The position numbers and the translations under genes were made by a program. Shown here one piece after another: positions 1 through 64,000 of a stretch of 64,000 nucleotides of DNA. Each line of letters starts with the position of its first letter. Within the stretch, counting starts at the first letter, position 1. Source of the stretch: Antedon mediterranea (Eukaryota; Echinodermata; Crinoidea; Comatulida; Antedonidae); NCBI RefSeq assembly GCF_964355755.1, contig NC_092675.1, forward strand, positions 1,369,001 through 1,433,000, read 5' to 3'. Below the pieces are notes generated by a model. It was not told where the DNA came from. It was given only the letters and a program-made list of their open reading frames with translations, and ran no database searches.

Positions 1-771
1 ACCAATCAAAACGCTCAATACTTTAATCAGTATCCGGGGGTTTTTTTTGGTCATGGTTGATAGATATTAAACAAATTTTACATTAAAAAACAGGGTCAGC
101 ATTGATAACGCCCTTAATGCATACCTGTGGTACACCTAATATTTTTCAACTATTGTCAAACGTTCGCCCGAATAAAAGTCAGTTTTCACAGTTCACACAA
201 CAAAAGCAAGTAACATAATCTAGGCCTAATGCATCATTTTAATTTCTGTTGTTCAATTTAGCCTACACAAAACAAAACATTTATTTTTTTTATAACTCAA
301 TCCTTAAATTGATTTTCTTTGACAAGGTTTGCAGATATACCGCGCCTCTATTAGGCATGTATTTTTTTTTTTTTAGAAAAGGTGATTTTGCAGATCTTTA
401 TTTTCAATTATTTATCGGTGCCTCACACTCATGTTGCCCTTCCTAATAAAAGTGAATTTGTTTGATAAGAAATTAAAGTTACGTGCTTTTTAAAAGCTGG
501 GGTCATACACAGTCATCAAAATGTACGCATAGCCGGAAGTGATTGTTTAAGAGATATGTGGGATATGTTGATAAAGTACATTGACTCGCTAACATCATGA
601 AGTATGAATGGAAACACACAGCAGTTATATTAGATAGGCGATCGATTCATTTAGTAACAATGTAATGGTTAAAATGTAAAGTTCATACACACATAGTTTG
701 CTGGTACGGATCCAAGTGGTTAGGGAATTATTATTATTATTTATAATTATTATTTATATTCGTTTTATATA

Positions 772-876
772 CCTCGCAACTGAGTGTAAACCCTTAAGCT
801 CGGTTCACACTAGAGACCGTACCTCGCAACTGAGTGTAAACCCTTAAGCTCGGTTCACACTAGAGACGCAACGCAA
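772..876. repeat. Two-copy direct repeat of about 50 bp
   Basis: The phrase beginning ACCTCGCAACTGAGTGTAAA and ending in CACACTAGAGAC occurs twice back to back, almost unchanged. A stretch of short GCAACGCAA and GACGCAA motifs follows to about 896. Related GACGCAA/GCGCAACG motifs recur near 1873-1940, 33925-33975 and 56240-56260, so this is probably part of a dispersed repeat family. Confidence 0.7.
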
Positions 877-1453
877 GGACGCAAAGCGCAACGCAAATTA
901 ATTGACCAATCACGGCTCATCCGAACTGTCTATTGCGATTGATCAGTTGATAATTACATAATATATAATAAACAATTTAATCTAGTTATATATAAGCACT
1001 TATAAAGTTTCACCCGAAAATAATATATAATTATATATACATTATAGGCCTACTTACTGTGTTAACTCACTGCTTCTACATAACGTTACTTTTCATATTA
1101 GAAAATTAAAATATTTATGACATGTGATTGAGTAACTTATGAGCGTTCATTCAACTTTAGATTAAAATGTTAGGCAAGATTTCAAGTTTTTAATAGAAAT
1201 TAACAATTGTAAAACTACAATGGCTACAAAAGCTGTCTTGGGTTTTTTTTAAATATGATTTCGTCATTACGATGACTGTAACAATAATTAAATATTTTAA
1301 TCTTACACAAATCTGTATCCTCACTACAATTGTATTTAAGTACCGTATGTAGACGTTTTTAGAATTCACTTTTAGTGTTTCTTAAACCATGGAGTAAAAT
1401 TCCGGTAATTCATTCATAATAAACACATACAATGTATAATAACAATCTATAGG

Positions 1454-1688
1454 GGTGAGTCCCGTGTTCTCTGAACGTAGGGGAATGAGCTGTTAGGAGC
1501 TCATTGTACTAAGCCTCGGCATTATGTGGTAGGGTGGCCAGTTCCTTTCCACGCCGCCTTTTTTCTCCCTAGTATTTTCAACCAGGTACTCATTTTACAG
1601 CTGAGTGGATTGGGAGTTGTCGGGCATTGAACCCGGGTCTATCTGTACGACAGTCAAGTGTCCTAACCACTCGGCTATCCAACTCCTC
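1454..1688 (-). mobile_element. SINE with tRNA-like head
   Basis: On the minus strand, about 1615-1686 reads as a degenerate tRNA. GAGTTG at the start can pair with CAACTC at the end, an A-box-like TAGCCGAGTGGTTAGGAC follows, and a B-box-like GGTTCAATGCC closes the head. The 3' part (toward 1454) is unrelated sequence, as expected for a tRNA-derived SINE. The anticodon stem pairs poorly, so a working tRNA is unlikely. Confidence 0.55.
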
Positions 1689-2470
1689 AACAATCTATAA
1701 GGTCTCCTAAATTAAATTGTATTTATCTTCATTTTCAGGCTTATGCCTTACTATGTTGCTATCTTGATGAGCTATCAAAGATAGAAATAAATAGGGTGTT
1801 ATTATATAGGCTAGGTATAAGTTTGATTGAACTAGGCAATCTGACTCAGTATTAAGCTTGGCTCCCACTTGGACAACGCAAGGACGTAAGCGCACCTTCC
1901 GAACGTGTCGTTGCGCGTGCGCCTACGTCACTGTTACGTTGGTTCCAAGTGGAAATCAAGATTTAGACCTACATACCAAGATGGTTTATAAAGGAAGATA
2001 TTTCTATTAACGAATACTGCACTTTAATGATACAGATACGTATGTTAATGTGCCAAAGTTGAAAATATACATTAGTATTTTTTAAAAGTTGTGGGTGCAC
2101 GATTTCCAGAAACATCACAATGACAATTGACACAAACTGTAACCATTCACACGGATTTGAAAGTCGACGGACAATAATGTCAAATTCTATTGGTTTTAGT
2201 GGGATAAGCTTCATCTGCGTGCTATTCAATCGCGTCAAACTCAAACAATTACAAGTGTTCTTTCTAATTCAAAAGATTACTAAAGCTGTATTTTTTACAA
2301 TCTTATCCAAATGAACCCAACTCAAGGTAGCATAATAGCCGCAGGTTTATTATTCAGCAGGTTCGTGTAGTATAAGAGCGTAGTGAAATTGTGATTTTAA
2401 AACAGATTTGTCGTTTGTTTGTAATTCTAGGAGCCAGTTTGAACATACCAGATACAGCCGACAGTACAGT

Positions 2471-5400
2471 ATGAGCACTGCAGTTATAAGGAATGCTGTA
2501 GACCCAAGTAAAACAATGTCGAACAACGCGAAGCGAAGAAAGATGGAGGAGAAATATGCAATCAGTAAAAAGCCATCTGAAAACGGACATAAAACTAATG
2601 GCGAAAAAGAGTGCGTTTTGCTGAAGAAAAATCAATTCGGGGATGATTCGGACGGATTTATGAGTAATGGTGATTGGAAGAAACGATGGGATAACCAACA
2701 AACAAAATTCCATAAAGAAGTATACCACGAGTAAGTATATTTATGTAATAAATTCAAAATAATGCCAGTAAAAAACGTACACTTTATTCCTTAGACCACG
2801 TATTTCATTTGTATTTATCGGAAAATCACTTCAAATCTACAGCCATTTTTATCATCCTCTTTTTTTTTAATTCAACTTCTCATAACTCTGTTAGTGAAGA
2901 ATCAGGACCAACAGGTGGTAAACACCTTTAAAACGGTCCAGTCCAAATTTCATAGTCGCTTCATTCTTCGACTCACGAAGTTTTGTCGGATTGGATTCAG
3001 GCGACAATCAACGACAAAATCGAAAATCGAAAGCCCTCGTTTACGAAATATTACTTGTTGATATAAAGTTTGCGGTACACCACGTATATTAGTTGTGAAA
3101 AGAACTGTTGAGTTTATTTATTGAAATTTCAAAACATCATCTTACTTGTAATTTCAAAACATCATCAGTATATACAAATACACTATTTTAGTGATAAGCA
3201 CAAGATTATTATATTTATAGTTCTATATAGGCCTACAGTACTGTTTTTCCATAAATGATATTTACAATAGCATATCTACTTGTTTTTATAAATAACCTAT
3301 TTACAATATCCTGTCTTGTTTGATAATTACAGCATACTTCTGAGTTATTATGACGCAATGCTGAATAACAAAACCAAGTGTAGATTTTTTGTTCCGCTTT
3401 GTGGAAAATCAGTGGACATGAAATGGTAAGTGAACCAAAACCAGACATTTTATTGGTTTTTATTGGTCTGTGGGAATGAAAATTATATTGCATTCAACTT
3501 ATTCTAGTCCATAATTAAACATTATAGTTAACAATCTATTGATAAGTTATAGTAATTTTCATTGTGACTCGACGAAATACCTTTCCCATGACTTCTAATA
3601 TATATTACTTCAATTCAATTTATTTATTCCGTCAAGCACTTTGCCTCGAAAATTGTTTTGCTTGTCACGTATATAAAACATTAACAATATAATAAAGTGG
3701 TTAAAATACAAACAGTACGGCACCAAGGGGTAAAAAACAAACAGTACGGCACCAAGGGGTAAAAAACAAACAGTACGGCACCAAGGGGTAAAAAACAAAC
3801 AGTACGGCACCAAGGGGTAAAAAACAAACAGTACGGCACCAAGGGGTAAAATACAAACAGTACGGCACCAAGGGGTAAAAAACAAACAGTACGGCACCAA
3901 GGGGTAAAAAACAAACAGTACGGCACCAAGGGGTAAAAAACAAACAGTACGGCACCAAGGGGTAAAAAACAAACAGTACGGCACCAAGGGGTAAAAAACA
4001 AACAGTACGGCACCAAGGGGTAAAAAACAAACAGTACGGCACCAAGGGGTAAAAAACAAACAGTACGGCACCAAGGGGTAAAAAACAAACAGTACGGCAC
4101 CAAGGGGTAAAATACAAAAGCAACAATATATTATATCAGAAGTCAGCATCAACTAAAAACAATGCGACTTGTTTAGCATTTAATACAAAGAAATATTAAC
4201 TTTAAAAGTTAACTTTCTATAAATATAAATGATCATTACCATGCTGGAGTGAGTGAGCCTTTTATAGTCGTTCAACAATACTGATTTTTCTAGTGAAACG
4301 CCTACAATTAAATACTTTTACTTTGTGGTACAATTACCAGAATCTTCAATTCACTCTGAGATAATGAAAACCATTATGCAAAACTAATTTTATGTATACA
4401 ATTATTTATTAAAGGTTATTAGATAAGGGTCATTCTGTCGTAGGATGTGAACTAGTAGAACTTGGAGTACAGCAATTCTTTAGGGAACAAGACATTGAAT
4501 ACACAGTAGAAGAAATTCCAAATATCACAAATGGCAAATTATACAAGGTAGGTTGTTCTGTCTTTATGCAACGACCAAAACGGTTCTAAAGATATAACCC
4601 ATGCTTCAGCTAAATTAAACATCATACTTTTATATTGAATGATAATCAAATTAAACGATATAAAACAAACAGTACAGTAAATTTTAATGAAGTCATAACT
4701 ACAATAATCGCATAGAGGAACAATCAACTTAGCAAATTAATCTCCTGTATTATACCAGTATGGAAAATCCATTGACATCCATCCTCCTTATTAAGTGACC
4801 ATTCAAAACCACAGATGATGACCACCTTTTTAATTTGACCCTCTATTATCAATCCTAGCTAACACCTACACATTTTGAAATTATTTTCTTCAAATAGTCC
4901 TATCAAGCTACATATGTTGTTATCATTATCTCATTTACTTTATAATCCTGATGCATTTATTAGAGGCACTGGTGCATGGAGTTCGGTTTATTGTAAATTT
5001 CCACTGACTAATAACCTAATGCTGATTCATCTATTGCTTCAAACTCTACTGTATCTCCACATTATGCCATCAACTTTCCAGTATCATAAGCAATTATGTA
5101 ATACAATGTCTCACATAATGTATCACAAGTGGTGCGGTTACGGTTATGGTTAGGCTAAAGCTCTGTCTACACTATCATACTAGTTTGATAAAAAAAATGT
5201 GATGTGGCCAAATATGGTAGTGATATGCCCATATATGGTAGTGAAATTACATCATCATGTGGGAACAATTTTGTCACAAAGTTTTATAGTATAGACAGAG
5301 CTTTATGTTATAATCAGGTGTCACATATGATACATAAATTACACTGTATTTCTGAATTATCTATGATACTGGAAAAACTATGCAGTACCAAGAATCAAGA

Positions 5401-6837
5401 TATATATGCAAGTTTCTAATTTATAACTAGATAAATTTATGGTAAATTGTGACAATGGGCTCTTGTCTATCTTCTCTAGAGTCTATCTAAGATTAACTGG
5501 TATAGGGCCTACTAGTTGAACTAAAGTTGTTGACATCTAGATTACAACCCATAATATAAATATTAATACTACAGTATAAAACTCTGATTACTTTTAAATT
5601 AGGGCGTCAAAGACGACATTTGCATCTACACATGTGACTTCTTTAAGATAAATTCAGCAACAACTGGAGGTAAATTTGATTGTATCTGGGACCGTGGATC
5701 ATTAGCTGCCATCAACCCGTCAGACCGCAATAGGTACGTTTAAATGTTGGACTGTCCTGTATGTTAATGTGGTTACGATATTTAATCAATAGTAGCGTCA
5801 ACGCATGCGTACAAAGTCAGCTTTTCAACACACGTTACAATATGTGACTTTTTACTGATAATTTTATTTGATATGTCTAAATAAAAAATTACAATCTATA
5901 TAGTTGAAATCTGTTAATCAGCAGGTACACGTCGGGTACTAATCCTAGTTCTATAGAAGCGGGTTAGGAAAGCTTACAGCCTAAACATTATTGTTTATTT
6001 ATTTGCACAAAAACAAGTTATACTATTTCTATTTTAGATATCATGACGTAATTTTGGATTTATTAGAAGAGGATGGTCGTTACTTATTGGATGTATTTGA
6101 AGTAGACCACAAAAAGTTTGCCGGGCCACCAAATAACTTTTTAAAAGAAGACATTCACAAACTATTTGGTAAATATACAATATCATTATCTTTAAACCTT
6201 TCTACTAAAGTTTCCAAAATTTGCTGACAAACTGCAGAAATATTCTTTTATGAACTCAGCGAAACAAATAATTTACACTAGTAAACTTTAGTTTGCAGCA
6301 CAAGCAGTTTGCAAACAAGTTGTATCAAGTTTTCTAGTGTAGACTAGGCCAAGCTCGGAAACGTTATCAAACTTGCATTCAAACTGCAAGTCTGGTAAAA
6401 TTTACAAATGTAGACGAGGCTTTAGTCTACATTAGAAACTTGACCAATTCTTTGTTTGCAACAAACTCCGAACTTGCCACTATTTGGAGAAATTCGTGGT
6501 GTCTATCTGACATTATAGTTACTGGATCGTCTGGTATTGTCCATCTGTATAGAATAACATGACTACAAAACTGTTATTTTATTGGCTGAACACCACATTA
6601 CCCTGACATGCACAGCGCCGCACTGACAAAACCCCGTTCCACCATTACCAAAAGATACTGTTACCTTGTTTTTACTTTTTTTAAATTATTGATTTGAAAT
6701 CTTATTTTGTTTTTGTTTTTCCAGAGGAAAAATGCAATGTTGAAGATCTAAAGAGAAGAGATGCAATGACCAAATGGCAACAGGAATGGAATGTGGACTA
6801 CTTTGACGAATGTGTATACATGTTAACGTTTAAGTAG
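2471..6837 (+). CDS. TPMT: Thiopurine S-methyltransferase (TPMT), six coding exons
   Basis: Exons 2471-2730, 3333-3425, 4415-4547, 5603-5733, 6038-6168 and 6725-6837 join at GT-AG introns in consistent phase and give 286 aa. The product transfers a methyl group from S-adenosylmethionine to thiol groups, probably in the cytosol. Family hallmarks are visible in order: GDWKKRWDN with FHKE near residues 66-82 (family W..KW...F), FFVPLCGKSVDMKW at 105-118, GHSVVGCELVELGVQQFF just after it, FDCIWDRGSLAAINPSDR around 187-204, and a final FDECVYMLTFK. The core matches vertebrate TPMT (about 245 aa), but the N-terminus is about 40 residues longer and rich in Lys, Ser and Asn. The ATG at 2471 is the first in frame. 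Starts at later in-frame ATGs are possible. Orthology is sure at family level. Substrate preference is inferred. Confidence 0.93.
3705..4112. repeat. 29-bp minisatellite, about 14 copies, TPMT intron 2
   Basis: A 29-bp unit with core CAGTACGGCACCAAGGGG followed by TAAAAAACAAA repeats about fourteen times with almost no variation. The only clear change is TAAAATAC for TAAAAAAC in a few units. Because 29 is not a multiple of 3, all three minus frames stay open as a 29-residue periodic peptide. This is a by-product of the repeat, not a gene. Confidence 0.95.
5156..5306. mobile_element. MITE of the AAAGCTCTGTCTACACTATC family, TPMT intron 3
   Basis: About 150 bp with terminal inverted repeats: TAAAGCTCTGTCTACACTAT on the left and TATAGACAGAGCTTTA on the right. 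The interior contains GTGATGTG, CATATATGG and ATCATCATG, as in the other copies in this window. The TA at each end may be a target-site duplication. There is no coding capacity, so it must be non-autonomous. Confidence 0.85.
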
Positions 6838-7072
6838 TTCAATGTACAAAACAAAAAAGAAGATTTTTTTTATGTTAAGTTATAAAATGGATACTTTAAA
6901 TAAGTGAATATTAAAGCCAAGCAGCTAGCGCAGCTGTATCGGGTACAGGTATTTATAACATAGCGGAATAGCAAAAATAGTTGGTAAATTATATTAATTT
7001 ATATAACTTCATTATGAGTGATCAAATTAACGAAGTTTACTATTGATTGATTATTGATGAAAGTATTTACTA

Positions 7073-7078
7073 AATAAA
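7073..7078 (+). terminator. Candidate TPMT polyadenylation signal
   Basis: AATAAA about 235 bp after the TPMT stop codon, in TACTAAATAAACTAATTT. It is the first clear canonical hexamer on the plus strand after the gene. This is a positional inference without transcript support. Confidence 0.45.
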
Positions 7079-8290
7079 CTAATTTAATAATGATAGTGTT
7101 TAACACGAATTGGCCACTTAAGAAAAAAAAAACAAAAATGGAATTGGCTAGTTTATGGACAGAATGTTATTATATATATATATATTTATGTTTGAATTAA
7201 GATGTCCTAAAATGAAACTTTGATGAAAATAGTTGTCGTCTGAAATTTGCCATCAAGACGTCTACACGAAATATACATGCGGGATTATGTGAATTCAGAT
7301 AAAAATAGAAATGACGGTAATTACGTGTATTAGACATTGCCTGCAAAAAGCATTTGAACTAAAACAGCATAGCATGTTGCGAATAGCTAAGCAAAACAAT
7401 GAGTTCTAGGTCTAATGTTAAAACTAATTATTGTACATTCACCCGCGAGATTTCCTGAACTTCATCGTCAAGCAGAGAAACCAATTTAAACATAATGTAT
7501 AATTAACGAAACTAAAAATAGCTTGCATAGTTCGCAATGCATATTTAAATCTGTTTCAACTAGACAAATTTATTCTCGCGCGAATCGAAAGCATTGACCA
7601 ATGCGTATTCATGTACTTTTTGTGACGCAATAAATTGCCCAACCAATCAGAACTCAGGAATGCTCAATTCGCATGAATATATTCGCATTGTGGAAAATAT
7701 GCTTCACGTGTCGGTTTTAATAATACGTTAGTTGGATAGTTTGTTTTCGGAGATCTGAACTTTAGAATAGAGAAATGCCATTTGATTCGATTGATGTTTG
7801 TAATTAGTATGTAAATGTAGATATTGTTAGGAAATTAACAACGAGTCCATTGTAACAGTACTGTGGTTTGAAACATTTTTTTCAACTTATATATAAATAC
7901 TAAATGTTTGTCAAACGAGAAAATATGCACTGTATATATCTCGCTCGTGTGGCGATATTTAGAATGTTCAAAAGCAGTAAGGAGAGAGGCAGGGTTGCGA
8001 GTCATAGGCCTACCAAATCGATTACTTTGAGTAGGCCTAAATACAGTCTTAATTCCCATAAGCTATGGTATCATTTAGAATATTCTGGTATTCATTGTAA
8101 TTTTTAATTTAAATTATTTATAAGATGACGGTTATTAAGTATCAATATGAATACATTGTTTTCTTTCTCAAAGTATATCACAGTAATGTAGTTATAATTC
8201 AGTGATGAGGTCGACAGAAATTGACATTTTGTGAGACCGAAATTCAGCTAGTCAAACATCAACTAGCCAATTATATGGGTTGATAGAGTA

Positions 8291-8447
8291 AAGGCCAATT
8301 TACACAGACGAGCGGTAGTAAAAATATAGAAACTATGTTATTCCTTATGACCATTTACAACACAACAGGATAGATACTGATCCATACGTTGGACAAGCTC
8401 CTCGGTTTTACGCTTACCGTTACCACTCGTCTGTGGTAATTTACCTT
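8291..8447. mobile_element. Inverted-repeat MITE, about 155 bp
   Basis: The left end AAAGGCCAATTTACACAGAC continues with GAGCGGTAG. The right end CTACC-like ACCACTCGTCTGTGGTAATT then TACCTTAA is its near complement. Nothing inside is open for coding. It looks like a different family from the AAAGCTCTG MITE, although both termini carry a similar ACAC motif. Confidence 0.65.
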
Positions 8448-9181
8448 AAGCCTAGATATTTGCAGGTTGGTCATTAGCCTACTTTTCGACTAAAACTACG
8501 GTGTAAATGTGTACGGCCATTAAGAGACCTTCCTCTAAGTTGAATATCGTTTATACGGTTACCGTGCCATTTATGGAAAAAAATGACGACATTCAGTAGT
8601 TTTGCTTTTGGAATAAGAAACAGGACTTACATTTTTTATTAACTGTATAGACACACAGACTTTTAATCAATATAGATTTGATGGGGAACTTTGACAATAA
8701 ATAACGAAAATATAGACTAAATGTTATTACTGTACGTTTCTTTCTTTTCAAAATTAAAATATAAAGGAAAACCAACAAGGTATTTTAATCTCTTCAAATG
8801 GAAAACATTGAAAAAACAGATTGAAAGAACAGATTTAAAGAACAGATTGAACATTTAGTAATATTTACTATTTAAATATACCTACAGGCATAATTATTAG
8901 AAGAATCGCCAATCGTCTATGTTGAAGTAGAAAAGATTTTGCAATCTTGCTAATATGGTGGTTAACATCATCGTAAAACTAAACACAGATTTGTTAAATA
9001 AATATTTTCAAAGGATTTCTATAGACAACTTCCAGTCGGCATATTTTAAAAAAGGACTGCTTTATGTGATAAAATAAAGCCCGCGGCTTAGCTTGAAGCG
9101 ACCTTATTTATTTGGAAAAAGTGGTTTAGACAGATGGCAAACAACAAAAAACAAAATTTGACAACGTAACGCTGGAACTAG

Positions 9182-9290
9182 TAAAGCTCTGTCTACACTA
9201 TCAGACTAGTGATATGCCCAAATATGGTATGTCCATTATGGGCACATCACATATTGTCACATAAAGTTTGTTAGTGTAGAAAGCGCTTTA
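9182..9290. mobile_element. MITE copy, AAAGCTCTG family
   Basis: It starts TAAAGCTCTGTCTACACTAT and ends GTGTAGAAAGCGCTTTA. The interior has GATATGCCC, AAATATGGTA and GGGCACATCACA. At about 109 bp it is shorter than the 145-150 bp copies, with an internal deletion. Confidence 0.85.
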
Positions 9291-9483
9291 CTATATTGTG
9301 TCAAATCGGTGTTGATTGAAGATGTTTTAAAACTGTTTACTTGACACAACGTAAACCTCTGCATTACTAAAACCGGTATATATATAACACTGATGTCTAT
9401 GTACAGTATACATTTCAACACAAACTCGACAGACAAGTGCTATTCCATGCGATTTTCAATAACGATATAACTTGTTCAGTATC

Positions 9484-9614
9484 TAAAGCTCTGTCTACAC
9501 TATCAAACTAGTGATGTGCCCAAATATGGTAGTGATATGACAGCATCGTGCCCATATATGGCCACATCACATTTTTGTTGTTACATAAAGTTTGATAGTG
9601 TAGACAGCGCTTTA
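9484..9614. mobile_element. MITE copy, AAAGCTCTG family
   Basis: It starts TAAAGCTCTGTCTACACTAT and ends AGTGTAGACAGCGCTTTA. The interior GTGATGTGCCCAAATATGG and CATATATGGCCACATCACA form the inner part of the palindrome. About 131 bp, no coding capacity. Confidence 0.87.
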
Positions 9615-10649
9615 GAAAAGTACCGTGATACAGAGTTACATGTAATAAATTATTGTATCTTTTTTTTCATTGTCATATTAATTAGACATTGTATTTGGGA
9701 GTTTGCCTATAATACAAATACAATTATCTCTACTGTAGATACAGCATACAGGTATAAAAACTGAACTTCTAAATAACACATCAATAAATATTTAGAACAG
9801 AATAAATCGTGTGAAAACCTTATCGATATGCTATGCTATTAATGTCTATATGTACACAATAACCTAGGGCCACATAACCGTATCACAATAACTCGGGCGC
9901 CGGTTGTATAGACTGGATACAATTTGTTTAATTTGGAATGAATTACATTCATTTTACAACAGTCAACATGAGTCATAAAATGAATGAAGTAAACAATGCA
10001 ATACTTGCTATATTGGTCATCTAATACTGTAGATAGATTACACTATTGTTTGGTTTATTTCTATAATAAATCTAGAATGACCTAAACGTTGGCAGACATT
10101 TAAATGGATAGTAATTCTTACCTGATAGCCACAACGGGAGCACAAATAAACAATTAGGAGGCATATCATTGGGATTTCAGTGCAGAAAACATGCAAACCT
10201 ACCTACCATAAGAGAAAAACCCCAATTTAAATTAAACATAAAAACAAAATACCTTTACCACATGATTTTAATCAAATATACAGAATATACAAGTTTTGCA
10301 ATTTTATTTGCCTATGTGCTATTAAATATGATTTACCAATTTAGTGGCGGCCATTTTGGATTTTTGCCGCCATCTTAAAAAATAAAAATACGACCACAGT
10401 GGCTCCTAGGCAAACATCAATTGGTAGGTCCCAATAAGGCTTCATACCAAATTTGGCGCTTTTGTCCACCATGTAATACATTTCTCAAAATGTGTTGTTA
10501 AGCCACCTGATACATAATTACTATGAACTATCAGAAACAATTACATAAATGTATACCAATACTTCTGTGAGTATTATGAATTCAAAGACGTATTACTTAT
10601 ATTGCACGTAAGTATCACTGTTATTCCCCATTTCAAGTAAATACAGCAG

Positions 10650-10655
10650 TTTATT
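10650..10655 (-). terminator. Candidate EIPR1 polyadenylation signal
   Basis: TTTATT on the plus strand reads AATAAA on the minus strand, about 180 bp downstream of the EIPR1 stop codon. It is the nearest canonical hexamer. Positional inference only. Confidence 0.45.
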
Positions 10656-10831
10656 AAAACCATATATCATACGGTCAATCAGAAATTTAAAAAAAAGACC
10701 TCTGATGGGATTCGAACAGAGGCCTAAGAAAACATAGGAGGCTTCAGTACTTTTATGAACGATGGACTCATTGAGAGCATAAATATTTGATAATTTTTTG
10801 GAAAATGACTGTACATGAGTATTTACACTGA

Positions 10832-13800
10832 TCATAATAGAATCCTATATTTCTCAGCCCTTGGAACTCTGTTGATGACAAGACGTCCATCAAAGCTAAG
10901 TGACGCAAACAACCATGGGTCAGCTGTTGACCATTCTGCAGCGTACACACTGTCTTCATGCTCTTCATAAGTTGAAATAATATCATCTTGGACCGGTTCT
11001 AATGGTTTCCTAAATTTAAAAAAAGGGAGAATTTATTATGTTTTTTATTTGTTTACAGACATTCTTAAGCTCTGTCTACACTATCAAACTTTATGTGACA
11101 AACAAATGTGATGTGCCCATATATGGACAATCATGATGATTTCATATCACTACCATATTTGGGAACATCACACTTTTTTTGTCAAACTAATTTGATAGTG
11201 TAGACAGAAATTTATATTTTCTGATCTGATCTCATATTTTCACATGTGTTTGTAAAGCTTTGTAAATATGGTAGTGAAATGACATCAATATGTCCATACA
11301 TCACATGTGATAGTGCAGATGGATATATATGTGTACACATACACCCAAAACTGAGGGCAGTGTTTGAAATACAACCAGGGCCAAAGGAAATCTATATATT
11401 GTTTACAACCTGGGTTTAAGTAAGTAACAACTTTATCTGTATTCTTATTTTAATATTTTCTTATATTATTTTTTTTTCATCTGTAAATAAATTTATTAAT
11501 TATATTAAAACGTTTTATAATTGTCTGTTGTAATAATGACGTGCTGTAATGTATGATTTTGGTCACTTTTGGAATGTTTCTTTTTTATTGTACATTTGTA
11601 CTGTCCTTGTTTTTTTAGACGAATAAATGACATGAAATCTTGATGTTTACAAACATAATAAGTAACAAACAAACATAATAGACAAAAATTAATTATTATT
11701 TTATGTATAATATTTGATATCAATACCTGTTGCTGTCTTCTATATCACTATCATCATCATCTTCTTCATGATGACCAAATGGTTCAGACGAGATTGATGA
11801 GACATTGTTAAGAGTAACTCTACTATCGCTACTGGACGTCAGCACCAACTGATCATGGAAATGATTGTATCGTACACTCCACACCCTGAATATAGTAAAT
11901 ATATAAAACACAAAATATAATTGGTGTGACAACAATTTGAAGCTTTATAGAATTTTTTTTATTTAACCACATTAGGTGACCCTAAACAGCGTATGCTGAC
12001 AATCAAGGGGCCCTCATGATGAGTTATGATAAGTGGCAGGACTTGTGCACAGCAAAGAAAGATATCGTATGGAAAATGAGGTTTCTGAAACAAAAATCTA
12101 GATCAGCCACTGCAACTCACACAGACTCACTGGATAACTGATGAAATTCTCTTCAATGTTGTCTCCATAGTCTATTTTTACTGAAAGATGCCTGATGATG
12201 AGTACACAATTAAATGAAAACTATGATAATACAATTGTGAAGGAAATGACAATTTCATAAATTAATGGTAAATCACATCACTAACCAATGAGAATGATCG
12301 GTGAGAGTCTTAACAGATTCACTAGTATTCCTTGTGTCCCAGAACTGAACTTTACAATCATCACCACAACTTGCCAGGTAATACTGTTTATTAGGATTAA
12401 AGTCTACATCACGTACAAGCTGACTGTGTGCATTCTCAATAGTGTACACTTCCCTAGAAAAGAGAAACATTTTTATAGAAATATTTCATTAATGAAGAAA
12501 GTAACAATACAGATGTACTATCCCCCAAAAAACATGAAAATTGAAGATTAAATCAATTAGACTTTGAATAGGCCATTTTGTAGTTTTAATAAAGTTAATG
12601 ACTTCCATAGAAAAAAACACAAAAAACATGCTTATTAAAATAACATAATATATGGCTAAATTCAACCAAAATTTGACAAAAACAAAATACATACTGCATT
12701 GTTCTAAGATCCCATCCTCTGATTGTAGTGTCATTTGCTGTTGCTATTTGAACATTGTTATGATGAGGATTCCAACTTCCACAGGTGAACTTTGGATGAC
12801 CTTTAACCTCTAATGTGGCAGAGTTACTGATCTAAAAAAAATGAGTGAATGTGATTGTAATTGAAGAAGGTGTACAGAGCCGGTTTCTACTGACAATCCC
12901 TAAAAAGACTGTTTCCAACAGATCAACTCTGGTTGTTTATAAACAACGAGGTAGTGTTTGTTATGGAATGACATCATTATCAATACCCATATAAACTTCC
13001 AGTTTGTAACGACCTACGTATATTGTGCTTTTGTGTCTGTCGTCTGTGTCACGTGAGGAAGCACATACCAATAGCATCGCATACACATAATGAATTAACA
13101 TGACATAACTAGGTCCAAGGTCGTTGCAATTCAAAACTCCCTTTTGTTCAGTTGAAGGCAAATTACATTAGTTCTGGTACATTTTTAAAGCCTTTTATCC
13201 TTGCCAGTCGAAACAGGCCTTTTAAAATCAAAATTAATTTTGTATTAGTAATTATTTTGTTTGCAGTAAAAGAGAATAAAATACATACCCTAGCTTGAGA
13301 TGAGCTAGCTTGCAAGTCCCATTCAAGAATATTATTTTCTGATAATGTTAACATTTTAGTCCCATCTGCTTGAGGCTCCCACATTGTGCTAAAAATAATA
13401 TTTACACCTTTTTAGTATTTTTCAAATACTGCTTTTATACCACAGAGCAAATAACTTATTAACAGCACAGTGATGCTAATATTATGTCATATCTTTTAAA
13501 TTGTAACTATGCCTCCCATATAAATAAAAATGTAGCATTATCTTTTTTTATAATTATAACATTAATACTGTACACAAAAACAACATGTGGCAATCCACAC
13601 GGTTTAAACAATTTGAACAAATTAAGTTATCAAAAGAATGTTTGTCTATTACATTTATGTGTATGGGTAGTGATGTGACCAAATATAGTAAGGGTATGAC
13701 ATAATGTCCATATATGGCAAACATCACATTTTTTTGTCACATAAAGTTTGGTTTGATAGTGTAGACAGAGCTTTAGTGTGTGTATGTCTTCTAAACTTAC

Positions 13801-15196
13801 CAGACTATATTACCAAAATTTGCACTATCCAGATTACAAAGAAGCTCTAAAGTAGGTGGGCTTGAGCTTGAGTCACCATGGTCTTCAGCTCCACTGTCCA
13901 GCACATCATCTTCACTAGGTATCCTCCACAATGAGGTCAATCTCTCTGTTTTGTTATCTACAGCTGTTTAAAAAGATAATTGAAAACATTATATTTTTGG
14001 GGTTTTTTTTCCCAACATTGGCCAATGGCTTCTCTTGTCCAGTGCCTACCTTAACCAGAGGAGAGGCATACAGTATGCCGATAGCTTAGTAGTCTGAGGC
14101 AGATACTAGATGCAGGGGCTACCATAATAGTCAGCAGAGAGAGCCTGTATTAAAAGGTTACACACAATCTGGAAATAACATTACTACAATATATTGTTTT
14201 TTAATAAAAGAATAACAACTTGAGAAAAGTTTTACTTTTATTATAACATGTTGCCAGGATGTCCTTGTTTGCAGGATTCGATGCGATGTGCCATATTTCA
14301 CCTTCTTTGTGCAAGTACACCGTCTTATTTAGTTGGTTGTTTTCTTCATCAAAATCTAAAAGATGAACCTAAAAAGACAAGTACATCGATTCAACCCACC
14401 TAAACCTAATCTCAACAATTTAAATAGATGGGGGGTATTTGGAAGAAAACAGATTGATTGTTCCACATATCCAGAGGTACATAATAGCTAGTTTATTAAT
14501 ACATAACCACCTTTTGAGAATATCATAAAAATATATTTTATTTACAGTACCTACCTGATTATCAAATTTCAGGGACTGAGTTCCTACTAGAAATCGGATG
14601 GCTTCAGATTCTGCTACTTGAGCCGTTAATGCTCTGGCCTATGTATGAGAACAATGATGATTAATAATAATTTAAATAAAATAATAAGCTTTTATTATTG
14701 GGTCATACTAATCTTCACCTGGTAGACCCTAGTAATAGTATAGACCGGTCGGGTTTTATGATATAAAATGAAATGTAATCAAACAAGTACATGCTCACAT
14801 TGTATTAAATTAAATGTTATTGTGATATTTAATTTTAAATTTTATATAATAGGCCTAGGCCGGGCCTACATTTTTTTAATGTAAAAAACTGTCAAAATAC
14901 TGGTAGTAATAAGTAGGCCCTATGTTCATTCCGAAACTGAAGACCTGCCTCTCAGATTAATGATGTTTTGTTGTTGTTGACGCATTGTGACAAATGAAAA
15001 ACAATATTTTAACTGATTTTAATTTGTTTCTGCCCGAGGCCTACTTAGCATGGGCCAACTACGGTAAGAATCGCCGATGACAACAGTCGATTCAGCCTCT
15101 ACACACATGATATATAGGCCTAGCCTAGCTAAAAACTTATCCATTGGGAATTACCTGAAATTCAAGTCCATAAATAACAGGAGCATCGTCTTCCAT
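10832..15196 (-). CDS. EIPR1: EARP-interacting protein EIPR1 (TSSC1), WD40 protein, nine coding exons
   Basis: Coding exons in gene order are 15155-15196, 14555-14638, 14236-14368, 13801-13963, 13289-13388, 12695-12831, 12286-12453, 11727-11885 and 10832-11009. They join in phase to 387 aa, the usual length of the vertebrate protein. The first exon encodes [14 protein letters not shown], matching the vertebrate N-terminus as I know it. Other hallmarks are [60 protein letters not shown] and the C-terminal [15 protein letters not shown]. The fold is a beta propeller of WD repeats. The known role is binding the EARP/GARP tethering complexes in endosomal recycling and dense-core vesicle sorting. 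An acidic linker ([13 protein letters not shown]) precedes the last repeat. Introns carry two copies of the AAAGCTCTG MITE. Identification is very secure. Confidence 0.97.
11066..11214. mobile_element. MITE copy, AAAGCTCTG family, EIPR1 last intron
   Basis: It starts TTAAGCTCTGTCTACACTAT and ends TTTGATAGTGTAGACAGAAA. The interior has GATGTGCCCATATATGG and CACTACCATATTTGGG. About 149 bp and close to full length. A degenerate inner fragment of the same family follows at about 11260-11330. Confidence 0.85.
13666..13776. mobile_element. Truncated MITE copy, AAAGCTCTG family, EIPR1 intron
   Basis: The right half is intact (GTGTAGACAGAGCTTTAG at the end) with the interior GTGATGTGACCAAATATAG and CATATATGGC, but the left terminal repeat is absent. 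The end lies only about 25 bp from an exon border at 13801. Confidence 0.75.
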
Positions 15197-15593
15197 TTTG
15201 TATACCAGGATTAGCCCCAACTGAAAAATTACTTATTAATCTCAAATAAGATCGATTTTTGCATTAGATTATTTGTACTACACTGTGTGTGGGCAGAGAA
15301 AATGTGTATGTAGGACTGTCTCTTGCGGAATGTAACGGAAGACTAACGCCCTCTTGCGATGGTGGAGTTGCATGTACTTTACTGCCCTCTGGTTGATCAA
15401 TATTTTTTATTGGAAAAAGTTTTAGAAAGGTAAAATTATTCTTTCTTTTGCAAGTTGCAAAGTTGAACTGAGGGATTAATGCTTTTATATTGCATTGACA
15501 AATATCGATTAACCATTCCCTCAGAAATAAACAATAAGTGTAAAAATGAGTGGAATCTAGGAATAAAAGTACTAAAGACATTTTCAGTAATTT

Positions 15594-15604
15594 ATTTTAT
15601 TGTA
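15594..15604 (-). terminator. Candidate UCKL1 polyadenylation signals
   Basis: Two overlapping AATAAA hexamers on the minus strand lie about 1.5 kb downstream of the UCKL1 stop and about 400 bp upstream of the EIPR1 start. If used, 15600-17140 is a long UCKL1 3' untranslated region. Transcript evidence is absent. Confidence 0.4.
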
Positions 15605-16239
15605 TCACATGCTTTTATCATCATACAGTATTATTATCATATTTTCAAAAAAATATAATATACAGAGTGTAGTATTGGATGGTTATTTACAATTTGTGCA
15701 TTATATTGTGTGTGTGGCTGCCCAAGGTCAAGTATAATATTTGTAACACTCATGTCAGATATTACTAGTTGTAGATCTGTACAACAGAGTCTGAATTTTA
15801 ACAAAAACTATATTCTTTAACATTCTTACACGGGTATGGTAAGGTAATCTGGTTTTTGTGGATATAAATCATTGTATAGAACACAAAGGTAAATAATGAA
15901 TGTACAGCACCAATATCTAGCATTTTATTCTATAATATACTTTTTGTTATTTCTTCTTAATATCAAAACAACCTTTTTACAACCATACATGTATTACATT
16001 GTTATAAAATCTCAAGTTATTCCTAATATCATTAAAACTTTTTTTACAATCCTACATATCCTATAATTAAGTATTATCAAATGGTCCTAAAAGGTGCATT
16101 GAAGTATCTCATATCAGCAGCAATAAGTCAGAAAAAAATCCTATTACTTTAAAAATGTCAATGCATTTCTTTATCTTATTAGAATGGATTTTTAAAAAAG
16201 CAAGAAATGTTAAAAACCCTAATGTAGGTCACTCTCCAA

Positions 16240-16470
16240 TCAAGGCAATCTAATGAGATGCTGAGCTCCCAGAGACCAAAAGATTTATCTGTGGCTGCAA
16301 CACGATCAGTACACGGCCTCTAAACTTTTCACTCCATCAATTGGCTGAATTGTTTGGAGAATAGTCCATAGTACGGTACTGTTGGTATTTGTCACAGCCA
16401 GATATAAGATCAAAGGACTGTTATGAGTTCCTATCTTGGCAAGCGATTGCCTTGCTCCAATAAAGACAAG
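16240..16470. mobile_element. Dispersed repeat ending in CAAGGCAATCTAA
   Basis: The left end ATCAAGGCAATCTAATGAGA and the right end TGGCAAGCGATTGCCTTG are imperfect complements. Inner phrases TTTATCTGTGGCTGC, AACACGATCAGT and GATCAAAGGACTGTTATGAG recur, mostly in the opposite orientation, at 22205-22368 and 40975-41140. It looks like a non-autonomous DNA element of about 160-230 bp. Confidence 0.6.
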
Positions 16471-16954
16471 ACAATAGTTTGTTTCATCAATTAATTTACC
16501 TGAGAGTTAGCTATATTGTCTAGTCTTTCTGTTTTTAAAGCATAAATTAGTAAAAGTAAATATTTTAGCACCATAAAATAATACAAAGTAAAGCCATATG
16601 GAAAATTTAAGTTTCCTAGAAATAATGCCTGTTCATCATTTATGTTTAAAAACAAGAATATTTTAAGGTATTTTAAATACACCCTGAGAAGAATATGGTC
16701 ACGTTATCACGTCTTTATGACTAGAAGGGCCTTGCCATAAAGTAACACTTGGTAGTTTAAAATTGAAAAAAAAAAGACATTCTCACAAATGATCAACCAA
16801 AAAGAAACTACCTTTAAACACTGTCATAATTCTATGGAGCATGCTAACTGGTTCTGGTAAATAATATTTCATAATTTTACTAAAACGGTGGGAAAAGGCC
16901 CCTGGTTTACCACTTTTAAGGGACGTTCAATGCTGGGGAGTTGCATTGGACTGC

Positions 16955-17040
16955 TCATGCTCTTGTGCCTCTTGCGCTCTGGGGCCTCTTAAGCTCTGGT
17001 GCCTCTTAAGCTCTGGGGCCTCTTAAGCTCTGGGGCCTTT
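16955..17040. repeat. Short tandem repeat, 18-19 bp unit
   Basis: About four to five units of the form GGGCCTCTTAAGCTCTG follow each other, first degenerate (CTTGCGCTCTGGGGC), then nearly perfect. The array lies about 100 bp past the UCKL1 stop codon. Confidence 0.75.
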
Positions 17041-17140
17041 TTTGTCACCAGTGTTCACTCCTACTGCTTAGCTACCATAACGGCAGATTCAACTATACAT
17101 GACAACATTATTGACTCAACAGTTCACAATACTTCTAGGC

Positions 17141-20100
17141 TCATACAACATCTGTTCCAAAATACCTATTTCCAAAATTACCTAGAGAAAAAACAATAGT
17201 GTTACATATAGTTTTTAGGAAAGATAAAACCATTATTTGTCACAGTTGATAGTGTAGACAGAGCTTGAAGCATACAAACAAATCTATACCATTGGTTGGT
17301 TAGAGATGCTTGACTGACAGAGGTACTTTCAAACAGGACACTTTATATTCACAATGTTTAGTATATCTATATAAATGCAGTGAGTACATACCAATACCAG
17401 GGATAATGTGGAAGTTCTCATTCACTTCTTTATCAACTGCTGTTGTCACTATTTTCACCTTTGGAAATGCATAAGCAACAGTATGCACACCTGGGGAAGG
17501 GGAATAAGTAAATCATCCACTGTACAATAAAATGCAAAATAATTGATATATTAAAGGGAAGATTTAAGTAGTGGGTTCATTAAGAATTAAAATCATTTTT
17601 AAAAATTCCAGTAAACTCACATTAATTCATAATCAAAATAAAGGTTTATACCTGAATATCAAAGTTTAACACTGAAAACTAAACATAAAGAAATTTGAAG
17701 CTAAAAATACCTGATTCGGCCATCAGTAATGATACAAGCATTATATTCGGCTCTGCAACATCATGATCCTAGAAACGAAAGTGTACATTATTTGTTATCC
17801 TACACGATTAACAAATTCAACGGCAAGGATACACTTGACATGTATTAAACAGAATTCCACACCCATCATCCATTGAGTGCAATCACTCAAAAAGTATATA
17901 CAGTAATCGCAACAAGATAGTCAACCTACTAAACAATTTCTGATCAGTTGAGAAAGATCTATAGATCAAATTTTCAAATAAATTGCAGCAAATCAACTAC
18001 CTTTTCTGTACTTTTTTTGGATCTAACCAACTTATGTACAAGTTAACTGTATATGGACATGATCCAACATGTTAAGGAATATTATCTAGTTTCAGGATCA
18101 ATTTTTTATAAAGTAGGTATGTCGGTATTATATGATTATTTCACTAAATATTGCAATCTTCTGTTCTGTGAACGGATGAATGGGTTTAATTGGATATGGT
18201 CAGTTATAGTAAACATATACTTACTAATAGTACCCTAATTGCCATCATGGCCGCTGCACCGGTGGCAACTGTAGCGTCCATTAAAATCACATAGTCCTCA
18301 TGAATATCCTTAGGAAGTCTTAGATAGTGTAGCTGAAATACATATTTTACATTTAGTATTATAAACAACTTTGTCCTATTATGATCAGGTTCAACATCAT
18401 ACTTGATGTAATTTTTCCTTCAAAATTCAATTAAAAATAGACATCCTTATATTGAATATATTTTTATTATCTTTAGGCAAGGATTACCAATCACTGTCCT
18501 ATCAGTTTTGTATGCTAACCTCTGGTTCCTCTGTGTCTAAGTTTGTTTGTATTAGAATCTTTCCAAGTCTAATGTCTTTACACACTTCACATAGGGCAGG
18601 CTCCATCACCTCACCAGCTCGAAGGATTGAAACTCCACATATCTATAATGAAAGGAGCATAAGAAAAAAGAGAAAATAATGATGTACAGTACATCAATGA
18701 TACTGAAACTTGTGTAAAATTAGTCCAAAACTAATGCATTCGAAGGAGACAATAGTGTTTGAAAAATGTTCAAGGGGGGCTGTTACTATAGGATGGTTTG
18801 TTTTAATTTTGAAATAAAGCTCTGTCTACACTATCAAACTTTATGTGACAACAATTGCTATGTGCCCACATATGGACCACTAGGCCTAGTGGTGGGCCTG
18901 GTAATTCTCCAATCACCAGATCTACACATAGGCCTAAAGAGGTAGAAGAGGGGTAGAAAAGTATATCTAGGTGTGGTGAAATCAGAACTCTAAATTAGAA
19001 AAACTATACATTGTTATTCAAAACAAAATGGCAATGGCACTGCCGTTAGGGAGAGAGAAATCCGACCATTTTGGTAACCAATACACTGTTGCTTATTAAC
19101 AAATATGATGAACTAAATCTGTTTAAATAAATTTCTCACTGGAGATTAACGAGGAATTAAAATAAAAATATCAACTAACCCTTCCTTTGAATCGTTTGCC
19201 TGTGTATTGTCCTCCCTGTGGTGTATCAACTTCATGATCCTACAAAAAAGATAAGCTTGTAAGCACTGATTATTTGAATAATGTTTTACAGGTTAAAACG
19301 AAGATATGCAGACCTCTCTTCTTAACAAATTAAATATCGGGAGGTATTCTGAAACTATAGAGGGCGCTAAAATATTACACCTAAATATATTGGCATTTAT
19401 AATGCGTGCCAAAAGCAAAAATTGCGTTGGCAACTAATTATTTTACTTATTAAACAACGCATGAATGGAATATAAACATTATATGGACCGACATTATTAT
19501 GTTTTATCTCTTATCAATATCTAGAGTACAGTAGTAGAATTCATAAATGTATACATCAGTTTTTTGGTTTATTCAAAATATCGGGAGACTTCCACCATTA
19601 TCGGTAGAGTTGGGAGGTCTGAATATGATTCATACAGTACTGCAATTGTTACAAGTGTGAGATTCTGAAAGTCTGTACCAAGAATGCAGTAACTATTTAA
19701 ACTGTTCATATAACTACAATATAACTACAATTATGATTTCCAGAGGTGGATTCAGGATTTTAAATTAGGGGGTGGGGGGGGGGCAGGGCCTAAAAATAGT
19801 AAAATGAAGTGCTGAACTTAATTTGATGTCCTATCTTTTACGTTAAAATTTTTTTTTTATTAAATGGGACCCGGGCCAGCTGGGCTCCCCCCCCCCCCCT
19901 TTGAATCCGCCCCTGATGTCTTCATATTAGATACTTACGCTAAATGGTAACAAAGAGAGTGAATGTTCTATAAGAATTCTTGTAAGTCGTTTAGAATAAA
20001 AGATAAATTCATCTCTCGACGTATCTTTGTTCCTGCAAATAATTAGAGAATGTAATAATTTAAAGATGTATTGTCCCCAAAAACATGAAGATTAATTAAA

Positions 20101-23100
20101 TCAGATTTTGAATAGGTTAAAGAAGCAATTGTAAATTCATACCTTATAAATGTATGCAGACCTCGCACTTGGGTTGTATCTTTTACTTTATACAGTGTCT
20201 GTGGTAGAGGTTGGTCAACATGAGCGGACAGTAAATCAGCCCTATTTGTGTAAAAATAAAAATATAATAATATAAAAATAATGGTGTCCAACAAAAAGTA
20301 TATTTATTCTGAAATTATTCAGTGTTTCTTTTTTTCTTTTAATGAAATTTTAATTTACCTAGACTTTCCAGGCCTCGGAAAATTCTTTTTAGGTTTTTAT
20401 GCATGAAACCTCTTAAGCAAATCATTTTACCTTAAAAAAAGCCTACAAAAGGAAGGTGGGGTCATCAGCTCCTAACACATCAGAAATAATGTCCTATTGC
20501 TTGATTTTCCCTGTAAATTTGTATTGCTAAATTCTGGTTAATATATATAATATACAAGAATACCAATATAATTGAAACGTACCTAAAATTGAATCCTCTC
20601 TGAAATATAAGAAAGTAAGAGTAATAGAATTGTAATGGTTTTACTATTTTGATAATGTAAGAATTCCTAGTTCTTATTTACCATCATGTAAATTGAACAT
20701 TGCAATTTAGGCAATGTCTATCAAAACTTGTGCTGTTTACAGTAAAGGTAAAAATAATCAACATTAATTTTAGTTGTAGGTAAATTTATTTAGTTGTAGG
20801 TAAGTTGTTGGTAAGCTGTAGGTAAGTTGTAGGTAAGCTGTAGGTAAGCTGTAGGTAAGTTGTAGGTAAGCTGTACATAAGTTGTAGGTAAATTGTAGAT
20901 AAGTTGTAGGTAAGTTGTAGCCCTTCAAAACTTACCAACTCCAATTGGTCATGGACATGTTGTACTATCAAACTCATTGCAACTTCATTTTCTGCACCTG
21001 AGTATAACATATAGAATAATTACAATGTTATTGTTGGATATTGCTGTGCATCAAATTACATTTCTTCAGGCGTTGTCTTCTGTTGTGAAGTTGAATGACA
21101 ACATTCCTCTATCAAAAAGTGGTATGGACGAAAACATTTAATATACCATATATGACAGAGTAAATCCCATGCCAGTACCATATTTATTGTAAGCTAAATT
21201 CAGATATTTGATCTTGGTAAATTCTACTGTCAATACAATCCAAGTATTTTCCCCAATAAATTAATTTAAGAAAATATTTTTGTATATTTCTTTGTTTTTT
21301 CATTGTTTGTTTTATATGTTTTATGCGGGCCCCTTGACTGTCAGCACGTGCTGTTTAGGGTTACCCTCTCTAAATAAGGTTAAATAAATAAAATAAATGT
21401 ATTGCAATATTTTGACTTACCCCTTGGAACCACAATATCTGCATACTGAATTGAAGGTTCTATAAACTGCTCAAACGAAGGCTTTACAAACTTATTGTAT
21501 TGCTTAAGAACGCCAACTAAATCACGCCCTCTTTCAGAAATATCACGCTTCAACCTCCTCGCCAGTCGTATATCTGAGTCAGTATCAACAAAGATTTTCA
21601 TATCCATTATCTAAAATTCAATTTTTTTTAAATTAGCCGTAATTAATATTAGAAAATATTGTAAAAAAAATACTGTAGATCTATGAGAAGTGGCAATAAT
21701 TTATATCAATGAAAAACTTGTTTAAAATGGAAAGAATTCAACTGTGTTTAGAGTAGTATACTGAAATTGAATTGATTGAAATTGGTAGGGAATTCCACAG
21801 ACTTGGATCTGCCAAATAAATAGTTTGTTTAAACAATTCCATTGAGTTGAGTCTCTTTCAGTTCCATGTCAACTCAGTTCCATGTCGTAATTAGTAGCAG
21901 ATCAAGGATTTTGAAATAGGGGTGCCCAGTGGCTGGCTGGGAACCACCCCTGGAAATAATGATTTAGATTAGAAACTCACTAAAACGTATTGGGAGAGTA
22001 TCTGACACATAATTTCAATAACGTACAGATAACTAAACTGTATATAAACAAGTATTTAAGAGTAATAACACTTACATCTAAAAGTCGTTTGTTTGCAAAT
22101 GATAAAATGCCCTCAAATATTACAACATTAGCTCCATACATAACTTTCTGCAAATTGAAAAGCAAAAGTTTTAATTTGTCAATGAATATTAAACCTTCAG
22201 TAGCATGTATGTGCAAGGCAATCTAACAACAGGACACTGTGCTTGCCTTGTCAAGATAGGAACTCACAACAGTCCTGTGATTTACTTGGAACTGATCGGG
22301 TCGCAGCCACAGATAAACCATTTGATCTCCAGAGCTCAGCATCTTGTGTTAGATTGCCTGGTAGATGTATCGATTGTCACTGGGTAGTAACTACATTCAC
22401 TACACTACATACATTAATTAATTCATTCATAATATTTCACCTTTTCCTTTTGCCGTGCATGAGTTGTAAAATCATATATCGGAACCTGTAAATAAATATT
22501 CAAGAAATTAACAATATTACTATATTCATTTTTTCAATCCAATTTATTTATTCTTATAAGATACATCACCTTATGTAACAAACAAAAATGAGAGTTTTTA
22601 AAAAGGTAGAATGCACTTATGCTGGAGAAACTTAAATAAGCCCAGAGCCACAAGAAAAAAAACAGTATATAAAAATAATCATTCATAGAACGTATAATAA
22701 TAATAATAAATTATTATATAATAAAACAAAACTCTGAAACTATAGGTTGTTGGGCAATGAGTTAATACTGGTCACATAACAATTAATTATTTTGACCCAA
22801 TTAAATCCAGTGCCATCAAGGCTTTAGAGTCAAAGGATCAACTTTATTTAAATATTGTATTTACCTCAACACGTTTGCCTTCTTTTAATTTCTTTAGTGT
22901 TTTAATTAGGAGGTCATAATCAAACGCATCAGGGTGATCAAAATTGTATTCATTTTCAGCAGCTTTAATATGTTGTTCTTCATTTAAAACCTAAAGAGGA
23001 AAAAATGGCAAATTCATTATTTCTGAAAAGTCAAAAAAATTACATAATAAATATTCTCAAAACAAAATGTTCAAACTCCTTGAAAAAGTGTAGTTTTGAG

Positions 23101-24610
23101 CATCAAAGTTAAATGTATGTTTGTGCTGTTTATTGTTTTTTTTTTGTTTATTTATATTTATTGAGGGTAATCTATCCAGCAATTGCTGATCATTAGGGAC
23201 CCTCAGAGGGTCACAAGACAAACATATACACCAGATGCTCTACATAAACAAAGTCTTATTACAAGTCTTTGGGAGTGGAGTTGTAGTTTTGTCCTTAGAA
23301 AAAATCGTTGAATAGTGCTGTTTATTGGGTTCCCATTATACACACCTGGGTGGACAGAGGCAAAGATAAGTAAAGTATCTTGCCTAAGGATACAAGCAAT
23401 GCGGCGAGAGTTGGATTCGAACCTCGATCTCTTGATCAGTAGTCCCAACGTCCAATACACTGCCCCACACGCCCCAACATACGTAATTATCAAATCAAAT
23501 GACGAGCATACAGTACACTGAAATGTGTTATAATAATGTATCTACACTTACTTTGTAGAATGAATCCATTGATAACAGAATAACCCATGGAACATTGAGC
23601 TCCTCAATAATCTTGTTAGCAACAGTAGTTTTGCCAGAAGCACTGCCACCACACAATCCTAAATAAAGTAAATCAACTCAAATCAACAAAACTGGACACA
23701 GTAGGATCTGTAGTTGTGCTATCTGTTGGTACAGTAAAGCAGTCTTTGTAATTAATAGATTTATTTTCACTAGATATAATAATATTACATTTAGTTAGCT
23801 GTATTTTAGATGGTTTTAAGGTGTTAAATGTCTATGGCCACATTAATATACAAATAATGACGTTTGTAAGTAAGTTCAATGGTGAGAATATTTCATGAGT
23901 TGACAGATTGACTGCTCTAATAGAGCAATAGAAATAATACTGAACAGTAATTATGGCAAGACTACACCTGTGTTATAATAAATCTTAATACTGCACAATG
24001 AATACAAAGTAATATGGTAAAACATGTTTTCACTGTACCTATGACAAATGCTCCTTTAAGTTGGCCATGTGCATTGTACCAGGGTGGTCGACCCGCTGTG
24101 TAGATTGTTCTTCGGCTTGTCCTTAGAACATTTTCAGAACCTACCGATATCGATCTTTTTCGTGGAATACGAGTTGGAGAAGAAGACATTGAGGAAGGTG
24201 CTATACTACCATCAAACAGGTCATCGCTAGAACTAAAATTAGAAGATAATAATTGAAAGAAAAAAACTATTATTCAATGATACTTTTTTTTGGCAAAAAT
24301 ACAGAGTTGATGCAGACTATACTCGTCATACAAGGGAAGTAAACATGTGGAATTGTAGGCCAGCAGTTCAAACAGTGTAAAAAGTGGGATGCAAACAATG
24401 TCATTAAAACAAATTGTAGAAGGTAACATTGCCATTGAGCAGACTAAATGCTAGGGTCTCTAGGAGAAGGTTTGATTCATCACACATTAGTTGAATGAAA
24501 AAGCCCTTATTACGCTTGAACTATGCATTATTGTACAAATGAGATTCTGCACAGTATAGGATGATGTCTACTTACTTGCTATCCGAACTGACAACAGATG
24601 CATACTCCAT
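17141..24610 (-). CDS. UCKL1: Uridine-cytidine kinase-like 1 (UCKL1), seventeen coding exons
   Basis: Coding exons in order: 24576-24610, 24039-24232, 23552-23658, 22865-22990, 22441-22485, 22076-22147, 21421-21610, 20936-20997, 20583-20599, 20143-20241, 19939-20032, 19180-19239, 18520-18642, 18225-18332, 17711-17768, 17392-17490, 17141-17181. They give 509 aa in phase (human about 548). The N-terminal half is a uridine kinase: [13 protein letters not shown]-loop GGSASGKT at about 80-87, [54 protein letters not shown]. The C-terminal half is uracil-phosphoribosyltransferase-like: [19 protein letters not shown]-loop-like [14 protein letters not shown] near 427, [16 protein letters not shown] and terminal [11 protein letters not shown]. 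The family is assigned to pyrimidine salvage (uridine/cytidine to UMP/CMP). Activity of the second domain is unproven. The ATG at 24608-24610 has an in-frame TAA 15 nt upstream. A noncoding first exon near 25578-25670 is possible. Confidence 0.96.
17237..17267. mobile_element. MITE terminal fragment, AAAGCTCTG family
   Basis: TTGATAGTGTAGACAGAGCTT is one terminal repeat of the family standing alone in the last UCKL1 intron. Confidence 0.6.
18815..18880. mobile_element. Half MITE, AAAGCTCTG family, UCKL1 intron
   Basis: The left terminal repeat TAAAGCTCTGTCTACACTAT and the first part of the interior (ATGTGCCCACATATGGACCA) are present. The right half is missing and replaced by unrelated sequence. 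Confidence 0.7.
19743..19918. mobile_element. Short inverted-repeat element with G/C homopolymer arms, UCKL1 intron
   Basis: The left end AGAGGTGGATTCAGGATTTT leads into a long G run. The right end has a long C run followed by TTTGAATCCGCCCCTGATG, the near complement. Related GGCGGATCTAG and GCAGATCAAGGATTTTG ends occur near 57243 and 21897, so it belongs to a dispersed family. Confidence 0.6.
20583..20599 (-). other. UCKL1: 17-nt UCKL1 microexon
   Basis: The exon encodes RGFNF plus two bases of an Arg codon. It is flanked by TATATTTCAG on the 5' side and GTACGT on the 3' side. It restores phase between the exon at 20936-20997 (ending phase 0) and the exon at 20143-20241 (entering phase 2). 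Without it the frame would shift. It is too short for a simple gene finder. Confidence 0.8.
20773..20930. repeat. 11-bp tandem repeat GTAGGTAAGTT/GTAGGTAAGCT
   Basis: About fourteen units of 11 bp lie directly downstream of the UCKL1 exon at 20936-20997, only a few bases from its splice donor. Each unit contains GGTAAG, so on the plus strand the array looks like a row of splice donors. The gene is on the minus strand, where it reads as CTTACC. Confidence 0.85.
22205..22368. mobile_element. Dispersed repeat ending in CAAGGCAATCTAA, second copy
   Basis: The ends GCAAGGCAATCTAACAAC and TGTTAGATTGCCTGG are inverted. The interior TTGTCAAGATAGGAACT, ACTGATCGGGTCGCAGCC and AGATAAACCATTTGATC matches the copy at 16240-16470 in inverse orientation and the copy at 40975-41140 in the same orientation. 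It lies between UCKL1 exons 5 and 6. Confidence 0.65.
23150..23480 (-). mobile_element. SINE with tRNA-like head, UCKL1 intron
   Basis: On the minus strand the right end carries an A-box-like stretch and, at about 23405-23427, the B-box-like GGTTCGAATCC. The rest continues to an end near TTTATTGAGGGTAATC. This pattern fits a tRNA-derived SINE in the third UCKL1 intron. Confidence 0.55.
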
Positions 24611-24895
24611 TTCTTCAAGAATTTACTCTCTGCAGTTTGCATTAAAGACACTAGTTAGTTAGTAGACGTTTGTTGTCATTCTTTGCCCTAGGTTAAAAAC
24701 ATGGGTTTTCAGTAAAAAGTAGAATTCTGCTGTTTTGATGAATATTGTTTATTCCATTATTTTATTCAAAGAAAATACAAATTAATACCTTTCATATACA
24801 TATTTTATACGCATCCAACAGCGAGAAACGTCCAATTATAGGATGGATATTAACATTTTATAATTAATTATTATTGTGCCTATAAACTAAGCCCT

Positions 24896-25043
24896 AGCTA
24901 GGCCCCTAAGTCTCATTTGAGGTTTAGGGAGTGGGGTTGAAAGGGTCGTGAGTTACAACACTGTCACTAGCTAGTTCAGGATTGAACCCTGTACCCTGGG
25001 ATTGGAAGGCAAGCACGTTAACCACCAATCTACAGCTCCACTA
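24896..25043 (-). mobile_element. SINE family 1, copy 1
   Basis: On the minus strand it begins GGAGCTGTAGATTGGTGGTT (A-box like), has the B-box-like GGTTCAATCCTGA and ends near AATGAGACTTAG. A second copy with the same order of blocks is at 59392-59522. Two copies of the same arrangement support a real SINE family. Confidence 0.75.
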
Positions 25044-25577
25044 CATATAGCAAATTATATAGAAAAAAAATGGAATAAGGACTGCGAAGCAAGTACAATT
25101 ATCAATTCAATAGCCTAATAGGTGACAAGGCGCTACTTACTACTACTAGCTAGAGGCCTACTAGCCTACTAAAGTACTAACTACTAGCTAGGCCTAGGCC
25201 TATATAGGGCCCTGTATAGGCTACTAATAATCAATAATAATACAATTAAATTAAAGTGAACCAGCAAACAAGAAAAATGGTTAGACTCTCTGGTAATTAT
25301 TATATAGAAAAGTAAACCGCTTGCTTATACTCTATCTTCTTTCTTTCTAGCCTAGAGGCCATTGACAAAAGGCATCCCATCCCTGTCTACCCTAGTTACT
25401 AGTACTAGGCCTAGGCGTAGGCCTAGCTAGGTAGCTTTAGTAGTAGGCCTACTAGCTAGGCTAGGGCTAGGCCTATGCTCTGAACGCCCATACTAATAAT
25501 AATTAATTATAATCATTTATATCCTAGCTCCTATAATATATTTGCAAATCAATACAATACATGTAATTATTTTTACC

Positions 25578-25670
25578 AGGAGTTAAAATACGCATCGACT
25601 AGCCTAGGCTACAAACAACTGTAGTATGTCTCTCTGCTGCATGCTGGCCTGGCTGATCCGGTTTTGTATA
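25578..25670 (-). promoter_or_regulatory. Possible noncoding first exon and promoter of UCKL1
   Basis: The UCKL1 start exon is preceded by AAACTGCAG, a good acceptor, so a noncoding exon upstream is expected. On the minus strand a donor-like CTCCTG then GTAAAA lies at about 25576 after a stretch of mixed composition that is less AT-rich than its surroundings. This is only a candidate and needs transcript support. Confidence 0.3.
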
Positions 25671-25848
25671 GTGTACTTTTTTTGGTCGACGAATCGTGGT
25701 CTCACACGGGAGGGGGGGGTGGGAAAGGTATATTCAGAGCGTCATTCTGACGACTGGAGCATTCTCTACTTCTCTACGGAGCGCCATTTATGCCTTTATT
25801 AATAAATAATAATAAATAATAGAAATAGTACTACAGTACGGTAATTGT

Positions 25849-26060
25849 TCAAGTGGACCCAATTTAGCACCAGGGTAGCATAGTGATATCAAATAGAAAT
25901 AAAGTCACTTTTTCCAAATGGACCTAATTTGAAGTCGCTTAGTTTCAATATCTTTTCGTATGTCAATACACTGCAGTGCTCAAGTGGACACAATTTGGCA
26001 CCAGTGGAGCACAGTGATATAAACTAGAAATAAGTCACTGAATGTTAATATCTTTTCGTA
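25849..26060. repeat. Two inverted units of a roughly 100-bp repeat
   Basis: Two units carry TCAAGTGGACCCAATTT or a variant, GCACCAG, AGCACAGTGATAT and AATATCTTTTCGTAT. They are the reverse complement of the six units at 27300-27890. The two arrays therefore face each other across about 1.2 kb. Confidence 0.8.
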
Positions 26061-27299
26061 TTTAAAACATCGAGAAAAAATACTTCTGGAAATACTTCAA
26101 AAATATTTCAAACTTGCTAAATAATGTTAAATATCGGTTACTCCATCCGTAATGCAAAATAAAAATTAGTTTCAACCCATATCAGTGATTGTAATAACTT
26201 GCGTTTGTCTAAGATATCTAAGATACTTATTTTGTGTCCCCGGAAAGTGCACATATTCCTTGTATAGATATATGATATGAATTAATTAAATATTAAGTCT
26301 CCAGTATTAGCCCACCATGGTTGGGGCAGAGATAATAATAAAAATAGAGCCAAGAATTGCACTTATACTTATTACTATACATAATCACCTATGATAATTA
26401 TGATAATGTTAAAATTTCAACTATTCAGATGCTCACTTCAAAATTTAGGTGGAGTTTTCTACTTTAAAAACTCGACTTCGTATATGCCTAAGGCCTAGCC
26501 CGGCGGCGGAATTAGTCTATGCTTCGAAATTGGTCTAGAAATCGGCATCTTTGCAAAATGTTCTATATTTTATCTTATTTCACTCTCCATTAACCCAATA
26601 CAAAAACCATCGGAAACAAACTATCTGTTTAAAACACGTTTATTCTGGGACGGTGCGGCCATACACACCAACTACCATAAACTTTTATTCATAACATTAT
26701 TACAATACCGTACAATATCTTTCATGAATCAAACATTTTCGCTACCAATGTAGCAACATTGATTAACAAAATCAGAATTTAACAGTAGCGTCTTGACCGC
26801 GAATGACAAACAATAGCGTCTTTCCCACTACACCTGCACAACCATTGCATAACAACGCACGGAATTGAAAATAAATATTGTTTTTCTTTGATTTTGAAGA
26901 GAGATATTTCATTTTCTGCCATAAAACCTCGAAAAGAAGCCCATGTGCTCCTTCATTTTTAGTACTCTTGGGTGGGCTTCTTTTCCACATGGAATTCTTT
27001 TCGAGATTACTTTTGCAAACTAAAAGAGAAGAACTGCTAGATTCCCGCCCAGAAAATGTTTTATTTACATGATTTGAACAATCTTCTAATGTAAAGATTG
27101 ACAACATCACCATTTTAAACATTGACTCTGTTAAAAGGAAACCATATTGTTGAAGGATTGCATGGCGAAATCAAATATTGATATAAAGTTTGCGTTGAGT
27201 TTTGTATATTAGTTCTGAAAAGAACTGTTGAGTTTCTCGACGTTTCGATCAATATGCTTTGATCGTCCTGTATTAACATACGAAAACACTTATTTTTAT

Positions 27300-27890
27300 T
27301 TTATATTACTGTGCTCCACTAGCAACTAATTGGGTTCACTTGAGCACAGTGTATAGAACATACAAACAGATATTAAAGTTCAGTGACTTGGGGCTAATTC
27401 TATTTTATATCACTGTGCTCCACTGGCGCCAAATTGGATACACTTGAGCACAGTACATACGAAAAGATATTAAAGTTCAGCAAACTTATTTCTATTTTAT
27501 ATCACTGTGCTCCACTGGTGCCAAATTAGGTCCACTTGAGCACAGTTTATTAACATACAAAAAGATATTAACATTTAGTGACTTTAAATTTCTGTTATAT
27601 CGCTGTGCTCCACTGGCGGCAAATTGAGTCTACTTGAGCACAGTGATAAACATACGAATGAGATATAACATGTAGTGATTTTATTTCTATTTTATAACCC
27701 TGTGCTCCGCTTGTGCCAAATTGGGTCCACTTGAGCACAGTGTATAAACATACGAATGAGATATAACATTGTATGTAGTGATTTTATTTATATTTTATCA
27801 CTGGGACTGACTGTGCTCCCCTTGTGCCAAATTGGGTCCACTTGAGCACAGTGTATTAACATACGAATGAGATATAACATTGTAAGTTCT
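27300..27890. repeat. Six direct units of a roughly 100-bp repeat
   Basis: Each unit contains CTGTGCTCC, a variant of GGTGCCAAATTGGGTCCAC and TTGAGCACAGT, then ACATACGAA and GATAT. CTGTGCTCC and GAGCACAG are themselves inverted, so each unit can form a small hairpin. Unit starts are near 27309, 27411, 27506, 27602, 27700 and 27812. Confidence 0.85.
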
Positions 27891-27907
27891 GAATATTCCG
27901 GTGTCTG

Positions 27908-28415
27908 ATCATTTCGGCCGCCAGTCATTTCGGCCGCCGGTTATGGAATTGCCAAATTCATGAAACGCCAAAAAGGACAAAATATGTATTGTTAATTTCG
28001 GCCGCCAGAATTGTAATTATTCTTGAATGTGTATGACACGCCATGTGTGTTAAAATGTTAATATTTTACTAAATAGTGTATTATTAAGCCGAATCGGCGG
28101 TCTTCAATTCCAGAAACAGCAAGCGATATTTATAGCGTGCACATTGCCATCACTACAGTGAATATTAATGATATTTTTTTAATAAGAAGGAGTTGATGCT
28201 GAAGTTTTTAGCCCATTGCACAACTGATCTCTAGTTTAAATGACCATAATGCTCTGTGGCGTTCCATAGACTTTTTTTTTTCACTGTAATTCTGTACAGT
28301 TATTTATGGCTATTTTAATCTGGCGCGCCATACCTGGCGGCCGAAATGATCATGCCATATTTTGTCCTTTTATTTCATGAATTTGGTCGTTCCATCGGCC
28401 GAAATGCACTGTGAC
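27908..28415. mobile_element. Foldback element with CATTTCGGCCG termini, about 500 bp
   Basis: The left arm carries TCATTTCGGCCGCC twice, then CCAAATTCATGAAA and AAAGGACAAAATAT. The right arm carries ATATTTTGTCCTTTT, TTCATGAATTTGG and ATCGGCCGAAATG, the reverse complement in the reverse order. The interior has no coding frame. Confidence 0.8.
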
Positions 28416-28599
28416 CAATATTCCTCCTCCTCACATGGGGTTTGGTGGATGATCGAGGCGGCAAACGTCTGTATCATCATAAGTCTACTACTTGTTTTTA
28501 CAATAACCAGAGGGCGGTATATATTCAAATAATTACATTTCAGTATACCACCGGGCGGCTTAGAATGTAATATGTGCCTGTGATGTTTATATTATACAT

Positions 28600-28702
28600 A
28601 CCATAGGTACAGAACAAATTCTAAACCGCCCGAACCAAGATTCGAACCCGGCTGCTTCATGCAGATGTCCTAACCATTAGACCACTTGTTCAACCCCATT
28701 GG
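28600..28702 (-). mobile_element. SINE-like element with tRNA-like head
   Basis: On the minus strand, AACAAGTGGTCTAATGGTTA then GGAC resembles a tRNA D-arm/A box, and GGGTTCGAATCTTGG resembles a T-arm/B box about 35 nt later. Acceptor-stem pairing is weak, so it is more likely a SINE head than a working tRNA. Confidence 0.5.
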
Positions 28703-30176
28703 ATAGCGACTCTTTAACATTCTCGCGAAACAGCACTATATATATTAAGAATTCTAGAAAAAAAAATGCTTTGGAATATATAACAAATTGGAGAAAAATC
28801 AAATATTATTTATTAAAATGGAATTTTGTTATTCTGAAATGTCAGAAGATTCTGTGTCAAAATTTAATATTATGTTAATGTTACATTGACAAAAAAGATA
28901 AAACAGGATATGTTCAATCAGTGTGTGTGAGCAATGAATAAGAACAATACGGAATGTCATTGAACGAATGGAATTTGGCATTTTATAGATGGAGAAGTGT
29001 GTTATTATTATTTCCAGGCTTAAAAAAACTATTCCCCTAGTAATATCATTTCTGATGATTGGTCAATTCGTCTTATTTGTGAATTCTGTCTTCATTTTTC
29101 GGTGACATTTTGTAAAATAGGTAGTAGGCCTATATGAAAAAATATACGTTAAACTTTTTAATGAGTTTATCTCATTTAATATTGCCAATAACAATAATAT
29201 TTGAAATTGAAACTCAGCTTAAATACAGATCAAATACAAAACCATTAAACAAATATGGCTAAAAGTAGTTAAAATTGATTACAATTTTTTTTTAATTACA
29301 GGCAAATTACGGGCAGAAACATAGCGAAAAACCTTACTTAGCAAAATAAACAGCAACAGAGGGCGTGCTATTTATTATTTCGTCCCATATTAAAGATAAA
29401 GAAAACTCGAGGTTTTAGTAAGTATTTGTGACGTCACCAATATATCGATTTTCCTGACGCATGGTCTGTATACCTAGTAACACCCGCAAATAACTTCAAT
29501 TAATGTGGCGATGCTATCATGCAAAAAAACAACAACAAGCATACCAAGTTTTGGCGGCCTATTAGTATTTAGCAAATTTGGCTTTCTTTAGTAAGAGAAA
29601 GCAGGCTGGTGACTACAGTAGGCCTAAAGGCCCCTAAAACAGGAACACCGTTACTCGAACGAACAAGGGTTAATATACGTTTCAACCTTACAGCCAACTC
29701 CTACGTAGGGGTACCCTATTAAATGGGGAACTTTGTTGTGTCATAAAATGTTCTCCTTTCATAAAGGTTCTACTGTACTATCACTTCTTGTACTTTTGAC
29801 TGAAAAGGGATCCATTAATTGTTTATAAACATTTGTTTCCCAAACTAATTGATTCATTAAACAATATTAACTATATTTCTTTTATATATTTACATTATTA
29901 TTATTAAAGATGTAATGTAGTGTAGAGAATACTTAAATATCATGGCCTAAGAATACAAATTATTTTATTATACTGTATAATAATGTTATATTTATTATAA
30001 TTCTAATGATAATAATAAAAACATTTAGTCGTTTATTTCTTTACGGTTTTTATACTACAAATATGAAATTACCATAAATTACATTCAAGTACTACTTAAC
30101 TATTACTTTTAAAGAAAATATGTGTCCCTATCTAACATAGGATTGTATTATTCGTGATTAAGTAAAAGAGTTATTC

Positions 30177-33100
30177 TTAGAAATTTACTTTCTTGTTTCT
30201 AAAAACAAACTGTTTCAAATAATGCCGCTCGTTGTACTTATTTACATCCTCTTCAATCTGACATCCTGCAGATGTATCAATGTGAAATCCTTGACAGTTA
30301 TCTTTTCTTAAACACTGTAAAGCACATCTCATGTACTTAACTGTCATTTTAACTCCAAACTCAGACACCCCTGAGTTCACTCCACGAGGCTCGACAAATT
30401 GGAAATAAACACTGGTATCTGAAAGACAAATACGGACTCGGAAAATGATATATGTTGGAGTTGATTTTACTTTAGGCGTGATGTGTAGGTTGTGGCCGGT
30501 TTGCTTATAGAAATCCCAAAATAATGTTAAAACGCGCAGAAATTTCATTTAAAAATATATACGCAGACGCATGAAACGTGTTCAATTTTATTTTGCCTTA
30601 TTATTGACAATATAGAAATTATCGGATTATAAATTATAAATCGTTTTTTTTTACTTGGTATTTACACCTCAAACTAATCACTTACCCTGCTCACAGATAT
30701 ATCCGTCAGAGTTTGAGTTCAAATCAGCGGTCACATCAATGTCTAGGAGCATCATACCTTTAGTATCAATTCTGGTGCCAGCTATAACTTCTCTGCTAGT
30801 GCCCGGATCTTCCGGATTCCACGCAATCGAAGAATCAAAATCTTGTCCTGTTTCCCATTTCCAGTTTGTATCTTCGTTACCTAATCCCGCCTGACGTGAT
30901 AATCCGATGGCGTATATACCTTCTTTGAAAACGGTATTAACGTAGTCGAGTACTGCAGTAACTTCACCACTGGTAAGAAGACTAGCAAGATATCCACCAG
31001 AAGACTCACATGTAGCCTTTGCATCAGACCACGTCATTATTGTTTCATAACGTAACGTCGTTATAACGTAACGTGACCACTTGTATAATAATTCAGCATA
31101 ATCTTTTGAGAAATACAAGAAAGTGCATAAAACTCATGTCACCTAAATAGAAAAACGTCATTTGTAATATTTATTCTGTGATCTTTGTAAAAATTTCGTC
31201 TGTGAAAACAAAGGCTCTCTCCATTATATGAATTACACAATGTACTCAGAGACCACAGCATGACTTTGATAAAAATGCTATAGACCGTTTTAATTTACGC
31301 TGATAAGTCGATTAATATTCAGTAACAATCTTAATATTTTACTCAGAAAATCTCATAAATCCATTTTTTGTTTAGATATCTTTTTAAATCAAAAAAATAA
31401 TTCACATTTCTAAAATAGAAAATTGCATATTATTAACAAGATAGTTTTTGTCTTAGTGTTTTGGGGTAATCTGTTTTGAGTCAGTCCTAGAATGTTTGAC
31501 GTTAAGGCGAGTAGGTGACTATTGTCACACCATTATCTATCATGCGCACCTGCAAACACTTAGACATAAATTACTTACTTTCTTCGCAAATAAAGCCCTT
31601 GAAGTACATGTTCAAATTCTCGTCTTCATTAACGTCCACCAATTCGACATTATTGGTAAAAATGGCAACACCAGCTCTTTTGCTATTGATACTATTGGGA
31701 TCACCAGGAAGCCATGGAATAATAGAGGAATCGAATTCTTGGTCTGTTTCCCATTTCCAGTTGTTGTCCTTGTTTATTTCTAATCCCGCCTGACGTGATA
31801 ATCCGATGGCGTATCCACTTGCTCCGTAGACGGTATTAACGTAGTCAAGTACTGCTGTAACTTCATCATTGTTAAGAAGGGTAACAAGATAGCCACCAGA
31901 AGACTCACATGTAACCTTTGCGTCAGGCCATGTCGTTACGTGTTGTTCGTTAAACATCGTCACAATGTACCGTGACACTTATACAGTAAAGCAGCATCGC
32001 CTTTAAAATAACAAAAGTTAAATCACACATCAACATTTGAAGCATTGCTTTTCTTGGTTTGATTTGATCAAACGTGTGGATTTTTTTAAGCATAAGAACT
32101 TAAAAATAACAATATCTTCAAACAGTATTAATGGAGAGGAAAATATTGTGATCTTTAACACAATATGCAGGTTGTTATTACTTAAAATACATAAACAAAA
32201 GAGAGTGCAGTGTCCTTAAGATTGCCATTTCTTCTAGGCATTTATATTTTAGGAGGAGGAATAATTTATCTCAACAAACTTACTTTCTTCACATATATAC
32301 CCCTCTGAGTATGTGTTCAAAATATCCTCAGCGTCAGTATCTATCAAATAGATTCCAGTAGTATGGATTCTCACACCAGCTGCTATATTGTTGTCGCTAT
32401 TAGGATCATCAGCATGCCACGTAACAGAAGAACCAAACGTTTGTCCTATTTCCCATTTCCAGTTTGTATCTACTTATTTATCTAATCCCACCTGACGTGA
32501 TAATCCGATAGCGTATCGACCTTCTCCGTAAACGGTATTAACGTAGTCGAGGACTGCAGTCAGTTCATCATTGGTAAGAAGACTGACAAGATATCCACCA
32601 GAAGACTCACAGTCAGCTTTTGCATCAGACCACGTCATTTCTAGTTGATCCTTTAACATCTTTACAGTGTACCGTGACCACTTGTATTTCAATTCAGAAT
32701 CACCTTTGGTAAACAATGAAAATACACATACTTGGATTCTGAACAAATGAGGATTGAGGTAATCATATAAAATGGTTTATATTCAATTGTTAAGTTTGTA
32801 AGGTAACCCAGGGTGTTTAATCATTGCTAATATTTGGATTTTTCTTTCAATATTTTCTATTATTCTGAACAAATGAGGATTGAGGTAACAATCATAATAT
32901 GGTTCATATTCAATTGTTAAGTTTGTAAGCTAACCCAGGGTAGTCTAATCATATTTCTAATATTTGGATTAGAATAAATATCTCTAAATAAGTTTTTTAA
33001 TGTATCGTTGTATATTTTGAATAGATTAATTTGCAATGCACAAACAAAGAATGCTCCATTGCAAGATTATGGTTCTCTCAGCTTTCCAGTCCCATTATCG

Positions 33101-33634
33101 ATAATTTTAAAATTTACAGGATTTGTCATTAAAATCCCGGATACCCTAAATGATACAATTTATAGATAAATATAAACGGCAACAAGTAATAGTAGTAGTA
33201 ATAATCTTACTTACTCTGTTCACATATATACCCATCTGAATTTGAGTTTATACTACCATCTGCTGGTGTGTCCATCAAAACCATATCAGTAGTACGAATT
33301 CTCATGCCAGCTGTAATAGCGACATCAGTATCAGGATCATGAGGATTCCACTCAATATTAGAACCAAACTCTTGTCCTATTTCCCACTTCCAGTTTGTAT
33401 CTACCTCTCTATATAATCCCGCCTGACGTGATAATCCGATGGCGTACGTACCTTTTCCATAAACGGTATTAACGTAGTCGAAGACTGTTTTCAATTCATC
33501 ATTTGTAAGAATACTAACAAGATAGCCACCAGAAGACTCACAGTCAGCTTTTGCGTCAGACCACGTCATTGGTTGTTGGTTATTCAACTTCGTCACAGTG
33601 TACCGGGACCATTTGTATTCAAATTCAGCATTGC
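30177..33634 (-). pseudogene. Copy C: decayed four-CTLD plus PAN lectin gene
   Basis: Exons in order: CTLD1 33215-33634, CTLD2 32284-32703, CTLD3 31579-32000, CTLD4 30686-31102 and PAN 30177-30418. This is a near-identical copy of gene B (36397-40090), introns included, about 6.2 kb away. Two lesions are visible. In CTLD2 the Tyr codon that follows VGLDK in gene B is TAA here (32474-32476). In CTLD3 one base is missing at about 31978-31981, so the exon is 422 nt instead of 423 and the frame ends soon after. CTLD1, CTLD4 and PAN remain open. No signal exon like those of A and B lies upstream, though an unrelated candidate is at 34827-34878. Skipping both damaged phase 1-1 exons would keep a shorter open protein, so limited function cannot be excluded. 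Assembly error is an alternative cause. Confidence 0.85.
32735..32975. repeat. Two-copy tandem duplication inside a lectin intron
   Basis: The stretch beginning TTCTGAACAAATGAGGATTG and ending near CTAATATTTGGAT occurs twice, about 130 bp apart, between CTLD2 and CTLD1 of copy C. The same double arrangement occurs in gene B at about 38958-39198. The small duplication therefore predates the duplication of the whole gene. Confidence 0.85.
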
Positions 33635-34261
33635 CTTTTGGAAGACAATTACATACATCAAAGTTATCGTTCTTGATTATTTATTGAAACGTTTAGTTTA
33701 ATACATAACAGTAGGTAACCCTTTTTAATAATTGTTTTAAAAATGCTTTCAAGCACTATTTTGCGTCTTACTATTTTCGCACGTTAAAAAAAAAAGTGTT
33801 GATAAGATAATTATTCTTAACAAGATAATTAATCACGATATTGATTAGGTTCTTGCACCAGACCACAAACGTGTCTGTTCTCTGTGTATAATTAAGACAA
33901 TCAAACACAATGGTGTACGTCTTTGCGTAACGTTTACGTTGCGCGCGTAGGTTGCGTCGCTAGTGGGAAAACCACGCTTTTGATATACAAGCACAAGGCA
34001 AGAGAACACTGGAAAAACATGGAACATCGCGGGTTGGGGGTATGCGGGGGGGGGGTGAATCAGATCAAGTTTATGGCTGGAAACTGATTTTGGGTTTACA
34101 ACCCCCTCAAACAAGCCCAAAAATAAATAATTGTGGTTGTATGTTTAATAATAATAATAACAGGATTTTTATAGCGCACATACCACTCAAGAGTGCTCAA
34201 GGCTGGAATATAAAAAGTTCTGTAATAAAAATGAGAGTTGCTTTTTGTTGAAGTGTATTAG

Positions 34262-34701
34262 TGTTTCAATTTAATTTATTTCCACAATATAATAACATAC
34301 ATACAGGATAATAAATGCAATGAAGTAATAATGTGGGGGGAGGGGGAGAGTCATATAAGTCAGAAAGACTTTAAGTTTGACCCACCCCAAGATATAAAAT
34401 TAAATACGAATATGAAAAAGAAAAAAAATAGACATAAACTAATAATAAATAAAAGAAAACAAAGCTACAATTTCTATTAAACCATATTATCCGATCTTAA
34501 CAGGTCTTATAAAATATATATATATTTAACGTTCATCATATCTTGAAAGTAAATAGTTCCTGTATATACTAATTTAAATTTAGAAGTTGTAGATGCATTT
34601 TTAATATCTACATGGATTGAATTCCATAATTTAGCTCCTTGATATTTAATAGAGTTCTTGATCAATTTGTAACATTTTTCATATTTGCGCGTTTGATTCA
34701 A
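34262..34701 (-). mobile_element. 3' end remnant of a non-LTR retrotransposon (LINE)
   Basis: On the minus strand a 64-codon frame (34507-34701) contains IKYQGAKLWNSIHVDIKNAS and then FKLVYTG. This resembles the very C-terminal end of many LINE reverse-transcriptase proteins (pattern GAKLWNSLP..I....S...FK). It is followed by a non-coding tail that ends AATAAATTAAATTGAA. The rest of the element is missing. The family assignment is from motif memory only. Confidence 0.6.
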
Positions 34702-34826
34702 AATGATCTAGATTGCCCTGAACGCCAAACCGGGCCCTTGGCCCCAGCCCATTGTTCCTCGCTTCGCTCGCAAAATACTCAATTATACTAAATACTATAG
34801 ATAAAAATAATAAAATAAACCTCTAC

Positions 34827-34878
34827 TTATCAGGTCCAGAATCCAAGGAAAAAAGACGAAGAATTTCCAGCCAACCAT
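34827..34878 (-). other. Candidate signal-peptide exon upstream of copy C
   Basis: On the minus strand, ATG at 34876-34878 opens MVGWKFFVFFPWILDLI, a short basic and hydrophobic stretch typical of a signal peptide, and a GTAGAG donor follows in phase 1. Genes A and B also begin with a signal exon that ends in phase 1, although with a different sequence. It could supply the start of copy C, or be chance. Distance to CTLD1 is 1.2 kb. Confidence 0.35.
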
Positions 34879-36396
34879 TGTGATCGAAGCAATCCAACTT
34901 TAGTATAACAATAACGGTTATAACAAGACGTTGTATATCAATTCCCACACGTTATCACTGCCATATTAAGTACCGTAATTGACGCTGCAAACGGTAATTC
35001 ATTATTCGCTATGTAGTAAAATATATAATACGCCAGTTATATAGGCATATTTTGAATTAACGGTTGGTTTTATAATGTAGTGTGTCGTGTGAAAGATGTA
35101 AAGCCAACATATGGAAAAGTAATTAATGTCATACCATGGTTATCAACTTTAACTATTCAAACAAAATGCTAAATTTCCAATAATGTTATTATTCTATGCA
35201 CAGAAAACGTGTTTTAAATAATTCATGTATGTTTTTTAAATTTCAAATTTAAAAAGGCCTATATATTACATAATAAAACTTTACTTTTAAGAGAATAATA
35301 ACGCAAACAATTTTAATAATGCTATAGTTATCAATTTTAACTATTCAAAAAAGATGCTAAATTTCCAATGATGTAGTTATTCTATGCACAGAAAACGTGT
35401 TTTAAATAATTCGTGTAAGTTTTTAATTAGAAAAGGCCTATATATTACATACTAAAACTTTACTTTTAAGAGAATAATAACGCAAACATGATACTAAAAT
35501 ATCAATAAAAATATAATATAATAATACAAAAGGAAAAACAACGCTAGATGATGAAACGCGCGCCAGTGGTTGAGAATGAAACCTTTTAGGTTTCAAAACG
35601 TTCTGTAAGTTCGCTTACAATGTTTTTACAAAAAGAAACCTTTGTTATACCAAAAGGGCGTGGTTTAAATAATCTAAATTAAAAATATCATACAATCGCA
35701 GTGAAAATATTAAATACTTGTTAACACACCATGCGATATTATCTCTAGGACAATACATATACAAAAATGCAATCGAGTATCTAAAGTTTTAAAAAGACAT
35801 TTTTGGAATGAAGAAATGTGACCCGTTTTGTGCCTGTTCCTTGCGTTAGCCATGCTAAGAAGTCCAGGCTGATCATGCTAGAGTATAGACATTTTTGTTT
35901 ATTTGTATTTAGTGGGACTTAATTCTAAAATGGTTAAATACATAACAAGTGCAATATTAAGTATAATGAATACAAAAAACATTATTCAAAGGTCACAAAT
36001 ATATCTAATATAATTACAATAAACCCCTTATCATAATCTAACAAATGAGTTAAGGTTTTTCAATCTAAAGATCATCTAATAAAATACTGTGTTATACTCT
36101 CTTTCTTTATCCCTCCAATTACTACCGTAATTGCTTTAAGTTAATGTCGCCATAGAGGTAACATTAGGATAAATCAATATTTCAATTTTAGTTTATAAAA
36201 AAGCATAGATAAATATACTTATGCATGATTTAATTATGCGAATACAATGTAAATAGTATGGAAAAATATTATTGTATCGAAGTTCAGGCAGTTCACATGA
36301 AGGGAAAATGCCGTTTCAAGGGGTACCTATGATGACAAATGTTCACTAGATACCTTTTCCAAACTTCTATTTCATGAAACTATATTAATTCTAATG

Positions 36397-39300
36397 TTAT
36401 TCATATAAAAGTCCGACTTTCTTGTTTCTAAAAACAAACTGTTTCAAATAATGCCACTCATTGTACTTATTTACATCCTCTTCAATCTGACATCCTGCAG
36501 ATGTATCAATATGAAACCCTTGACAGTTATCTTTTCTTAAACATTGTAAAGCACATCTCATGTATTCAACTCCAAACTCAGACACTCCAGAGTTTACTCC
36601 ATGAGGCTCGACAAATTGGAAATAAACACTGGTATCTGAAAGACAAATACGGACTCGGAAAATGATATATGTTGGAGTTGATTTTACTTTAGGCGTGATG
36701 TGTAGGTTGTGGCCGGTTTGCTTATAGAAATCCCAAAATAATGTTAAAACGCGCAGAAATTTCATTTAAAAATATATACGCAGACGCATGAAACGTGTTC
36801 AATTTTATTTTGCCTTATTATTGACAATATAGAAATTATCGGATTATAAATTATAAATCGTTTTTTTTTACTTGGTATTTACACCTCAAACTAATCACTT
36901 ACCCTGCTCACAGATATATCCGTCAGAGTTTGAGTTCAAATCAGCGGTCGCATCAATGTCTAGGAGCATCATACCTTTAGTATCAATTCTGGTGCCAGCT
37001 ATAACTTCTCTGCTAGTGCTCGGATCTTCCAGATTCCACGCAATCGAAGAATCAAAATCTTGTCCTGTTTCCCATTTCCAGTTTGTATCTTCGTTATCTA
37101 ATCCCGCCTGACGTGATAATCCGATGGCGTATATACCTTCTTTGTAAACGGTATTAACGTAGTCGAGTACTGCAGTAACTTCACCACTGGTAAGAAGACT
37201 AGCAAGATATCCACCAGAAGACTCACATGTAGCTCTTGCATCAGACCACGTCATTATTGTTTCATAACGTAACGTCGTTATAACGTAACGTGACCACTTG
37301 TATAATAATTCAGCATAATCTTTTGAGAAATACAAGAAAGTGCATAAAAACTCATGTCACCTAAATAGAAAAACGTCATTTGTAATATTTATTCTGTGAT
37401 CTTTGTAAACATTTCGTCTGTGAAAACAAAGGCTCTCTCCATTATATGAATTACACAATGTACTCAGAGACCACAACATGACTTTGATAAAAATGCTATA
37501 GACCGTTTTAATTTACGCTGATAAGTCGATTAATATTCAGTAACAATCTTAATATTTTACTCAGAAAATCTCATAAATCAATTTTTTGTTTAGATATCTT
37601 TTTAAATCAAATGAATAAATCACACATTTCTAAAGTAGAAAATAGCATATTATTAACAAGATAGTTTTCGTCTTAGTGTTTTTGGATCATCTGTTTTGAG
37701 TCAGTCTTGGAGTGTTTGTGAAGTTGAGGCGAGTACGTGACTATTGCCACACCATTATCTATCATGCGCATCTGCAAACACTTAGACATAAATTACTTAC
37801 TTTCTTCGCAAATGGAGCCCTTGAAGTACATGTTCAAATTCTCGTCTTCATTAACGTCCACCAATTCGACATTATTGGTAAAAATGGCAACACCAGCTCT
37901 TTTGCTATTGATACTATTGGGATCACCAGGAAGCCATGGAATAATAGAGGAATCGAATTCTTGGTCTGTTTCCCATTTCCAGTTGTTGTCCTTGTTTATT
38001 TCTAATCCCGCCTGACGTGATAATCCGATGGCGTATCCACTTGCTCCGTAGACGGTATTAACGTAGTCAAGTACTGCTGTAACTTCATCATTGTTAAGAA
38101 GGGTAACAAGATAGCCACCAGAAGACTCACATGTAACCTTTGCGTCAGGCCATGTCGTTACGTGTTGTTCGTTAAACATCGTCACAATGTACCGTGACAG
38201 ACTATACTGTAAAGCAGCATCGCCTTTAAAATAACAAAAGTTAAATCACACATCAACATTTGAAGCATTGCTTTTCTTGGTTTGATTTGATCAAACGTGT
38301 GGATTTTTTTAAGCATAAGAACTTAAAAATAACAATATCTTCAAACAGTATTAATGGAGAGGAAAATATTGTGATCTTTAACACAATATGCAGGTTGTTA
38401 TTACTTAAAATACATAAACAAAAGAGAGTGCAGTGTCCTTAAGATTGCCATTTCTTCTAGGCATTTATATTTTAGGAGGAGGAATAATTTATCTCAACAA
38501 ACTTACTTTCTTCACATATATACCCCTCTGAGTATGTGTTCAAAATATCCTCAGCGTCAGTATCTATCAAATAGATTCCAGTAGTATGGATTCTCACACC
38601 AGCTGCTATATTGTTGTCGCTATTAGGATCATCAGCATGCCACGTAACAGAAGAACCAAACGTTTGTCCTATTTCCCATTTCCAGTTTGTATCTACGTAT
38701 TTATCTAATCCCACCTGACGTGATAATCCGATAGCGTATCGACCTTCTCCGTAAACGGTATTAACGTAGTCGAGGACTGCAGTCAGTTCATCATTGGTAA
38801 GAAGACTGACAAGATATCCACCAGAAGACTCACAGTCAGCTTTTGCATCAGACCACGTCATTTCTAGTTGATCCTTTAACATCTTTACAGTGTACCGTGA
38901 CCACTTGTATTTCAATTCAGAATCACCTTTGGTAAACAATGAAAATACACATACTTGGATTCTGAACAAATGAGGATTGAGGTAATCATATAAAATGGTT
39001 TATATTCAATTGTTAAGTTTGTAAGGTAACCCAGGGTGTTTAATCATTGCTAATATTTGGATTTTTCTTTCAATATTTTCTATTATTCTGAACAAATGAG
39101 GATTGAGGTAACAATCATAATATGGTTCATATTCAATTGTTAAGTTTGTAAGCTAACCCAGGGTAGTCTAATCATATTTCTAATATTTGGATTAGAATAA
39201 ATATCTCTAAATAAGTTTTTTAATGTATCGTTGTATATTTTGAATAGATTAATTTGCAATGCACAAACAAAGAATGCTCCATTGCAAGATTATGGTTCTC

Positions 39301-40090
39301 TCAGCTTTCTAGTCCCATTATCGATAATTTTAAAATTTACAGGATTTGTCATTAAAATCCCGGATACCCTAAATGATACAATTTATAGATAAATATAAAC
39401 GGCAACAAGTAATAGTAGTAGTAATAATCTTACTTACTCTGTTCACATATATACCCATCTGAATTTGAGTTTATACTACCATCTGCTGGTGTGTCCATCA
39501 AAACCATATCAGTAGTACGAATTCTCATGCCAGCTGTAATAGCGACATCAGTATCAGGATCATGAGGATTCCACTCAATATTAGAACCAAACTCTTGTCC
39601 TATTTCCCACTTCCAGTTTGTATCTACCTCTCTATATAATCCCGCCTGACGTGATAATCCGATGGCGTACGTACCTTTTCCATAAACGGTATTAACGTAG
39701 TCGAAGACTGTTTTCAATTCATCATTTGTAAGAATACTAACAAGATAGCCACCAGAAGACTCACAGTCAGCTTTTGCGTCAGACCACGTCATTGGTTGTT
39801 GGTTATTCAACTTCGTCACAGTGTACCGGGACCACTTGTATTCTAATTCAGCATCACCTTTGGAGAACAATGAACATTTGTTTTGGGACAATTCTTCTAT
39901 AATATTTGAGAAAAGAGAATTGTCTTTCCAACAATCTGAACACCACGATTTGTTGGAAGACAATGGGAATACATTTTGCGATTTTTAAGTCTATAACCAA
40001 GTTTCTTTAATTGAAAAGTTATTACTTACTGAATCCAATGATAAACTGCACAGAGAAGAAACATAGGTACTGGATCTTTGAATAAAACAT
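36397..40090 (-). CDS. Gene B: secreted protein with four C-type lectin domains and a PAN domain
   Basis: Exons in order: signal 40030-40090, CTLD1 39438-39857, CTLD2 38507-38926, CTLD3 37801-38223, CTLD4 36903-37319, PAN 36397-36635. They total 659 aa. The signal exon encodes MFYSKIQYLCFFSVQFIIGF. Each CTLD starts near YKWSRYTV, then MTWSDAKADCESSGGYLVSL, YAIGLSRQ, NWKWE and ends GYICE. Every internal boundary is phase 1, so modules can be gained or lost without frameshift. Only the outer Cys pair is kept; the inner pair of typical CTLDs is absent. The Ca-binding triplet is replaced by HDP, DDP, GDP or EDP, and no WND motif is seen. The PAN/apple-like end has four Cys (RCALQC, DNCQGF, AGCQI) and lacks four residues (KMTV or similar) found in A and C. 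No membrane segment follows, so secretion is likely. The ligand is unknown. Confidence 0.85.
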
Positions 40091-40099
40091 TGTTGACAG

Positions 40100-42615
40100 A
40101 CCCAAAAAGCGTGCTTTAAATAATAACATACACACTCCTGCTTTACTATTATTGATATAATAGCTACATATATATATGACAAGAATGCAAACCAAGTTGT
40201 TACTCCAGCCTACCCTGTGGATCTTATTACTTTAAACGTTCCTGTACATATTACTTATAACTTGTTATTTTACTACAATAGCTTCCTCCGTGGTTTATTG
40301 ATTCAAAATTAATATTTCATTTTCGAAATGATAACAAGCAACACGAATCAATTAGTCTATCAATAAACTGTAGAAACGAAAGTAGGATTTTCATTACCAA
40401 TAAAATATATATTGTGCACAAGACTCACAGTCAGCACACAATATAATAATATCTTTGATATATAATAATCGACACTTATCTCCACGCAACGTGCTGTAGA
40501 TCTGCAACCAATTATACTTTACTTTATATTTCTTCCTTTTTTGTTATTGTTTTATTAATATCCAGTCTGAGATTATTACAATATCTACAATTAAATACAC
40601 AATGTAAGGTAGAAATCGTCGTTGTAATAGTAACATTATTCAACATTTAATTTATCTAGAATTGTATTGCTATTTTTACTTTTTAAACAAGTATACGTTT
40701 TGCTTTTTAATTAAGTTTCATTCGATTTTCCATTAATTAATGCCAGCTCATACGCAAGTCTTTTTTTAATGAAAATTTTTTCTTAAGTCCACCTTTACTC
40801 TTTTATAAGTATTTTTTTTTAATTTTTTTATTTTAACTTTCTCCACTCGCTCATTCAATCCAACCGCCAACAAAGCGTCGATTTTATTTATTTATGGTAT
40901 GTTATGGTAGAATCATTGTTGTTGTTATTTAATAAAATAATTGTTTCAATTCATTCATGACAGTAGTGTTATACAGTACACTTGCTTTGTCAAGATGGGA
41001 ACTTGTAACAGTCCTTTGATCTTAGGTCGGGCTGCGACAAATACCAACAGTACTGTAATGTACATATTACACGCGGTGTTTATTAAGGGACGTGGAACTG
41101 ATCGTGTCGCGGCCACAGATAAACCCTTTGATCCATTCTGTTGCCTTGGTTATACTTTTTTGTTCAATACTTTTCAAGTTAGTCATCGAAAATTTTAATT
41201 ATCTCCCACTAAATGTTTCTCCGTTTTAAACCTTGTGCCATCTTATCGCTTTGTAAGAAAGAAAGAACAAATGGTATAAGTGCTTTTGCTTGCATTTATT
41301 ACAGTTTAATTGGCGAATACGGTATTAAAATACGATAGTAAAATAGATCAACAACTTTAAATCCGTAAACAAACCCAATGATTGATATCAATTTCTAAAC
41401 TGACGTTAAACAACTGTATAAATGTAGGTAAGTGAGTCAATAAAAAGGACAAACATAAAACAACAGAGACAAACTACCAGAGTGCATAACCTAAAGAATA
41501 ACAACATCAAAAATGTTTAAATAAACGATTACAAATATATTATTTTTTGAAATATTTATCTGCAGACAAGGAAAGTAAAATAGAGCATTTCAAACAATCC
41601 GTTTTGTTTATCTAAGGTGATTTTACTTTTAACGTCTGAGAGTTGATATCAATGCATTTAAAGGTTTGAAATTTTATAATATCAAAGGTAAATTTTGCTT
41701 TGAAAATATATATATTTGCAGTAGTTTATGATAACATACCAGCTATAGCATTATATCTTATTTTAATTGGGGTGTTACCCATAAAAGTGTACAAATGGTG
41801 CATAAAAACCAAATGGAAAATATATTAATGGTATTGTTGTATTGTTTCATTATTTTTTTGTATTGTTGACCATTGATAGAAATTAATAGATATATGATAG
41901 GGCCTATACTGAAACAATTATTCAAACATACTATAAAATAATGCTATTATTCTATGCGCATAAAGCGAAAATACTTTCTTTTTAGTGGGAACATTATGAT
42001 TGGATTTTGAATTATTCTGTTCAAAACATGATTAAAATAACACATAAAAATGGAGCAGTAAAACTAATTGAACCGGGATAACCAACAATGTTTTAAATAA
42101 TAAACTTATTTCCAGTTCTTAGTAACAATTATGAGTCATGTGTTTAATTGTAGTTTTGATCATTTTGATCTTCGTACTCGTGTCTCTTATAGGTATTGCT
42201 TTTATTTGTATTTATGCAGCCTTAATGTTACTAATAATGTTATGTTTTCTATTGACCATCACAAAACAATGATCTATAAGTAAGTATATACAATTACAAC
42301 CAATGTACTAGTAGGAGTTCTAGACGGAGTTTTGACTTAATATTAGTAAAAAGATAAATATGTTGGCACATATGGCGTTTCATACGTATACTAGAAAAAT
42401 AAATAAAAACGACAATAAATACAGACTTGGTGCAAGTCTACCAATGTACCTTAAGAGCATAATACACCTAAATGCGATGTTTTATAGTCTGTTTAAAAAT
42501 ATATTGCATTTATGATGTCAGAATAAATACATATTACACTATAATATACATCATTTAACAATTAGTCTATATAGTTATAAACTTTTATAAGCGTAAATTC
42601 TGGTAAAAATGTCTG
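40100..42615. other. Spacer between lectin genes B and A
   Basis: AT-rich sequence without a recognisable exon. It contains one copy of the dispersed CAAGGCAATC-type repeat at about 40975-41140. Gene B regulatory sequence should lie near its left end and the 3' end of gene A near its right end. Confidence 0.55.
40975..41140. mobile_element. Dispersed repeat, third copy (interior only)
   Basis: TTTGTCAAGATGGGAACT, AACAGTCCTTTGATCTTA, ACTGATCGTGTCGCGGCC and AGATAAACCCTTTGATCC match the copies at 22205-22368 and 16240-16470. The terminal CAAGGCAATC parts are degraded. Confidence 0.6.
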
Positions 42616-42621
42616 TTTATT
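42616..42621 (-). terminator. Candidate polyadenylation signal of lectin gene A
   Basis: AATAAA on the minus strand in GTCTCAATAAACAGA, about 20 bp after the stop codon of the PAN exon. It is very close but canonical. Confidence 0.4.
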
Positions 42622-42641
42622 GAGACGTGTTTTCTCTGTGG

Positions 42642-45600
42642 TCACAGTACAAACGGGAAAATAGCTGGTTTGTTGTATAACAAACCGACCCTTTTGTTTC
42701 TAAAAACAAACTGTTTCAAATAACGCCGCTCATTGTACTTATTTACACCCTCTTCAATCTGACATCCTGCAGATGTATCAATGTGAAATCCTTGACAGTT
42801 ATCTTTTCTTAAACATTGTAAAGCACATCTCATGTACTCAACTGTCATTTTAACTCCAAACTCAGACACTCCAGAGTTCACTCCACGAGGCTCGGCAGAT
42901 TGGAAATAAACACTCATATCTGAAAATACAAATGCCGTCTAATTTAAAGCGTAACGTGCATAGGTACGTTAAAATTATTGTCAATTTGAACGTTCATCAA
43001 GATAGAAAGCACATTCATTTTCAATCTATTGTAAAAGATGAAGTATTTAAAATTTGAATTTAGAAATTATCAGATTAATTCGCAATTGTAATCTGTGAAG
43101 GGTTTGTACTAAATGAAGGCAAACTTTATTTTAAATAGGTTTGCATTTTTTCTGAATTTGAAAGTTAACAAACCGAAATAAATACTGTGTTTGTTTTCAA
43201 GAGAGAAAACACAATCATTTTCACATTGTTTTAATTTCTCAAAATAATGGAGATTCACTTACCCTGCTCACAGATATATCCGTCAGAGTTTGAGTTCAAA
43301 TCAGCGGTCGCATCAACGTCTAGGAGCATCATACCTTTAGTATCAATTCTAGTGCCAGCTATAACTTCTCTGCTAGTGCCCGGATCTTCCGGATTCCACG
43401 CAATCGAAGAATCAAAATCTTGTCCTGTTTCCCATTTCCAGTTTGTATCTTCGTTACCTAATCCCACCTGACGTGATAATCCGATGGCGTAGATGCCTTT
43501 GTGAACAGAATTAACATGCTCGAGTACTGCAGTAACTTCATCATTGGTAAGAAGACTAGCAAGATATCCACCAGAAGACGCACAGTCAGCCTTTGCATCA
43601 GACCAGGTCATTGTTGTTCCAGAATGTAATGTCGTTAAAATGTACCGTGAACGCTTGTGCAGAAATTCAGCATAACCTTTGGAAATTAAGGTTCATATTG
43701 TAAGATCAATTAATAATCATTGATTAATTACTACAAATAAAGCTCTACTGTAATATTTTAAAACACATTGTGAATAAAAATGGTTCTCATAATTACTTAC
43801 TTTCTTCGCAAATGAAGCCCTTGAAGTACCTGTTCAAATCCTCGTCTGCATCAACGTCCACCAATTTAACACTATTGGTAAAAAGGGCAACACCAGCTCT
43901 TTTGGTCTTGATGCTATTGGGATCACTAGGAACCCATGGAATAATAGAGGAATTGAAGTGTTGGTCTGTTTCCCATTTCCAGTTTTTGTCATTTTTTATT
44001 TCTAATCCCGCCTGACGAGATAATCCGATGGCGTATCCACTTGCTCCGTAGACGGTATTAACGTAGTCGAGGACTGCTGTAACTTCGTGATCATTAAGAA
44101 GGGTAACAAGATAGCCACCAGAAGACTCACAGTCAGCTTTTGCATCAGACCAGGTCGTTTCCTTTTGATCGTCTAACATTGTTACAGTGTACCATGACAA
44201 ACTGTAATATAATCCTGGATCACCTAAAATACATATCAAAAAAACATTGTTACCTCTTAATGACAATTCTGTCAATATTCAACTGAAACTGTTTTTAAAA
44301 CAAAAAAGTCTTTACGAAGTTATCACAAACCTATAACGACATTAATATACCATATAATCATACAGCTACACTGAAAGTAATCAATAATTTAAAATCAATA
44401 AATCCAAAAAATAACAGTCCTAATATACAGTTACATAATAATAACGCAAAATATAGTATGACCTGGGAGGTCTCGTACGTTTGAAATTGTTTCCATTTCT
44501 GTGTGTCTTATTTAAATTGTTACCTTACCCACCTCTTGTAGGCTATAAATTAACATTTAAACTGTAACCTAGAGCTGTTTTTGTTTTGTACGATGTTTAT
44601 ACCTTTAATTTAATTGTGTAATTTTATAATGTTTTATTAATAAAGATGTTTATTTCGTAGCCATATAAACGTACTCTGTTCACATATGTATCCATCTACG
44701 TTTAAAGTATACTCTGCATTCCTGTCTCTCAAGAACACAGCATCCTCAGTAAGAATCCTAACGCCAGCTGTTTCGTCGATGTCAACACTAGGCTCACCGG
44801 GATACCACTCAATATTAGAACCAAACTCTTGTTCTATTTCCCATTTCCAGTTTGTACCTTTGTTACCTAATCCCGCCTGACGTGATAATCCGATGACGTA
44901 ACTGCCTGCTCCATAAACGATATGAACATACTCGAGTACTGCATTCAGTTCATCACTGGTAAGAAGACTGACGAGGTAGCCTCCAGAAGACTCACAGTTA
45001 GCTTTTGCATCAGACCAGGTCATTTCTAGTTGATTATTTAACATCTTTACAGTGTACCGTGACCATCTGTATGTTAATTCGCTATCTAAATAAGTACGGT
45101 AAATATGTAAATGTATAAACAATTAATAATAAATTAGAATTCTGTATATTGCCTTTTTAGTCTGAAGATTGAGGTAGCTGTCAATGTATAATAAATTGAT
45201 AAAGGCACTGTGATAACAAGCAGTTTTAAAAATACTACTGTATTTCGCTATGTCATTTTTTAAAAGAATGATATGGTCACTTTAAACTCAAAACCAAACG
45301 TTTCTTTTGCCATTATCGGTACTACTAAAAAGTGTTAAAAGTAAAATAGTATTTAGAATTGGTCAAATATATGCAGAAATACGATTTTATCTCATAAACA
45401 AAACATTATTTAAAATTGGGGCCTAAAATGCAAAATGTTGTGTGGCTTTCAGACTTTAGAGTTTTTGATGGCGTAATAATAACTTTAATTCACTTACTCA
45501 GTTCGCATATATAACCGTCTGAGTTCAAACTAGCCTCTGTATCAGTGTCCATCAATACAGAATTAGTAGTATGAATTCTCACGCCAGCTTTACTCGTTAC

Positions 45601-47969
45601 ATTAGTGTCGGGATAGTTGCGATTCCACGCAATATTAGAACCAAACTCTTGTCCTATTTCCCACTTCCATTTTTTATCTACGCTTCCATCTAATCCCGCC
45701 TCACGTGATAATCCGATGACGTATACACCTGCTCCGCAAAAAACGTTAACGTAGTCAAGCACTAAATTCAGTTCATCATTGGTGAGAAAACTAACAAGAT
45801 AACCACCAGAAGACTCGCAACCAGCCTTTGCGTCAGACCAGGTTGTTGCTGACTTCGTCACAATGTACCGTGACCATCTGTAGTCTAATTCACCATCTCC
45901 TTTGGAAGACAATGAAAATAGAAACATTTGAAGAAACTACTATCATGAAACAGGATTGTCACTGTGGTGTATGTAAAAGCCCTACCTACGATGGTGGAAC
46001 TCGAACCTAACATACAAACCTAATAGTAAAACTTGTTAAGTTTGCAACTTGTCTTTGGTAATTCAATATTACTATTAAATAACTAAGACAACAAACTGTC
46101 TGCCACTTTCAATAAGCCTATCTTGAACGCATAACAGCAAAGACGAGATTTTTACTATAATCTCATGATACAAGTGACTTCAATTTCCATTATCGTTACT
46201 AATAAACAAAATCAAAATACTTACATTACATTTTTCTACTTTGCCCTCTAACGGATTTGGACTGGCATTTAATTTAAGTTTAAATAATACCGTAATATCA
46301 ACAAATAGAGATATAATGTTTATAATGTTATAATGTTTGTGATTTTCTATATTGAAAGAAAACTTACTATATTCACATATATACCCATCTGAGTTTGAGT
46401 TCAAAGTAGTCTCTGCATCAATTTCCTTCAAAGCAATATCCGTAGTATCAATTCTGACGCCTGTTTTACTCGTTACGCTATTGTAAGGATCTAGAGGACT
46501 CCATGGAATAATAGAAGAATCAAAATCCTGTCCTGTTTCCCATTTCCAGTTTGTATCTACGTCGTTATCTAATCCCGCCTGACGTGATAATCCGATAGCG
46601 TATACACCTTTTCCGTAAACGGTGTTAACGTAGTCGAGGACTGTTGTCAATTCATCATCGGTAAGAAAACTAAGAAGATAGCCATCAGAATGCACACAGT
46701 CAGTCTTTGCGTCAAACCACGTCATTGCTCGTTGATCATGTAACATCTTCACAGTGTACCGGGACCATTTGTAATTTAAATTACCTTTGGAGAAAAAAAC
46801 ATAAAACAAGATAGCATTAACGCTGTAGTTAATGTTCTGGCAATATATAAACAATTACATTTATTGTGAAGGTTATTATAGATTAAATCATGGAGGAATT
46901 ATGTAATTGTAATTTTTTTATATTATATATTTCAAATTCAATATTACCTACCTTGTTGAAGAACAGTAGTACCTTATTAATTTATATTTTGTAATTGTTT
47001 ATGAAAGATGAAAGAAAGAAAATAAATGTTTACGTTCAAGTAATACCTCCATGATCTACTTTTTTGGTAGACGAGTAATGATTACTCAATAAACTTACTC
47101 TTTTCACATATATAACCATCTATGTGTGACCTTAATTTATCCTCTGCATTATAGTCTTTCAACTTAACATCAGACGTACGAATTGCCACGCCAGCTATGT
47201 CACTTTTGTTACTATTAGGCTCATCATGGTACCACCCAATATTAGAACCAAACGTTTGTCCTATTTCCCATTTCCAGTTTGCATCTACGTCTTTATCTAA
47301 TCCCGCCTGACGTGATAATCCGATGACGTATACCCCTTTTCCGTAAAACTCGTTAACATACTCGAGTACTGCAGTAACTTCACCACTGGTAAGAAGACTG
47401 ACAAGATATCCACCAGAAGACTTACAGTCAGCTTTTGCGTCAGACCAGGTCATTTCTGGTTTGTACTCCAACATCTTCACGGTGTACCGGGACCACTTGT
47501 ACTGTAATTCAGCATCGCCTTTAGAAGACAATCAACCAAAATCAACGCTATCATTCTTGCTGTATTAGCAGTTACTTTCATAGCAATGATGATAATATTT
47601 GTAATATAAAATATTCATAAACTCCTGGTTGAGATTTACCCTATCAAGTTTGATAATTAAATTTATATAAAATAAAAGTAATAATAGTTTTAAAGCTTCT
47701 TTCGTCTTCAATTATAAATTTCAAATACTGCAAAGTAACATATGTTAAAGTGATTCACTTTAACAATGTTGGAAGTAACTGGTTCAATCTATCAAGATGC
47801 CTTAATTTGAAATTGTTTGTTATAAAAGCCTAACATACATTCTAACGTTTTAATATTATTAATTGTTTTAAAATTTATAGAAATACAGTTATTATTAGGC
47901 CTACTTACTAAATCCAATGATAAATTGTACAGAGAAGAAACATAGGTACTGGATCATTGAAAAAAACAT
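42642..47969 (-). CDS. Gene A: secreted protein with six C-type lectin domains and a PAN domain
   Basis: Exons in order: signal 47909-47969, CTLD1 47099-47518, CTLD2 46368-46784, CTLD3 45498-45899, CTLD4 44675-45085, CTLD5 43801-44223, CTLD6 43263-43676, PAN 42642-42919. They total 941 aa with all boundaries in phase 1. The signal exon encodes MFFSMIQYLCFFSVQFIIGF, nearly that of gene B. CTLDs share DAKADCESSGGYL-like, VIGLSR or AIGLSR, KWKWE or NWKWE, and GYICE. CTLD1 carries EPN within WYHDEPNSN and CTLD4 carries EPS, closer to the classical mannose-type triplet than in gene B, but WND is absent. CTLD3 has an additional Cys (NVFCGAG). CTLD5, CTLD6 and PAN correspond to CTLD3, CTLD4 and PAN of gene B. 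The PAN exon ends in a hydrophobic tail after FVFRNKR. A secreted multivalent lectin or adhesion protein is the likely role. The ligand is unknown. Confidence 0.87.
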
Positions 47970-47975
47970 TGTTGA

Positions 47976-49430
47976 TTAGTGAATGGAAATCGAAGTAAAG
48001 AACAAGTTATATTGAACATCAAGAATTGCATCACGTGTGGTGTATTGATTTGGCATTAATGTTATAATTGGGAAATAACAACGTACACGAATCAACTACA
48101 GTTATCAATAAATGAACAAAAGACAAGCAGAGTTTTCATTTACAATAAAAATAAATATTATTGTGTAGGACTATTTCCTCTGTAACGGAATTCGAATATT
48201 TTTCTTAACAAGGCCATATACATGGCTGCAGTCGCGTGCTCAAGCTAGTGTTTACCGGCCAACCGACCGATATAGTGAGCTGTAGAGTGTGCCGAGTCTG
48301 CCGATCTCAAACGTTGAAATTATACCATGGAGGAACATGCTTATAACCCCTTGTTTGTTGTCTAATGCATTAAGTGTATCACATTCAAATAGTGCTACCC
48401 TATCTAGAAAGGACATGGCACATGCCAACCAATTAGCCTACACTACAAACACAGTACTTTCCTTTTTCAATCGCAATCAATTATGTATACAATGAGTAAA
48501 GCAGAAATATTCGTTATAATATCCAACAACAAAATCAATGACAATTATATAGTCATTTATAATTTTTATATGACTTTTTGCTTTTTATTCGATTCTCATA
48601 TAAATACCATTTTATATTATACAAATAATGACTGTTTATGAGTGTAATGGTACAAATGGCTTGAGGTGAATGATGAAACGTTATATTTCAATGAGGCGAA
48701 GCTTCTTTTTTTTTAAACAGACCTTGCACTGATTCCTTATAACACGCATTTATACTTCAAAACATATTAGAAGCTTGGTTGAATTGTAATTTTAATAGAA
48801 GTTCGTTTTAAGAATTAGAAATGTAAATAGTAATACTATTTTGTTATTGATTGTGAAATAAACTGTATACTCAATTATTTACTATTCAAAAACATTTATT
48901 AATTTATACAAAAACATTAGCTTAATGTTTAAAAAAGTACACTACACTACACTACACTGTACAATAATTACATTACATTATCCACTGCTAATGGAAGTTA
49001 ATTCAAAGTTAAATCAATTCAAATAATAGAAAAATTGATTTGGTGTGCAATGCAATACATTGTGTTTTTAATATATGGTTAGGCTGTAGTTTGGTCAGCG
49101 ATGATTTGCTACTGCTTAGGTCATCTACTTCTTCAGTCAATCATCCAATCACAATTTCTGCTCTCGGACTGACCAGTCAAGTAATATGTCCATAGTCGAC
49201 TAGTCTCAGTGTCATGCTCTTTTTAAAAGTTAACCCAGACCATAGACAGCATAACGGCACAGCTAAGAAACTTTATTTGGGAATTCCATGAGATGACGGA
49301 AAGAGACATTGTACCCTTTATCATGTTGACGAATATCACCAGTCATATTCCTACAAAACGAGTATAGTTTTTGATCTATTTTGCACATTTTGCATTTGAA
49401 TCAGGAATGATTCATGATTATAATATAATT
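47976..49430. other. Spacer between lectin gene A and ASH2L
   Basis: No exon seen. It contains half of the palindromic repeat that is complete at 55105-55268 (here 48625-48690, with GTTTATGAGTGTAATGGTAC and GAGGTGAATGATGAAA), and a short CACTA microsatellite at about 48938-48958. The ASH2L 3' end probably reaches to about 49430, where AATAAA occurs on the minus strand at 49436-49441. Confidence 0.55.
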
Positions 49431-49753
49431 ATAGATTTATTGAAAGTAATTTACTAAAGTAATTTACTAAAATGCTAGGTCAATTTTGATAAATAGCAGT
49501 TTTTAAAGTCCTCACTAACTTTGATTTTAAGCTAGCCTAGGCAGCCAAGCACCAACACGTACCACCTGCGCTTCGCTCAAATTTACCGCAGTCATATTTT
49601 GGACGACGGCCTCAATATTTCGTTGCCATGAGAAACAGATTTTTACTGGCTTACAAAAACAAATACATGTGCGCGACGTATCTGTTTTCGTTATCTTATT
49701 TATAAATTTGCGAAACCTCTCTAATGTCTTTCCATGCCCAAATAGTCACTTGT

Positions 49754-52700
49754 CTATGAATATGCTGCCACTAGGTTTTTGGCTTCAATATAGACATCTT
49801 CATTTTGTACATGATACAGGATATCTACTAGAGTGTTCTCAACTGCTGATTGGTTCGCTGCATTTTGGATTGGTTCATACTCACAAACATCAGTTGGAAG
49901 AGGGTGCTTGAAATTTGGTCCAAAATTTGCCCGCACCTAAACAAATATACAGTAATTAGTTGGCTTAAAATACATTAATTTTGTAAACAGCTTTTACAGT
50001 ATGACTAAATGGGTTTTATTGTTAAAATCCAAAGTAAGTACTATGACCTTTAACTGACTTCCACCAAGGCTTTAACCTTTAACCTTTGTGGGATGTAACC
50101 CACTTAATAGATAGAAACATATTAATATAATGTAAATTGTGTTTCTATTTGTGTTGCATTTTTTTGGTGTCTCTTGTATAGGTGACCCTTCACAAGTTGT
50201 TTAATTTTTGGGTTTAGCCTTTCTTAACTCTCTTTTCTCTTAATAACTCTCTTTTCTCTTAACTCTCTTCTCTCTTAACTCTCTTTTCTCTTAACTCTCT
50301 TCTCTCTTAATAACTCTCTTCTCTCTTCTCTCTTAACTCTCTTAACTCTCTTCTCTCTTAACTCTCTTAACTCTCTTCTCTATTAACTCTCTTCTCTCTT
50401 AACTCTCTTAACTCTTAACTCTTAACTCTTAACTCTCTCTTCTCTCTTCTCTCTTAACTCTCTTCTCTCTTAACTCTCTTCTCTCTCTTTTCATTTTTTT
50501 ATTCTACTGTATAAAATAAATAAAAGAACTAAATGTAGTGATTGATTGAACACTAGAGGCGACCATCTCTGATAACTAAATGTAGTGATTGATTGAACAC
50601 TAGAGGCGACCATCTCTGATAACTAAATGTAGTGATTGATTGAACACTAGAGGCGACCATCTCTGATAACTAAATGTAGTGATTGATTGAACACTAGAGG
50701 CGACCATCTCTGATAACTAAATGTAGTGATTGATTGAACAATAGAGGCGACCATCTCTGATAACTAAATGTAGTGATTGATTGAACACTAGAGGCGACCA
50801 TCTCTGATAACTAAATGTAGTGATTGATTGAACACTAGAGGCAACCATCTCTGATAACTAAATGTAGTGATTGATTGAACACTAGAGGCGACCATCTCTG
50901 ATAACTAAATGTAGTGATTGATTGAACACTAGAGGCAACCATCTCTGATAACTAAATGTAGTGATTGATTGAACACTAGAGGCGACCATCTCTGATAACT
51001 AAATGTAGTGATTGATTGAACACTAGAGGCAACCATCTCTGATAACTAAATGTAGTGATTGATTGAACACTAGAGGCGACCATCTCTGATAACTAAATGT
51101 AGTGATTGATTGAACACTAGAGGCAACCATCTCTGATAACTAAATGTAGTGATTGATTGAACACTAGAGGCGACCATCTCTGATAACTAAATGTAGTGAT
51201 TGATTGAACACTAGAGGCGACCATCTCTGATAACTAAATGTAGTGATTGATTGAACACTAGAGGCAACCATCTCTGATAACTAAATGTAGTGATTGATTG
51301 AACACTAGAGGCGACCATCTCTGATAACTAAATGTAGTGATTGATTGAACACTAGAGGCGACCATCTCTGATAACTAAATGTAGTGATTGATTGAACACT
51401 AGAGGCGACCATCTCTGATACGGGTCATTCCATGTCAAATCACCCAATGGGTTAAACCCTTCTTTCTTCAAATTTGCTCAAATTTGGTTTTTGGGTTATT
51501 TTTAGCTAAAAAACCTGAAATTTTTAATTTGAGCGCCATACGACCAACGGTTCGCGCGCTACGCGCCGTCGTTTCTTTGCGATTTTGCGCAAAATCGACG
51601 CGGCGGGCTATACTTAAATGACCGTATCTTCATAACGTGTGGACCGATTTTGTTTTGACAGGTATCTTTGGAAAGCTAATTGTTAAAGCTATCCAAATCT
51701 TCTATTTACTTTTGAGATAGAACTATTTAAAAGATGTATAACTTATTCTATTCCATTTGACCTAGGATTTGACCTTGTGGGACAAATTTTTTTTAGATGA
51801 AATTTTGTGAAAATTATCTCCTACATGATATTTACATAATATAAAAAAATTGGAGAAATATTATTTTTTGTTTGCTTTCTAGCTCATTTCAAAGTTGGCT
51901 TACTTCAACAATTCTGGTATTTCTATACAGTGTAGATGTATTGTCGACATTATATCACTACCAAATTTACCTCTTAATAATACTATGGGTTTCACTGTCA
52001 GATTATTTAAGACTATAACAATGCTTTAATTATATTTTCATGCTCCATACAAAATAATTATTACTTAGGTAAACATCTGTACACCATTTGACTACCCCAT
52101 TTGGTTAGCCAAGGATGTACCATCAGTTTATGGCACTCTTTTCACACTTTTAAGCAAATTGAATCTTGAATTTTTTTTGTTTGATGATATAAACTTTGAA
52201 ACATTGATTGTTCTTTGCTGTTAATCATTATTTTACATTTTTGTTCATTGTATTTTGTTTTGTATTTCTTCACTCATAATTAGGCTATAATTACAATATA
52301 AACGGCATGGACCGGGGTGACGATACGTGGGTTGGGGCAAGTAGGGTCCAGTCATTTCAAGTAAAAATACCACTTGCCCCGGTCCATGCCGTCTAGCTGC
52401 CATTTTATGCAATTTTAAAACATTACTACAATTTTAACATTTTTATAAAAAATGCAATATAACCACATGATTTATAAGGCTATAATTACGTTATAAACGG
52501 CATGGACCGGGGTGACGATACATTGGTTAGGGCAAGTAGTAGTAGTCAATGCATAAAATTACCACTTGCCCCAACCCATGTATCGTCACCCCGGTCCATG
52601 CCGTTTTATAACGTAATTATAGCCCTATAAATTTATGTGGTTATATTGCATTTTTTTATAAAAATGTTAAAATTGTAGTTATGTTTTAAAATTGCATAAA

Positions 52701-55700
52701 ATGGCAGCTAGACGGCATGGACCTGGGCAAGTGGTATTTTTCTGAAATGAGTTTACCCTACTTGCCCTAACCCATGTATCATCACCCCGGTCCATGCCGT
52801 TTATAATGTAATTATAGCCCTATATATCATGCATTTATATTGCATTTTTTATAAAAAAAATTTAAATTGTAGTAACGTTTTAAAATTGCATAAAATGGAA
52901 GCTAGACGGCATGGACCAGGGCAAGTGGTATTTTTATGCAATAACTGGACCCTACTTGCCCCAACCCATGTATCGTCGCCCCAACCCATGTATCGTCTCC
53001 CCGGTCCATGCCGTTTTATAACGTAATTATAGCCCTATAAATTCATGCATTTATATTGCATTTTTTATAAAAATGTTAAAATTGTAGTAATGTTTTAAAA
53101 TTGCATAAAATGGCAGCTAGACGGCATGGACCGGGGCAATTTTTACTTGAAATGACTGGACCCTACTTGTCCCAACCCACGTAACGTCACCCCGGTCCAT
53201 GCCGTTTATAACGTAATTATAGCCTAATTATGAGTGAAGAAATAAGTGAACAAAATACAATGAACAAAAATGTAAAATAATGATTAACAGCAAAGAACAA
53301 TCAATGTTTCAAAGTTTATATCATCAAACAACAAAAATTAAAGATTCAATTTGCTTGAAAGTGTGAAAAGAGTGCCATAAACTGATGGTACATCCTTGGC
53401 TAACCAAATGGGGTAGTCAAATGGTGTACAGATGTTTACCTAAGTAATAATTATTTTGTATGGAGCATGAAAATATAATTAAAGCATTGTTATAGTCTTA
53501 AATAATCTGACAGTGAAACCCATAGTATTAAGAGGTAAATTTGGTAGTGATATAATGTCGACAATACATCTACACTGTATAGAAATACCAGAATTGTTGA
53601 AGTAAGCCAACTTTGAAATGAGCTAGAAAGCAAACAAAAAATAATATATCTCCAATTTTTTTATATTATGTAAATATCATGTAGGAGATAATTTTCACAA
53701 AATTTCATCTAAAAAAAATTTGTCCCACAAGGTCAAATCCTAGGTCAAATGGAATAGAATAAGTTATACATCTTTTAAATAGTTCTATCTCAAAAGTAAA
53801 TAGAAGATTTGGATAGCTTTAACAATTAGCTTTTCAAAGATACCTGTCAAAACAAAATCGGTCCACACGTTACGAAGATACGGTCATTTAAGTATAGCCC
53901 GCCGCGTCGATTTTGCGCAAAATCGCAAAGAAACGACGGCGCGTAGCGCGCGAACCGTTGGTCGTATGGCGCTCAAATTAAAAATTTCAGGTTTTTTGGC
54001 TAAAAATAACCCAAAAACCAAATTTGAGCAAATTTGAAGAAAGTAGGGTTTAAAATGTCATTTTTTTTGGGTGATTTGGTATGGAATGACCCATAACTAA
54101 ATGTAGTGATTGATTGAACACTAGAGGCGACCATCTCTGATAACTAAATGTAGTCATGGATTGAACACTAGAGGCGACCATCTCTGATAACTAAATGTAG
54201 TCATTGATTGAACACTAGAGGCAACCATCTCTGATAACTAAATGTAGTGATTGATTGAACAATAGAGGCGACCATCTCTGATAATTAAATGTAGTGATTG
54301 ATTGAACACTAGAGGCGACCATCTCTGATAATTAAATGTAGTGATTGATTGAACACTAGAGGCGACCATCTCTGATAACTAAATGTAGTCATTGATTGAA
54401 CACTAGAGGCGACCATCTCTGATAATTAAATGTAGTCATTGATTGAACACTAGAGGCGACCATCTTTGATAAATAAATGTAGTGATTGATTGAACACTAG
54501 AGGCGACCATCTCTGATAACTAAATGTAGTCATTGATTGAACACTAGAGGCGACCATCTCTGATAACTAAATGTAGTCATTGATTGAACACTAGAGGCAA
54601 CCATCTCTGATAACTTTGTATACTTACAACAGCATTCTTATAAAGTGAAATAGATGGGTAATACGTCCCTTCATATACATCTTCATATGCAACTCCTTGA
54701 CATACGCCATTTTTATAGAAAATTACCTGAGAAAAATATAGATTTTTAATTTAAACATTGTATAGCCGTATAACTAATTTTGATATAAGTTCGCGGTACA
54801 CCACGTATGTTAGTTCTGAAAAGAAGTGTTGAGTTTCTCGTCGTTTCGATCAATATGCTTTCGAAACGTCGAGTAACTCAACACTTCTTTTCAGAACTAA
54901 CATACGTGGTGTACCGCAAACTTATATCAACATTTGATTTCGCCATGCAACCTTCAAACAATATAGTATAACTAATTATTTTAGTATTTATTATTTCTTT
55001 ATACTGGGTAGTCCCTTCAGTCAAAGAGGGCCCAGTTATGATGAGTGGCTGTGTGCGACAGTGGCTGTCTGTGCACTAGTACTCCTACTTGCGTATATTG
55101 TTATACAAATAATGAATGTTTATGAGTGTAATGGTACAAATAATGGCATGAGGTGAATGATGAAAGGTTATATCAACGAGGCACCGCCGAGTTAATATAA
55201 CCTTTCATCATTCACCAAATGCCATTATTTGTACCATTACACGAATATAAAACATTCATTATTTGTTTTTTATGTCAACAAACGACCAAACAATCCTAGG
55301 CCTAGCAAGGCTAAAACGCCTAGGCTAGGCCTAGCCTAATACTAACAGGACTAGCTAGGCTAGACCTACCTAGTAGTAGGCCTAGTACTAGATTGGCTGA
55401 AAGGCAAAACTTTGACAGACAATTGGAACTTATCTTGGCTAATTATGGTCTTCCACGTCATGTAGGGATGTCCCCATTAATTAATCAAAATCCTAAACAC
55501 AATCTAAAGCTAATTTAAATGCCTTTTTGAATGAAATTAGTACATATATATCTCCAAATCGTACACAAAAATCTGCTGCTGTTGCATATCTTGCGGTGGT
55601 GTTTACAAACAACAGAGGCAGGACGACAGGTGGCGCTGTTGTATTTCACAGTAATTTTTGTATTCTAAATTTTTTTTCATCCACGAAACGTTTTTTTTTT

Positions 55701-58700
55701 GTACACAAAATGTTTAAAAAAGTACTATTAAACGAGCGTTTAATAGTGCGTACTATTGCACGCCATGTGACCCACAATCGTCCAATCAAATTAAAGGAAT
55801 TTATTTAGGTGTTATATAAAAACCACTAATGCATGGTGACTACCTGACTCCCTTCAGATTTTTGAAGACGCTGCTCAGCTTCCTGGATTGCATCCTTTTC
55901 CTCAAAGTAGAAATGACTTTTGAATTTGATCAAGGCCTAAAAAACAAAAAAGTTAATATTTAAATTATCTTTTCTCTCTAAAGCGTGTGGCCATTATATC
56001 ACAATGCAACACAATGATGTATCATCGAAGTACCGTATTGCGTAATCACAAGTGGGAATCGATGATGCAAAAGGTCTGCAAACATCGATACGGGAAATCA
56101 AATCAGTTTATTTTTACGCAACAATGCAAGAACACATGCGAAACATAGTACAGCGCTTAGTCAAGTACTAACATTGACTTCACGCAGGCAGGGCAAACAC
56201 AATTATTGGAAGGGCACTTTCTTACATTGCGTAGGTTGCATTGCGTCGCTAGTGATAACCACACTAAATGTATACATAGATTGAAGAGGTATCAATGAGG
56301 TATATGATAGAGATACTGTAGGCTACAGTAAAGTTATGCACACATGGCATTGTATACATGAACATTATATAGACATTTTTAACATATTCTGAAGAACCAC
56401 AAAAATCAAGAAATATTTTTTTTCATACTGTAAAGTTTTTATAAATTATTATATAGCGATGGCAGTGAAAATTAGAATCGTTTATAAAATATGGTATGGT
56501 TGATATGTTGAACATACAGACATTGTATGAACAGTGGTGCATGACCCGATAGGTTGTCATGACTTCAAACTGGTCTCTTACCATAGCGGGTCACATTATT
56601 TACCTGTGATTGTGATAGAGTTCACTCTCTAGTTGAATACCTCTATGGAGCGTATGCAAATGTTAGTTGCTATAATAACAGTAAATACTAGAAAACACTC
56701 ACCTTATCTTTGCAGGTAGGTGGTAACAGCTTTTCTGGGGGTAAACTATTAGGTAATTTAATAAAGAATCCAAGGACATCACCACTAGTGTAGTCATCTC
56801 CGTAATGCTTGCCCCTACTCATATGAAACTTGGTTCCTTTCTTACTCCTCCAAGAGTAACTGAATTTGTCATAACCAAGTGGAGCTTGCAGATTACCTAC
56901 AATTATACAACATTCTGATATTACAAAAATCAGAACAAGTAATTATTCATTGCATTATAAAATGTTTCTTTGAAAGACAGTAAACAAAATAATGTCCTGG
57001 TTGTTTTATGTTAATTTGTCTCTGTGTCCCACTTGTCTTTGTCCCTTCGTTTTGTATCCTAGGCAGATCCGACTCAAGATCCTGTATCTTTCTGGGATCC
57101 TGCCTTCTTCTATTCCCCCCAGATTTCTTTTTATTTGTACAGTATATGTTATTTTTATTTATTCAATTATTATTTCAATCATAAAGTAAATAAAGGAAGT
57201 AAATAAATGTTATTTTGAATTGAATAACATACAGAAATGCATGGGCGGATCTAGACATTTTTTAGAGGAGGACTGAATATTGGAGCCACATGGCATTTGC
57301 TGAGTGGGAAAGTTCTATCTTTTTTTCCATTGTGTAAAAAAGGGTACCTGTAAAATGTAGGAGGGGGGGGGGGGGGTCTGCCCTTGCTGATAGTTTTGTT
57401 TACCTAATGAGAGAGACCATCCTATTCTGGTACAGGTTTCTGGGGGCATGTCATCAATAGTAACTTCAAAATACCAGTTACCACGATTCACCCCATGTGT
57501 CGCCCTCACCATACTGTAGCCTTTCTCACCAGTCACTGTTAATCTGTCATCAGAAATCTTCAACTGTGGAGCTGTAAAAAGAGCGACAAATAATAAATTA
57601 TAATGAAAATAATGTTAATGTATTTTAAATGTTTTTGCAATCTGGAATTTTAATTCTTTTGTTTATTTGTTATATTTTACCTACGTTTTTTATGTTTATA
57701 TATTTTTATAGATAATTTAATTGCTGTAGGGTACATAAAACAAATTTATAATATTATTGTATATTTATATTGGATAAATAAATGCTGTATATGCAGTGTA
57801 TTCATTCATTTATTTATAATGGATTTTTAACCATAACAAACTGAACATGCCATTACTAATTCACAGGGCCAACATGCCATTACTAATTCACAGGGCCAAC
57901 ATGCCATTACTAATTCACAGGGCTAACATGCCATTACTAATTCACAGGGCCAACATGCCATTACTAATTCACAGGGCCAACATGCCATTACTAATTCACA
58001 GGGCCAACATGCCATTACTAATTCACAGGGCCAACATGCCATTACTAATTCACAGGGCCAACATGCCATTACTAATTCACAGGGCCAACATGCCATTACT
58101 AATTCACAGGGCCAACATGCCATTACTAATTCACAGGGCCAACATGCCATTACTAATTCACAGGGCCAACATGCCATTACTAATTCACAGGGCCAACATG
58201 CCATTACTAAATCACAGGGCCAACATGCCATTACTAATTCACAGGGCCAACATGCCATTACTAAATCACAGGGCCAACATGCCATTACTAATTCACAGGG
58301 CCAACATGCCATTACTAATTCACAGGGCCAACATGCCATTACTAATTCACAGGGCCAACATGCCATTACTAATTCACAGGGCCAACATGCCATTACTAAT
58401 TCACAGGGCCAACATGCCATTACTAATTCACAGGGCCAACATGCCATTACTAATTCACAGGGCCAACATGCCATTACTAATTCACAGGGCCAACATGCCA
58501 TTACTAATTCACAGGGCCAACATGCCATTACTAATTCACAGGGCCAACATGCCATTACTAATTCACAGGGCCAACATGCCATTACTAATTCACAGGGCCA
58601 ACATGCCATTACTAATTCACAGGGCCAACATGCCATTACTAATTCACAGGGCCAACATGCCATTACTAATTCACAGGGCCAACATGCCATTACTAATTCA

Positions 58701-61700
58701 CAGGGCCAACATGCCATTACTAATTCACAGGGCCAACATGCCATTACTAATTCACAGGGCCAACATGCCACTAATCTCACTAAAGGCTCAATATAAGCAC
58801 TACAACCAACATTGTGCCATCCTCACTAATCCTTGCCAAAAAGATCACTCAATTCAAGCCTAGGACTCATGAAGACCAGTAACATACTCTCTCATTAAGA
58901 TCACTAACATGCTCAGTTAACTAGAGGTCCAACACGAATACATATGTTTTGCCACTAACCTCTATCATGTAGAGCTAAAAGAACTTCTGTACCTAGAGCT
59001 GCTCTGTACAAATGAGCTGGAATGGGTTTGCCTACAAACTGATCATGGTCAAATGTTTTAGCGGGTGAATGAGGATCCTCTTCCGTCAGGATATAGCGAT
59101 AACCATCTTTATTGTAAGGATGTTCCAGAGGATATCCGTGAGGAGGAAGTTTCTGAGATGCCGAGAAATCACTACAAGTTTAAAAAATTAATTTTAAAGT
59201 TGGTCATCTCTGAATTGATTTCTTGAGTCTGATTAGAACATTAACAATCAGATATACTTACATGGAAATAAAGGCATTAATGTAAAATTATATACTAACT
59301 TAAATTACACGCATGGCTTGGTAGCATTTTATTTTTTCTCAGCATGAAAATCATGAAATAAGGTACGATATAGGTCATTACAGTTTTCTATAACTAAGTC
59401 TCATTTGAGGTTTAGGAAGCAGAGTTAAAAACTCATGACTAATATAACCCTGGCACTACCTAGGTCAGGATTGAACCCTGGACCTTGGGATTGGAAGGTT
59501 AACCACCACGCTACAGCTGCAGTTCTTACCTTCTAGCTTTTTTGCTTGACAAAAGATTCTGACTGCTATCTAGACCACCTTTCCTCTTACTACTACGACC
59601 TTTGCCAGAAGACGAATTTAAACTTGAGTTGAAGGAACTTGTTAGCAATGAACTCACTTTCTGTCCTAAATCATTTTTACCTTGCAATGTTTGTTTTTCA
59701 TAACTAGGGCCAACTTTTGACAAATCCTTCAAATTTAAAAAGTACACAAAAATATGTGTAAAATATGATCTGTATATTCATCTAGTTCAAAGTATGATTT
59801 TGCTTTTTTTTATTTAATTAAAAGTCAGTGAGTTAAATTAAAAGTTTATTTTCAATACTAAGTTTATTTGCACATATTTATTCCTTATTCTCACAACCAA
59901 AAATGCAAAACACTGATGACGGGTTGATAATAAAATATACATTTAAAAATACAAAGATAAAATAATTTTTACAAATATTTAAATTGAGAGTTAAAAGTAG
60001 ATACAATTAATAAAAGTCAAATCTAGATCTTACATCATCTGCAAGGCCAAACAAAGGAAAGTCTTCTTCATTTTCATCTTCATCTGTTGGTTTCTCTTTC
60101 CAAATGAAAAGGTCTGGGTTGCTCTGTAACAAAGTATTAGTAAACATAATATGGCACATTTAGTATTTGTTCTGAACTTAAAAACTTGATAAATGAGGAA
60201 TTCTATTTGTGTTCTAAGGTTACAGGTTATCCAATGTTTTAAAAGTGATGGCGGAGTACTGTAGCTTAGCTATAATGGTATAGAAATACTAAATATATAA
60301 TATGTTTTTATTATAGGGTGAAAATAAATAGAGCAGGATTATAACTTTATAAATATGGTATATTTAGCCTACCATAGCTTTAACAATTGAGTTATGCCAT
60401 GTGGTAGTAGTCCTGCGTGGCATGGCACTCAGATACTCCCAATGTCTGTTGATATAAGGCACAAGCTCCTTGTCTTTGGAGAACATTCGCTTTGCTTTAT
60501 CAGCCTTCTTCTGTTGATGTGTTAGATTAGCAAGAGCAGCAACACACAGCTGACTGAAATCTAATATAAAAAAAAACCAAAATATAGTAAAATCTCCCAA
60601 CAACAGACTCTCTGAAAACCGGAAAGACTTTTCTTGAGGCCCAAAGGGGTCATATATATTTTTAACATTAAAAACACATTCAGAATATCTGACTAGGCCA
60701 GCCCAAAGGTGGGAGAGTTGACTGTATATTAATTGTGATGTCATAACATGAGAAATGCACAAGACAGAACATACAACAATGTATCAATGTGGAATGTTTG
60801 ATATTTGATATAATATAAACTTACTACAAGTCTTCTTGGTAAACTGCTCTATACTGGATGGATGGCATAACCGACAGGTGAACGAATATGCTGTCATGAA
60901 AGACATACAGTAACTAAAAAGAAACAGTTGAATTTAGAGAAGAGAACAGTTAAAATAAGTAATAGAATATTGTAGTCTAAGCTAAATAATAATTTGTGTA
61001 AAATAGAAGTAAAATAAAGTATAGGCCTACAAATGTTACTAAGATACAAACAAGAATATAAAATACAATATTACACGTTTTCTTGCATAAGAATAAATGT
61101 AAAGAATTACACGCTTCACTGGCTAGACTGGCCATATTCAATGGAAAGTTTTACTACAGACTGGCCTAAACCAGTTTATTACAACTTCAAGAGGTGATAT
61201 AAGTTTTAGATGGTTCTAAACAAATTAAGAGCAGTTTAAATGGGGTTTTGGTGAGGTTATACTTACTAAAATACTAAACTTAATTTTAATAACAATTGTT
61301 ATACCCAATATTAATTGAAACACAGCCAGCATGAAACCATTTGAGACATCCACTACATTGAAGCTCTACACCTTCCAAAGTTCTCTCTTTACCACTAAAA
61401 TTGTAAGAAAAACATCAAGAATGTTGTATTTACAGTAACTGTCATGCTGGTTAAACTCTTTCTACACTATCAAACTAGTTTGACAAAAAAGTGTGATGTG
61501 CCCAAAATGTGGTAGTAATATGACATCATCATGTCCATATATGGGCACATCACATTTGTTGTCACATAAGTTTTGATAGTGTAGACAGAGCTTTAGGGTA
61601 TGTGAACTTCAAAGCACAAAAATAATGATTACCAATAACACTCTTCTTCTTTCATCTTTTCATCTCCATTTTCACTTTCTTGTGAGACGTTCTCCTTTTC

Positions 61701-62340
61701 ATCATCATTGGCAGTGCTGATACTGTCCGTGGTCTCAGAAGCTGTATCCACAGAATCTATTACCTTAGATTCTACTTCTTTCATTTCGACATCTTTACAT
61801 TCATTCTCTTCTACTTCTTTTACAGTTTGTTCTTTACTCTCGGTTTCCTTGATCTCAGATTCCTGTGAAGCAACCTCTGGCACTTCTACAGTGACAATGG
61901 CTTCACTAGTGTCTTGAGTATCGACAGAGACTTCCTCTGAAATGGCTACTGAGGTTGATGATTCTGTAACAGGGTCTTCTTCTTTCTCGTCCATCTTTTT
62001 ATCATTGTCTTTTTCATCTACTTCCATTTTTTCAACTACAGCCTCATCAACTTTCTCTGTATCAACTTCTTTCACGGTAGCTTCAGGGAGTGATGCATCA
62101 CTGGCATCTATCTCCTTGACAACTGATTTAGCATCATCAGGTTCCTTAGCTGTAGTTTCTGGTGGGATTGTTTCTTTAGAACCAGTTTCTGTAGGAGCTT
62201 GAGCTTCAGATGGTAGCTCCTTGGCATTTGGTTCTTTAACCTCGGAATCCTTTTGATCACTTTCTACGATCACGTTACTATCTTCTTCTGTTTTATCCGT
62301 TTCCATTGGGACTTCTGATTCAGTTTCTATATTAACAGAA
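49754..62340 (-). CDS. ASH2L: ASH2L, core subunit of SET1/MLL H3K4 methyltransferase complexes, 5' end not found
   Basis: Exons in order: 61633-62340, 61305-61394, 60825-60913, 60373-60560, 60034-60123, 59530-59726, 58960-59171, 57404-57571, 56703-56896, 55844-55936, 54628-54726, 49754-49936. They join in phase to 769 residues (human total about 628). First comes a Glu/Lys-rich, low-complexity region of about 235 residues, much longer than in vertebrates. Next is a PHD-like finger (CYCGK, CSGC, KWFHAGC) and the winged-helix segment with [14 protein letters not shown] and [19 protein letters not shown]. Then come a basic linker ([13 protein letters not shown]), [20 protein letters not shown] and the SPRY domain ([44 protein letters not shown]). 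It ends with [14 protein letters not shown] and the DPY30-binding helix [14 protein letters not shown]2L works in the nucleus with WDR5, RBBP5 and DPY30. The first listed exon enters in phase 2, so at least one upstream exon exists, here or past the window. Confidence 0.95.
50222..50492. repeat. Pyrimidine-rich microsatellite, ASH2L last intron
   Basis: About 270 bp of interspersed TTAACTC, TCTTCTC and TCTC units form an almost pure pyrimidine strand interrupted by AA pairs. On the transcribed minus strand this is a purine tract (GAGAAGAGAGTTAAGAG). It sits directly left of the 47-bp minisatellite. Confidence 0.9.
50527..51420. repeat. 47-bp minisatellite, left array, 19 copies
   Basis: The unit begins AACTAAATGTAGTGATTGAT and ends GCGACCATCTCTGAT. 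Units differ at few positions. The commonest variant is GGCAACC for GGCGACC. About every second unit in the middle of the array carries it, suggesting a higher-order two-unit period. It lies in the ASH2L last intron. Confidence 0.96.
51421..54092. mobile_element. Foldback element with about 870-bp inverted termini, inserted in the minisatellite
   Basis: The left end GGGTCATTCCATGTC and the right end ATGGAATGACCC are inverted. The arms continue for about 870 bp each (about 51422-52285 against 53215-54091), sharing for example TTTGCGATTTTGCGCAAAAT, GCGGCGGGCTATACTTAAAT and TACACCATTTGACTACCCCA. The minisatellite resumes on the far side, giving flanks CTCTGATA and ATAACTAA, consistent with a TA or ATA target-site duplication. 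The middle holds ten alternating copies of CGGCATGGACC and its complement. No transposase frame is present, so it is non-autonomous. Confidence 0.9.
52297..53210. repeat. Five tandem hairpins in the core of the foldback element
   Basis: CGGCATGGACC occurs on the plus strand near 52303, 52499, 52712, 52906 and 53121. Each copy is followed 80-100 bp later by its complement GGTCCATGCCG near 52381, 52593, 52789, 53003 and 53192. Between hairpins the spacer CATTTTATAAAAAATGC-like and GCATAAAATGGCAGCTAGAC repeats. Each hairpin loop carries CTTGCCCCAACCCA or its complement. Confidence 0.88.
54095..54613. repeat. 47-bp minisatellite, right array, 11 copies
   Basis: It has the same 47-bp unit as 50527-51420, on the other side of the foldback element, but with more variants: GTAGTCATTGATTG for GTAGTGATTGATTG in many units and ATAATTAAATG for ATAACTAAATG in some. 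The array ends 14 bp from the splice donor of the ASH2L exon at 54628-54726. Confidence 0.95.
54778..54962. mobile_element. Near-perfect palindrome, about 185 bp, ASH2L intron
   Basis: The left arm includes TTGATATAAGTTCGCGGTAC, ACCACGTATGTTAGTTC and GAAGTGTTGAGTTTCTCGTC. The right arm is its complement back to GTACCGCAAACTTATATCAA. The centre is GATCAATATGCTTTCGAAACG. Single-arm relatives are at about 3057-3125 and 27178-27265, so this is a dispersed foldback family. Confidence 0.88.
55105..55268. mobile_element. Near-perfect palindrome, about 165 bp, ASH2L intron
   Basis: The left arm ACAAATAATGAATGTTTATG, GTGTAATGGTACAAATAATG and GGTGAATGATGAAAGGTTAT is mirrored by ATAACCTTTCATCATTCACC, CATTATTTGTACCATTACAC and AACATTCATTATTTGT. 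The loop is about CAACGAGGCACCGCCGAGTT. A single-arm relative is at 48625-48690. Confidence 0.88.
56980..57230 (+). mobile_element. LINE 3' tail, ASH2L intron
   Basis: A non-coding stretch with TTGTATCCTAGGCAGATC and TTTGTACAGTATATG, ending in AAATAAAGGAAGTAAATAAA and TTTTGAATTGAAT. Ends of the TTGAATTGAA type also close the LINE remnant at 34262-34701 and occur, reversed, near 3607-3625, 22535-22550 and 62620-62645. The family is an inference from this ending. Confidence 0.4.
57846..58771. repeat. 27-bp minisatellite, about 34 copies, ASH2L intron
   Basis: The unit reads CATGCCATTACTAATTCACA plus GGGCCAA and is nearly invariant. The few changes are GGGCTAA once and AAATCACAG twice. As 27 is a multiple of three, one plus frame is open throughout (MPLLIHRAN repeated) and one minus frame as well (MACWPCELV repeated). 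It lies between ASH2L exons at 57404-57571 and 58960-59171. The degenerate tail continues to about 58930 with CACTAA motifs. Confidence 0.96.
59392..59522 (-). mobile_element. SINE family 1, copy 2, ASH2L intron
   Basis: It has the same order as 24896-25043: CTAAGTCTCATTTGAGGTTT at the left, GGATTGAACCCTGGACC (B-box complement), GGTTAACCACCACGCTACAG (A-box complement) at the right. Its right end lies 7 bp from an ASH2L splice donor at 59529. Confidence 0.75.
61452..61595. mobile_element. MITE copy, AAAGCTCTG family, ASH2L intron
   Basis: The left end TTAAACTCTTTCTACACTAT is slightly diverged and the right end TGATAGTGTAGACAGAGCTT is perfect. The interior has GTGTGATGTGCCC, GACATCATCATGTCC and ATATATGGGCACATCACA. 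About 144 bp, full length. Confidence 0.87.
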
Positions 62341-64000
62341 CTAAAAAAAAAACAAAAATGCTTTAATACCATTAATATACAGGCACCATATACAAACACC
62401 CAATAACACAATTAAAAACCATAATTTTTTCACATTCCTTTACGTAGCTCTGTAACCAAACTCATTGGTTCATTAGTTAGTAATTTTAACATCTGTGCAT
62501 GCAATATTCAACAAGATAGAAAGAAGGCTTATTACATCTACATAAAATAATTTAAAAAACTTAAAAATAAGTTTATTTTGTTTTCTCTTAAATTCAAATT
62601 TATTATTTTCATGTATCTTTTTTTCAATTCAATTTCTTTTTATTTCGGAAATATCATCCATATTAATAAACATGTATAAACAGAAAAAAACAAATCGTAA
62701 ACTCTAAACTTAAGTTTTATAAAGGTACAATTATATTTGCGAGATATGAAAAGATCTACAGTAAAGTGAAGTTCAATAAGACAAATATATGTTTGTGCAT
62801 TGACTTCTCGGTCACATCTCTGACAGTCACATCGTTGACGCAGTGCGGTGAATTATAATCACCAAGGGACGCAATTTACAAGCTTGTTTTAGTTCTCAGA
62901 TTTCCACAATTTATACACCTTTCTGCTTCTTGATGTATTTTTAATCTTTAAACAACAAATCTGTCAAAACAGAAACAAGTTTTGCTAACAGATAATCTAC
63001 GCTGTAGGATATTAATCATTCTAAAAATAGAGAGTTTACTAAAGATTTGAACTCCAAACAAACAGTACTGTAAACAGCTATACTATGGTTACCTATATAA
63101 GAATAGGTAATTAATTGAAATCATAGTCACAAAAATATATTGAACTCAAACTAAGAAAAAATTAACAATGTTTCAGAACATACATTTTATACTGTGCAAA
63201 TAGTGTATTACTGTCAGTACAGACACTATGTTTATCTACAGTATATAAGAATAGGTTATTAATTGAGATCATAGTCGTACAGTATTATTACATAAATATA
63301 TTTTTCAAATTAAGAAAAAATTTACAATGTTTCAGAACATACATATACATTTTATATTGTGCAAGTATTCACTTAATCATCAACATTTTTATTCTATAAT
63401 CAATAAAAACATATACAAATACAATACAAATATAAATATGATAATGGAATGTGACCAAAAAAAATGTAACCCTAACAAAAAAGATCAAACACGAGTACAA
63501 ACAAACAAAAAAACAAACCAAAATAACATAATGTGATTTATTACTGTCAGTACAGAAAAAAAGTAAATGTCAATTGGCATATGAATAAAATCGAAAGTGG
63601 CAATACTCAAGATTTAAACTCAAATTAAGATAAATTAGACAGTGTTTTTGGACAACATTCATTTTATTTTAATTAGGCATTAGGAAAAGGTTATACAGTA
63701 TAATGATGAAGTTATTAATATACTCAATAATTAGATTTTTAATTTATGTACCATATATTTATTCATTTTGGTTACAGTATGTTCTCTCTATGGATATTTA
63801 TCTTGAATAAATGAATGAAAATTAATGAAAAAAAAAAATAAATTATTCAAAACTAGTGTTAAAATTATATTCATAATCAATATGAAAACTAAACTATTTT
63901 TTTAAAGAAAAGCTTTAAATTAATATTATAATTTATTATATGCTATAATTTATTTTGTTCTCACCATAGCAACGGATGGGCTTAATATTGTGAATAAATA
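62341..64000. other. Probable ASH2L intron or upstream sequence, no exon recognised
   Basis: AT-rich sequence. I could not find the phase-2 exon that must precede the ASH2L exon at 61633-62340. A LINE-like tail (TTCAATTCAATTTCTTTT) is near 62620. A roughly 100-bp direct repeat (TATAAGAATAGGTAAT or GTTAT, then ATCATAGTC and ACAATGTTTCAGAACATAC) occurs at about 63098-63185 and 63243-63345. Confidence 0.5.

Follow-up and report, generated by a model that had tools for sequence, protein, structure and literature searches.

The locus described here raises the question of how genes that encode four or six CTLDs ahead of a single PAN-like tail came into being, and what use their products might have. 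It lies in a 64,000-nucleotide stretch of the Antedon mediterranea genome (contig NC_092675.1, positions 1,369,001 to 1,433,000), which was analysed as a whole and is called the window below; all window positions are counted from its first letter.

Exon anatomy and domain content of the locus

Within the window, 14 CTLD exons and three PAN-like exons are found on the minus strand, making up genes A and B and a further copy, C. They span positions 30177-47969, as the initial annotation had placed them, with the stop of copy C at one end and the ATG of gene A at the other. The joining of exons in A, B and C was inferred from the sequence.

Gene A (47969-42642, minus strand) encodes 941 aa in a signal exon, six CTLD exons and a terminal PAN-like exon. 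Exon 1 (47909-47969) holds the start codon and a signal-like hydrophobic segment, MFFSMIQYLCFFSVQFIIGF, and ends in phase 1. It is followed by CTLD exons 1 (47099-47518, 420 nt, phase 1-1), 2 (46368-46784, 417 nt), 3 (45498-45899, 402 nt), 4 (44675-45085, 411 nt), 5 (43801-44223, 423 nt) and 6 (43263-43676, 414 nt), the last two being the counterparts of CTLDs 3 and 4 of gene B, and then by the PAN-like exon with the stop (42642-42919). Gene B (40090-36397, minus strand) encodes 659 aa and has the same plan with four CTLD exons: a start codon and signal-like segment, MFYSKIQYLCFFSVQFIIGF, in exon 1 (40030-40090), CTLD exons at 39438-39857, 38507-38926, 37801-38223 and 36903-37319, and a terminal PAN-like exon (36397-36635) that carries the stop and, compared with A and C, a 12-nt deletion. 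The spliced reading frames of both genes run without any interruption.

Copy C (33634-30177, minus strand) has four CTLD exons and a terminal PAN-like exon, and a search for its signal exon found none. The second CTLD exon (32284-32703) contains an in-frame TAA, and the third (31579-32000) has lost one nucleotide, which leaves it at 422 nt and shifts the frame. The first (33215-33634), the fourth (30686-31102) and the terminal exon (30177-30418) are open, and skipping the two broken exons would leave these three in frame. The earlier description of two open genes and one decayed copy therefore holds, as does that of the CTLD exons: intact ones are 402-423 nt long, divisible by three, with AG/GT ends and phase 1 at either end, and every intron of A, B and C is in phase 1.

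The domain search that the initial annotation had proposed as a check placed Lectin_C above its cut-off in both genes and the PAN models below theirs. Six Lectin_C domains (PF00059) were found in gene A (E=9e-45, 152 bits over the six), and the first CTLD of gene B scored 30 bits against a curated cut-off of 22.6. At E<=0.001, the structure model of one CTLD, of moderate quality (mean pLDDT 68), matched 224 PDB chains. Among the matches listed, the best were CTLDs, with mannose receptor CRD4 and Endo180 leading at E of about 1e-5.

Across all CTLDs, two cysteines alone are constant (alignment columns 31 and 139). They form the outer pair, so that the CTLDs of A and B lack the set of two conserved disulfides (C1-C4 and C2-C3). 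Likewise, 24% of nematode CTLDs keep C1-C4 only (PMC5297725). The calcium-site proline is retained in all ten intact CTLDs of A and B, EPN occurs in the first CTLD of A alone, and WND is absent from all ten, where a single acidic residue remains; none combines EPN or QPD with WND as expected of a calcium-dependent sugar-binding C-type lectin. Judged by these residues, calcium-dependent sugar binding may have been lost. With the inner cysteines not conserved and the calcium-site motifs degraded, the domains are better termed lectin-like.

An exon of the kind that had been called a C-terminal PAN/apple-like domain, carrying the stop, is present in all three copies, but its identification proved weaker than claimed. 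In gene A it scored 13.5 bits with PAN_2 and 13.3 bits with PAN_4 against cut-offs of 21-27. Among 12 relatives, PAN_4 was matched in six and PAN_1 in three, with a best E of 0.0016, below threshold. These sub-threshold matches fell repeatedly in the same Pfam clan, the cysteine pattern RCAxxC, C, C is invariant in the 12 relatives, and a profile comparison with PAN_1 exons of the same genome gave P=1e-4 at a probability of only 55%. The structure model of the exon was poor (mean pLDDT 49) and no PAN fold was found; PDB searches with PAN profiles returned chance matches only. Given that the PAN scores lie below the curated cut-offs, the exon is named PAN-like. Matches to PAN_1 proper (PF00024) number at least 125 across the genome, some of them in large arrays on contigs C1 and C3.

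The rest of the window holds exons of neighbouring conserved genes: a weak EIPR1-like WD exon (12595-12831), a uridine kinase exon (21380-21610) and an ASH2L-like winged-helix exon confirmed with Pfam (60364-60783). Near the ASH2L-like exons lies a minisatellite (57844-58770) in which a 27-bp unit occurs in 34 copies at 99% identity, and other repeat arrays occur at 3702-4118, 50527-51420 and 54093-54615. No Rfam family was found in the window. Elsewhere in the genome, a tektin exon scored 290 bits against a tektin from the sea urchin sperm doublet (entry 8snb) and 156 bits against mammals, which favours an echinoderm origin, and a COX1 search recovered no mitochondrial sequence.

Related loci and the origin of the multi-CTLD genes

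The whole genome was searched with one CTLD and the PAN-like exon as queries. Outside the window, 15 of the 18 matches to the PAN-like query have a CTLD match of the same subfamily about 100-1,330 bp upstream of them on the same strand (four on contig C9, two on C4, two on C5, one at C6:3.48 Mb, five at C11:18.0 Mb and one at C11:16.8 Mb), and three have no such CTLD upstream. A further pair of CTLD and PAN-like exon at C11:9.48 Mb brings these loci to 16. Each has one CTLD except that at C6:3.48 Mb, where two CTLDs, sisters in the tree (support 99/94), precede the PAN-like exon.

The single-CTLD genes on C4, C5, C9 and C11 have CTLD and PAN-like exons that are related to those of the window genes and follow one another in the same way, with phase 1 boundaries where these could be read, but they have one CTLD in place of four or six. 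Seven of them also possess a signal-like first exon ending in phase 1, so that such an exon occurs in A, B and these relatives alike. Three PAN-like exons at C11:18006229-18022753, spaced by about 8 kb, encode identical protein sequence, which suggests that single-CTLD genes were duplicated there in tandem very recently.

PAN exons that pass the Pfam cut-off follow more distant CTLD exons at C3:7.94-7.97 Mb (four cases), C6:18.96 Mb and C10:2.24 Mb, with two further cases at a distance of 5 kb at C6:6.68-6.70 Mb. These eight PAN matches compare with 0.25 expected by shifting (at most four in 500 shifts, with three contig sizes being estimates). With CTLD and PAN combined at 16 other loci and in these distant pairs, the possibility that the architecture is unique to this locus was rejected. 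A different multi-CTLD arrangement, four CTLDs in one open frame of 622 aa, was seen at C6:18588580-18590121.

In a tree of 33 CTLDs, those of the window fall into one clade together with one fragment from C9 (support 97/94), which indicates that the multi-CTLD genes arose through exon duplication at the locus. Within the clade, the sixth CTLD of A pairs with the fourth of B and the fifth of A with the third of B, the placement of the other A domains being unresolved. On C9, at 24.22 Mb, lies a 415-bp copy, at 92% identity, of part of CTLD exon 1 of B or C and the next intron. The intron sequence in it marks it as a piece of genomic DNA rather than a retrocopy; nearby, on the opposite strand, is a PAN_1 match.

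In the reading proposed here, the ancestral gene would have had three exons: a phase 1 signal peptide exon, one phase 1-1 CTLD exon and a PAN-like exon with the stop. Copies of the CTLD exon would then have accumulated inside it, and the whole gene would have been duplicated as well, giving A with six CTLDs, B with four, and C.

The resemblance of copy C to gene B

Copy C has a patchwork character, and parts of it are almost the same as gene B. The two align in a single collinear block of about 3.5 kb that is 97.8% identical, as expected if C were simply a recent segmental duplicate of B, with no gene conversion over an older copy. The differences are spread very unevenly, however: two substitutions occur over about 1.6 kb flanked by more diverged sequence, about 20 differences fall within 200 bp near 37815-37612, and the terminal exons are separated by a 12-nt indel and scattered changes, the 3' part in C having diverged from B. 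Synonymous divergence (dS) is 0.00-0.01 in CTLD exons 1, 2 and 4 and reaches 0.29 in the PAN-like exon. Moreover, the near-identity starts inside an exon, at about 33611 in the first CTLD exon of C. Since the differences are so uneven and the identity begins within an exon, gene conversion from B over an older duplicate fits best, and the patchwork is probably best read in this way; a plain recent duplication appears unlikely. Under the conversion reading, copy C, which has no signal exon, would have acquired its stop and frameshift and been partly overwritten by B.

Possible functions and comparison with known systems

Taking these results together, we propose, with a probability of about 0.6, that the locus is a tandem cluster of secreted CTLD-PAN proteins formed by exon and gene duplication, with copy C partly converted, and that its products are multivalent binders that likely serve in defence. 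Comparing A with B, dN/dS was 0.55-0.57 for the matched CTLDs and 0.26 for the terminal exon, suggesting that CTLDs and tail are both constrained, the tail more so. Variability among the CTLDs is greatest in the long-loop and hairpin columns, with dN/dS of 0.58 and 0.84 for regions whose boundaries were placed by eye; no CTLD region tested had a dN/dS above 1 that would speak for positive selection. Multiple diverged binding faces on a secreted chain suggest avidity-driven binding, and a conserved tail suggests a shared partner. The products of A and B might thus present CTLDs with diversified long-loop faces and bind surface ligands by avidity, while the more conserved PAN-like tail would make protein-protein or matrix contacts. 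Recognition in defence would be the most likely use, being our first choice because the genes are tandem, diverging paralogues. In a more far-reaching version, to which we give little credence, symmetrical CTLD exons would be gained, lost, converted and perhaps skipped, so that a few genes of a diversifying recognition locus could yield many secreted multivalent binders that differ in CTLD content but share a constant PAN-like tail.

The proteins might instead belong to the skeleton or extracellular matrix and bind mineral or matrix, as acidic proteins resembling those of the echinoderm spicule matrix. They are acidic indeed (pI 4.4-4.7), and CTLD proteins are present in the skeletons of feather star, brittle star and sea urchin (PMC7351957; PMC4336488), for which reasons a matrix role stays a rival. 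It is nevertheless a doubtful one: A and B lack a repetitive low-complexity region like that of the urchin proteins, the portions of the literature at hand describe no PAN-like tail for spicule matrix proteins, and many divergent tandem paralogues suit recognition better than structure. A role in adhesion, mucus or gamete recognition, with CTLDs binding glycans on surfaces or eggs, is more improbable still, for although secreted adhesives with CTLDs are known, such as flatworm ap1 (PMC8621496), these add vWD, C8 and TIL domains, none of which was found in gene A with Pfam. We thus retain defence recognition by secreted multivalent binders as the preferred reading. The locus clearly illustrates how a multidomain lectin-like protein can be enlarged by intragenic duplication of a phase 1-1 exon, with single-domain relatives of the enlarged genes persisting in the same genome.

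Among known systems, tandem CTLDs in one chain are shared with the mannose receptor family (MRC1, MRC2/Endo180, LY75), whose members, among the best fold and sequence matches of the window CTLDs, are membrane receptors that carry ricin-type and FN2 domains. These receptors have no PAN-like tail, whereas gene A has neither ricin-type nor FN2 domains by Pfam. In a hydropathy scan, nothing stood out as a clear membrane span, and the peak beyond the signal fell inside the third CTLD of A. The reading of A and B as mannose-receptor homologues was rejected.

The initial annotation did not recognise the combination of CTLDs and PAN as a named family, and in this respect it has to be corrected, since the combination recurs at the 16 loci described above and has been published for nematodes (PMC5297725) and cnidarians (PMC8260672). 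C. elegans has 16 class IV CTLD proteins with one or two CTLDs and one or two CW/PAN-3 domains (PMC5297725). They resemble A and B in bringing CTLD and PAN-type modules together in one predicted chain, and differ in having at most two CTLDs and PAN domains of the PAN-3 type, and evidence for common descent with A and B is lacking. In cnidarian CTLD proteins, PAN is among the common fused domains (PMC8260672); the likeness to A and B lies in the combination alone, the available part of that source giving neither domain order nor CTLD number. For echinoderms and amphioxus, no description of CTLD+PAN proteins was found in the literature covered. The locus suggests that an echinoderm genome holds a CTLD-PAN family of considerable size. 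Nor did the literature, partially covered, yield any protein in which a single C-terminal PAN follows four or six CTLDs. Compared with the nematode and cnidarian proteins, then, A and B still stand out by how many CTLDs each chain carries, and four or six of them followed by one C-terminal PAN-like domain make, as far as searched, a new variant of a combination already known from other animals.
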